Below, piece by piece: positions 1-44,730 of a stretch of DNA of 44,730 bases. Made by a program: the position numbers and the translations under genes. Below the pieces are notes generated by a model, which had not been told where the DNA came from, did no database searches, and saw only the letters and a program-made list of their open reading frames with translations. The stretch covers positions 1 to 44,730 of the forward strand of contig CAJWCO010000019.1 in the NCBI GenBank assembly GCA_913031145.1, read 5' to 3'. The stretch comes from an uncultured Cellvibrionales bacterium. Its GTDB lineage: Bacteria > Pseudomonadota > Gammaproteobacteria > Pseudomonadales > Porticoccaceae. Position 1 is the first letter of the stretch. The number at the start of each line of letters is the position of its first letter.

Positions 1-142
1 AGCCGCAAAGGTGCACGCTGTATGCGACTGGAGTGAGCCGTGAACAAGTGTGTGTGTTCTTCTGGAGCGGCGGACGCCCATCGCTAACATTGCAAATCCG
101 CTATATTTGGATGGGGAATACTGGCAGCTGTATAAACGACCG

Positions 143-874
143 CTAGGTTGTTTCTATCGCTATTGCCCTAACCCAGGTTCCCTCCATGCGCTCTACATTT
201 AACGGCATACTCATGAAGAAAACGCGATCCTGCGTGAGTAATTCTATGTTAGACAGTGGGTAGACAATTGGAATGTTATTCCCCGTCATGGCTCGGTGCG
301 TCGGGCTATTCTCAGGCTCCGGCGCTTGCGTGTTAGTCTCCCAAGAAATACCGGGAACACCCACACCCAACATCTTAATTTTTTTCTCTTCGGCTAACCA
401 GTTGGCCGTGTCGCCGACTAAAACCGGTTGATCATCGTCACTCCAGCAACTTGCCAACAAGACGATATCGCCCTCTCGAACATTAGATAGGTGTTCTGGC
501 AAGATCGACTGACCCTTGATGTGGTCCAGGTTGCATACGCACGCATCGCCATAATACGTGTTAAGCGGCATATCCCAGATGCCCTTCATACCACTTGGCA
601 GAGACGCCCAATTGTCGTTATGACCCACGCCGAGTTGAATATGCGTCCCCATATGCCCGCTCAAACCCCCGATTGGCCAATCCGCGACGGTCCCAACGTT
701 ACTTCCAATCAAGTGCTCAATAGTCCCGTCTTGTTCATTCACTGTCTCTTCGCTGAGCCAGAGCATGCCGTAAACATCGCGCGTGCCAGCATCAATCGTG
801 CCGTCTAAACGGGCAACCCTAGCCACCAGTTCAGCGGTAAGATCCACCACTTTTTTATTCTTTAAGCCAATCAT
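143..874 (-). CDS. Cyclase-family (PF04199, kynurenine-formamidase-like) hydrolase 1
   Basis: A 243-residue protein of the cyclase family, metal-dependent amidohydrolases and lactonases typified by kynurenine formamidase. The family normally carries HxGTHxDxPxH, supplying the metal ligands. Here the matching segment is HMGTHIQLGVGH (residues 74-85): the first two His are kept, the metal-binding Asp is Gln80, and the last His lies one residue further along. No signal peptide, so cytoplasmic. Its ATG overlaps the TGA of the upstream cyclase gene by four bases (ATGA), so the two are translationally coupled and may form a heteromer. It is last in the kinase-cyclase-cyclase block. The substrate is not deducible; hydrolysis of a cyclic amide, lactone or acyl-amide in this catabolic island is inference. 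Confidence 0.85.
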   Translation of the reverse strand: MIGLKNKKVVDLTAELVARVARLDGTIDAGTRDVYGMLWLSEETVNEQDGTIEHLIGSNVGTVADWPIGGLSGHMGTHIQLGVGHNDNWASLPSGMKGIWDMPLNTYYGDACVCNLDHIKGQSILPEHLSNVREGDIVLLASCWSDDDQPVLVGDTANWLAEEKKIKMLGVGVPGISWETNTQAPEPENSPTHRAMTGNNIPIVYPLSNIELLTQDRVFFMSMPLNVERMEGTWVRAIAIETT

Positions 875-1689
875 CGAAGCGACTCCTCTGGTTGGAATGC
901 GACAGATCTGACAAAGCTGGCTTCGAGGTGGGGTATATGAAGTGGCATACCCACATAAAAAACCCGATCTGACGTAAGCGTGTCAAGATTCACCAGCGGG
1001 TGCACAATGGGAATATTTGCGCCCAATAACATACGTCGCACGGGCGAGTTGTCCGGCGCTGCCACTTTAAGATCGTATTGCCATTCAATGCCCGGATAGC
1101 TACAACCCAACATTTTGATTTTTCTGTCGTTAATGAGCCAATTGACCGTGCGGGCTGACAACCACGGCTGATCCAAACCCTTAAACGGGCTCGTCATTAA
1201 CACAATATCTCCGCGCTGAATATTGTCTAAATGATCGGGTAAAATTTCTTGGCCGCGAACATCTCCGGGTAGACTTTTCGTTCGATAGCCTTCGCCCTTC
1301 GGGTATTGCTCACTCTCTGCGAGCGCTCGTGCTTGGAGGTGGGCGAGATTACACACTGCCGCCTCGCCCAGGAATGTTTCAAGATCAAGTTCCCAAAGAC
1401 CCTTTATGTCCTCTGACACCCCAGCCCAATGGCTGATATGCCCCTTACCCCCCTGCACATGTGACCCATTGTGAGACGACATGCGTTCTTGTTTTAACAC
1501 CTCATCACCCTTCGGCGCAGCATAGATGGTAAACAGCGAGTTATCTCCGGGAAACCGCCCTTCCCACATCACCCAAGGTCGTCCGTACGGATCCAATTCA
1601 CCTTCTTCTATGGAACCATTCGTCCTTTTGATACGCGGCACGATACGTGGGCTCAAATCTATCGCTGTATAACCCTCTAATGAGAACAT
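871..1689 (-). CDS. Cyclase-family (PF04199) hydrolase 2
   Basis: A second cyclase-family protein of about 272 residues, clearly related to its downstream neighbour (shared RKIKMLG, ANIPIV.PL, DRVF and MPL segments) but longer by an insertion of about 25 residues near the middle. Its metal segment is HNGSHVQGGKGH, again with Gln where the family has Asp and with the same extra residue before the last His, so the change predates the duplication. I chose the ATG at 1689, which has AGGA five bases upstream. An ATG six codons earlier (1707) has no good ribosome site. Its stop overlaps the start of the next cyclase gene. The kinase gene lies about 100 bases upstream on the same strand. Confidence 0.85.
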   Translation of the reverse strand: MFSLEGYTAIDLSPRIVPRIKRTNGSIEEGELDPYGRPWVMWEGRFPGDNSLFTIYAAPKGDEVLKQERMSSHNGSHVQGGKGHISHWAGVSEDIKGLWELDLETFLGEAAVCNLAHLQARALAESEQYPKGEGYRTKSLPGDVRGQEILPDHLDNIQRGDIVLMTSPFKGLDQPWLSARTVNWLINDRKIKMLGCSYPGIEWQYDLKVAAPDNSPVRRMLLGANIPIVHPLVNLDTLTSDRVFYVGMPLHIPHLEASFVRSVAFQPEESLR

Positions 1690-1792
1690 GCTATTCCTAT
1701 GAGACATAAAATTTCTTTAAGGCTACGCGGTACCGCCCTGCCATACAAACGCGCAGACAAAGATTTCACCCATTACCGCCTTATTATCTCGC

Positions 1793-3070
1793 TTAAATCT
1801 CGGCAAGGCGCATCCGCGCAAACGCAACTTCAGTAAAATCGTCCTTGCCAATAGCGCCCGCCTTAAGGACAAATGACACAGCATCAGGCTCATTGGAATG
1901 GCAGTAGCCACCGGCCAATTCATCAAAGGCGGACACCTGAACCACGTTTATCCCCAACATGTTAATGACTTGGCCGGAGGTTTCTCCTCCAGCAACAATG
2001 AACTTTCGGACACCTAGCTCATAAAGACCCCGTGAAACCTCCCCCAGAATCTGATCGGCACGTTCGGCAGCACCTTCGCGACCGAAAGCTGCTTGGGTGC
2101 GCTTGAGCTCTTTTGCATCCGCCGAAGAGGCAACCCCGACGGGACCCAACGGCAGTCGCGTCTCGGCCCATAACAAAATTTTACTCACATAGTCAGGCGT
2201 TGCCGCAGCTTCAATCAAGTCAACTCTGAATACCGGGTGGTCATTCTCAAAGTAAGCAACTTGCCGCAATGTGGGCGCAGCGCAGCTCCCCGCAATGAGG
2301 GCCTCATAACCGGGGCTAGCAGGCAACAGCGTCTTCCTTGGCGGGTAATTTGAACGCTCATTCTCGCCTTGCAACGCGTTGGCTAAAAAAACGGGTAATG
2401 CATCAGCACCGGTCGTCAAAGGCCAATTTACGGCAACATCTGCAAGGCGCCGCAGGTCCTCGTCGTCGACCGCGTCAACGACATAAAACGTCGGCGCTTG
2501 CGGTCTTGTCAAATGATCCTCAATCGCTGATTTACCGCGGATTAATACGTTGTGAGGCAGCAGTCCCACGGGCTGATTTGATTGCGCTTGCAGTACTTCA
2601 ACAAGGTTGGAGTTCAGCATCGGTGTGACCGGATCGTTACGTTTGAACGACTGTCCCAATGGCGTTGCGCCGACGAACATATGACCTTGGAAAACGGTCA
2701 CCGTATACTCTGGGAAGGCAGGGCAAAATACCGTGTAGTCGGCGCCACTCGCCTCAAGCATAGCTTCGGCCACCGGGCCGATATTACCCTTTTCGGTGGA
2801 ATCAAATGTCGCGCAGTATTTGTAGTAAAAGCGATGACAACCGATGGCTTTTAATGCGGCCACAGTTTGTCGGGCTTCCTTTTGTGCTTCTTCGGGGCTA
2901 ATTAAACGAATTTTTCGGGCCACAACGACCGCCTGAGCCGAGGATTTTGCCACTGCCTCAAGGGCCTCGACACTACTCACCAACGGGCACTCCAACCCTG
3001 CACGCTCCAAAAGGCTCGCCACCATCATGCCGCCTGTTAAATCATCTGCGAGTATCCCAAGCTCAATCAT
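1793..3070 (-). CDS. Four-carbon acid sugar kinase family protein (DUF1537, OtnK/YgbK-like)
   Basis: Cytoplasmic ATP-dependent kinase of the DUF1537 family, whose characterised members phosphorylate threonate, erythronate and related four-carbon sugar acids. Family marks are ADDLTGG at the N-terminus, YYKYCATFDSTEKGNIGPV, CPAFPEYTVTVFQGHMFVG, and VAGGETSG in the C-terminal nucleotide-binding domain. Length (about 425 residues) is normal. The ATG at 3070 is preferred: GAGGG lies about nine bases upstream. A longer frame starts with a GTG that overlaps this ribosome site. It heads a block with the two cyclases. The usual partners of this kinase (PdxA2-type dehydrogenase or a class II aldolase) are not in the window, so the fate of its product is unknown. 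Confidence 0.9.
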   Translation of the reverse strand: MIELGILADDLTGGMMVASLLERAGLECPLVSSVEALEAVAKSSAQAVVVARKIRLISPEEAQKEARQTVAALKAIGCHRFYYKYCATFDSTEKGNIGPVAEAMLEASGADYTVFCPAFPEYTVTVFQGHMFVGATPLGQSFKRNDPVTPMLNSNLVEVLQAQSNQPVGLLPHNVLIRGKSAIEDHLTRPQAPTFYVVDAVDDEDLRRLADVAVNWPLTTGADALPVFLANALQGENERSNYPPRKTLLPASPGYEALIAGSCAAPTLRQVAYFENDHPVFRVDLIEAAATPDYVSKILLWAETRLPLGPVGVASSADAKELKRTQAAFGREGAAERADQILGEVSRGLYELGVRKFIVAGGETSGQVINMLGINVVQVSAFDELAGGYCHSNEPDAVSFVLKAGAIGKDDFTEVAFARMRLAEI

Positions 3071-3244
3071 GACGCAATCCCTCACTGTGTGTAGGACGCG
3101 ATTTTAACTCAACAGGTGTCACTGGCACTAATGCATAAATAGACGGCTATTTTGAATGAAAAAAGTGCCAAGTCACATCGGCTCAAGCGCCTCGAGCCCA
3201 TGCAGTTTTTATCTAACCTGTCTGCAAAAAAATAGGGTGCTTGC

Positions 3245-3302
3245 CCGTCTCAACGCCCCTTTGTAAGTTACGGGGACGGACCGTGGTGGGGCGTTGAGAC
3301 GG
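3245..3302. repeat. Perfect 15-bp inverted repeat
   Basis: CCGTCTCAACGCCCC (3245-3259) and its exact reverse complement (3288-3302) are separated by 28 bases. On the minus strand a run of seven T follows about 12 bases beyond the stem, rather far for an intrinsic terminator of the DUF3604 transcript. An RNA stem-loop, protein-binding site or remnant of a mobile element are alternatives. Confidence 0.7.
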
Positions 3303-3519
3303 TTTGCGAATCACGGTGCTTCGCTAGCCAATCAGGCCTGATAAGGTTTTTAGCCACAGTCTGAACGCAGATCGCGTCGACATGTCCATAAAAACTAGCT
3401 CATGCTAGGTGCGTGTCTTGCCGTGAGGCCTCCATTCATTGCCGGCTCAATGTCGCTGCTCAAAACGTACATCAAGGCGACGGTTTTTTCACTTTTTCGG
3501 CGCGATTAAACACGCATTT

Positions 3520-3530
3520 TTTGGGGGAAA
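3520..3530 (+). promoter_or_regulatory. WWTGGGGGAWW element, copy 1 (TTTGGGGGAAA)
   Basis: Matches the element found upstream of several catabolic genes further right. It lies in the gap between the DUF3604 gene and the kinase start, about 450 bases upstream of the kinase. One of the two weaker TTT-type copies. Confidence 0.35.
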
Positions 3531-3809
3531 GCGCCTTATCTGCTTTTATTATTTATCATGTCCCGAACATGTTTATGCGCTCTTTGACCGCCGGTTAAAT
3601 AACACTGCGCAATGGACGTGACCTTGCCACTTGTCAAAAGCACTCAGCACACCTCATCTTTTAATGTCTGCGCCATCTTTGCCGTCACGACAATCAGTTG
3701 CCTTGATCAGCGGCTAGGGGCCACTCTGCGGTTTGCCCGCGTCCTTTGGCAGTGCGCGGTATGCGCTCATCGAGCTTTGCCGGCGCCGCGCAGATTTCCT
3801 GTCAAGGCG

Positions 3810-5684
3810 TTAGGGCGTATACCAAATGGGCGAGGAGTAAGCACGTTCCTGAATAACCTGCGGCGAGGGTGCACTCAACCGCTGATAGAAATTCGCATCA
3901 TAGGTGGTCCAGCGAAGCGTAGGAATTTCGATGACTCGAACATAATAAAAAGCCGACTCGTCGCGCTTGAAACTTGGGTCAACCCAAACAGCGGCGAGGG
4001 TATGCTCGCCGATGGAATTTAGATACGTGGCGTTCTCAATATCGACGCTTGACCCTACAGGGGGCAACTGACCATCCTCAGTCAATCGTCGATCACCCGA
4101 CCAATCGACCTCACTAATTTTTTCATGTAACTGACCCGAAGTATCGCGCCAACCCTTGATAATTTGGATGCGATCTAGATTCGCCCCACGGGGGTCTTTA
4201 ACCGCGCTGATAAGAAAGCTCGGTGCGCGATCAGTACTCGACCCCAATAGGTCTCCCCCCATCGGCACACCCTTTTGATAACCGATCTCGGCGAAATCTG
4301 GGCGAAGCAGATCATTCGGCTGAAAATCCCAACCCGCAAAGAAACGCAGCGAGATGCGCGGCCCACTTGTGGCATAGACTTCACGCCGCCTGAGTGCCGA
4401 AAAAATCGCCTCGCGCGTGTTTTCAGTCGCCCAAACCGCGGCATATCCCGATGCAGAATAAATGGATGCGTTGTTCGCTCGATAAGGACTCGGTTGGTGA
4501 CTCGCTGTCTTACCCCAGAAATTTTCCTCACGCGCCGTCGCTAACCCCGTGTGCGAATCGGTTGAGCCAAGCATGCCAAACTTGAAAGGGTTCACGCCCA
4601 CTTGCGCCTCAAGTTGCAAGCCTGTTTTTAATGCACCTCGAGCAAACGACTGTTTAGCTTGATCCAGCTTAGCCATATCTCCCGGGCGAGAAAATTTGCT
4701 CATCATGTCCCACCATATTTTTTCATGCCCGGCAAAATTATCACTCGGCGATATTAAAGGTGCCGTTTCACTGTCTCCTTTTATTTGCGTCACCTCCATC
4801 AACGGCTCAATTGAAGCGCGCGTTTTAGCGTATTGAGCCGTGATCTTTTTTCCGTCAAAGGTTGTCGGTTTAAACATGTTGCCGCGGCTAAGGTTACTGT
4901 TGTGCGGGATTGAGAGGACATCACTCCCAGTGGTTTTTCGGTACCGTTCCAAAAATGCCCATAAATCCTCCGGGTTATCGCTGTCAAAAGCTGAAAAAGG
5001 GATGATCTTCTTGGTATGGACGGGGCCTCCCGCGAAAAGAACGTTCCGATGCAACATCCCGCTGGAATATTCATAGCCCGCAAACGTGGTAAAATGACCC
5101 GGGTCATTGTGCTTTTCGGCGCTATCGACAACCTCGTGCCAAATATGCCGCTTAAAGTCGTCGTCTAGTAAAAATTTTTGGGATTTTAATGATTTACCTT
5201 TTTGAAGTGCGTGACTTGCGGCCTGATATTCGGCTTCTGTCGACGCCCCCAGCGCCTGCTCTGTTGACGGCAAACGTCTTAACGCGTCAAAAACACGTCT
5301 ACCGGCTTCTGCGTTAATTAACGCGGGATGCTTGGCCGCAAGCTGGGGAAATACCCCCATATTTTCAGCATGATCTGCCACCATCATAAAATCGAGCGCG
5401 TCCAACAATTGCGCGTATTGGCCATCGGAACGAATTTTTTCTCCCTTAGCGAATCGATAAGCGTCGTCAGGTGTTATCCTCGCGCCCATCGAGTAGGCAT
5501 CTGCAGACACGTATGTGTGAACATGAGTGTCGCCCCAATAGAGATGACGGGGATACGTTTGGCGCACTGCAGGCGCATAGGACTCAGCCCCCCAAACATT
5601 CACCGAGGGTAGCCCCGCACACACCCACATTAGCCATATTAATAGCGACGCACGACGTCTTGCAAAACATCCTACGCCCGTCAC
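3810..5684 (-). CDS. Exported DUF3604 (PHP-like metallohydrolase) protein
   Basis: A 624-residue DUF3604 protein, distantly related to PHP-type metal-dependent phosphoesterases. GDTHVHT (residues 51-57) and MVADHAE near residue 117 supply typical metal-binding Asp and His residues, and STDSHTG further on supplies another pair. The N-terminus has an Arg-rich n-region, a hydrophobic stretch (LLIWLMWVCAGL) and a likely cleavage site near VWG-AE, so it is probably periplasmic. The start is a GTG, with GAGG eleven bases upstream. It is the last gene of the run gldA-like / ADPRG / ECH / ADPRG / DUF3604, 37 bases after its neighbour. The substrate of the family is not established to my knowledge. 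Removal of a phosphate- or sulfate-type ester before import is inference. Confidence 0.9.
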   Translation of the reverse strand: MTGVGCFARRRASLLIWLMWVCAGLPSVNVWGAESYAPAVRQTYPRHLYWGDTHVHTYVSADAYSMGARITPDDAYRFAKGEKIRSDGQYAQLLDALDFMMVADHAENMGVFPQLAAKHPALINAEAGRRVFDALRRLPSTEQALGASTEAEYQAASHALQKGKSLKSQKFLLDDDFKRHIWHEVVDSAEKHNDPGHFTTFAGYEYSSGMLHRNVLFAGGPVHTKKIIPFSAFDSDNPEDLWAFLERYRKTTGSDVLSIPHNSNLSRGNMFKPTTFDGKKITAQYAKTRASIEPLMEVTQIKGDSETAPLISPSDNFAGHEKIWWDMMSKFSRPGDMAKLDQAKQSFARGALKTGLQLEAQVGVNPFKFGMLGSTDSHTGLATAREENFWGKTASHQPSPYRANNASIYSASGYAAVWATENTREAIFSALRRREVYATSGPRISLRFFAGWDFQPNDLLRPDFAEIGYQKGVPMGGDLLGSSTDRAPSFLISAVKDPRGANLDRIQIIKGWRDTSGQLHEKISEVDWSGDRRLTEDGQLPPVGSSVDIENATYLNSIGEHTLAAVWVDPSFKRDESAFYYVRVIEIPTLRWTTYDANFYQRLSAPSPQVIQERAYSSPIWYTP

Positions 5685-5721
5685 TGTGCTCGTCGCCTCA
5701 CGTCAGTAATACTGTTTCACG

Positions 5722-7116
5722 CTAAGCACCGGCCATCGCCGAGACTTTGCGATAAACCTGTAACGTGCGCTCTGCCAAGTCTGACATGGTCACTTCCTGA
5801 AAGCCGATAACACTGGGTCTAATCGTGTCATTCAAAGGCGCGACCAAAATTGAGTCCATTGCCTTCGCACCCATCGCCGCACCCGTAATCGAGCCACAGG
5901 TTGCACCGTTACAGTCGGTATCGAGGCCACCTTCCACAGATCTACAGATCGATTGATGAACATCCATCTGGCCAAAGATCATCGCGCCAATAACAACCAA
6001 TGCGTTATTGACCGTATGGACGCCATTTAGATCGCCATAGTGCGCGTCCACCCAATCCATATAGCCTTCGAAATCATCGTGCACCTGCGCCTGCTGCAAC
6101 GCATTTCGGCAGGCTTCAGCAAGCTTCGAATTTTTCGGTATCTCGGACAACCCGATCGCTACAAGTGTGTAGGGATCATTCTCAACAAAAGCCGCTGCCA
6201 CGATGGCCGCAAACAACATTTCCCCGTAAATACCGTTAGCCCGATGCGTCCAACTCGCATCGCGAAATGCGAATTCGGCGGCCAGTTCGGGGTTCCCAGC
6301 ACAGGCATAACCCCATCCATCAGCGCGAATCTGCGCGCCAATCCATTCTCGATAAGGATTCCGGTTGCTACTGGTGTAGTCACTGGTCACCCAACTTCGA
6401 GTCGTCGTGTCGCTTCTTCTGGGCACGGCGTTGTTGTAGTTGAGAATGGCCTGAGACTCTGCTGTACAAATAGCGTTGTAAGGCAGACAAGAATTCCAAA
6501 ATGTTGCAATGTCGTGCCAACTAAAACTGGGCCCCACCTTTTCTAGTATCGCCAGAGCAATCAGCGTGTAGTGAATGTCGTCATCGGGCTCCATATAAGT
6601 AATATTTTCACGCTGTGACTGCGGGGAAAAAAGGGTAAACGCGTCTCCTGCATCAGCACCGCTAAAATAGTCATTTAACGGCCACTGACAACGATTTTCT
6701 AAATAGGTCCTGATCGCCTTCCGACCGCGCATGCCTTGTTGACCCAAAATACCCATATGCTCAACCGGCTTTCCCAGTGCACAGCCAGCCGCGCGTCCCG
6801 TCCATGCTCCGTGAAATTTATCGAGCAGATCGGCTTCTTTAAGGCCACCCATTTGTCGGGGACCTTCTGGCCGCTGCTTGCGAATATTAACGAGGTCATT
6901 GGGCTGAGAGTAGGTAAAATTGGGATCTTTAGATAATTTCGCCAGCTCACTGAAAAGACCGTCCACCGCCTCAAAGTTCATCGCATCATTTTCATCATCC
7001 AACTGCGTTATGTGCTCTTTAAGAGCAATGGGAACCACATACCCCTCATAAGCGCGCTGCACCACTTCCATTTTTAGTAATTGGAGAGGCGATTCCCAAC
7101 CTGTAAATATCATCAT
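5722..7116 (-). CDS. ADP-ribosylglycohydrolase-fold protein 1
   Basis: A 464-residue protein of the ADP-ribosylglycohydrolase (DraG/ARH) superfamily, Mg-dependent hydrolases of N- or O-glycosidic bonds to ADP-ribose and, in catabolic relatives, probably other glycosides. The all-helical domain starts near residue 100 (GAWTGRAAGCALGKPVE). Metal-site motifs are EPDDDIHYT (residues 176-184) and GGLDTDCNGATCG (DTD at 399-401). The first 95 residues are an extra, mostly helical segment not needed for the fold. AAAGGG seven bases upstream supports the ATG. No signal peptide. It lies 69 bases after the enoyl-CoA hydratase gene. A nitrogenase or ADP-ribosylation context is absent, so sugar release from an imported glycoside is the likelier role (inference). 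Confidence 0.9.
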   Translation of the reverse strand: MMIFTGWESPLQLLKMEVVQRAYEGYVVPIALKEHITQLDDENDAMNFEAVDGLFSELAKLSKDPNFTYSQPNDLVNIRKQRPEGPRQMGGLKEADLLDKFHGAWTGRAAGCALGKPVEHMGILGQQGMRGRKAIRTYLENRCQWPLNDYFSGADAGDAFTLFSPQSQRENITYMEPDDDIHYTLIALAILEKVGPSFSWHDIATFWNSCLPYNAICTAESQAILNYNNAVPRRSDTTTRSWVTSDYTSSNRNPYREWIGAQIRADGWGYACAGNPELAAEFAFRDASWTHRANGIYGEMLFAAIVAAAFVENDPYTLVAIGLSEIPKNSKLAEACRNALQQAQVHDDFEGYMDWVDAHYGDLNGVHTVNNALVVIGAMIFGQMDVHQSICRSVEGGLDTDCNGATCGSITGAAMGAKAMDSILVAPLNDTIRPSVIGFQEVTMSDLAERTLQVYRKVSAMAGA

Positions 7117-7185
7117 TTCGTACCCTTTTAACTGTCAGCATAACCCAAGGATCATTCGTCGACCCGCACAAAAAAGCCTACCGTC

Positions 7186-8046
7186 CTATTGGTCAACCTC
7201 GATAGACTGGAAACTCGGTGGACGCTTTTCCGTAAAAGACAACACGCCCTCTTTAAAATCACTGCGCGCTAGACTTTCTCTCATCCATCGATTTGATTCC
7301 TCCATGGCACTTCCTAGTTCTTGATTCAGGTGCCGATAGACTTGCTTTTTCATCATCATGATCGAAATAGGCGCACTGGTTTGGGCTATCGCTTTAAGGT
7401 AATCCTGCGCGTCTGCCACTGACTCGCCCGAAGCTGTGAGCCGGGTGGCATAACCCATTCTGTACGCGTCTTCTGCATCAACTTTTCTAGAACTCCACAA
7501 TATATCCAGCGCGTTCGCAGGCCCTACTAGGCGCGGCAACATCCAACTTGTACCGTGCTCTGCAATCAGGCCGCGAGGTCCAAACGATGTTACAAACCGC
7601 GCATTTCGATCGACAAAACGCAAATCACAGAAAGTCGCATAACTAAAACCCAACCCCGCACAAACGCCGTTTACGGCCGCAATCAGCGGCTTTCTTAGTG
7701 CAAGGAAGTAAGTGGGCGCCAACATAAAATTAGGATCACAATCGGGATTGCCAGGGTTTGCCGCCAGATGTTCGACACTTTTTTTGATGGGCTGCCCCTG
7801 AGCACTCATTGCACTCAGCGCACCCATATCAACGCCCGAACAAAAACCTCTGCCAGCACCCGTTAAAACTGTGCCTATCACGCTTGGATTCCGCTCTGAA
7901 ACATCGAGCGCATGGCGAACTTCAGCTTGCGTAAGATCGGTCAACGCGTTTAACGTTGCCGGGCGATTTAATGTAATCGTTGCCGCGGGTCCGTCGATCT
8001 CATAGAGAATTTCTTGATAAACAGTGCACGGCGTGTCACGAGACAT
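7186..8046 (-). CDS. Enoyl-CoA hydratase/isomerase family protein
   Basis: A 286-residue crotonase-fold enzyme that hydrates or isomerises an enoyl-CoA. Diagnostic segments are ITLNRPATLNALT, the first oxyanion-hole loop GFCSGVDMG, the second, AAVNGVCAGLGFS, and GLIAEHGTSWMLPRLVG, whose Glu is the usual catalytic residue. Length is normal and the protein is cytoplasmic. The gene begins 12 bases after the stop of the larger ADP-ribosylglycohydrolase-like gene, so they are probably co-transcribed and coupled. The ribosome site is weak (GAAAAG). A CoA-ester enzyme between two glycoside-hydrolase-like genes suggests that one substrate yields both a sugar and an acid moiety. Confidence 0.92.
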   Translation of the reverse strand: MSRDTPCTVYQEILYEIDGPAATITLNRPATLNALTDLTQAEVRHALDVSERNPSVIGTVLTGAGRGFCSGVDMGALSAMSAQGQPIKKSVEHLAANPGNPDCDPNFMLAPTYFLALRKPLIAAVNGVCAGLGFSYATFCDLRFVDRNARFVTSFGPRGLIAEHGTSWMLPRLVGPANALDILWSSRKVDAEDAYRMGYATRLTASGESVADAQDYLKAIAQTSAPISIMMMKKQVYRHLNQELGSAMEESNRWMRESLARSDFKEGVLSFTEKRPPSFQSIEVDQ

Positions 8047-8058
8047 AAGGCTTTTCCA

Positions 8059-9618
8059 TCATGCGTTGCCCCGATATTGTTCTGGCAGTTCAGCGACTTT
8101 GCCACTGTAAGACACGACCCGGCCAAGGCTGACCAAAAACCCGCTACTGTGTGGATTTTTCTGCTCACTCACAACCACTTTGAGCACATGCTCGCCATCG
8201 TCGAGGCCTGTTTCCCAAACCGCCGTCGCCTGCACATGGAAGGTATGATCGAACCCAGCGTCGATGAAGAGATCGCGAGTTCCCACATGTTCCCCGTCAA
8301 TGTAGATATCAACAATCCCGCAACTCGAACTCAGCGCGGCCTGCATGTAAATACAGTTACCTCGAAATTTTACTTCGGCATAATCACCGTAGTCCGAGGA
8401 GCTAATGACTTCTTTACCGTATGTCGGTTGAGATAGAATCTCATCGCGATCCCAATCACCATGCCACTGAATCGCGTCATCAAGTGTTGGATAGGCATCG
8501 ACGATCTGACAATCGATAAACGACACCTCGCGCTCACCCACGAACTGGAACGGCTGGTTAGGCAATTCAATCATGTCACCAATACGGCCGCCGTGCTTCT
8601 CAATCAGACTCAGAGCCAACTGATAACACAGCTGCGTCGCCGAATTGTTTGAGAGTGTCGTATGGTTGTAGTCGCGGTCCATATAGGGGGCCAGTTCAGA
8701 TTTTACCTCGTCGGGTAATCTCTCGTAACCGATGATTGCCCCCATGATGCCGCCGCAATTACCCACGTTAGAATCGGTATCCTGCCCACAACGCGTGCAC
8801 ACCGAGATGGATTTTATATAGTCGCCACCCCCATAGAGAATACCCATCAACACATAGACACCATTGAAGTGACCCTGGATATTGAAACAACCGGCATCGG
8901 TTTTTGCCCATGGGCACAGGTCATTATTCCATTTGTCTTCAACTTTTTGCCACGTGACGCGCCAGTCTTCAGGCTCTTGCGCGTACCAAGCCAACAGATC
9001 GCGAAGCATCAATGCATAATCGCAGTCCACTGGGATCGTTTGCAATGCCATTTCGATCATTTCCAAGCGATCATTTTCTATAAATGCAGCCGCGTACAAA
9101 GATGCTAAAAAAACACCCGCATAATAGCCCTCTCCGTAGTTCATGATGTGCCCTACACGATCTGCGTAATCAGTCACCGCTGCGGGTAAGCCCGGACTTA
9201 TCAACCCAATAAAATCGCATTCAATTTGGAAATCAATGTCGTCAGCATGGGGATTAAAGCGCGGATGTCCTGACAGGTCCGCAGACATGCCCGCTAACAG
9301 ATTTTGACGGGCCTGACCATTGGCATGCCAAAGCATAAAGGGACTATCGGTAAATACGCGTGCAAAGTGATCGCGAGTTGCATCGATACCTTCCTTTTGC
9401 ATCACCTCGAGCAAAGCCATGTTGACGTACATATCGTCTTCATTGTGAAGCCACACTGTGGGCGCTTTCGGGTGGATATCCAACGTGCCCTCGTAGATCT
9501 CGCCTTGCGCTTTAAATTCCATAGGCTCGCCCATCATGCAGCCATATGCCTTGCCACTCCAGCCGCCAAGAATCTTATCTTTGAGCTGCTCGTGGGACAG
9601 CTGGTAGGATCGCGCCAT
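8059..9618 (-). CDS. ADP-ribosylglycohydrolase-fold protein 2 with C-terminal beta domain
   Basis: A 519-residue protein. The ADP-ribosylglycohydrolase domain spans about residues 8-350: GGWSGKAYGCMMGEP (18-32), metal-binding NEDDMY (59-64), and CGQDTDSNVGNCGG (DTD at 280-282). Residues from about 370 form a second region rich in beta-prone segments (AEVKFRGNCIYMQAALSSS, GIVDIYIDGEHV, DGEHVLKVVV), typical of a jelly-roll carbohydrate-binding or accessory module on glycoside-cleaving enzymes. No signal peptide. AAGGA about eight bases upstream supports the ATG. It lies 51 bases after the dehydrogenase gene and is coupled to the hydratase. The carbohydrate-type module argues for a sugar substrate rather than protein de-ADP-ribosylation; this is inference. 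Confidence 0.9.
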   Translation of the reverse strand: MARSYQLSHEQLKDKILGGWSGKAYGCMMGEPMEFKAQGEIYEGTLDIHPKAPTVWLHNEDDMYVNMALLEVMQKEGIDATRDHFARVFTDSPFMLWHANGQARQNLLAGMSADLSGHPRFNPHADDIDFQIECDFIGLISPGLPAAVTDYADRVGHIMNYGEGYYAGVFLASLYAAAFIENDRLEMIEMALQTIPVDCDYALMLRDLLAWYAQEPEDWRVTWQKVEDKWNNDLCPWAKTDAGCFNIQGHFNGVYVLMGILYGGGDYIKSISVCTRCGQDTDSNVGNCGGIMGAIIGYERLPDEVKSELAPYMDRDYNHTTLSNNSATQLCYQLALSLIEKHGGRIGDMIELPNQPFQFVGEREVSFIDCQIVDAYPTLDDAIQWHGDWDRDEILSQPTYGKEVISSSDYGDYAEVKFRGNCIYMQAALSSSCGIVDIYIDGEHVGTRDLFIDAGFDHTFHVQATAVWETGLDDGEHVLKVVVSEQKNPHSSGFLVSLGRVVSYSGKVAELPEQYRGNA

Positions 9619-9669
9619 GGTACTTTTCCTTTCTAAATTGAATAAAAATTCGTCAATCCCGTTAGGGAC

Positions 9670-10854
9670 TCAACCTTGCAGACGTCGATAGGCGTCGTCA
9701 CCAATGGTTCGAGATACGCCAAGTCCCAAATCATGTGCACGTATAATGGCATCACGAAGGGAATCGTGGTTTACCGACAATGGCATATGATGCGAAATCG
9801 GATTTGCAAGTGTGGCTTCAATCAGCGTATCGAGCGCCTCTCCGTGCTGAGCGGAAAGTGAGAGTTGTCCAAGATGGATGGGTAGCCCGACACGCGCAAA
9901 AAACTGCGCTACACGCAATGCGTCTTCGGAGTCGTCCAAAACAAGTTGCGCCAACGTACCCATCGCGACCATTTCGCCATGCAGATAGTTGTCATTAACG
10001 ACGGGTATTAGCGTATAAGCCAGTGCCAGCGGATGTGCCAGCGCAAGCCCGCCACTTTCAAACCCAATGCCACTCAGCAAAGTATTAGCCTCTACAATTG
10101 CTTCAACCGCATCCCCGTTTTGCTTCTGGCGCACTGACTCGGCGGCCGCTTCGCCATGCGCATACAGCGTCTTAGCACACACTTCACCAATGGCGCAGGC
10201 GGCCAAGGTTGGGCGTGCTCCAAGACAGTTGCTCGCAGATGGGTTGTTGTAACAGACTTTGGCCTCGTACCACGTCGCCATTGCATCACCCATGCCCGCC
10301 ACTAAGTAACGTTCACCCGCATTCGCCACAATGTCAGTATCAACGACGACAAAAGCCGGGTTTTGGGGAAAATACTCAACACGATCTTTTTTACCGTTTG
10401 CCATGTAAATAACCGAAAGGGCGGAGCAGGGTGCATCATTCGATGCGAGCGTTGGAATGATCACGACCGGAATGTCTAACCGAAAGGCAATCGACTTACC
10501 CGCATCAACGACCTTGCCACCGCCTAACGCGATCAGACAATCAATCTTTTGATCGCTAAGAAGCGCAACATGCCGTTCAATTTCTTCGTTTGTGCACTCA
10601 CCATTAAACTGTGAATTAATCGCAATCATATGCGCCGCTTGCAAACTATCGGCGACCTGCAGGCCCTGCGAACCCAACCCTCGCCGACTGGCTAGAACCC
10701 CAACGCGACGCACCTTCAACAGCGACAAATAATGCCCAATATGATTAATCACTCCGGGACCTTGAATGTAGCGCTGCGGTGCCACTAGTGCCCGCGGCAG
10801 TGGCCCGCCCCCTTTGGCGAAGATGTCTTTAGGCGAATAGTATGTACCTGTCAT
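9670..10854 (-). CDS. Iron-containing (GldA-like) alcohol/glycerol dehydrogenase
   Basis: About 394 residues of the GldA-type iron-dependent alcohol dehydrogenase family, NAD-dependent oxidoreductases of polyols. Seen are the NAD-binding GGGKVVDAGKSIA, PTLASNDAPCSALSVIY, GDAMATWYEAK, and metal-ligand histidines in LAHPLALAYTL and YLHGEMVAMG. I take the ATG at 10854; the longer reading begins with a GTG two codons earlier, too close to AGGA. It heads the five-gene minus-strand run and is divergent from the acyl-CoA synthetase gene across a short promoter region. It would oxidise a polyol or reduce a keto-sugar released by neighbouring enzymes (inference). Confidence 0.9.
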   Translation of the reverse strand: MTGTYYSPKDIFAKGGGPLPRALVAPQRYIQGPGVINHIGHYLSLLKVRRVGVLASRRGLGSQGLQVADSLQAAHMIAINSQFNGECTNEEIERHVALLSDQKIDCLIALGGGKVVDAGKSIAFRLDIPVVIIPTLASNDAPCSALSVIYMANGKKDRVEYFPQNPAFVVVDTDIVANAGERYLVAGMGDAMATWYEAKVCYNNPSASNCLGARPTLAACAIGEVCAKTLYAHGEAAAESVRQKQNGDAVEAIVEANTLLSGIGFESGGLALAHPLALAYTLIPVVNDNYLHGEMVAMGTLAQLVLDDSEDALRVAQFFARVGLPIHLGQLSLSAQHGEALDTLIEATLANPISHHMPLSVNHDSLRDAIIRAHDLGLGVSRTIGDDAYRRLQG

Positions 10855-10971
10855 ATGCACTCATTCCTGGCCAATGTTACGGTCCGCTACTCACAAAAGT
10901 CGATCTGGATTCAACAGACAATAATGCTACCATTAGGGATACCTGAATACCTATGAGTGAGGAGTAATCAA
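10855..10971. promoter_or_regulatory. Divergent promoter region, dehydrogenase operon / acyl-CoA synthetase
   Basis: About 115 bases between divergently transcribed genes must hold both promoters. I see no strong -35/-10 pair and no copy of the WWTGGGGGAWW element. GAGGAG at 10959-10964 is the ribosome site of the synthetase. Confidence 0.4.
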
Positions 10972-12663
10972 GTGTTCCAAGCTACCATAACCCGCCACAA
11001 AGCTATAGAAGAACTGTCGAGTGAGGGGCAACCTTACGCGTTGGAATTCACCCAGATCCGCAACCAAACTCAACGGGTGTTTGTCCATGCGCCAGCAACC
11101 CTTCACGACCTCTATGCGCAAAGTCGCAGTCACAAAGACTTTATTATCTACGCAGACCAGCGACTCAGCTTTGACGAGGTGTATCTTTTGGCCAGCGCGC
11201 TGGCACGAGCGCTGGTTGATGACTACGGCATACAACGTGGCGACCGGGTTGCAATTGCCATGCGCAACTACCCTGAGTGGACGGTTGCCTTTCTCGCTGC
11301 GACATCCATCGGTGCCGTCTGCGTCTCGTTCAATGCCCTTTGGGGCGCTCCGGATATGTCGTTCGCGCTCCAAGACTGCACACCTCGCGCAATCATCGTT
11401 GACGCCGAGCGACTGAGCAAATTATGCCCTCCTGAATCACACGATCTGCGTTGCCGCGTCATTCGAGTAAGAGCCGGAAATCACCCGACGGTGGTGTCAG
11501 ATGACTGGGATACCGTTTTAATGGCCAAAGCGGGTTCGCCCATGCCGACGTGCGAAGTCGCGCCAGATGATGACGCCACTATCATATACACATCAGGCAC
11601 AACTGGTCGCCCCAAAGGTGCGGTATCAACACACCGAAGTATTATTCATGCGTTACTCTCTTGGGAGTTAGACGCACAAGTGCGCGCACTCATGGGCGTG
11701 TATGAAGCGCCTAAATTAGACCACCAAGACGCCATGTTACTCGCTGTGCCGTTATTTCATGTCTCAGGATCGCATGTCGCAATGCTCGCCTCAATGCGCC
11801 CGCAACGCAAAATGGTGTGCATGTATAAATGGGATGTTGAACTCGGACTCAATCTTATTGAACAAGAGCGCATCACGGTTTTCACGGCCGCGCCCGCAAT
11901 CACCCAAGATTTGGTGCGCGCCGCAAAAACTTCGGCTCGCGACCTCTCAAGCCTGCAGGTCATGGGCGGGGGTGGAGCACACCGCGCCCCTGAAGATGTG
12001 CACGGGATTAATCAAATGATGCAATCGCTGACACCGCATACAGGTTGGGGAATGACGGAAACAAACGCTATTGGTGCAGGCATTGTGGGATCGGATTATC
12101 TCACCTATCCCGCCAGCTGCGGGCAGTGCTCAGCGGTGCTTGATATGCGCGTAGTGGACACGTCGGGGGTGTCGCTGGAAAGCGGTGAGAGAGGAGAGTT
12201 ACAGGTCCGCGGAACCTCGATGTTTAACCGCTACTGGAACCGGCCCGAGGCGGACGTAAACGCCTTCGACGGCGATTGGTTCCGCACTGGGGACGCCGCA
12301 ATCATTAACACTGACGGTTTTGTATTTATTGTCGATCGAATTAAAGACATTGTGATTCGGGGCGGCGAAAACATCGCGTGTAACGCCGTTGAAGCGGCTT
12401 TAGTCGAACATCCGCTTGTCATAGAAGCGTGCGTTTATGGCATGCCCGATGAACGATTGGGAGAGGAAGTGGGTGCAACCATTTTTATCTCAGCCCCCAT
12501 TGTGGAAAAGGAACTCGAAGACTTTCTGTTCGCTCGGCTCGCCAAATTTGAAGTCCCCCGCCACATTGATCAGACCCATAGTCCTTTGCAACGGGGTGCG
12601 TCGGGGAAGATTCTCAGACGTGCTATAAAAGCGGACGCAATCACTCGATTTCACAAGCTCTAG
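10972..12663 (+). CDS. AMP-dependent acyl-CoA synthetase (ligase)
   Basis: An adenylate-forming ligase of about 563 residues that activates a carboxylic acid to its CoA ester with ATP. Motifs in order: P-loop YTSGTTGRPKGA near residue 210, GWGMTETNA, DWFRTGD, VDRIKDIVIRGGENI, and a C-terminal GKILRRAIK with the catalytic Lys. I chose the GTG at 10972, seven bases after GAGGAG. The frame runs up to a GTG at 10957 that overlaps that ribosome site. Cytoplasmic. It is alone on the plus strand here. Together with the hydratase, acyl-CoA dehydrogenase and CoA-transferase it makes a CoA-ester pathway likely. Substrate specificity cannot be read from the sequence. Confidence 0.93.
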   Translation: MFQATITRHKAIEELSSEGQPYALEFTQIRNQTQRVFVHAPATLHDLYAQSRSHKDFIIYADQRLSFDEVYLLASALARALVDDYGIQRGDRVAIAMRNYPEWTVAFLAATSIGAVCVSFNALWGAPDMSFALQDCTPRAIIVDAERLSKLCPPESHDLRCRVIRVRAGNHPTVVSDDWDTVLMAKAGSPMPTCEVAPDDDATIIYTSGTTGRPKGAVSTHRSIIHALLSWELDAQVRALMGVYEAPKLDHQDAMLLAVPLFHVSGSHVAMLASMRPQRKMVCMYKWDVELGLNLIEQERITVFTAAPAITQDLVRAAKTSARDLSSLQVMGGGGAHRAPEDVHGINQMMQSLTPHTGWGMTETNAIGAGIVGSDYLTYPASCGQCSAVLDMRVVDTSGVSLESGERGELQVRGTSMFNRYWNRPEADVNAFDGDWFRTGDAAIINTDGFVFIVDRIKDIVIRGGENIACNAVEAALVEHPLVIEACVYGMPDERLGEEVGATIFISAPIVEKELEDFLFARLAKFEVPRHIDQTHSPLQRGASGKILRRAIKADAITRFHKL

Positions 12664-12788
12664 TGGGGCTTTCGAACGGGTCTAACGGACCGTAAAATGC
12701 ACCCACATTAGAAGGCATAAGGCGGCACCCCAATACCGACATCCGCAGAGCGCCCTAGAAGCCTTACACCCGAAAAATCGCACAGCAA

Positions 12789-14411
12789 CTAGGGCAACAC
12801 GGTAATTTCTGATCGCGCGATTTCCTCACGCCATAACGCTTGCTGCTTTTGCCGCGTTTTTTCTATGCGAAGCGTCAGTTCTCTGCCTGATGGCAGTACT
12901 TTGCCCTCTGGATAATCTGCACCAAACGCACTGCGACTGACCGTCAGACTCCACGCCGCATACTCATTTTTCATGCGCTCAGCAATGTCGGGATATAAAT
13001 CGATCAGGTTATTTTCTTCGCTGGGATCACCAACAATATTATAAAGCTGGTACGGTGTGGTGACGAATGTCTTCCCCGTATAGTCAACATTTCTAACAAG
13101 CTTCCAGTCATTGTTTAACCACATGAGTCCCCCATTTGCTCTAAATCCTAGGGGTTTCTCTCGCCTTGCAGGTTCTTTTTGGAACACCTCAGCGAGCGAA
13201 ATTCCGTCGTGAACTTGATTAATTGACGCGGGATCGAGCCCGGCAACATCAATCAATGTGGGAAAAATGTCCATGGTAACCGATGGAAAATTAGACACTC
13301 TAGGCTCTATCTTCGCCGGCCACTCGACGATCGTTGGCACACGCAACCCACCCTCATAAAAGTCTTTCTTAAATCCGCGAAGGTGGCCGGTGCTGTCTGG
13401 GTCTAAACCTCTGATACAACCGTGCAGGTCGCGGGCCTCATGACTGTTAAGGTCCGGATCAATCTCGTCACTGCATGTCGAGGGGTACTCCATCTCGATT
13501 CCCTGCCCCCCAGAACCCCCAAGAAGACTCTCAGCGGCCCACACACGCACGTCCATATTCGGTGATCCGCCATTGTCACTGGTAAACCAGATCAGGGTGT
13601 CGTCTGCGATGCCAAGATCTTCAAGCCCCCGCCTTAGATTGCCGATGGAGCGGTCCATGCCAATAATCTCGCCATGGGCATGGGCTGAGGTGCGATCGAC
13701 CTTACCCAAAAAGGGAGCGATGTCTTCGTCCGACGCGGCCCATGGCCCGTGTGGGGCGGAGTACCATATGACGACAAAAATAGGGGAGTTGTCAGACACC
13801 TCACGGGCAATAAATTTAAGCGCCTCATCGACAATGACCACTGAACCTTCACCCTCAAATTGTTCTCGCTCACCATTTCGACTGAGTTCCGGGTCTAAAT
13901 CCCAACCGGAGGTGTGACTAACCCAGTAGTCAAAACCAAAAGCTCCGGGGTTATGGGGGTCATCGGCCGGGAGGGGGTGATGATCAAGCGCTTCTTCTGT
14001 GCCGACTCGATTGAGGTGCCATTTGCCAAAGTGCCCAGTTTTATAACCCGCTTCTTTAAATGCTGTTGGAAGCACCTTTTCTTGTTTATTGAGATAACTT
14101 CCAACGCGAAATGCCCCCGTCCGATCGTTTGTGCGCCCCGTCAGTACACTGGCTCGAGTGGGTGTGCAACTGGGGGATCCGGCATAAAAACGGTCCATTC
14201 GAAGGCCATTTTTCGCCATTGCGTCTAGGTTCGGTGTTCTCATAATAGGGTGGCCGTAATAGCCGGTTTGCGCCCATCCCATATCGTCTGCCATCAGTAG
14301 AACAACATGGGGACGTTTGGGAGCGTCGACACAACCGCCGAGCACCAGTAGACTGGTCACGATGACTGCAAACTTAAATAAATTAGGAGCGATTACAGGG
14401 GCCTGATTCAT
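12789..14411 (-). CDS. Sulfatase (arylsulfatase-type) lipoprotein
   Basis: A 540-residue formylglycine-dependent sulfatase that hydrolyses sulfate esters. The N-terminus is a lipoprotein signal (hydrophobic AVIVTSLLVLGG followed by Cys27). Metal ligands are in LLMADDMGW (Asp42, Asp43). The CTPTRASVLTG motif (Cys82) is the classic Cys-type CxPxR site converted to formylglycine. KTGHFGKWHL and WFTSDNGG supply further active-site residues. An anaerobic or FGE-type maturation enzyme is needed; none is in the window. GAGAG precedes the ATG. It would remove sulfate at the membrane or in the periplasm before or during uptake of the substrate through the receptor at 34863 (inference). Confidence 0.93.
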   Translation of the reverse strand: MNQAPVIAPNLFKFAVIVTSLLVLGGCVDAPKRPHVVLLMADDMGWAQTGYYGHPIMRTPNLDAMAKNGLRMDRFYAGSPSCTPTRASVLTGRTNDRTGAFRVGSYLNKQEKVLPTAFKEAGYKTGHFGKWHLNRVGTEEALDHHPLPADDPHNPGAFGFDYWVSHTSGWDLDPELSRNGEREQFEGEGSVVIVDEALKFIAREVSDNSPIFVVIWYSAPHGPWAASDEDIAPFLGKVDRTSAHAHGEIIGMDRSIGNLRRGLEDLGIADDTLIWFTSDNGGSPNMDVRVWAAESLLGGSGGQGIEMEYPSTCSDEIDPDLNSHEARDLHGCIRGLDPDSTGHLRGFKKDFYEGGLRVPTIVEWPAKIEPRVSNFPSVTMDIFPTLIDVAGLDPASINQVHDGISLAEVFQKEPARREKPLGFRANGGLMWLNNDWKLVRNVDYTGKTFVTTPYQLYNIVGDPSEENNLIDLYPDIAERMKNEYAAWSLTVSRSAFGADYPEGKVLPSGRELTLRIEKTRQKQQALWREEIARSEITVLP

Positions 14412-14844
14412 GGCAGACTCTCTCTAAACAAACGAATAAGCCAAGCGTAGCAACCTTTATACACTGCGCACAGTCCTGCATTGGCTCTATTTCACCCAAA
14501 AAGCCGAGGAATGCGCCATTTGGCCGACAGCACGTTCAGGCTTTGAAGAAACAAGACAGGCCCCTTTACTCGATCGTCAACGCACAGCACCACGAGCCGA
14601 CAGCGGTGTTCATTGAAAAGCCTGACGTGCAGTTTTTGCCGCGCACACTCAGCGGTGAACACACACTCATCGCGCCCGTTGCGGAACCCTAACTGCGCTC
14701 AAACTGTTCTATCAACCATGCTTGAACCGCACGTGCACAAGCCGGCACCCCCCGAGACGGGGTTACCCGCCTTAAAGACGGCTGTCGTGCACACCCCGCC
14801 GCGGCCCGTCGCTAGGCGATAACGCGACTGCGTTTGCTGTATCG
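14412..14844. other. Gene-free stretch, possible eroded coding sequence
   Basis: No intact gene. The plus strand keeps one frame open for over 90 codons up to a TAA at 14690, including NAQHHEPTAVFIEKPDVQF, but without start codon, ribosome site or a family I recognise. A small CCCCGAGACGGGG hairpin lies near 14750. The sulfatase promoter must be at its left end. Confidence 0.3.
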
Positions 14845-15798
14845 TTACTCACTCGCGATATCTGCGAGCACATAGCTATCCATGGTCGCATAGAAATCTT
14901 CGAGGATCGCCTTAGCATCGAAATATTCCCGAATGACTATTTCACGCGTATTTTCAGGTCGGCTGTGCCACCGCCCATGCTGCAAAATGGGCGCCGGTAT
15001 ACTGTGGGCCTGAGCCCATGACGGCTGCTTTACAATGGCTGCCGCCGCGAGGTCGTAGAGCGCGCGTGCTGGAGGATCTCCATACAAGTCAGTATGCTCC
15101 AGTAAATTCAGTGCGTAATCACCGAGATTCATAAACTCACCGCCATGCCGACCGATAACAGCCGCGCTCGCCGTAGGCCCCTTTCCAGCAATCCTGTCTC
15201 TAACCCACTGAAGACTGACTTTTACTGCACCCGTGCCGGAGAAGGCACCATAGCGAACCACCGCCATTTCAAACTCAACCGATGTGTCGAGAACAAAATT
15301 CACCGACTCGGGGTCGTTGTCTAAATTATATTCTCCGGGCTGCGGGTAATTTGAGCCTAACCAAACGACCTTCACGCGATCGATAATCGTTGGGTCTTTT
15401 TTCAACGCCAATGCAATGTTGGTCAACTTTCCGATCGCTAACAGCACCAACTTTTCAGAAGATGCTTGTCTTGCTCTGCGCACAATGAGATTAACGGCGT
15501 CAACACCATCAAAGTCAGGCTCCATTAGATGCGGCTCAATGTCAACGAAAGAAGCTGATGCCCCGCGAGTGACTGGCAAAACCCCCTGCAATCCACACAG
15601 TGCGATCACGCGCTCTGCCTCTATCGCTTGAGCTTCGATATCGCCTCCATTGTTGGTGCGATTGACCGTCAAGCCCTCGACATAAAAACACCCACCATTC
15701 AAAAGCACATAGGCGATGGCATGTTGATCGTCAATTTCGTTATTGGCATCCGTGTCCAGTAGCAAACGAAGTTTATCGTCGGGGTTTCTATTATTCAT
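14845..15798 (-). CDS. Nucleoside hydrolase family protein (IUNH-like)
   Basis: A 317-residue member of the inosine-uridine nucleoside hydrolase superfamily, Ca-dependent enzymes that cleave N-ribosidic bonds. The N-terminal calcium motif is present as LLLDTDANNEIDDQHAIA (Asp15, Asp17, Asp23, Asp24), a variant of DTDPGxDD with a spacing change seen in distant relatives. KLVLLAIGKLTNIALAL matches the second conserved segment, followed by VVWLGSNYPQPGEYNLDNDPESV where the usual GG(N) loop sits. No signal peptide. Monocistronic as far as visible. With two ADP-ribosylglycohydrolase-fold proteins it is the third ribosyl- or glycosyl-bond hydrolase fold in the island; whether the substrate is a nucleoside is open. 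Confidence 0.88.
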   Translation of the reverse strand: MNNRNPDDKLRLLLDTDANNEIDDQHAIAYVLLNGGCFYVEGLTVNRTNNGGDIEAQAIEAERVIALCGLQGVLPVTRGASASFVDIEPHLMEPDFDGVDAVNLIVRRARQASSEKLVLLAIGKLTNIALALKKDPTIIDRVKVVWLGSNYPQPGEYNLDNDPESVNFVLDTSVEFEMAVVRYGAFSGTGAVKVSLQWVRDRIAGKGPTASAAVIGRHGGEFMNLGDYALNLLEHTDLYGDPPARALYDLAAAAIVKQPSWAQAHSIPAPILQHGRWHSRPENTREIVIREYFDAKAILEDFYATMDSYVLADIASE

Positions 15799-15991
15799 AG
15801 GTCTTGCCTTTTGGTATCAGTGAGCCGTGCCATAGCGACTCCACCGTATCTGCCCATTAAACGCCCGTCTGCCGCGTAACGATGACGCCAGTTGGCCCCA
15901 CCGAGCGCTCTCTGCTGCACTTAACACTCCAGTCAAGCTGCCAAGTACCGCGCTTCGGTCGGTGCAAAGCGACTAAACAGTAAAGCAAGAT

Positions 15992-17239
15992 TTACCAAAG
16001 ATCATACTTTTTAACTTCATTGCGCCCAACAACCATGTGGTGCACTTCGTCGGGGCCGTCTGCAAAACGCAGGGTGCGCTGATGCGCATACATGTGGGCC
16101 AGCGGCGTCCATTGGGAAGTCCCAGTGGCACCATGGATTTGGATAGCGTCATCGATGATTTTACAGACCTTCTCAGGCACCATTGCTTTAATGGCGCTCA
16201 CATAAATGCGCGCTTCCTTATTGCCCAGCACGTCCATCGCTTTGGCCGCTTGCAACACCATCAACCGGCACGCATCGATTTCAATCCGAGCCCGTGACAC
16301 AACCTCTAAATTTTTACCCAGCTTAACGATCGGCTTGCCAAACGCGACGCGCGTACTGGCTCGTTTCACCATCAACTCCAGCGCCACCTCCGCTTGCCCA
16401 ATGGCTCTCATGCAGTGATGAATGCGCCCAGGACCCAGACGTAACTGAGAAATCTCGAAACCCCGACCCTCACCCAACAACATATTTCCTTTTGGCACTC
16501 GGACATTGTTTAAGCGAATGTGCATATGCCCATGGGGCGCCTCTGGATCACCAAACACATGCATCGGCCCGACTACTTCTACACCGGGCGCGTCCATCGG
16601 CACCAGAATCTGGGATTGTTGCCGATAAGTTTCTGCATCCGGACTTGTTTTCACCATGGTAATCATGACCTTACATCGTGGATCACCCGCGCCTGAGATG
16701 TAATACTTTTCGCCATTAATCACCCACTCATCGCCCTCAAGCCGTGCTGACGTGCTGATATTCGTCGCGTCGGAAGACGCCATGTGAGGCTCGGTCATAG
16801 CATAGGCGGACCGAATTTTCCCTGCCAGTAGCGGCTTCAGCCATGTTTCTTTTTGCTCATCTGTACCCACTCGCTCCAACACTTCCATGTTACCTGTATC
16901 GGGGGCGCTGCAATTGAGTGTCTGCGACGCTAGGCGCGTTCGGCCGAGTTCAACGGCCAGATAGGCATAATCTAGATTCTTTAGCCCCTCGCCCGTTTCG
17001 GAATTTGGAAGAAAGAAATTCCAAAGACCCGCTTCTCTCGCTTTATCTTTCGCCGCCTCCAACAACTCTAGCTGCCGAGGGTGATAGCTCCAAATATCGG
17101 TTTTTTCTTTGTCCAAGGAATAAAATTCCTCTTGAATTGGCGCCACGTTGTCAGCAATATGTTTTTTGACCTTGGCAAAAAGTGGTTGCGCTTCTGCCGA
17201 CATTTTTAAATCAAAAAGTTCTGGGTTAAGGTGATTCAT
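15992..17239 (-). CDS. Acyl-CoA dehydrogenase family protein
   Basis: A 415-residue FAD-dependent acyl-CoA dehydrogenase introducing a 2,3-double bond into an acyl-CoA. Seen are the FAD/substrate segment AYAMTEPHMASSDATNI, WVINGEKYYISGAGDP, and the C-terminal IQIHGATGTSQWTPLAHMYAHQRTLRFADGPDEVH arrangement, most like the ACAD10/ACAD11-type branch. AGGA eight bases upstream supports the ATG. It is divergent from an SDR across a promoter region with two WWTGGGGGAWW copies. The enoyl-CoA hydratase at 7186 could act on its product. Confidence 0.92.
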   Translation of the reverse strand: MNHLNPELFDLKMSAEAQPLFAKVKKHIADNVAPIQEEFYSLDKEKTDIWSYHPRQLELLEAAKDKAREAGLWNFFLPNSETGEGLKNLDYAYLAVELGRTRLASQTLNCSAPDTGNMEVLERVGTDEQKETWLKPLLAGKIRSAYAMTEPHMASSDATNISTSARLEGDEWVINGEKYYISGAGDPRCKVMITMVKTSPDAETYRQQSQILVPMDAPGVEVVGPMHVFGDPEAPHGHMHIRLNNVRVPKGNMLLGEGRGFEISQLRLGPGRIHHCMRAIGQAEVALELMVKRASTRVAFGKPIVKLGKNLEVVSRARIEIDACRLMVLQAAKAMDVLGNKEARIYVSAIKAMVPEKVCKIIDDAIQIHGATGTSQWTPLAHMYAHQRTLRFADGPDEVHHMVVGRNEVKKYDLW

Positions 17240-17285
17240 CGAGTGGTTCCTAAAGAAAGAGAGCGAATTTTAATAAGAAAACGCT

Positions 17286-17306
17286 ATGATCACTCAATTG
17301 GATCAT
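17286..17306. promoter_or_regulatory. Operator-like inverted repeat ATGATC-N9-GATCAT
   Basis: Two perfect 6-bp arms with a 9-base spacer lie in the divergent promoter region between the acyl-CoA dehydrogenase and SDR genes. Size and symmetry fit a dimeric repressor site. No regulator gene is present in the window to pair with it. Confidence 0.4.
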
Positions 17307-17319
17307 GTGAACAACAAAA

Positions 17320-17330
17320 TTTGGGGGATT
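17320..17330 (+). promoter_or_regulatory. WWTGGGGGAWW element, copy 2 (TTTGGGGGATT)
   Basis: Faces copy 3 on the other strand so that GGGGGAT (17323-17329) and ATCCCCC (17343-17349) form an inverted repeat with a 13-base loop, between two divergent catabolic genes. Confidence 0.5.
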
Positions 17331-17341
17331 TCTGCCGACAA

Positions 17342-17352
17342 GATCCCCCATT
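17342..17352 (-). promoter_or_regulatory. WWTGGGGGAWW element, copy 3 (AATGGGGGATC)
   Basis: Read on the minus strand it is part of ATAAAATGGGGGA, a 13-base string shared exactly with the copy upstream of the TonB-dependent receptor. The last position is C rather than W. Confidence 0.5.
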
Positions 17353-17420
17353 TTATTGACGGATGAGACGGGTCACAGCACAGTGGGAGCATCATAAAGT
17401 TATTGGGAGCAGCCACATAA

Positions 17421-18188
17421 ATGACCGATCTATTTGATATTAGCGGAAAAGTCGCGGTAATTACAGGGGGGTCTAGAGGCATAGGCCGAATGATTGCAAC
17501 GGAGTTTGTGCGACGTGGCGTACGAACCTACATCACCTCGAGAAAAGCGGAGCCTTGTCTTAAGACCGCACAAGAACTCTCCGAAATAGGTGAGTGTATT
17601 GCCCTGCCCTACGACCTTTCCGATTCCGAGGGAATAAGCGCTTTTGTCGCAGACGTCTCAAAACGGGAAACGCACCTCGACATTTTAATTAACAATGCGG
17701 GGGCAGCATGGTCAGCTACCTTTGATGATTTCCCCGAAAGTGGTTGGGATAAAGTCATGAACATCAATTTAAAGTCGGTGTTTTTTCTAACCCAACAACT
17801 CGCTCCCCTCTTGAGGGCGGGTGCCAGCGCGGAAAATCCTGCGAAAGTTATCAATATCGCGTCAACCGATGGACTTAAAATTCCACGTCTTGAAACCTAC
17901 TCGTACGCCAGTAGCAAGGCAGGTCTGATTCAATTAACGCGACTCGTTGCCAGAACACTCGTAGGTGATCATATTTTAGTGAACGCGATTGCTCCAGGGG
18001 CCTTCGCCAGTGACATGAACATTGCCGCCAGAGACGAGCCAGACCGAATTTCCGAGCGCATCCCGGCACAACGGATTGGCCAACCGGATGACATAGCAGG
18101 CACTGCAGTCTATATGTGTTCACGCGCAGGCAACTATCTGGTGGGCAGCACCATCTCGCTTGACGGTGGCATTGTCAACTCGCTCTGA
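17421..18188 (+). CDS. SDR-family oxidoreductase A
   Basis: A 255-residue classical short-chain dehydrogenase/reductase. NAD(P)-binding TGGSRGIGR (residues 16-24), NNAG, the catalytic YASSK (Tyr and Lys), and APGAFASDMN follow in order, with SLDGGI near the C-terminus. It is strikingly similar along its whole length to the SDR at 30564 (FVRRGVRTY, PESGWDKVMNIN, KVINIASTDG, DDIAGTAVYMCSRAG), so the two are paralogues, roughly two-thirds identical by eye. Divergent from the acyl-CoA dehydrogenase gene. The likely role is oxidation of a secondary alcohol of a sugar or sugar acid; substrate unknown. Confidence 0.92.
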   Translation: MTDLFDISGKVAVITGGSRGIGRMIATEFVRRGVRTYITSRKAEPCLKTAQELSEIGECIALPYDLSDSEGISAFVADVSKRETHLDILINNAGAAWSATFDDFPESGWDKVMNINLKSVFFLTQQLAPLLRAGASAENPAKVINIASTDGLKIPRLETYSYASSKAGLIQLTRLVARTLVGDHILVNAIAPGAFASDMNIAARDEPDRISERIPAQRIGQPDDIAGTAVYMCSRAGNYLVGSTISLDGGIVNSL

Positions 18189-18299
18189 CCACGATGCTAA
18201 CGTGCGTCTGATAAGAACCTAAGCCAACCAATTCGTTGTCTATGACCCGGTGACGATACCGCTAGGCGGCGTATCAGAATGTTGCCGCCTGGCGTCAGA

Positions 18300-19094
18300 C
18301 TACTCTGGCGATGTATGACTCGCAGAGTCAACCGAGCGGCGCCTTAATCGTCGCATCCCGCCTAACCAACGATCAATGTTATCGCCTTTACGGCGAACGT
18401 AATCATCGACCTCTGGGTGCGGTAACACATGAAAGAGCTCTTCACGTAACGCCACAATCACGTGATCTGCGAGTACGTTAGGCTCGATAACTCCGTCAGT
18501 CTGACCATCGCCGAGACTTCGCGGAGCCATCGCAGTATTGACGCCTTGTGGACATAGAACAGACACGCCGATGCCGTCATCGCCATAGGTAATTGCGATA
18601 AATTCTGCCAATTTGATAGCAGCTGCCTTCGTCACTGTGTAGGGTCCCGACCCCAATGCTGCCAAAAGACCCGCCGCCGAAGCCGTCACCAAAAAGTAGC
18701 CTGCCTTACGTTCTATCATCTCAGGTAGACAGGCCCGTGCGGCATAGATGTGTGCCATCACATGCACGTCCCATTGCGATTGCCAGACATCATCAGAGTA
18801 TTCTAAGACCGATTCACTACCGCCACCACTCACACCTGCATTGGAGCAATATAGATCGACACAACCGTATTTTTCGATTGTAAAATCGACCAACGCTTTT
18901 ACCTGACTTTCATTCGTAACATCGGCCACAACGCCCTCACACCCGATTGCAAGAGCGACAGTTCGTACTTTTTCAGCGTCGAGATCGGAGATCACAACAC
19001 CCTTGGCACCTTGCGCGATAAATGCTTCAGCCATCGCGCGGCCAATACCGCCTGCGCCACCTGTAACGATAGCAATTTTGTCCTTTAACTCCAT
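18300..19094 (-). CDS. SDR-family oxidoreductase B
   Basis: A classical SDR of about 264 residues: TGGAGGIGRAMA near the N-terminus, SDLDAEK at the second beta strand (an acidic residue there suggests NAD), SNAG, and a catalytic Tyr-Lys pair in GPYTVTKAAAIK. I chose the ATG at 19094, six bases after GAGGAG; the longer reading starts with TTG two codons upstream and overlaps the ribosome site. The C-terminus is short and Arg-rich. It sits tail-to-tail with SDR A and ahead of SDR C on the same strand. Confidence 0.9.
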   Translation of the reverse strand: MELKDKIAIVTGGAGGIGRAMAEAFIAQGAKGVVISDLDAEKVRTVALAIGCEGVVADVTNESQVKALVDFTIEKYGCVDLYCSNAGVSGGGSESVLEYSDDVWQSQWDVHVMAHIYAARACLPEMIERKAGYFLVTASAAGLLAALGSGPYTVTKAAAIKLAEFIAITYGDDGIGVSVLCPQGVNTAMAPRSLGDGQTDGVIEPNVLADHVIVALREELFHVLPHPEVDDYVRRKGDNIDRWLGGMRRLRRRSVDSASHTSPE

Positions 19095-19271
19095 TGGCAA
19101 CTCCTCGTTATATGCGCACGACTGATTGCGCGCGCCGATGTAGACTATGTTTAGTGGTCAACCATTTTATGCTTTTTGAACCCACCGCCTAAAAACATAT
19201 TACAACGAAAGCGCAATTTTGGAGCACACAATGATCAGATCTCGAACTTCTCTGACTAACAAAAGCGTCGA

Positions 19272-20180
19272 TTATTCGAGCCATGGGACGAGATGTCCCT
19301 GCGCCATTTTGACGGCTGTAGCCCACAATGTCTCGGCCAATCGCTTGTCCTCCAAAAAATGGGGACCCTCGGGGCATAATGGCTGACACCGTTCAAAGAA
19401 TTGCCCGGAAATCTGTGACAGCTCTGGGCGAGTCGCCGCTCCCTGTGCCAACGTCATCAGCCTGTGAGCATATTTTTTAATGCCGTCACGAATTTCAGTG
19501 GGTGCCGAATGCGCTATGTTCGTCAAAATGCTCCCAGGATGCAGTGCATTAGATGTAACGCCTGTCCCGTCTAACCGACGAGCGAGCTCGAAAGAAAACA
19601 ACGCATTCGCGAGTTTGGAACGCGCATAGGCAGCCTGCGCATGAAACACACCTTCACCGCGAAGATTGTCAAAATCAATGCCTTCAGCAGGAACACCTTT
19701 GGGCCCAGTCTGGTAGGCGCAATTACTGCTTACGTGCACCAGTCGACCGCCACCGCGCCGGAGCATATTGGGAAGCAAGTTATTGACTAAGACAAAGTGA
19801 CTCAAAAAATTGGTAAAAAACACTTTTTCAATACCTGAAACGAACTCGATACCGCCAAAATTGTCAACGCCCGCATTACACATAACGATGTCGGGAACAA
19901 TACCCATGCTCGCAATCGTCGCGGCACAGCGATTCACAGAATCTAAGTCGGTTAATTCGAGTGCCAAAGGCGTGATCGTGCCCGGCATAGCCTGACAAAC
20001 TCGCTCGACCTTCGCCTGCGTGCGCCCTGTAGCTAACACATGCGCGCCGCGCAACGCCAAAACCCGCATGCTCTCCATACCGATGCCCGCGGTACATCCA
20101 GTGACGAGAGCGATTTGTCCACTCAGATCGAGACCTTGAGTAACGGCTTCTGCGGTTGTTCGCTGTGGAGAGTCAGACAC
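19272..20180 (-). CDS. SDR-family oxidoreductase C (retinol-dehydrogenase-like)
   Basis: An SDR of about 302 residues of the longer, retinol-dehydrogenase/WWOX-like type. Seen are TGCTAGIGMESMRVLALRG, CNAGV, the catalytic segment AAYARSKLAN, and NALHPGSI. The frame is open a further 35 codons upstream, but the GTG at 20180 has GAGG eight bases before it and gives a normal N-terminus (SDSPQRTTAEAVTQGLDLSG), so I start there. It lies divergent from the PhyH-HEAT gene across a 348-base region. Confidence 0.87.
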   Translation of the reverse strand: MSDSPQRTTAEAVTQGLDLSGQIALVTGCTAGIGMESMRVLALRGAHVLATGRTQAKVERVCQAMPGTITPLALELTDLDSVNRCAATIASMGIVPDIVMCNAGVDNFGGIEFVSGIEKVFFTNFLSHFVLVNNLLPNMLRRGGGRLVHVSSNCAYQTGPKGVPAEGIDFDNLRGEGVFHAQAAYARSKLANALFSFELARRLDGTGVTSNALHPGSILTNIAHSAPTEIRDGIKKYAHRLMTLAQGAATRPELSQISGQFFERCQPLCPEGPHFLEDKRLAETLWATAVKMAQGHLVPWLE

Positions 20181-20528
20181 GTGCCATACCTCTTTTATCT
20201 TTGGATCTTTGAGGCAGACACTCTGACAAAGACTGTGTGACATTGTCACGTACATGACCAACACGCGGTGAATCAACTCACCCAAATTCTTGCAAATAGC
20301 TCAATGAAGATTCACTCAACGGTACGCTATTTGTCTGCTCCCAAAAAGCTACAAAGTGTTCGTAAGACGCGCATGTGCAGATCAATCGGCTTTTAAGATG
20401 ATCCAAACGAGTGCCAACACCGACGCAAAAAATGGGGGAAGAATTCACTCTAAAAACGATTTCGACATGCTTTAATGCCAAAAAGCATGTATCTTAAAAT
20501 CCTGATCCACTACGACTTATAAGCCAAA
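20181..20528. promoter_or_regulatory. Divergent promoter region, SDR C / PhyH-HEAT
   Basis: A 348-base intergenic region with no gene. It carries a WWTGGGGGAWW copy at 20431-20441. Promoter hexamers could not be placed with confidence, and no clear Shine-Dalgarno precedes the ATG at 20529. Confidence 0.4.
20431..20441 (+). promoter_or_regulatory. WWTGGGGGAWW element, copy 4 (AATGGGGGAAG)
   Basis: Part of AAAAAATGGGGGAAGAATTC, about 90 bases upstream of the PhyH-HEAT start and between two divergent genes. Confidence 0.5.
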
Positions 20529-22118
20529 ATGACTACGCCCATTTTATTAAATGACGAGCAAGTGCAGTCTTTTATTGTAGATGGATTACTCATCTTTCCA
20601 TCCGGCATCGATGAAGCGATCGATAAAGACATTCATATATTACTGCAATACTCATCGAAGCATGAAGGCCAACTTGGCAACAACGTGGCCTCACGAATTC
20701 CACAAATGCACGACGTACTGCGCGCGCCCGCAGTGGCAGGTGCGCTCACATCATTGCTGGGCCACAATTACTTAGTGCACCCACACAGAGCTGTGCACAA
20801 AAGCACGCCTATCGAAATACCACTCGATGATTTCACCCTGACCACGGATGAGCATCGCGTGGGCGAGGGTTCCACAGCAACCTCATCATGGCATCAAGAC
20901 GCCCAAAGCCCCCTAGCTAGAGCACGGCACCACATGCCGAAGTATCTCATTGGGTTCTATTTTCCCCACGATGTGACGGCGGCAATGGGGCCCACACGCT
21001 TCAAAAAAGCTAGCTACATGTATCCAAAAGTGTCTGACATGCGCAATGTCATTCAGCCGGACATGGTTGATGCTGGAACATTTATGCTCTGCCATTTCGA
21101 TACCATTCACGCAGGTTTTCCAAATCAAGCGTCAACAGACCGTTTTCTCGTGAAATTTGTCTTTGCACGCACAGAATATCCTATCAGTCCATCATGGAAT
21201 CATCATGATCCAGTTTGGCGTACACCGCTCGCAGCCACGCATCACGATGATTTAACCCCCGCCTGGACGTCGGTCTGGCGCTGGCTTCTGGGCACTCCTC
21301 ACGCCGAGGGTAATCAGCGAGATGCGACCGCCACAAAGGCTGAACCCGATGCACCGCCAGAGTCGCGACGAATAATCGAACTCTACGGCCCAGCAGGGCC
21401 TGATGAACCAAGACAGCTCATCGCAGCGCTTCTCAACAAAATTGACGAACCGATGCACGAACGCGTGGCCTTTGTTAGCCACAATCCAAAGTTGGAAGCG
21501 TCCGATACCATCCGCGACCTTGCCTACCGCTGGAATGAGCAAGCTGTCGCCATGGAAGATGAAACGTATCGCTTGGCGACACTTGGGGATGCCGCGATCG
21601 AACCGCTGCTAGAGCTTTTGGATAGCGCAAATCTATGGCTGAAGTTGAATGCGATATTTGCACTCGGGGAAATCGAGTGCACACCTCCTAGGGTGGTAGA
21701 GGCGTTACTTGCGCAACTCGACAACCCGCATCATCAGGTCGTACGACAAACGTTAGATGCGCTCGCATGTAAGGCGCCACAACTGACAGATGACTGTTTT
21801 AATGCTATCGCAGAACTCGCAGCGACAACGCATGATGAATGGCTTAATCCACTAACTCTTCGGGGTTGGAATGCCCAAGATCAAATTAGAATGAACGCCG
21901 CGCTCGTTCTCTTAAATGCAGTTTCGGCTGAAAATTCGTCTGCGCAAATTGAAACAATTGCCGTCAAACTTTTGTCAGATGCCAATGGTTATGCCGCAAG
22001 TATCGCCGCCGAAACGCTCGTTCGAATGAATTCCCCAACCGCGCTGCAAGCCGCTCTGCAATATTATTCGGACCGACGGTGGGACGATACCTTACGGGTC
22101 GATCATAAGCGTTACTAG
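20529..22118 (+). CDS. Phytanoyl-CoA dioxygenase (PhyH) domain fused to HEAT repeats
   Basis: A 529-residue two-domain protein. Residues about 8-215 are a PhyH-type Fe(II)/2-oxoglutarate oxygenase: the facial triad is visible as WHQDA (His122, Asp124) and DTIHAGFPN (His194), with Arg205 placed to hold 2-oxoglutarate. After a linker, residues about 345-529 are helical HEAT-like repeats (AAIEPLLELLDSANLWLKLNAIFALGEIE, RVVEALLAQLDNPHHQVVRQTLDAL). The first domain would hydroxylate a substrate; the second usually mediates protein contacts. No signal peptide. It is alone on the plus strand before an aldehyde dehydrogenase. The fusion is uncommon in my experience. Confidence 0.85.
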   Translation: MTTPILLNDEQVQSFIVDGLLIFPSGIDEAIDKDIHILLQYSSKHEGQLGNNVASRIPQMHDVLRAPAVAGALTSLLGHNYLVHPHRAVHKSTPIEIPLDDFTLTTDEHRVGEGSTATSSWHQDAQSPLARARHHMPKYLIGFYFPHDVTAAMGPTRFKKASYMYPKVSDMRNVIQPDMVDAGTFMLCHFDTIHAGFPNQASTDRFLVKFVFARTEYPISPSWNHHDPVWRTPLAATHHDDLTPAWTSVWRWLLGTPHAEGNQRDATATKAEPDAPPESRRIIELYGPAGPDEPRQLIAALLNKIDEPMHERVAFVSHNPKLEASDTIRDLAYRWNEQAVAMEDETYRLATLGDAAIEPLLELLDSANLWLKLNAIFALGEIECTPPRVVEALLAQLDNPHHQVVRQTLDALACKAPQLTDDCFNAIAELAATTHDEWLNPLTLRGWNAQDQIRMNAALVLLNAVSAENSSAQIETIAVKLLSDANGYAASIAAETLVRMNSPTALQAALQYYSDRRWDDTLRVDHKRY

Positions 22119-22318
22119 ATGCCCGACCACTGATATGCTAGCATTCTACAAGTGCCGCGCTTGAATCTTATCTAGGTGCGGGAAATAAAAATAACGGCAA
22201 GAGCAAGTCCTCGACCTCAATAGTTGCAAGCGCTTGGGGAATGAGCGTGTGTGTGGTTTACATAACGCTAACACGCGCACGGCTGTCTGTGGTGGCAATG
22301 AAATAAGGTATGTTGGAA

Positions 22319-23749
22319 ATGAAAAAAAACTTTATCGGTGGCGAATGGTTGGAAAGCGATCATGCCATAGACAATATCAATCCGTCCGATACGTCGGACC
22401 TCATCGGTACTTACGCACTCGCTAGCATCGCGCAGACACAACAAGCCATCGATGCAGCGCATACTGCGTTCCCGAGTTGGAGCCGTTCGCCGATCCAACA
22501 GCGGAGTGAAATGCTTGACAACATCGGCAATGAAATTTTAGCTCGAAAACAACAACTGGGCGAACTCCTTTCACGAGAAGAGGGTAAAACCCTTCCAGAG
22601 GGCATCGGTGAAGCCACGCGTGCAGCGCACATCTTTAAATTTTTTGGTGCACAAGTGCTGCGGCAAAAAGGCGATTTTTTTGACTCTGTGCGTCCAGGTA
22701 TAGACGTCACAGTCACGCGTACTGGCGTCGGCGTGGCGGGTCTGATCCTCCCTTGGAACTTCCCGATTGCCATCCCCGCGTGGAAAATTGCACCCGCTTT
22801 AGCGTATGGAAACTGCGTCGTATTTAAACCGTCCGAATTAGTGCCTGCCACAGCCCATGCTATGGCAGAAATTATTGTCAATGCGGGGATACCTGCTGGC
22901 GTATTCAATTTGGTCATGGGTCATGGTGAAAGCGTCGGCGCAACCATTGTAAACAGTCCCAAGGTGCAGGCCGTCAGTTTTACTGGCTCTATCAAAACGG
23001 GTCGTAGCGTCGCCGCTTCAGCGGTCGCGCGTATGGCTAAAATACAACTTGAAATGGGTGGCAAAAATCCTCTGGTGGTTCTAGATGATGCGGACTTACC
23101 GACAGCGGTAGACTGTGCTGTGCAGGGTGCTTTTTTCTCTACGGGTCAGCGTTGTACCGCTTCCAGCCGACTCATTGTCACAGACGGTATTCATGACCGA
23201 TTTGTAAAAGCCATGGTTGAACGAATGAGCAGTCTAGTGACTGATCACGCCCTCAAAGCCGGCACAGACATTGGGCCCGTCATCGACCAACGGCAGCTCG
23301 ATCAGGATCTAAAGTACTTGCAAGTTGGCTTAGGTGAGGGCGCCAACCTCGCCTATGGCGGCGAGCAGGTGGCGCGCGATGCTCCCGGCTTTTATCTGAC
23401 CCCCGCGCTCTTTACCGAGACCGACAATACGATGCGCATTAATCAAGAAGAAATCTTTGGGCCCATCGCCAGCGTTATTCGCGTGAAAGACTACGACGAG
23501 GCGTTAGCAACGGCCAACGATACAGAATTTGGTCTTTCTTCGGGGGTTGTCACTACCTCGCTGAAGTATGCCAGCGACTTCAAACGCAATATACAGGCTG
23601 GCATCTCGTTCGTGAACCTCCCCACTTCGGGTGTCGACTATCATGTACCCTTCGGTGGTACAAAAAGCTCTAGCTATGGCGCGCGCGAACAAGGCCAATA
23701 TGCCGAAGAATTTTACACCACGGTAAAAACCGACTACACACGCGCTTGA
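22319..23749 (+). CDS. Aldehyde dehydrogenase A (2-oxoglutarate-semialdehyde-dehydrogenase-like)
   Basis: An NAD(P)-dependent aldehyde dehydrogenase of about 476 residues oxidising an aldehyde to an acid. Catalytic residues are the Glu in LEMGGKNP and the Cys in STGQRCTAS. ILPWNFPIAIPAWKIAPAL and FTGSIKTG are the cofactor-binding segments. The C-terminal SSYGAREQGQYAEEFYTTVKT resembles 2-oxoglutarate semialdehyde dehydrogenases of sugar-acid pathways. I chose the ATG at 22319, ten bases after AAGG; an ATG three codons earlier is only one base from it. A 21-codon frame (22241-22306) ends just upstream but has no spaced ribosome site. Confidence 0.92.
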   Translation: MKKNFIGGEWLESDHAIDNINPSDTSDLIGTYALASIAQTQQAIDAAHTAFPSWSRSPIQQRSEMLDNIGNEILARKQQLGELLSREEGKTLPEGIGEATRAAHIFKFFGAQVLRQKGDFFDSVRPGIDVTVTRTGVGVAGLILPWNFPIAIPAWKIAPALAYGNCVVFKPSELVPATAHAMAEIIVNAGIPAGVFNLVMGHGESVGATIVNSPKVQAVSFTGSIKTGRSVAASAVARMAKIQLEMGGKNPLVVLDDADLPTAVDCAVQGAFFSTGQRCTASSRLIVTDGIHDRFVKAMVERMSSLVTDHALKAGTDIGPVIDQRQLDQDLKYLQVGLGEGANLAYGGEQVARDAPGFYLTPALFTETDNTMRINQEEIFGPIASVIRVKDYDEALATANDTEFGLSSGVVTTSLKYASDFKRNIQAGISFVNLPTSGVDYHVPFGGTKSSSYGAREQGQYAEEFYTTVKTDYTRA

Positions 23750-23815
23750 ATCCACGTAGCGATGCAACGCAGCTTTAAATCACCGGTTAATGCGTCATCT
23801 CAATAGCCGGTTGGG

Positions 23816-24919
23816 TCAAAAGGTGACGACACTTCTGAGTGTCTCGCCTGACTCCATCGCTGCGTAAGCTTCGTTTATTTGCTCAATGGGGTAGGAACAA
23901 CTTAGCAACGGATCCAAAAGCAACTTTCCCGAGCGATACAATTCGATCATTCTGGGTATATCATTCCGAGGGACCGCAGACCCGTAGAGCGATCCCGTCA
24001 ATACGCGCTCTTCAAACACTAAAGACAACGCAGAAAAAGACACCTCGGCCGTATTGGCTGGAACACCAACCACCATGGCCACGCCTCGCTTAGCAAGAGA
24101 GTTGTAAGCCTGCTGAATGGTAACTGGTAACCCGACGGCTTCAAACGCATAGTCAACGCCTTTGCCACCCGTGAGCTCGCGAATCATCGCAACGGGGTCG
24201 TTGACCGACGCATCAATGGTGTGCGTCGCGCCGAATTGGCGTGATTGCTCTAGGCGACTGGCGTACCGGTCAACTGCGATAATCGTTTGCGCTCCCGCCA
24301 AAGCAGCGCCCTGCACCACGTTAACACCCACACCACCCGCGCCAAAGACAGCAACAGTTCGCCCCGGCTTCATTGCAACGGCATTAATCACTGCGCCCAC
24401 ACCGGTAATGACAGCACAACCTAGCAGTGCCGCCAGTTCAAATGGCAAGTCTTTGGGAATCTTCAGTAATGCACCTTCTGGCAAAACGGTATAGTTTGAG
24501 AACGCCGAAACGCCTGCAAAATGATGTATTTCTTTGCCATTCAAACTGAAACGGCTCGTGCCATCCCCAAGCCGACCGGAGGCGCGTATTTCCGTCCCAA
24601 CCGCGCAAAGTGCCGGCCGACTGTTACTGCAGTACTCGCACTCACCACAGGAAAGCCGCCATAGCGGAATCACATGATCACCCTCTTTGAGCGAGGTTAC
24701 GCCAGCGCCCACGTCAATGACAATGCCAGCGCCCTCATGCCCCAATATGGCAGGCACCGGAGCGCTTAAATGTCCCGTCATCACGCTTAAGTCGGTATGA
24801 CATACACCCGCGGCTTTAATTTCGATTCGTACTTCACCCGGCTGCGGGTCCTGAACGTCCACCTCGCACACTGTTAAACCTGTACCCGCTTCAAAAAGAA
24901 CCGCTGCTCGAGATTTCAA
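23816..24919 (-). CDS. Zinc-dependent alcohol dehydrogenase
   Basis: A 367-residue medium-chain dehydrogenase. Catalytic zinc ligands are in GVCHTDL (Cys40) and GHEGAG (His61, Glu62). The structural zinc lobe has four Cys (C91, C94, C97, C105). The NAD site is GAGGVGVNVVQGA followed by an acidic AVD, favouring NAD. The overall look is class III/aryl-alcohol-type. The start is a TTG at 24919, eight bases after GAGGGGG. An in-frame TGA lies two codons upstream, and the nearby ATG is out of frame, so no longer version exists. Divergent from aldehyde dehydrogenase B, so alcohol-to-aldehyde-to-acid oxidation by the pair is plausible. Confidence 0.92.
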   Translation of the reverse strand: MKSRAAVLFEAGTGLTVCEVDVQDPQPGEVRIEIKAAGVCHTDLSVMTGHLSAPVPAILGHEGAGIVIDVGAGVTSLKEGDHVIPLWRLSCGECEYCSNSRPALCAVGTEIRASGRLGDGTSRFSLNGKEIHHFAGVSAFSNYTVLPEGALLKIPKDLPFELAALLGCAVITGVGAVINAVAMKPGRTVAVFGAGGVGVNVVQGAALAGAQTIIAVDRYASRLEQSRQFGATHTIDASVNDPVAMIRELTGGKGVDYAFEAVGLPVTIQQAYNSLAKRGVAMVVGVPANTAEVSFSALSLVFEERVLTGSLYGSAVPRNDIPRMIELYRSGKLLLDPLLSCSYPIEQINEAYAAMESGETLRSVVTF

Positions 24920-25051
24920 GATTCATACCCCCTCACGTTAAACAAGAACATCCACTGATGGGCTGAAGTCTAAATGATTTGTTCGCATGATCGTGTTGCT
25001 GCACACCCTCATCAACAATCGCGATCGCTATTCTCACCCATATTTAACGAT

Positions 25052-25062
25052 AATGGGGGAAT
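25052..25062 (+). promoter_or_regulatory. WWTGGGGGAWW element, copy 5 (AATGGGGGAAT)
   Basis: Lies midway in the divergent region between the zinc alcohol dehydrogenase and aldehyde dehydrogenase B genes, in the context GATAATGGGGGAATTACTC. Confidence 0.55.
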
Positions 25063-25130
25063 TACTCAGATCTATGCTGTGACTTTTGTGGTAGATTAAT
25101 AAGATTTCGATGATAGTGGGGGCTAGCTCC

Positions 25131-25178
25131 ATGCAAGCTTTAAAAGACCAAATGTTGCAAAAATACACCGTAAGCTGA
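25131..25178 (+). CDS. Possible 15-codon leader peptide
   Basis: ATG to TGA encodes MQALKDQMLQKYTVS. The TGA overlaps the GAGGG ribosome site of aldehyde dehydrogenase B, whose ATG begins 12 bases later, so its translation could affect initiation of that gene. A G-rich stretch precedes its ATG but spacing is long. It may be a chance frame; there is no run of one amino acid as in classic attenuators. Confidence 0.3.
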   Translation: MQALKDQMLQKYTVS

Positions 25179-25190
25179 GGGATACTTATT

Positions 25191-26660
25191 ATGCTAAAAG
25201 CAGACAAATTTTATATCAATGGACAATGGGTCGCCGCGTCGACGTCAGATGTGTGCGAAGTCATTAACCCCGCAACAGAACAGGTGATCGGACACATTGC
25301 CATGGGTGGCCAAGCCGATGTCGATCGGGCGGTTGCTGCCGCCAAAACTGCGTTCGTAACCTTTTCAAAGACGACGATTGAAGAACGTCTGGCCTTGCTT
25401 GACCGCATTATTGAAGCGTATAAAAACAAGATGGACGAGATCGCTCATACTGTTTCACAAGAGATGGGGGCGCCAATCAGCCTTTCCAACGCCGCTCAAG
25501 CACCTGCCGGACTCGGCCACCTTATTTTTGCAAGGAAAGCGCTAGAGAACTATACGTTCGCAGAAGATGTTGGTACATCGCGCGTTGTGCGTGAGCCCAT
25601 TGGTGTCTGTGGTTTGATCACGCCGTGGAACTGGCCAGTGAACCAAATTACTGCGAAAGTCGGCCCAGCAATCGCAGCCGGCTGCACGATGATTTTAAAA
25701 CCCTCCGAAATTGCCCCCTTTAATGCACTCATTTTTGCCAAGGTGATGGACGAGGCAGGCACACCGCCCGGCGTTTTTAATCTGATCAATGGTGATGGCC
25801 CAACGGTTGGAGTGGGTATGTCATCACACCCTGACATTGACATGATGTCGTTCACTGGATCGACCCGAGCGGGTATCTCTGTCGCTCAGCTGTCTGCCGT
25901 GACCGTGAAGCGGGTTGCGCAGGAACTCGGAGGGAAATCGGCAAATATTATTACCGACGATCAAGGGTTTGCAAAAGCTGTAGCGCGCGACGCCGTAGGC
26001 ATGTGCATGAATACAGGCCAGAGTTGCAATGCGCCAACGCGAATGTTGGTACCGGCTCATCGCATGGCCGAAGCCGCCGAGATTGCAAAAACTGCAATGG
26101 ACGCGATTACCGTCGGCAACCCAGAAGATCGGGCGACTGAGGTTGGGCCGCTGGTATCTGAGTTACAGTTCGGCAAGGTGCAAGCGTTAATTCAAAAAGG
26201 CATTGATGAAGGCGCCACACTGGTAACCGGAGGTGTTGGACGACCCGAGGGATTAAACAATGGCTACTTTGTCAAACCGACAGTCTTTGCCAACGTTGAC
26301 AACGAGATGGCCATCGCTCGCGAGGAAATTTTTGGTCCCGTACTCTCGTTGATTCCCTACACGGATGAAAATGATGCCGTGTCCATCGCCAATGATACGG
26401 TTTATGGATTATCCGCTTATGTCAGTTCGGACGATCACGAAAAAGCGGTTGCCATCGGCGCACAATTAAGAGCTGGAAATGTTCACATTAACGGGGCGGG
26501 CTTAGACATTAATGCGCCATTTGGGGGTTACAAGCAGTCCGGAAACGGTCGCGAATTTAGCGAATGGGGACTTGAAGAGTTTTTAGAAACAAAAGCAATG
26601 CTGGGTTATGAAGCACCCAAAGCCGATGCCGGTGATGGCGGTGGCTTTATTGATTTCTAA
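25191..26660 (+). CDS. Aldehyde dehydrogenase B
   Basis: A 489-residue NAD(P)-dependent aldehyde dehydrogenase. Catalytic Glu245 is in QELGGKSAN and Cys279 in NTGQSCNAP. TPWNWPVNQITAKVGPAIAAG is the cofactor segment, and EIFGPVLSLIPY and NGAGLDINAPFGGYKQSG are also conserved. GAGGG nine bases upstream supports the ATG. It is not closely related to aldehyde dehydrogenase A, so it likely has a different substrate. It pairs divergently with the zinc alcohol dehydrogenase and is followed by a stem-loop. Confidence 0.93.
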   Translation: MLKADKFYINGQWVAASTSDVCEVINPATEQVIGHIAMGGQADVDRAVAAAKTAFVTFSKTTIEERLALLDRIIEAYKNKMDEIAHTVSQEMGAPISLSNAAQAPAGLGHLIFARKALENYTFAEDVGTSRVVREPIGVCGLITPWNWPVNQITAKVGPAIAAGCTMILKPSEIAPFNALIFAKVMDEAGTPPGVFNLINGDGPTVGVGMSSHPDIDMMSFTGSTRAGISVAQLSAVTVKRVAQELGGKSANIITDDQGFAKAVARDAVGMCMNTGQSCNAPTRMLVPAHRMAEAAEIAKTAMDAITVGNPEDRATEVGPLVSELQFGKVQALIQKGIDEGATLVTGGVGRPEGLNNGYFVKPTVFANVDNEMAIAREEIFGPVLSLIPYTDENDAVSIANDTVYGLSAYVSSDDHEKAVAIGAQLRAGNVHINGAGLDINAPFGGYKQSGNGREFSEWGLEEFLETKAMLGYEAPKADAGDGGGFIDF

Positions 26661-26992
26661 TGCGAAAAACAATGTTGTAGAAAAATAATGCGGTCCAAGG
26701 CAAAAACTATGAGTGAATACGCCGACAACGACACTGGGAATAAGGATATTCCCAGTCAAGAGTGAATTTTTTGTCGCCAAGTCGCAACGGATAACATCGG
26801 CGATACCCGCGTCTCGAAAACCGCTTTTGCCGACGGCTAGTCAACTCTGTAACCGCGGGCTTTTCGACCGAGAAACGTGCATAAGTCGGTTATGGCATGG
26901 TCGGCCCAACATTTCAGGGGGTCAACAACAGGCCTGCGCTGTTGAAGTGACGCACCTTCGAATGAGCCGCGCTCGCGCCACCGCATACAAAG
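26661..26992. other. Gene-free stretch between converging genes
   Basis: Convergent intergenic region of about 330 bases containing the stem-loop at 26733-26756. A plus-strand frame contains ISGGQQQ, reminiscent of an ABC signature, but nothing else of an ATPase; I see no gene. Confidence 0.4.
26733..26772 (+). terminator. Stem-loop, possible terminator of aldehyde dehydrogenase B
   Basis: ACTGGGAATA and TATTCCCAGT form a perfect 10-bp stem with an AGGA loop (26733-26756). A run of six T follows at 26767-26772, about ten bases late for a strong intrinsic terminator. Confidence 0.45.
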
Positions 26993-28285
26993 TTAAATAA
27001 CACCTAAGCGGCGTAGCCGACTCATCTCCTCGCCATCAGTATTTAACATGCGCTTGAGCACATCTTCGGTGTGCTCTCCCAGTGCGGGTCCGGGTCGAAC
27101 AGTACGTCCTGGGGTGTCTACCAACCGAGGCGCCATGGCGGGAATATGCAAGACTTCCCCATCGACGATCACCTCTTCAAACGCACCTCGCGCTTGGTAG
27201 TGTGGGTCTGCGAACATATCCTCAACATTCAGAATGGGCCCCGCCGCGATTGACGCATCTTGTAACATACCGAGGGCCTCGTCTAGCGATACCGTAGCCG
27301 CCCAGTCAGCGATCGCTGTGTCAATTAAACGCTCGTGCGCGACGCGCCCAACATTGTCTGAAAAGCGCGGATCAACGGCAAGGTCTTCTCGGCCCATAGC
27401 TCGGGTTAGCCGCTCAAACATCGACTTTGTATTCGCGCCAATGATCACCAACTTACCGTCGTTACAGCGATAAGTATTTGAAGGAACAATCCCCGTAATC
27501 GTGCTCCCGGAGGGTTGTCGCACCTGCCCAGCACCTGAAAACTCAGGCACAACCGCCTCAAGCAAATTGAAAACCGATTCAAAGATCGACACATCCACCA
27601 CTTGGCCGTGCCCAGAGCCTTTTTGAAGGCGATGAATGTACGCCATACACACACCTAAAGCCGCGTGTATCCCTGCGAGCGAGTCGCCCAAGCTCAAGTT
27701 CGGGCGCACAGGCAATTCACCTGGCACCCCGTTAAGGTATCGAAAACCACCAAACCCCTCGCACACAGAGGCAAACCCGGGGCGATCTGCGTAAGGGCCG
27801 GTCTGACCATAACCTGAGATTCGCGTATAAATGAGGTCTGCATTGATAGCGCGAATATCGTCCGGCCCCAAACCCCAGTTTTCCATCACACCGGGGCGAA
27901 AATTCTCGATCAATACATCACACTTGGCGCAAAGATCTCGCACAATTTGCTGCCCATCCTGAGATTTCAAATCGACCGTAACCGATTGTTTGTTGCGACC
28001 AAGGCTCCACCACCACAACGATGTTCCGTTTTTAACCGTTCGCCAGTCACGGATCGTGTCCCCTGCGCCGGGTGGTTCAATTTTAATCACCTCCGCGCCA
28101 AAATAGCCTAAAATGGTGCTTGCAAAGGGGCCCGCTAGAATCTGCCCGAGCTCCAGCACAACCAAACCCTCGAGCGGGCGAGCACCTGCGCTGATCATTT
28201 TTTTCGCCGGCTGCGGCTCATTCGGTATTGTGGGCAAGTGACTCTCCATGAATTCGTTACTGACAACGGATGCCCCCTCAGACAT
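26993..28285 (-). CDS. Class III CoA-transferase (CaiB/BaiF family)
   Basis: A family III CoA-transferase of about 430 residues moving CoA between carboxylic acids. Seen are PLEGLVVLELGQILAGPFAS, LGYFGAEVIKIEPPGAGD, WWSLGRNKQSVTVDLKS, DVLIENFRPGVM, and SLGDSLAGIHAALG containing the catalytic Asp. The start is uncertain: the frame is open to 28345, but its first 20 residues look non-coding. I place the start at the ATG of MSEGASVV (28285); ATGs at 28249 and near MISAGARPLEG are alternatives, and none has a good ribosome site. It provides a second way, besides the ligase, to activate an acid. Confidence 0.9.
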   Translation of the reverse strand: MSEGASVVSNEFMESHLPTIPNEPQPAKKMISAGARPLEGLVVLELGQILAGPFASTILGYFGAEVIKIEPPGAGDTIRDWRTVKNGTSLWWWSLGRNKQSVTVDLKSQDGQQIVRDLCAKCDVLIENFRPGVMENWGLGPDDIRAINADLIYTRISGYGQTGPYADRPGFASVCEGFGGFRYLNGVPGELPVRPNLSLGDSLAGIHAALGVCMAYIHRLQKGSGHGQVVDVSIFESVFNLLEAVVPEFSGAGQVRQPSGSTITGIVPSNTYRCNDGKLVIIGANTKSMFERLTRAMGREDLAVDPRFSDNVGRVAHERLIDTAIADWAATVSLDEALGMLQDASIAAGPILNVEDMFADPHYQARGAFEEVIVDGEVLHIPAMAPRLVDTPGRTVRPGPALGEHTEDVLKRMLNTDGEEMSRLRRLGVI

Positions 28286-28746
28286 AACGAAGAGGATCCA
28301 CAAAGCATGAATATAACCACTAATACGCCTTATCACCAGCGCCATTTTTGCTTTTAGTACAGATACCTAGACGCCGTCTAAGAGCGAGTTAATGCCGCGT
28401 TTCCATGCCCAATAACCACATAAAATACGCACAACAATGGATCATCTCGTCAGTTGATTTGGGTGAGTTCCTGCGGTTTTTTGTCCGTAAAAGCACCGAA
28501 TCTACAATACTTACGCGTTCAATTATTCTTACAATCGCTCGACGGTATAAGGTAACCTGCACGGCGTTTAATCTGCTGCCATCGCCTCGGCTAGAACCTG
28601 ATTACGTGAGCTCACTAAAAGGGTCTTGCGGGCAAGACACTGAGAAGGATAATACTCAGTCAAACTGGCGAACCGGCAATCGCGTTTTTATGCATTGATA
28701 CCATCCAAAGGACATGCGCATTTGACCGCGCCAAAAGGACAATCCT
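28286..28746. other. Divergent intergenic region, CoA-transferase / GH32-like
   Basis: About 400 bases; the open frames here show no family features. Promoters of both flanking genes must lie here. No WWTGGGGGAWW copy seen. AAAGGA seven bases before 28747 is the ribosome site of the GH32-like gene. Confidence 0.35.
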
Positions 28747-30546
28747 GTGACCCAAGAAGATGATGTATTTGCGGCCATAAAAGCCCACACTACAGCCAGA
28801 ATTAACGGCGAAGTGGACGCCGTCATTGACTCCCACTCTGAAGATTGGGAGGACAACAAAGGCTATCGAAAGAAAAATCTAAAAGATGGGCACCTCGCAT
28901 TTACCACGGGGGCCTTGAAAACAGATATCAGCGTAGACTTAAGTCAGACAGAGATTTCCATTACCGATGATCGCGCAGTCTGCGGCCCTGTTGTGGTGTC
29001 AACGCAAGAAGGTGAACTCAGCTACCGCTATACGTTAAAGAAAGAAACCGACGGGGTGTGGCGACTGGTCTACACACAAACACTTGCGTGGAAACCAGCG
29101 TCCCTTGATGCTCTTTCGAGCGAGCGCCAAGAACAAGCGGAGTCATTAGCGAGGACCGTTCGTCAGCACCGCGAAACACTGCTTAAGGATCCCCTCAGAC
29201 CCGCCTATCATTTTGTCATCCCCGAGGGTGTCGCCTTCCCCTTTGACCCCAATGGCGCTATCTTCTGGAAGGGTCGCTACCATCTCTTTTATATTTTTCA
29301 AGATCGTAGATCTGGGGAACAATCAGATCATTGGGGTCATGTATCAAGTACCGATCTCTTTCACTGGCGACATCATCCCACCGGATTACTCGAGGGTATG
29401 TACAGTGGAAATTGTTTCATTAACGGCGATGGGATCCCGACCATTTGCTATCACCAAGTAGATCAAGGAAACGCTTTAGCCGTCGCCTTGGACGATAATC
29501 TAGATGAATGGCACAAATTAGCAACCAACCCAATCACACCGAAAACTCAAAAAGGGGACGAGCACCACGGAAAATATCGGTCATGGGATCCTTTCGGGTG
29601 GTACGACGGCGATACGTACTACGCAATATTTGGAGGTGAACGCCCTGCTGTGGCAAAGTCTGAGCATCTAGAGGGCGAATGGCACTATGTTGGTGATCTC
29701 TTCGCTCACGGCTTAGCTGATGTATCGCTCGCGGAAGATGTTTCCTGCGCTGAGCTTTTCAAACTGGGCGATAGAGACCTATTACTGTGTATCAGTCACC
29801 GTCTGGGTTGTCGATATTATGTGGGCGAGTGGAAAAATGAGCAGTTTTATCCCGAGTCCCATAGTCTGATGAGTTGGGGTGATAATGGCTTTTTTGCGCC
29901 TGAAAGTCTGCAAGACGAAGCGGGTCGTCGCATCATGTGGGCATGGCTTCTGGATTCAGAGAAATTCCATGCGCCTCCAGAAAGTACGTGGTCTGGAACC
30001 CTGAGTTTGCCCCGCGTTTTGTCCATGCACAACGGGACCATGCAGATGGACGTGCCGAAAGAAATTGAAGCGCTGAGATACAGGCCGTGGCAGACAAGAA
30101 ACCTTGACGTAAAGCCCGGCAATGATCTGGTGGTCGCGGGTGTCACAGGTAACTGCCTTGAATTGGATATTCAGATAAATACGGGGGACGCGTCAGCCTG
30201 TGGCGTGAAGGTCTGTCAATCGCCCGATGGACGAGAAGAAACCGTGATTGTGTTCGACGTTCACAATAGCCTGCTAACGGTCAACACGCAGAAGTCTGGA
30301 CCACTGGGCACCCCCAAAAATACGGCTTCCGCGCCCTTTTCGTTAGAAGCCCACGAATTACTCAGACTTCGTGTATTCGTCGACAAATCCGTCGTCGAAG
30401 TGTTTGCCAATAACCGACAAGTCGTGACGCGCCGAATCTATCCATCGCTTCCCGAAAGTGTCGGTATTAGCCTATTTTGCACCGCTGAACCCTGCCAGAT
30501 AACCACATTCAGCTCATGGCAGTTGTCACCCGCAAACCCCTATTAA
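28747..30546 (+). CDS. NTF2-like domain fused to GH32-type glycoside hydrolase
   Basis: A 599-residue fusion. Residues 1-115 look like an NTF2/SnoaL fold (DVFAAIKAHTTARINGEVDAVIDSH; VWRLVYTQTLAW). Residues about 150-430 form a GH32-like five-bladed propeller: FPFDPNGAIFWKGRYHLFYIF holds the nucleophile Asp167, and RSWDPFGWYDG holds the stabilising Asp281. Where GH32 has its ECP motif there is AEDVSCAELFKLG, so the acid/base may be Glu330 or Glu336. The C-terminal beta sandwich ends with LRLRVFVDKSVVEVFANN, a GH32 signature. The start is a GTG with AAAGGA seven bases upstream. There is no signal peptide, so it would act on imported sugars in the cytoplasm. Beta-fructosidase activity should not be assumed. 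Confidence 0.85.
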   Translation: MTQEDDVFAAIKAHTTARINGEVDAVIDSHSEDWEDNKGYRKKNLKDGHLAFTTGALKTDISVDLSQTEISITDDRAVCGPVVVSTQEGELSYRYTLKKETDGVWRLVYTQTLAWKPASLDALSSERQEQAESLARTVRQHRETLLKDPLRPAYHFVIPEGVAFPFDPNGAIFWKGRYHLFYIFQDRRSGEQSDHWGHVSSTDLFHWRHHPTGLLEGMYSGNCFINGDGIPTICYHQVDQGNALAVALDDNLDEWHKLATNPITPKTQKGDEHHGKYRSWDPFGWYDGDTYYAIFGGERPAVAKSEHLEGEWHYVGDLFAHGLADVSLAEDVSCAELFKLGDRDLLLCISHRLGCRYYVGEWKNEQFYPESHSLMSWGDNGFFAPESLQDEAGRRIMWAWLLDSEKFHAPPESTWSGTLSLPRVLSMHNGTMQMDVPKEIEALRYRPWQTRNLDVKPGNDLVVAGVTGNCLELDIQINTGDASACGVKVCQSPDGREETVIVFDVHNSLLTVNTQKSGPLGTPKNTASAPFSLEAHELLRLRVFVDKSVVEVFANNRQVVTRRIYPSLPESVGISLFCTAEPCQITTFSSWQLSPANPY

Positions 30547-30563
30547 AATCCGACTGGGTGACG

Positions 30564-31340
30564 CTAACCCTGAACGGTTCCATAAGCCGTACCCCCGTCG
30601 AGCGGGATCGTTGCCCCTAAAAGAAAATCACCCGCGCGCGAACACATATACACAGCCGTTCCGGCAATGTCATCTGGACATCCAATACGCTTTGCGGGTA
30701 TTCGAGGTGCCACCGAATCGGGATTATCTCTGGCCCATATATTCATGTCGCTAGCAAAAGCGCCGGGCGCAATCGCGTTCACTCGAATATTTTCTTCGGC
30801 TAAACGATTCGCCAAACGGCGTGTCAAGTGAATCACTGCGGCCTTGCTGGCCGAATAGGAATAGGTGTCAGTACGGGAATTAATTATTCCATCTGTCGAG
30901 GCAATATTAATGACCTTAGCCGGCTGCTCCGAACTGGCAGCAGCCCGCAACAAGGGTGCCAATTGTTGCGTCAGAAAAAACAACGACTTGACATTAATGT
31001 TCATCACTTTGTCCCAGCCCGATTCGGGGAATTCGTCAAATGATGCGCCCCATGAAGCGCCTGCGTTATTAATGAGAATATCGATTTGAGTTTCCTGTTC
31101 CGAAATTTTGGCCACAAAGGCTTGGATATCTTCAAGATTCGACAAGTCGTGTGGCAACGCAATGCACTCGCCAAACTCCGACAACTCTCGCGCCGTCTCG
31201 ATACAGGGCCTAGCTTTACGCGCTGTAACGTAAGTTCGAACGCCCCGACGCACAAATTCAGCGGCAATCATTTTTCCGATGCCGCGAGAGCCGCCCGTCA
31301 CAACAGCCACTCTTCCACTTAAATCAAACAGGTCAGTCAT
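30564..31340 (-). CDS. SDR-family oxidoreductase D (paralogue of SDR A)
   Basis: A classical SDR of about 258 residues: TGGSRGIGKMIA, NNAGASWGASFDEFPESGWDKVMNIN at the active-site approach, catalytic Tyr and Lys in YSYSASKAAV, and PLDGG. It matches SDR A (17421) nearly throughout, starting with MTDLFD and ending in the same DDIAGTAVYMCSRAG segment. I chose the ATG at 31340, seven bases after AAGGA; the frame is open to 31370. Upstream on the same strand is a truncated SDR relic. It converges with the GH32-like gene, ending 17 bases after it. Confidence 0.92.
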   Translation of the reverse strand: MTDLFDLSGRVAVVTGGSRGIGKMIAAEFVRRGVRTYVTARKARPCIETARELSEFGECIALPHDLSNLEDIQAFVAKISEQETQIDILINNAGASWGASFDEFPESGWDKVMNINVKSLFFLTQQLAPLLRAAASSEQPAKVINIASTDGIINSRTDTYSYSASKAAVIHLTRRLANRLAEENIRVNAIAPGAFASDMNIWARDNPDSVAPRIPAKRIGCPDDIAGTAVYMCSRAGDFLLGATIPLDGGTAYGTVQG

Positions 31341-31360
31341 CATGTTTTCCTTGTTGTATT

Positions 31361-31498
31361 TTATGGGCAAACATATGCCAATAAATAGTGAATGGCGACG
31401 TTGGCGCCCTGGGAGGCGAAACGTTCGGCCATAGCGCGCCCTATTCCCCGACTCGCACCGGTGATTAAGGCGGTGCGCCCCTGCAACCGACCCGTCAT
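31361..31498 (-). pseudogene. N-terminal remnant of another SDR
   Basis: A 45-codon frame opens with a ribosome site (GGAAGG) and ATG and reads MTGRLQGRTALITGASRGIG, then RAMAERFASQGANVAIHY. This is the complete first nucleotide-binding half-turn of an SDR up to the second beta strand. Homology then stops, and a TAA follows seven codons later, 20 bases before the start of SDR D. It is not a copy of SDR D. A deletion that removed the rest of a tandem SDR is the simplest explanation. Confidence 0.75.
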
Positions 31499-31871
31499 CA
31501 ACCCCTTCCCCCCAAATCTTTTATGCGTGCAGCCTCATGTCCCACGGGAAAAAAAACGCCCCATCACCCACGAACGAGCTCACAGTCAAATGGTCTAGAC
31601 GGGGGAATCAACCCAAACAGACGCCAGACGCTTATCGTCTGCTGTGCATGTGCGTAACGTCTTAAATTGGGCCACCAATGTTATGGGAGAATGCGACGAT
31701 AAGCCACTAGTGACAGCGCATGCCTCACCGAGCGATCAAAGTTTCCCCCCAGAAATGCAATGCAATCAATATTTAATGACATGCGATTGTCTCTAAAACG
31801 GCCCTCTACACGAACTGCTCACTCGGCTCAGACTGGGCGTACAACAAGCGTCCGTCTTTGCTTCCCAATAA
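31499..31871. other. Gene-free stretch upstream of SDR relic
   Basis: No gene recognised. It has several G/C runs flanked by A/T similar to the WWTGGGGGAWW element (ATTTGGGGGGAAG near 31512 on the minus strand, ACGGGGGAATC near 31600 on the plus strand), none an exact match. Probably decayed sequence left of the sulfatase relic. Confidence 0.3.
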
Positions 31872-32165
31872 ACCTGTGGTAAAAGTCAGTCGAGAACCCA
31901 TGACATGCGCTCGGGGCGGACCCCTGAACATGAAATAATCCTGCCGGAAGACGTTAGAACACTACCCGAATTGTTCCGCAAAGCGCAGTACGAAACGTAC
32001 AACAGCGATAAGGACGACTTCAACTTTACCGACAGAAAAAATGACCTGTATTCAATTTACGACAAGACAGATAGCGCGATTAAACACGCCAACTACAAAG
32101 GAGGTGGCGGCCCGTTTCCCCCAAAGTGGGTTAAAAAGCCCCGAATTCACGCAATGATTTTTTAA
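31872..32165 (+). pseudogene. Internal fragment of a sulfatase
   Basis: The frame between stops reads HDMRSGRTPEH, LPEDVRTLPELFRKAQYE, then DKDDFNFTDRKNDLYS. This follows the order of the segment after the formylglycine site in heparan-sulfatase-like enzymes (HHMRS, LPEYFRxAGY, KxDYNF). The catalytic N-terminus and the C-terminal two-thirds are absent, and an in-frame TAA lies immediately upstream. An ATG at 31905 gives 86 codons, but I regard this as a relic. The opposite-strand sulfatase 220 bases downstream is a different subtype and not its source. Confidence 0.65.
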
Positions 32166-32387
32166 GCGGTCGCAGCTGGTATTCACAACAGACGACCCCA
32201 AGCAACACGCATTTTTTTGCCGTGACAGTTTGAATCTCTGTGCGATCTAAGGCTTTAGATGTAAGTTGCGCAAAGCGCCTAGAACGGTTACGACCTCGCA
32301 CCCGCTGTGCGATCTAGCAACGCAGATTTGGGGCAGACTTTAGCCACATTGCACTGTCTATTTCGCAGCCTTAGCTGAATGAAAAAA
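32166..32387. other. Short gene-free stretch between sulfatase relic and sulfatase
   Basis: About 220 bases without recognisable coding sequence or clear terminator. Confidence 0.3.
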
Positions 32388-33836
32388 TTAAAGGGCCCAC
32401 TTAATATTCACGCCATCAACGGAAAAGCGCGGTTGGCCCTTGACACCCAACGGCGGCCACAAAGGCTCGATATTACCTTTGTTCCATTGTTTGTAGCGTG
32501 TCGTCAGCCGCTCGATGATGTCAGGGTGCGTAGCGGCGATATTATGCTTTTCGCCTATGTCGCGCGACAAATCATAGAGCCAGTGTCGCTCAGCGGCATA
32601 AATCAATTTCCAGTCGCCCTCTCGAACTGCCCAATTAGCGCCATTTCGCCAGAACAAAGCCTGATGAGGTGGAAGATTGTCGCCATTTTGTAAAACCGGT
32701 GTTAAATCAACACCATCGAGCTCTTTAGTGGGTATTTTTGTCGACTGGGCCGCTGCAACGACCGTCGGAAAAACATCTAATGTGCTAACTGGATGCTCGT
32801 AGGTACCGCCCGCAGAAATATGGCCCGGCCACTTCATCACAAATGGAACGCGCACCCCGCCTTCAAACAACGTGTGTTTTCCCAACCTCAAAGGCGAGTT
32901 ACTCGCGTACGCCGCAACCCCTGCTCCATTGTCACTAATAAGTATCACCAAGGTATTTTCTTCAAGACCCTGTTCTTCGATCACGCCCAATACAGACCCA
33001 ATGCTGTCATCTAGCGCGGAGATCATCGCAGCGTAGATACGTTTGGCTTCGTGCTCTATTTGAGGGAAACGATCATAGTATTCCTGCGTGACCTGCAGAG
33101 GGCCATGTGGTGCGTTGTAGGGAAGGTACAGAAAGAACGGAGCATCCTTATTGGCCCGTATAAAGGCGCCCGCCTCTCGCGTAAACGCTTCGGTAATATA
33201 GTCATCTTCATCAAAGGGAACGTGACCCCGCGCCACAGCGTCTTTACCGCGCCCCTTCCAAGTCGTAGGATTGGATAACTCGAAGGTATCGGTCTTCCTC
33301 GAATAACTCGCACTCTTAACATCAGCCCGTGTTGGGTCGGCATAATCTGTGGCTGCGGTAAGCACGCCAAAAAAGTGATCAAAACCGCGGTTAAGCGGAT
33401 GAAATACCTCTCGGTCGCCCAAGTGCCACTTGCCCACTATTCCCGTTGTGTAACCTGCAGAACGCAACGCGTCGGCCAGAGTAGATTCGTCGATTGGCAG
33501 GCCCGACTCGCCGGTAGGGTCTGCCTCGGGCAAAAATTCATGCCCAAAGCGCTGTTGATACCGTCCGGTCAAGAGACTCGCTCGTGACGGAGAACAGACA
33601 GGGCTTGTCACATAGCCTGCAGTGAAAACAGTGCCGGCTTCCGCCAAGCTGCGAATATGGGGCGTTGGGATGTCGTCACAACCGTACAGTTCGCTGTCAC
33701 AATAGCCGAGATCGTCGACAAATATCAGCACCACATTCGCCGGTAAAACGGACACTTCAGACACGGCGGCTATGTCGTCGGTTGTGCACCCAGCCAACCC
33801 AAATATAACCCACATCGCTCGAAGGAATCGTTTCAT
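32388..33836 (-). CDS. Sulfatase (formylglycine type) lipoprotein 2
   Basis: A 482-residue sulfatase. The lipoprotein signal ends in FGLAGC (Cys17). IFVDDLGYCD carries metal-binding Asp41 and Asp42. CSPSRASLLTGR is the formylglycine site (Cys81). GIVGKWHLGD and ILISDNGAG complete the active-site set. GAGG six bases upstream supports the ATG. It differs in motif details and length from the sulfatase at 12789, so the two probably act on different sulfate esters. It is divergent from the TonB-dependent receptor across 1 kb; joint use of a sulfated substrate is inference. Confidence 0.93.
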   Translation of the reverse strand: MKRFLRAMWVIFGLAGCTTDDIAAVSEVSVLPANVVLIFVDDLGYCDSELYGCDDIPTPHIRSLAEAGTVFTAGYVTSPVCSPSRASLLTGRYQQRFGHEFLPEADPTGESGLPIDESTLADALRSAGYTTGIVGKWHLGDREVFHPLNRGFDHFFGVLTAATDYADPTRADVKSASYSRKTDTFELSNPTTWKGRGKDAVARGHVPFDEDDYITEAFTREAGAFIRANKDAPFFLYLPYNAPHGPLQVTQEYYDRFPQIEHEAKRIYAAMISALDDSIGSVLGVIEEQGLEENTLVILISDNGAGVAAYASNSPLRLGKHTLFEGGVRVPFVMKWPGHISAGGTYEHPVSTLDVFPTVVAAAQSTKIPTKELDGVDLTPVLQNGDNLPPHQALFWRNGANWAVREGDWKLIYAAERHWLYDLSRDIGEKHNIAATHPDIIERLTTRYKQWNKGNIEPLWPPLGVKGQPRFSVDGVNIKWAL

Positions 33837-34501
33837 AAAAGACCTCGTCTGCTCGATAATTTATAGAAATAGTATTCGAATGCATGTTCCAAGTCGAATC
33901 ACCGACTTTGAGGGCACAACGATATTTACCCAAACAGATACCACGCACACAGACTTGAGCGTGAGCCCTGCCGTCGGTGGCAGTAACGCGGCGCCGATTC
34001 GCGAGTGTTTTTATGTCGCTCTCTTGGACAAACACGTCAAGCGCACCCTCACAGCGCTTTTGGGCCGTGCGATTAAATCCTTTTCCTTTTGTTAGTTTCT
34101 TTAACCCGACAACTGAACAGACGCGTAAGCAGCGAAGCGCATATGGCTTGGGCAGTAAACTGTAAAACCCAGGTATTCCGCACGAACTCGTTGGTAGAAT
34201 GCTTGATCATAAATGAACAATATCCGTTAACAACAGGAGAATTACGCCGCATGCCCCATGACCACGTCACGGACGCACCAACCGGTGTCTATGTAACGGT
34301 GTTATCGAATCACGCGCCGATTATCTGCCGTCTGGCCTTTTTACTTTACTGCGCTACCGAGCACAAATAAATGTCGCCCAAAGCCAAAAAGAGTGTGGGA
34401 ATTACCTTTTGAGTTTTCTAAGTGTATTGGCACCGATTCTATTGTGCGACATACCGACTTGTGCGGACACATTTATTATTCATTTATGAGTTATCTATGA
34501 A

Positions 34502-34512
34502 ATTCCCCCATT
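34502..34512 (-). promoter_or_regulatory. WWTGGGGGAWW element, copy 6 (AATGGGGGAAT)
   Basis: On the minus strand reads ATAAAATGGGGGAATTTC, sharing 13 bases exactly with copy 3. Located about 350 bases upstream of the TonB-dependent receptor, at the left edge of its AT-rich promoter region. Confidence 0.55.
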
Positions 34513-34570
34513 TTATAGTTCGCAGGAACCAAAATTTTCATGAGAAACTTTTTTTTATTTTCATTAAATT

Positions 34571-34583
34571 GTTAATAATTAAC
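34571..34583. promoter_or_regulatory. Palindrome GTTAATAATTAAC upstream of receptor
   Basis: A perfect 13-base palindrome in the AT-rich region, overlapping a possible -35 TTGTTA. It could be an operator or just AT-rich DNA. Confidence 0.3.
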
Positions 34584-34862
34584 GTTTTTATTTATTAAGA
34601 TCCGTTCAAAAAATGTAAGAACACTGCACGTAAGTCACTGCAGATCACTGTAAAATCTATGAGAAACTAGATAGACTTTTACTTTTTAATTACTAGTTAG
34701 CAATTATGAAGCGCAAAGTCGGGTATGTTGTGTTCGTCTCGGTTACTTCACAGGCATCATCAAAAAGAGAAGACATAGCAAATTGTGATGAATAAACGCT
34801 TCTCAAGATTAGTAGTTCAGAAAGTAGGTCATTTAAAAATATAAACTCGTTAGGAGGGGAAG

Positions 34863-37103
34863 ATGAAACATCCAACAATAGTCCGTCTGTTAACCGTGGG
34901 GTTGCTCGTTCCGGCGCCGTTCTATGCGTTCGCTGATGACAGCGCAGAGTCTACCGTGGAAGAAGTTATCGTTTCTGCAACACGCAGAAATGAATCAGTT
35001 ATGGATATTTCGCAGTCGGTTCAAGCAATGTCGCGCGAGACACTGTCTATGCCGGCTTATAAGCATATTCGAAATGTCTACAATTTAGTGCCTGGCGCTA
35101 CGACTGGCGTCACACAAGGCGGCAAAGCACCGGCGTCTGAGGGAATCATGCTCAGGGGCGCAGGCGTCACGCAGACGAATACCGGCGGTGGAGCATCGCC
35201 AGTGGGTTATTACATTGATGATGTTGCGTTCATTGACTCGCAAAGCCTTGCACCGCCGCCACTTGGAACCTTTGACCTTGACCGAATCGAGGTCCTTCGA
35301 GGTCCACAAGGGACGACTTATGGGCAAGATTCGTCATCAGGCAGCGTAATCATGAGAACAGCTCCTGTAAATCTCAGCGAAACAGGCTATATGGTTCGGA
35401 CCGGAATGATGTCATACGGTAAGGGCGGTGATATGGGGTTGACCTATGGTGGCGTTGTTAACATGCCGATAGTGGAAGATACGCTCGGGATCAGAATCTC
35501 GTATATCTCAGAGACCGACCCAGGCTATGGTATCGTGCAGGGAAGATCAGACTTAGACAATCCGCTAGAAGAAGAAAGGGTGACTATGCGGACAAAGCTC
35601 ACATGGTTACCATCAGAAAATTCTGAGGTTACGCTGACTCACTCTGACTGGGAAACGGACTATGGTTATTTACCGGGAACCAGTCTAAAAAAGTCTGATC
35701 AGGGCGTGATGGAAATGGCACCTATTGGCTGGGATTTCGGCTTGTTAGTGTTTCCAGACGGCGCCTTCAGAAACAAAATACACACTACTTGGACAACTGC
35801 ACTTGCCAAAATTGACCTGGGGTGGGCGAACCTCTCTTACTCCTATGGGGATGTTGACGTCAAGCAACGGGACACCAATGCAGAAGATTTCAACTACGGC
35901 ATTGTATCGTTTGCTAATACGCCCTCTTCAACACAGTCCCATGAAATTCGCATAGTTTCGCAAAGCGAAGGGCCGTTAAACTGGATTGCGGGCTACATGC
36001 AATTTGATTCTGAAGGGACGGGTGAGACCTACTATAATTTTTTAACATACGGCAACTATGGGGAGCTCTCCACTGTAGCACAAGAAGCGACTGCGTTTTA
36101 TGGCGAGCTGACTTATGACGTGAACGACAGCATTACGCTCATCGGTGGTTTGCGAACACATGACGAAGATTTCTCTGATTCGTCAAGAAGTGTGTCGCAA
36201 GCTGCAGGCGATCCAAGTAATGGGCCTTGGACGGGCGACGAAGGTTCGGCTTCTCCCGAACCATACAGCCACGATAATCTAAGCTACCGTCTAGGAGTGG
36301 AGTGGAAGCCGAGTGAGAACGGCCTCGTGTACTTGACACGCTCAACCGCATCTCGGTCGCCCATTCGGGTCACAGGAGCCAACTTAGTTACACTTACAAA
36401 CACCGGGCTCGCCGGACTTGTTCCTGACGATGCGGCTGAGCTAATAAGTACCGAGATTGGGACCAAATGGACCATGAATGATGGTGACTTAAAAGTCGAG
36501 TTTGTTTATGCGCTGGGTGAATGGCAAGATTTAGCTATACGCTCGGAGATTGCCGGTGGGGCAAATATCGCGCTGCCGATTGGTAACACCGATGCCGACA
36601 TAGACTCTATCGAGGTCTCTATCGAAGCCGCCCTGAGCGATACGCTCAGCTTTACTTATTCGGGGGGGTTCACTGATACAAAGATCACAGCTTTACCCGA
36701 CCCAACCATTGCTACAAGCGTCCCAGCAGCCCTTCAGGTGGGCGGAAAGTTGTATAACTATTCACCAGCCACTCACTCCCTAAGCCTGAATTACAACAAT
36801 GAACTCGCAGATGGCAGCCTGTTGTACGCGTCAACCACCTACGTTACGCGCTCTAAAATCGATGCGTTCAGCACACTGGCCTCCGTTATGGATCCTTGTT
36901 GCTACAAGACTGCGCCGTCGGGATACAAAAATATGGACATCAGCATGGGTCTTAGACGAAATAGCTGGGACTTTAATGTCTCGATCACGAATGCAACGGA
37001 TTTTGACGGAATGTATGGGATGGTATTTTCAGACCTGCAAAACGACGGTCTGATCCCGTATCCTCGAGCGATACACTTGCAGGTGAGCTACGATAATCTA
37101 TAG
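34863..37103 (+). CDS. TonB-dependent outer-membrane receptor
   Basis: A 746-residue receptor that imports a ligand across the outer membrane using TonB energy. It has a signal peptide (LLTVGLLVPAPFYAFA-DD), then TonB box EEVIVSATRR (about residues 33-42), then a plug domain with IMLRGAGV, GYYIDDV and the DLDRIEVLRGPQGTTYG motif. A 22-strand-type barrel follows, ending in an aromatic-rich strand (AIHLQVSYDNL). AGGAGG five to six bases upstream of the ATG is a strong ribosome site. No SusD-like partner or anti-sigma gene adjoins it. A good terminator follows. As the only intact outer-membrane importer in the window, it is the likely entry point for the island's substrate. Confidence 0.95.
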   Translation: MKHPTIVRLLTVGLLVPAPFYAFADDSAESTVEEVIVSATRRNESVMDISQSVQAMSRETLSMPAYKHIRNVYNLVPGATTGVTQGGKAPASEGIMLRGAGVTQTNTGGGASPVGYYIDDVAFIDSQSLAPPPLGTFDLDRIEVLRGPQGTTYGQDSSSGSVIMRTAPVNLSETGYMVRTGMMSYGKGGDMGLTYGGVVNMPIVEDTLGIRISYISETDPGYGIVQGRSDLDNPLEEERVTMRTKLTWLPSENSEVTLTHSDWETDYGYLPGTSLKKSDQGVMEMAPIGWDFGLLVFPDGAFRNKIHTTWTTALAKIDLGWANLSYSYGDVDVKQRDTNAEDFNYGIVSFANTPSSTQSHEIRIVSQSEGPLNWIAGYMQFDSEGTGETYYNFLTYGNYGELSTVAQEATAFYGELTYDVNDSITLIGGLRTHDEDFSDSSRSVSQAAGDPSNGPWTGDEGSASPEPYSHDNLSYRLGVEWKPSENGLVYLTRSTASRSPIRVTGANLVTLTNTGLAGLVPDDAAELISTEIGTKWTMNDGDLKVEFVYALGEWQDLAIRSEIAGGANIALPIGNTDADIDSIEVSIEAALSDTLSFTYSGGFTDTKITALPDPTIATSVPAALQVGGKLYNYSPATHSLSLNYNNELADGSLLYASTTYVTRSKIDAFSTLASVMDPCCYKTAPSGYKNMDISMGLRRNSWDFNVSITNATDFDGMYGMVFSDLQNDGLIPYPRAIHLQVSYDNL

Positions 37104-37127
37104 AAACACGCGGTCACCGAAAAGATG

Positions 37128-37158
37128 AAAAAGGGCGGCAATTTTGCTGCCCTTTTTT
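37128..37158 (+). terminator. Intrinsic terminator of TonB-dependent receptor
   Basis: AAAAAGGGCGGCA and TGCTGCCCTTTTT pair into a 13-bp stem with one G-U pair and an ATTT loop, followed by a T run. It begins 25 bases after the receptor stop codon. Confidence 0.9.
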
Positions 37159-37326
37159 GTAGCTCTTTTTTACATGGCTGAGCATTGTTAGGATTTACTG
37201 GGTGTTTTTTATTAAGCCACGTCGAGGTATATACTTGGGTGTGCCCGCGTCTTCCGACCAAGAACAAAGACTGACATTGAGCACCGTGTTTCAATCGCGT
37301 GTCGAACTATCAGGCAACCAAGCGGG

Positions 37327-38262
37327 TCAACGGAAACAAAGCGTCTGCTCTCGATGGGTGATCCAGAGGATGGACTCAGAGCGCATGACCTCCCTTCGAC
37401 TATCCATGCCAAGTGTTAAAAGAGGGTTACCGGAAAGATCATAGTTACAACGAGTATCGACATAGCGCATCGAACCATCTGCAACACAATTGATTCCTTC
37501 AGAAAAACATTCTAAAAACGGGAAACGCGAGCCATACTTAGGTTGTTATTCAACGGAGATTCAAAATCACGAATGATTAGTGATGAAGCTTTCTTCGCGT
37601 TTTGTGTTCATCCATTCTGCCGTTTCTCGAGGATGACCCCATACTGGTCGTTGTCATCATCACCCCTCAATAGAGTGCTTGACTGATCCTGGGCGAAACA
37701 CGCCAATGCGACTTCAATACTATCGACACGACCTCTGCGCACGGGTCCACTAAAAACCTGTGATTCAGAATGATTGACGCAGACCCTAATATTGGTCGAG
37801 CCGCTAAGATCTCGTGTCCCAGCCAGCGCAATCGATCTAATGTCTAAAAAAGGTGATTCAGGCGGTCAGGCTGCATAAGGACACTTCCCAACCCGTCCCA
37901 TCGGATGTTATCCCTGCAAGCACTATACCCGCCTTATGGTCACCCTGCCCGCCGAGCAAAAGATCGATTTCTAAACGGTTGCTAAGCGGTATTTTTAAGA
38001 CCCCATTCACAGTGCCGCCGATAGCTTTTAGCGCGGTCGATGACGCACTTTCACCTCGCGCTATCTCCACCGAAACCACGCCTACCATTGCCGCGCTGTC
38101 CAAACCATTAAATCCAGAAAGCAATGGTTGTATTAGGATATCGTCCACAAGCACAGGAGTCTGCCCGCCTTTCAGGCCATTTATCATGACCCTTTTGACT
38201 CCAAACATGAAACGCTCATTAAAGACTCGACCGCCGAGCGGTGATTGCAACGCGTCAATCAA
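37327..38262 (-). pseudogene. Degenerate TonB-dependent receptor
   Basis: Three minus-strand pieces suggest a broken receptor. 37858-38262 reads as plug domain: GGQTPVLVDDI, VVSVEIARGESASSTALKAIGGTVN, then GGQGDHKAG. It ends at a TGA. 37608-37859 continues in another frame (LDIRSIALAGTRDLSG, VRRGRVDSIEVALA) to a TGA. 37327-37500, back in the first frame, has NCVADGSMRYVDTRCNYDL, like a barrel loop. At least two frameshifts are needed and no start is visible. It is not a copy of the intact receptor next door. Confidence 0.55.
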
Positions 38263-38454
38263 CCTCGTTGCATGCTTGTCTTCTAGCGGCTGATGACTGA
38301 CCTACTCAGCTTTAGAAATACTATTTTTGAGCTCGCCAGCTCTGTAACGACCTTGCCGAACCTCCTCGACAATGATCGATTTTAGCGCCATACCCACCAC
38401 ATCCGAGACAAGATACTGAGCGTCGATAAATGGCCGCGCTCAAAGCGTAACCTT

Positions 38455-39060
38455 TTAGCTACCTGCATTGCGTGCGCGATAAATTTCTGTCAACACCGAC
38501 AGTTCATCAAAAATATTCCATTCCTCGACTATCAAGCCGTCGACGATCGAATAATGACTTTCTCCGAGCAGAAAAAGAGTCGCGCCTGTAGGTGAGCCAT
38601 ACAAGGCACTGCCTGAGTGCACACCGGACAAAGTCCATCGCACGGCAAGCTCGACCTTCGCGGATGGGTCGACTGCGCCACTCGATTTTTGACCGCTGTA
38701 GTCCACCGAAAATCTAAGGTCCGATATAGTACCCAGTATGTCGGTGTAAAACCGAGCAATGGCATCTTGCCCCTGTAACTCGCGACCGGAAACACCGTGC
38801 AGGCGCGCATCAGTCGCGGAGCATTGGTAGACGTCACCGACCATTCTGGCATTCCAAATATTTTGTAAACTGCCGCGAACGAAACTGTCCGCACAACCAC
38901 CAACGGCGACCCGATCAAACACTACCTGATCACGGAGGCGCTCCAACTCTGCGCTGCGCCAGTTCTGTAAGCGGCTCGAAATGGGCTTGCTAGCCCATGC
39001 ATGAGCTACCTCGTGGGGGTCATGACCCAATTGTTGGGCTAGGGATGAAGATCCAGGCAC
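38455..39060 (-). pseudogene. SnoaL/NTF2-like protein, probably truncated at its N-terminus
   Basis: A frame of about 200 codons with an NTF2-like (SnoaL, ester-cyclase-type) C-terminal domain: SLQNIWNARMVGDVYQCSATDARLHGV, GQDAIARFYTDILG, and EEWNIFDELSVLTEIYR at the end. The first 60 residues (LQNWRSAELERLRDQVVFDR) look like the tail of a preceding domain. The only start is a GTG with no ribosome site, and a TAA lies three codons upstream. It overlaps the truncated secreted-protein gene by about 40 bases in another frame, as if a deletion joined two genes. Function unknown. Confidence 0.6.
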
Positions 39061-39286
39061 TCTGTGAGTTTAGATGGTTTTCATCCGCCCACGTGTTGTA
39101 CTTACTCACCAACTTCATGTAATCATCCATGTCTTTATCGGGCATAAAATTGCACGACAACGTATTAATTCCAGTGAGCGGAGTGTTGATGGGCGCAGCC
39201 TTCTTGGCATGATCATCTGCCACGGTGACAAAGGTTGTGATTGATAGAGCCACGGCGAAAATGCTGCAGAGTAGATTTTTCATCAT
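39020..39286 (-). pseudogene. Truncated secreted protein of unknown function
   Basis: An 88-codon frame with a good ribosome site (GAGG) and a clear signal peptide (LLCSIFAVALSITTFVTVA-DD). A conserved-looking motif LSCNFMPDKDMDDYMKLV and NTWADENHLNSQSAWIF follow, resembling the start of a larger secreted family that has a 'CNF.....DDYMKL..KYN.W' pattern. It then runs out in IPSPTIGS at the junction with the SnoaL-like frame. I believe the C-terminal part was deleted. It could also be an intact small protein. Confidence 0.5.
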
Positions 39287-39533
39287 TTGTTAGTTCCTCT
39301 TTTTTAGAATCATTATTATCGCAATAGATTAGCGTAGGTTTTTAATAATACTCCTATTCTTTAATGAATATAAAATGAGTAAGTAAAGGGTGAAAGGTCT
39401 TATTTAAAACATTCTCGTCATTTCTATAAGTGCCGAATTTATGAATAAACAATCATGCATTACCAAATTTTTAATAGCGGTCAGTCGCTCACTGACTTGT
39501 CACTACGTCAGCAGACACCTGTTACCCGTACCT

Positions 39534-40015
39534 TTAAGCCGTTGCTTGAACTTTCTCGGAGAAAAATCGCAGTGCGTACTCTACTTGAATTAAGATTTGT
39601 AGATCTTTCTTCTTTATAGGCCCCACTTTATTAGTAAAAAAGAAGACGGCAGTTACTGCATTGTCGTCGTCGTTTCCATGACGACTCATACTGCCTTCGA
39701 GACCATGCTCTTTCAGAAATTCTTGCCATTCATAGCTTGTGTATTGACTACCCTGATCAGAGTGAACGATAACTCTGCTTGCTGGTTTTCGTCGCCATAC
39801 AGCCATGAAAAGAGCGTCCAAAACGAGTTCCTTTACCATCCGAGATCCCATCGACCAACCAATGATCTTGCGGGAGTAAAGGTCCATCACAACACCCAGA
39901 TAAAGCCAGCCCTCGTGAGTACGAGTATAGGTTATATCAGTCACCCATGATTGATTCGGCTGCGACGGATTAAATTCACGAGCAATTATGTCAGGCACCT
40001 CGTCTTTAAAGGGCG
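39534..40015 (-). pseudogene. IS3-family transposase (OrfB) relic
   Basis: About 155 codons of the integrase core of an IS3-type transposase: REFNPSQPNQSWVTDITYT with the first Asp, GWLYLGVVMDLYSRKIIGWSM, and VIVHSDQGSQYTS with the second Asp. The usual GNCYDNAVAESFF is GNDDDNAVTAVFF, so the catalytic Glu is lost, and the last 25 residues do not match. The N-terminal helix-turn-helix part and OrfA are missing. No terminal repeats could be assigned. The element is dead and marks a past insertion left of the metal cluster. Confidence 0.85.
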
Positions 40016-40202
40016 TCTTCTACGTTAATCAAGCGCTTCCTAAATATTACACCCCCTGACACACACGCAGACTGCTGCGCGAAGCTATCCATAAATCCCA
40101 CCTGTTACCTAAACAACCATTGCGGCGCGACTTGGTAACGGTTTTTAGCCCCCTTGGGTCACACAAAAGACACCACCCACTTGCTTTCGCAGTCTTCGGC
40201 AT

Positions 40203-40219
40203 ATACCCTAGGGGGGTAT
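40203..40219. promoter_or_regulatory. CsoR-like metal operator overlapping a start codon
   Basis: ATACCCTAGGGGGGTAT has the ATACCC/GGGTAT symmetry of copper-responsive CsoR-family operators. It overlaps the ATG at 40218, and its G run also provides the only Shine-Dalgarno-like bases, so repressor binding could block both transcription and initiation. No csoR gene is present in the window. Confidence 0.6.
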
Positions 40220-40817
40220 GCGCATATTTACTATTGTTGGTTGTTTGTTATTCGCGTCAAATGCGTTATCGCGTCCCATTTCATATGTGGGCGGGCACAC
40301 ATTGACGGTCAATTCAAACGCTCAAACACACAATATCTACTGGCACTTTACGCCTGACAACAAGTATTCAATCGGTTTGGATTACCAAAAAGACAGAATT
40401 AGCAACAACGCTTTTCCGTCGGCAAGGTTGACTGTTCTCCTCAACCGCAAAAATACGACGAACTCACAGCGCAATCTTTACCTGAAAACGGGTGTCGGCG
40501 CTCAACATGGTTCGACTTATTTTTTCGCTCTGGCTGGCGATTGGGAGAGTAGACGGATTTTCGCTGGGTTTTCAGCTAAACAAATGTCTGGATCTGGTTA
40601 CACGCTCTTTGAACACTCCCTGAAACTGGGCGTTGCGCCTTATCTCGGTAACTATGGTGATATGCATACTTGGGTGATGATCGAGACCAAGAAAAATACA
40701 CTTAACGATCAACGATTGACGTATCCGGTACTCAGACTCTTTAAAGGTTGCGCCTTAGCTGAGGCCAGTTATCACAAAAAAAGTGATTGGAACATTAACC
40801 TGACGTATCGATTTTAA
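40218..40817 (+). CDS. Exported hypothetical protein, likely outer-membrane beta barrel, in metal cluster
   Basis: A 199-residue protein with a short signal peptide (IFTIVGCLLFASNALS). It is rich in alternating polar and aromatic strands (KYSIGLDYQKDR, RRIFAGFSAKQM, ASYHKKSDWNINLTYRF) and ends in Phe, as outer-membrane beta barrels do. I recognise no named family. It is first of three closely spaced plus-strand genes with an HMA protein and a MerT-like protein. Its start overlaps the CsoR-like operator. A role in metal passage or tolerance at the outer membrane is inference. Confidence 0.75.
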   Translation: MRIFTIVGCLLFASNALSRPISYVGGHTLTVNSNAQTHNIYWHFTPDNKYSIGLDYQKDRISNNAFPSARLTVLLNRKNTTNSQRNLYLKTGVGAQHGSTYFFALAGDWESRRIFAGFSAKQMSGSGYTLFEHSLKLGVAPYLGNYGDMHTWVMIETKKNTLNDQRLTYPVLRLFKGCALAEASYHKKSDWNINLTYRF

Positions 40818-40836
40818 CCATTGAGGAGAAAGCAGG

Positions 40837-41232
40837 GTGATGATGAAAACATTATGCTTAATCGGTTTAGTTGTGGTGCCTGTTGCAATTCAGGCGCAAC
40901 ATCAAAATATGGGCGATCACAAAGAGCACAATCATAAAGATAGAACCAACGAAGGAGAAATTACCGTTGATCGGGGTCGCTTTGTTAAAAATGATTCAAG
41001 TGGCTTAGTAGCGGTTGTCAGCGTGCAAGGAATGGTATGTGATTTCTGCGCTCGGGGTATTGAGAAAACCTTCAGTAAAGACAAACATATCGAAAAGATC
41101 GACGTTGATTTGGCATCAGGGAAAATCGTGTTGGCCTATGCATCGGGCACAACTATAGATCGCGCTGATATTCAAACCAAAATTTTAAATAATGGTTTAA
41201 ATACCACTGATATTCAAATTATAGGTAACTGA
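40837..41232 (+). CDS. Periplasmic heavy-metal-associated (HMA) domain protein
   Basis: A 131-residue protein with a signal peptide (LCLIGLVVVPVAIQA-QH), a His/Asp-rich linker (HQNMGDHKEHNHKD) and one HMA domain. Its metal site is GMVCDFC (CxxC), followed by GIEKTF and DVDLASGKIVLAY in ferredoxin-like order. It would bind Cu(I), Hg(II) or a similar soft metal in the periplasm, like MerP. It starts 20 bases after the barrel-like gene and ends one base before the MerT-like gene, so the three form an operon. GAGGAG precedes the GTG start. Confidence 0.9.
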   Translation: MMMKTLCLIGLVVVPVAIQAQHQNMGDHKEHNHKDRTNEGEITVDRGRFVKNDSSGLVAVVSVQGMVCDFCARGIEKTFSKDKHIEKIDVDLASGKIVLAYASGTTIDRADIQTKILNNGLNTTDIQIIGN

Positions 41233-41233
41233 C

Positions 41234-41602
41234 ATGCAAAACAGATCAGCGAACTTTTTTGCATTAGTTGCATCCACATCCACGTTGCTTTGCTGCGCTT
41301 TACCCGCGCTGTTTGTAACTGTTGGCGCGGGTGCCAGTTTTGCGAGCTTGGTGGGCACCTTCCCTTTCTTAATCGGTCTATCTAAATATAAAATAGAGCT
41401 CAGTTGCTTTGCGCTGATGATGCTTTTAATCGCTGGACTGATGAATTACAGAGCTGTTAGGTTGCCTTGCCCCGCCGATCCAGAATTGGGTAAAGCCTGT
41501 TTGCAGACTAGGCAGCGCTCGCAAAGACTCTATTATTTATCTGCGGTAATTTTTTTGTTCGCCAGTATTTTCACCTACATAGCACCCGCCTTTATTTGGT
41601 AA
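41234..41602 (+). CDS. MerT-like inner-membrane metal transport protein
   Basis: A 122-residue membrane protein with three predicted helices. The first contains the paired Cys of mercuric-transport proteins (TLLCCALPALFVTVGAG), then FALMMLLIAGLMNY, then LYYLSAVIFLFASIFTYIAPAF. The loop between helices two and three carries two further Cys (LPCPADPELGKACL). This is the MerT pattern, with the HMA protein as its MerP-like donor. Since no merA or merR is present and the operator looks CsoR-like, copper is as likely a cargo as mercury. One base separates it from the HMA gene. Confidence 0.85.
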   Translation: MQNRSANFFALVASTSTLLCCALPALFVTVGAGASFASLVGTFPFLIGLSKYKIELSCFALMMLLIAGLMNYRAVRLPCPADPELGKACLQTRQRSQRLYYLSAVIFLFASIFTYIAPAFIW

Positions 41603-42882
41603 AAAACCAGGCATCACACTTAGCATAAACAGTAGATGCCCTGCGCTCTTCCAGCTCTTTTGCTCGTCAATCACACTAGCAAGCTGTAGTCATGGTCGAA
41701 GGGTTTGATGACCGTCGCGACGCTCACTGACTGCTGATCTAACGCGCAATTCAAAGCCGGAGCCATTTTTGTTAGGTGTGCGAGTATCTTCAGTAACGCA
41801 ACCTCGCAAGGTGGGGCATCCAATCACGCCTCTGGCGCGATTAGACAATAAAGCCTCGCGAGCTTTTAAAAACGTCACCTAACTTAGATATGCGGCCGAT
41901 AGCTAGAACCCACTTGGATAATACGGTGCACTCAATTTTTGTGCGCTTTACCCAAGCTGCTCGCTGCCATAGACCCCCTCCACAGTATAAAACTAAGCAC
42001 TATTTGGGGAATAGTATCGACAAATCACACAGCTAAACGTATCAGTGGTTAATACTTTTATGGCGGAAAAGATATCCTCCGAACTATACTAATATATTCA
42101 TTTTAACCAATTATTTATTGTTGTAGACAAAAAATTGGCTCTTATAGGCGCCACTTTAGGTACCACAAAACCGCCCGTTATACCCTAAATTCTGCGTAAC
42201 CTTCACTTAAGCACACTCAAAATTAACCCCCCGGGGTGGGACAGAGTCTCTTGTATTTCCTTTTGTATCCACCTAGATACATGAGAAGCTGATTTAGGAC
42301 AACATTGGCTACTTGAGATTGAGACTTACTTCCCCAGTGGGAACTTAAGACCCTCCTGAGGCTTCAAAATACACCCAAAGGCGCCCTAGTAGCCTCTCTC
42401 TTGTGGTGCTTTGGAAATCCTTAGCGAATCCAAAGACGCCCTTAAAATACCGCCTTTGCTTCAATCTATGGGTTTTTCTAGGCATCAGCATTTTCTTCTT
42501 AGGGGTAAACGATGAACTAAAACTCTCTCTTAGACAATCAGACCATTATGTCCAACTGGGGCTAATGGGATACGCTCACTAGCGAAGTAAACCATCGCAA
42601 AAAAATTGATACACAAGCATCTCAGTCGGTATAGTTTTGCTCAAGGGTATTGATTCAAACGGACTGAGGTAAAAGGGAACGCCATTTTAATTGGAGTTGT
42701 GCCCACCACTGAACAAATAACGATCACTCTCGCCTCCGATCATTGCAGTTATTTGTTACGGTTGAAAGATCTTGCGCTCTAACCCCGCTACTAACTGTTT
42801 AGGGATGTCGAGGAGACGGGCTGTCATGAAAAGTGCATTTGAATTTATTTTGTAATTAAACATTTGTGGTGAGGACAAAAAC
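41603..42882. other. 1.3-kb gene-poor stretch
   Basis: No recognisable gene on either strand. It contains several small inverted repeats: ACTATT-TGGGG-AATAGT (41999-42015), TGTATC-CACCTA-GATACA (42264-42281), ACCCCCCGGGGT near 42225, and the longer repeat at 42712-42757. A 62-codon minus-strand frame (41690-41878) shows no family features. Likely decayed or regulatory DNA. Confidence 0.4.
42712..42757. repeat. 10-bp inverted repeat upstream of glycosidase
   Basis: AACAAATAAC and GTTATTTGTT are exact complements with a 26-base spacer that itself contains GATC twice. It lies 125 bases before the GTG of the TIM-barrel glycosidase, a position suited to regulation or an mRNA hairpin. Confidence 0.45.
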
Positions 42883-44040
42883 GTGGAAAGAAGAAATTTT
42901 ATAAAGGCTCTCATGGCGATGACCACGCTCACTCCATGGCACGAGAACCTTGCGGCTAGAATATCATCAAAGAGCTTAAATGAGGCACCTGAAAACTTTT
43001 TTACAATCAAATATGCCAATAAGCACTTTTGGCTCAAAACCCCTAATGGAGAGCCATTTTTCTCGCTCGGTTTAAACCATTTTGACCCTGCGAGCCTTCG
43101 ATACCCAGAAAATATTGATATTTGGCGCAACCAATTTGGTGGCAGCACCTTGCAGTGGATCGAAAAATCAATAGTACCCAATCTGCAGGCTTGGGCATTC
43201 AACACAATCGGTTGGGTACAAGACGTTACCGTCCGAACGTGGGCACATTCCCGATCTTTTACAGTTGATGAATACCGTGCACTGAACATGCCCTATTGTC
43301 ACATGCTGCCGTTCACGGAGTCCCATCAGTGGGAGAAGCATACCTTGCATTTTGATTTTTTTAATCCAGAGTGGGTAGAGTGGGTGGAATATGTAGCTCG
43401 ATCACACTGCGGTGCATTAGCACTTGAGAAAAATTTAATAGGGTATTTCTTCAGCGATTGTCCTACCTGGATACACACCCGCCCCCATAATCAATGGCGA
43501 GGACCAATTATTGATCCAAAACTTATGAATACAAAAGCCGGTCAAAAAGCAGTAAGGCAGCTCGCAAAGCAATACTATAAAACTATATATGATGCGATAC
43601 GTAGGCATGATAAACATCACCTTATACTGGGTGATCGGTATGAGGGAAATGCTCCTATTTCAATGCATGTTATCAATGAAGCATTACCGTATGTCGACAT
43701 CCTCTCTTTTCAGGACTTCGTGAACCCTTTGGAGACGCTTGAATACTATTTCAAAACCACCGAAAAACCAGTTCTGTTAGCCGACTCAGCAAAAATCAAG
43801 TGGGATACCAAGCCAGGAGAAATTTCCGAGAACGATGGCACTTGGTATGCAGAAACTTTGAATAAAGTTTTTAAAAGTCCGGGCTGCGTAGGTTTTCATC
43901 TTTGTGGGGCTTTTCATCTTAACAGAGCTCGACGTTATGGTTTACTCGACGAAAGGCAAAACGTGAACAAGGATAATTTAGACACAATCACCATGGCTAA
44001 TAAGAAGATTACAAACGCCATTCATAGAATTGATTTTTAA
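42883..44040 (+). CDS. Tat-exported TIM-barrel glycosidase (agarase-like)
   Basis: A 385-residue protein starting with a twin-arginine signal, ERRNFIKALMAM, so it is exported folded. The mature part follows the order of agarase-like TIM-barrel hydrolases: FWLKTPNGEPFFSLGLNHF, FNTIGWVQDV, LIGYFFSDCPTWIHTR, HHLILGDRYEG, YVDILSFQDF, and PVLLADSA. Where many relatives have DEP, it has DCP, so the acid/base is not evident from the sequence. GAGG eight bases upstream supports the GTG start. It may depolymerise a marine polysaccharide outside the cytoplasm, but is separated from the main island by relics. Confidence 0.7.
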   Translation: MERRNFIKALMAMTTLTPWHENLAARISSKSLNEAPENFFTIKYANKHFWLKTPNGEPFFSLGLNHFDPASLRYPENIDIWRNQFGGSTLQWIEKSIVPNLQAWAFNTIGWVQDVTVRTWAHSRSFTVDEYRALNMPYCHMLPFTESHQWEKHTLHFDFFNPEWVEWVEYVARSHCGALALEKNLIGYFFSDCPTWIHTRPHNQWRGPIIDPKLMNTKAGQKAVRQLAKQYYKTIYDAIRRHDKHHLILGDRYEGNAPISMHVINEALPYVDILSFQDFVNPLETLEYYFKTTEKPVLLADSAKIKWDTKPGEISENDGTWYAETLNKVFKSPGCVGFHLCGAFHLNRARRYGLLDERQNVNKDNLDTITMANKKITNAIHRIDF

Positions 44041-44278
44041 ATTGAAAGGCTTTTGAAAAAATTTTTGCGTCGTATGTGAAAGCAAAATTATGAGTCAGTG
44101 ACGTTTGCACTCTCCTTTGACGAGTCACAAGCAATGGTCTTGTCAGCTGAAGACGTGGCATTCTTAAAGGATTGGTATCTTGAGCATATACCCTAGATAT
44201 TGACAACCATGATGATCAGGATGTGTTCACAGCAAGAGTTGTGCCGTACAAAGACAACAACCAAGTATATCTAAAGGG
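44041..44278. other. Gene-free stretch with a possible hemerythrin-like scrap
   Basis: A plus-strand frame from 44080 to a TAG at 44194 ends in AEDVAFLKDWYLEHIP, which resembles the last helix of bacteriohemerythrins (F..DWL..HI). There is no start or remaining domain. Otherwise nothing recognised. Confidence 0.2.
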
Positions 44279-44647
44279 ATGGCCAAGCGATGTCTGATTA
44301 TTGCTAATGGCTGGTTTGAGTGGCTCAGAACTAACAATTCTAAATAGCCTTATTTCTTTCACATGAATGACAATCTGTTTAGTTTTGCTGGAATCTATAC
44401 TGAATCTCAGGGAGAGAAGGGCTGTGCAATGATTACCAAAGAAGCAACACATCATTTATCTAAAGTCCATCACAGGATGCCAGTATTAATCGCTGCTGAT
44501 GACGCTGATAGTTGGCTTTCTGGAGGCGGTGTTTTTGATTCAAAGTTATCTGACACTATAGTTTATTATCCCGTTAGCACCTTGGTAAATTCACCAACAA
44601 ATAATGATATAACCTGCGTGACATCTTTCTCAGTCAACACACAATAA
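44279..44647 (+). pseudogene. SRAP-domain (YedK/HMCES-like) pseudogene
   Basis: In one frame: KRCLIIANGWFEWLRTNNSK, a TAG (44345-44347), then PYFFHMNDNLFSFAGIYTES, KEATHHLSKVHHRMPVLI, and ending in PVSTLVNSPTNND. This is the SRAP order of proteins that crosslink to abasic sites in single-stranded DNA: RCLIxAxGWFEW with the active Glu, then the HxRMP motif with the active His. The N-terminal part with the essential Cys2 is missing. The TAG is one base from CAG (Gln), the residue expected there, so this is a nonsense mutation. The part after it has an ATG at 44363 but would not be functional. Confidence 0.75.
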
Positions 44648-44730
44648 TCTTTGAGTAATCAATGAGAACAAGAACTGGACTTCCCAGGATTTGCTAGACA
44701 CCAAATAGCGTTAAAATGTAACTCTATGAG

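Follow-up and report, generated by a model that had tools for sequence, protein, structure and literature searches.

Related systems

A ribose-utilisation system is known from Bacteroides. In Parabacteroides distasonis (NZ_OY725755.1), a homologue of one of the two ADP-ribosylglycohydrolase-type (ADPRG) proteins described here, ADPRG-2, stands in the order ribokinase-ADPRG-nucleoside hydrolase-GRP transporter. This homologue is 33% identical to ADPRG-2 and carries a QIEAD loop, whereas its surroundings differ from the present locus in holding a single ADPRG and no GldA, enoyl-CoA hydratase (ECH) or DUF3604 gene, and the annotated nucleoside hydrolase gave no match to that of our locus. The general idea of a metabolic ADPRG is not new, since E. 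coli yegTUV follows the same logic: an excerpt of PMC10819704 presents it as a putative transporter, the ADPRG YegU and the putative sugar kinase YegV, with YegU flanked by genes for a predicted nucleoside-type transporter on one side and a sugar kinase on the other, and the proposal published there concerns ADP-glucose and glycogen. Unlike the cluster studied here the yegTUV operon is devoid of sulfatase and acyl-CoA genes, and YegU, unlike our two ADPRGs, has a GAAMR loop and a TDDT motif.

With ARH3, ARH1 and DraG the two proteins share the fold, the Asp ligands of the di-metal site and the Glu flap, but they differ in their replaced GxxMR loop, extra N- or C-terminal domains and catabolic context, with no transferase partner seen. 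For ARH enzymes, PMC7050489 reports that the di-metal site requires the cis 2'',3''-OH of ribose, and that ARH1 and ARH3 are alpha-selective.

The locus and its genes

The window, that is, the whole stretch of 44,730 nucleotides analysed, derives from an uncultured and probably marine bacterium. Within it ADPRG-1 and ADPRG-2 flank an ECH gene, and this trio, part of a catabolic cluster for sugars and fatty acids, sits between DUF3604 and a GldA-like gene (Table 1). The first-pass annotation had described two ADPRG-fold proteins around an ECH, close to a polyol dehydrogenase and DUF3604, and profile searches bear this out, with PF03747 scores of 125.7 bits (ADPRG-1) and 112.5 bits (ADPRG-2) against a cut-off of 26.2, and matches to PF00378, NF006941 (GldA-like) and PF12228 for the neighbours. 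A third ADPRG of the genome lies on a separate contig. As for genes that would mark a ribose or nucleoside scavenging locus, a nucleoside hydrolase is present in the cluster, while a search of the window for a ribokinase-like PfkB gene found none (best tblastn E 1.6).

Table 1. Genes of the locus and mapped features of the two ADPRG proteins
Feature	Position	Strand	Basis or remark
Two adjacent cyclase-family proteins (143-874, 871-1707)	143..1707	-	PF04199
Four-carbon acid-sugar kinase-like protein (OtnK-like)	1793..3085	-	PF07005/PF17042; NF043035 347.7 bits, slightly below cut-off 350
DUF3604 protein	3810..5684	-	PF12228 E 8.3e-217
ADPRG-1, 464 aa, ARH/DraG-fold with N-terminal helical extension	5722..7116	-	PF03747 E 3.6e-36
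ADPRG-1 D399-T-D401, C-terminal metal motif	5914..5922	-	Asp invariant in A2; aligned to DraG DxD
ADPRG-1 QIRAD loop (262-266), replacing canonical GxxMR	6319..6333	-	
ADPRG-1 D178-D180, site of canonical TDDT metal motif	6577..6585	-	Invariant in A2; alignment register
ADPRG-1 E119, Glu-flap position	6760..6762	-	Invariant in A2; aligned to DraG Glu
ADPRG-1 N-terminal extension (residues 1-95)	6832..7116	-	Mostly helical in model
Enoyl-CoA hydratase/isomerase family protein (ECH)	7186..8046	-	PF00378 E 9.6e-42; neighbour in 11/11 relatives' loci
ADPRG-2, 519 aa, ARH/DraG-fold with C-terminal beta domain	8059..9618	-	PF03747 E 3.9e-32
ADPRG-2 C-terminal beta-sandwich (residues 371-506)	8101..8508	-	Predicted model
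ADPRG-2 D280-T-D282, C-terminal metal motif	8773..8781	-	Asp invariant in A1; aligned to MJ1187 and ARH3 DTD
ADPRG-2 QIECD loop (131-135), replacing canonical GxxMR	9214..9228	-	Invariant in A1
ADPRG-2 E60-D61-D62, site of canonical TDD metal motif	9433..9441	-	D61, D62 invariant in A1; aligned to MJ1187 TDDT
ADPRG-2 E34, Glu-flap position	9517..9519	-	Nearly invariant in A1; aligned to MJ1187 Glu
GldA-like iron-containing alcohol dehydrogenase	9670..10860	-	PF00465; NF006941 386 bits vs cut-off 336
Acyl-CoA ligase, divergent from operon	10957..12663	+	NF004837 372 bits, below cut-off 476
Sulfatase	12789..14411	-	PF00884 E 2.9e-49; 63-71% matches in relatives' clusters
Nucleoside hydrolase family protein	14845..15798	-	PF01156 E 6.4e-22

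Fold and active site

Both proteins score above the PF03747 cut-off of the ARH/DraG superfamily and are modelled with its all-helical fold. The model of ADPRG-1 (pLDDT 76.7, with some stretches below 50, one of them, residues 155-175, directly before the DDD motif) superposes on Latimeria ARH3 with Z 29.9 over 301 residues at 2.9 A (VIA-align), and that of ADPRG-2 (pLDDT 90.5) with Z 31.6 over 298 residues at 2.8 A. When solved structures were searched with single sequences, nothing matched at E 0.001 and profiles were required. Neither protein matched DraG sensu stricto (TIGR02662) or any other NCBIfam model at E 0.001.

Alignments show the Glu-flap Glu and both Asp pairs of the predicted di-metal centre to be conserved in ADPRG-1 and ADPRG-2, whereas QIRAD and QIECD, respectively, stand where YegU, MJ1187 and ARH3 have a GxxMR loop. 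Conservation was judged in alignment A2 for ADPRG-1 (the window protein, 9 of 11 orthologue loci, the incomplete L093 and L100 being omitted, and 5 paralogues) and in A1 for ADPRG-2 (the window protein and 15 of 26 homologue loci, the other 11 being interrupted (L067), truncated, without a clean ORF frame (L082), or close to included ones). A QIxxD-type motif occurs in 62 of 84 non-identical ADPRG ORFs and GxxMR in one, the added control YegU, in a set biased to the ADPRG-1/ADPRG-2 class because those two proteins were its queries. We take the GxxMR loop to be located at the ADP-ribose site, and ADP-ribose binding may survive the change.

The retention of all four Asp and the Glu across phyla argues against one or both proteins being catalytically silent ARH-fold proteins for binding or scaffolding, a reading we hold to be very improbable even though FtsHi motor complex components and a mitoribosomal assembly component superpose on the models, and ARH2 is a suspected inactive member of the family (PMC7050489, in excerpt). 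Fold, metal ligands and Glu flap are also those of ARH3 and DraG, and would suit true ADP-ribosyl hydrolases acting on protein, nucleic acid or small metabolites (salvage of ADP-ribose or O-acetyl-ADP-ribose), with a catabolic context that is incidental or serves ADP-ribose use. Bacterial ARH-type precedents are BAH, which reverses ADP-ribosylation on protein (excerpt of PMC11699363), and SCO5809, which acts on RNA phosphate ends (excerpt of PMC11833690). Against this stand the replaced GxxMR loop, the lipoprotein-like N-terminal signals flagged in 13 of 30 homologues (by a crude regular-expression motif that matched falsely inside ADPRG-1 and missed the evident cases L073_9905, L074_13250 and L085), and the transferase searches: no ADP-ribosyltransferase family appeared among the neighbours scanned by Pfam in the window and the relatives' loci, and no transferase is named in nine annotated plasmid loci. 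DraT and PARP, the sole transferase families searched genome-wide, had no match in the genome, but the controls were silent too, so that a transferase may yet be present. ADP-ribosyl hydrolysis is regarded as rather unlikely.

Terminal extensions

The extra residues noted previously at the N-terminus of one ADPRG and the beta-rich, carbohydrate-module-like tail of the other both hold up, the tail as modelled. The PF03747 match to ADPRG-1 starts at residue 103, and therefore the N-terminal extension, modelled as mostly helical, is real; it is a subfamily trait, shared with paralogues of about 40% identity. Fold matches to it were weak and possibly due to chance.

In ADPRG-2 the PF03747 match ends at residue 304, and residues from about 371 to 506 are predicted to form a beta-sandwich, with VIA-align Z scores of 14.6 to 3nqh, 12.8 to a CE2 esterase module and 11.5 to MiXBM, and a profile-search E of 2.6e-5 for the tail against 3nqh. 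As modelled, the tail resembles beta-sandwich modules on carbohydrate enzymes, having its fold in common with the C-terminal module of BT_2959 (3nqh) and the N-terminal module of a CE2 esterase (2waa); unlike these, it is joined to an ARH-fold domain and has no Pfam CBM match. For ADPRG-2 as a whole, PF03747 was the sole Pfam match at E 0.001.

Relatives' loci and the gain of ADPRG-2

Each of the 11 loci retrieved from relatives has the gene order GldA-ECH-ADPRG-1, without ADPRG-2, and the acyl-CoA ligase keeps its position (11/11). ADPRG-1 orthologues there are 64-78% identical, the cyclase-family pair is present wherever a relative's locus extends far enough, and nucleoside hydrolase orthologues belong to the same extended cluster. 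The relatives' extended clusters comprise a ribokinase-like PfkB, a sugar symporter, nucleoside hydrolase, sulfatase and acyl-CoA dehydrogenases; the PfkB gene occurs in 9 of 10 relatives, with ribokinase as its nearest family at a score below the TIGR02152 cut-off. The symporter was not found in the window's own cluster.

Among the genomes examined, ADPRG-2 occupies this place in the present one only. No close copy was found in 57 relatives, and phage records gave no match. Of 390 genomes from the order, this one included, 2 carry a match at E 1e-60. The G+C content of ADPRG-2 (50.4%) does not distinguish it from the other genes measured (50.3-54.0%), so the case for gain rests on synteny, distribution and a tree, the latter built by a quick method from 73 rows (excluding ORFs <400 aa, except two rows added deliberately, and identical or contained sequences) with a long-branch warning from the tool. 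These comparisons indicate that the pairing is not ancestral and that ADPRG-2 was gained in this genome. Its sparse distribution, and the other contexts occupied by its relatives, would also fit a passenger, a gene that landed at random between GldA and ECH and whose role has nothing to do with the resident operon. However, ADPRG-2 lies on the strand of its neighbours, 51 and 12 bp away, its frame is intact and its G+C cluster-like, and ADPRG pairs recur in other phyla. A passenger seems unlikely, if less so than the alternatives above.

Proposed function

From sequence and models it appears somewhat probable that ADPRG-1 and ADPRG-2 are di-metal glycosidases releasing a ribose-like sugar from small molecules. 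A sugar conjugate would be imported, desulfated and oxidised by the cluster, and the two enzymes would cleave its glycosidic linkage to a ribose-like furanose bearing a cis 2,3-diol, most probably in a riboside, or a comparable pentoside, of alpha configuration. The released sugar would pass, in relatives, to the PfkB kinase; the GldA-like dehydrogenase and acyl-CoA enzymes would process the aglycone. ADPRG-1 would be the resident enzyme, the gained ADPRG-2 may widen the substrate range, and its C-terminal sandwich might hold the carbohydrate part of the substrate. Steroid glycoside, arsenosugar, nucleoside and apioside were set aside as specific natural substrates because the genes fit several.

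A metabolic glycosidase role had been suggested in the first-pass annotation, and of the readings considered it has the strongest support. The swapped loop in register, the conserved catabolic cluster, the ribokinase and sugar-transporter neighbours elsewhere and the lipoprotein-like signals favour it, whereas the two-gene pairing appears, by sequence comparison, to be specific to this genome. Counting against the glycosidase proposal, the nucleoside hydrolase could render a second riboside cleaver redundant. The window's own cluster, without PfkB kinase and symporter, likewise counts against it.

ADPRG neighbourhoods in other genomes

It is quite conceivable, at a little short of even chances, that the QI[RE]xD branch of the ARH superfamily, which crosses phyla, consists of di-metal glycosidases for small-molecule furanosides, partly exported as lipoproteins and bearing carbohydrate-module-like domains, and would thus constitute an undescribed glycoside hydrolase family annotated as ADP-ribosylglycohydrolase. 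If so, many genes now credited in annotations with the reversal of ADP-ribosylation would encode enzymes that release sugars, bacterial counts of ADP-ribosylation systems would change, and a candidate glycosidase family would be indicated; the subclass matters more than the two-gene pairing that exposes it. No enzymology of the subclass was recognised in the literature searched, mostly outside subscription journals. Where QI[RE]xD enzymes are paired with nucleoside hydrolases, they may take the alpha anomer and the nucleoside hydrolases the beta.

Of 12 plasmid loci selected by eye, 8 have a PfkB/ribokinase-type gene close to the ADPRG and 4 carry ADPRG pairs; L128 has no PfkB match, and in L131, L133 and L135 a transporter is present and a ribokinase not annotated, their gene tables being incomplete. 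Around 12 ADPRG-2 relatives there are 9 further ADPRGs (0.25 expected), 5 PfkB genes, two of them cut by the locus end (0.34 expected), and 3 nucleoside hydrolases (0.11 expected), under Poisson values that assume gene independence. Sulfatase enrichment was weak (among the matches listed, 6 by stricter clustering against 2.29 expected, P 0.03 referring to this count; 8 by looser clustering) and was not retained. Weighing against the glycosidase proposal, within the fetched flanks of these 12 loci PfkB is confined to L069, L073 and L074 and nucleoside hydrolase to L073 and L074, neither being found in those of the closest, gammaproteobacterial relatives L064, L066, L067 and L071. In L066 the ADPRG-2 homologue adjoins a Fic protein, which belongs to the nucleotidyl transferases that have proteins as targets, and an unclassified ADPRG of Prevotella lies in an iron-regulated hemin locus, according to an excerpt of PMC10434189.

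Operon layout and predicted folds

The first-pass annotation of two ADP-ribosylglycohydrolase-fold (ADPRG) proteins flanking an enoyl-CoA hydratase (ECH) gene, next to a GldA-like gene and DUF3604, is borne out in the window (see the table). Gaps along the strand from GldA through ADPRG-2, ECH and ADPRG-1 to DUF3604 are only 51, 12, 69 and 37 bp, so that a single transcript of these five genes is plausible. The host genome comprises 2.2 Mb in 56 contigs, and its bacterium is probably marine, to judge from related records (MED690 and ETNP8, for example). A third PF03747 gene of this genome sits on a separate contig, its neighbours being an enolase-superfamily protein, a short-chain dehydrogenase and a kelch protein. 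Elsewhere in the window, a short ORF (39534–39998) resembles by eye an IS3-type transposase fragment.

Features of the ADPRG cluster in the window
Feature	Position	Strand	Remarks
DUF3604	3810–5684		downstream of the ADPRG pair
ADPRG-1, 464 aa	5722–7116	minus	PF03747, 125.7 bits (cut-off 26.2)
Enoyl-CoA hydratase/isomerase family gene	7186–8046		between ADPRG-1 and ADPRG-2
ADPRG-2, 519 aa	8059–9618	minus	PF03747, 112.5 bits (cut-off 26.2)
GldA-like iron alcohol dehydrogenase	9670–10860		upstream of the ADPRG pair; NF006941 above cut-off
Nucleoside hydrolase	14845–15798		directly past the sulfatase, where an acyl-CoA dehydrogenase and an SDR also lie

The predicted structure of ADPRG-2 (pLDDT 90.5) superposes on Latimeria ARH3 over 298 residues (Z 31.6, 2.8 Å) and on MJ1187 with Z 30.7, and the poorer ADPRG-1 model (pLDDT 76.7) still reaches Z 29.9 against ARH3. 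The extra C-terminal β region described for one of the two proteins reappears in the ADPRG-2 model, in which residues about 371–506 superpose on 3nqh (Z 14.6), on a module of a CE2 esterase (12.8) and on MiXBM (11.5); a sequence profile independently matched 3nqh (E 2.6e-5), and Pfam gave no match to a CBM family. This tail belongs to the ADPRG-2 family, since in 23 of 26 homologue loci the match extends to query residue 504 or beyond. The extra N-terminal region of ADPRG-1, likewise recovered, is helical and common to paralogues of about 40% identity, and thus marks a subfamily.

Conserved metal-site residues and an exchanged loop

The first-pass annotation had suggested a metabolic glycosidase role for this fold. 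Compared with ARH3, in a residue register taken from a joint alignment and cross-checked through HMMER alignments with solved structures, the pocket keeps its Glu flap and Asp pairs, and its GxxMR loop is replaced. The flap glutamate is E34 in ADPRG-2 and E119 in ADPRG-1, ADPRG-1 has DDD, and members of the ADPRG-2 family have EDD or QDD, at the position of the canonical TDD, and the C-terminal DxD is retained (D280/D282 in ADPRG-2, D399/D401 in ADPRG-1). The GxxMR loop, which we take to be located at the ADP-ribose site, reads NGAAMR in YegU, CGAAMR in MJ1187 and GNGGAMR in human ARH3. Its place is taken by QIRAD (residues 262–266) in ADPRG-1 and by QIECD (131–135) in ADPRG-2, the latter invariant across the 16 sequences of an alignment of ADPRG-2 with 15 of its 26 homologue loci, and all three ADPRGs of the host genome are of this QIxxD type. 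A QIxxD-type motif occurs in 62 of 84 non-identical ADPRG ORFs, neither pattern in 21 (fragments and other subfamilies) and GxxMR in one, the control YegU; these counts, from a set containing orthologues and fragments, do not extend to PF03747 at large, because ADPRG-1 and ADPRG-2 served as queries.

According to PMC7050489, ARH enzymes depend on both metals and on the distal ribose having its 2'' and 3'' hydroxyls in cis, ARH1 and ARH3 are α-selective, and the adenosine side varies greatly between ARH classes. From their sequences, both ADPRGs would have kept a ribose-recognising metal centre within an otherwise altered pocket, and the loop swap lowers the likelihood that these PF03747 members act as ADP-ribosyl hydrolases. 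As to ADP-ribosyltransferases (TRANSFERASES), none was found among the Pfam-scanned neighbours, nor by name in nine annotated plasmid loci; DraT and PARP searches of the host genome gave no match, but gave none in control genomes either and so do not establish absence. No enzymology of the QI[RE]xD class was recognised in an open-access literature collection, which does not prove its absence.

Both loop types can be neighbours, as a Marinimicrobia ADPRG (L069, 11578–12720) that has a GAAMY loop and the motif TDDS adjoins a QIECD-class ADPRG-2. In four loci from the host's own genus, a different ADPRG subfamily with DDTD and GYDCDN motifs (L101, 9407–10666; L102, 9170–10438; L103, 9325–10593; L104, 9432–10700) is flanked on either side by a sulfatase-cluster gene. 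Genes of the alpha-L-fucosidase and mannitol-dehydrogenase families lie close by, which makes this a further ADPRG in a sulfated-glycan setting.

Origin of the pair

Each ADPRG protein was searched against 57 relatives. ADPRG-1 gave 11 matches at 65–78% identity in 10 genomes (two of them in G010), and a 55-residue stretch was also matched in G004. All 11 surrounding loci (L090–L100, ORFs of at least 110 aa considered) preserve the order GldA–ECH–ADPRG-1; next to GldA they have a divergently oriented acyl-CoA ligase, past which lies a sulfatase; DUF3604 follows ADPRG-1 in ten, and the contig stops in the eleventh. ADPRG-1 is shortened in L100. ADPRG-2 lies between GldA and ECH in none of the 11, so that the earlier description of two copies flanking an enoyl-CoA hydratase holds for the window but not for these loci.

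The top match of ADPRG-2 by E-value in these relatives has 28% identity over 249 residues, accompanied by a few shorter stretches at 31–42%, and at E 1e-60 only two of 390 genomes of the order, the host included, contain a match. The 26 loci come from a scan of GTDB contigs, and include two short partial matches (L088, L089). Identities are 64–71% in Gammaproteobacteria, in a bin without a name and in another labelled Gemmatimonadetes, 54–56% in Poribacteria and Marinimicrobia, 44–47% in Planctomycetota, KSB1 and Bacteroidia, and mostly 31–36% in bins of Bacteroidales and one of Clostridiales. A quick tree places ADPRG-2 within a Gammaproteobacteria/Gemmatimonadota clade and not with the ADPRGs that its genus otherwise carries. 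Synteny, distribution and tree together indicate that ADPRG-2 was gained in the host genome, and that the pair around ECH is specific to it rather than ancestral. The ADPRG-2 copy of one Pseudomonadales bin (L067, 6715–8247) is interrupted by an in-frame stop.

A larger cluster in relatives and a proposed pathway

Extended cluster stretches were taken from six of the ten genomes, the last part of G006 lying on another contig. Past the sulfatase come a PfkB kinase, an APH-like kinase (in five genomes), an additional acyl-CoA ligase, a sugar symporter of the GPH type, a further ECH, an ORF that Pfam does not recognise and a TPP enzyme, followed by a nucleoside hydrolase, an acyl-CoA dehydrogenase, an SDR and more fatty-acid-oxidation genes. 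The PfkB kinase, found in the cluster in nine of ten genomes (the G008 contig starts at the sulfatase), has ribokinase as its nearest family, below the TIGR02152 cut-off. Between sulfatase and nucleoside hydrolase (14412–14844) the window contains no ORF from the relatives' PfkB-to-TPP-enzyme genes, and 3086–3809 is without the esterase that six relatives' loci carry between DUF3604 and an OtnK-like kinase. No remnant of the esterase, PfkB or APH proteins came up in a tblastn search of the window (best E 2.5, 1.6 and 0.18, respectively), the remaining missing genes being judged from ORFs alone. The window cluster is a reduced form of the relatives' larger one. Two PfkB genes lie on other contigs of the host genome, one of them on that of the third ADPRG. 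Nucleoside hydrolase orthologues (53–66%) occur in 10 of the 57 relatives, with a weak 37% stretch also in G023; nine of these ten genomes have ADPRG-1 as well, seven on the same contig, although these counts come from one lineage and are not independent.

The active-site residues, the loop exchange and the synteny are direct observations, and the fold comes from models; for the chemistry, the sugar and the order of steps, we infer the following scheme as most likely. A sugar conjugate would be imported and desulfated, then cleaved by ADPRG-1, and in the window also by ADPRG-2, acting as a di-metal glycosidase that would grip the cis-diol of a ribose-like sugar. The freed sugar would be phosphorylated by PfkB in the relatives, with the GldA-like enzyme and the products of the acyl-CoA genes oxidising the aglycone. 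A ribose-utilisation system reportedly exists in Bacteroides. A transporter–ADPRG–kinase arrangement is already known from E. coli yegTUV, for which PMC10819704 proposes a role in ADP-glucose and glycogen.

Neighbours in other genomes

Twelve plasmid loci were picked by eye among the 40 matches listed, and eight have a PfkB/ribokinase gene near the ADPRG (L110, L111, L112, L113, L129, L130, L132, L134). Three others (L131, L133, L135) carry a transporter gene for a sugar or solute and no annotated ribokinase in gene tables that may be incomplete, and the haloarchaeal L128 yielded no match to PfkB and two nucleoside-hydrolase-like ones. L112, L130, L131 and L132 each contain an ADPRG pair. A Parabacteroides ADPRG-2 homologue lies between a ribokinase and a nucleoside hydrolase, and a GRP sugar transporter comes next; this nucleoside hydrolase and that of the window do not match. 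A different setting is an iron-regulated hemin locus, to which a Prevotella ADPRG of unassigned class belongs (PMC10434189).

The 12 environmental loci of ADPRG-2 relatives (L064–L075, 199 kb) contain, against expectations from genome totals, nine further ADPRGs (0.25 expected), five PfkB genes (0.34, two being truncated at the locus end), three nucleoside hydrolases (0.11) and, among the matches listed, six sulfatases (2.29). Few loci account for these kinases and hydrolases, PfkB being found in L069, L073 and L074 and nucleoside hydrolase in L073 and L074; the gammaproteobacterial L064, L066, L067 and L071 have neither. By a crude motif, lipoprotein-like starts are predicted in 13 of 30 homologues, namely in none of seven in L064–L071 and in 13 of the 23 elsewhere (Planctomycetota, KSB1, Bacteroidota and one Clostridiales bin). 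An exported ADPRG would be unlikely to erase cytoplasmic protein ADP-ribosylation.

Directly past the ADPRG-2 relative in L066 lies a Fic/DOC protein (5304–6407; Pfam Fic, SoFic-like C-terminal domain). The contig of L073 (G067:C35, from a KSB1 bin) has five ADPRG matches, four of them within L073, together with two matches to PfkB and the single nucleoside hydrolase match in that genome.
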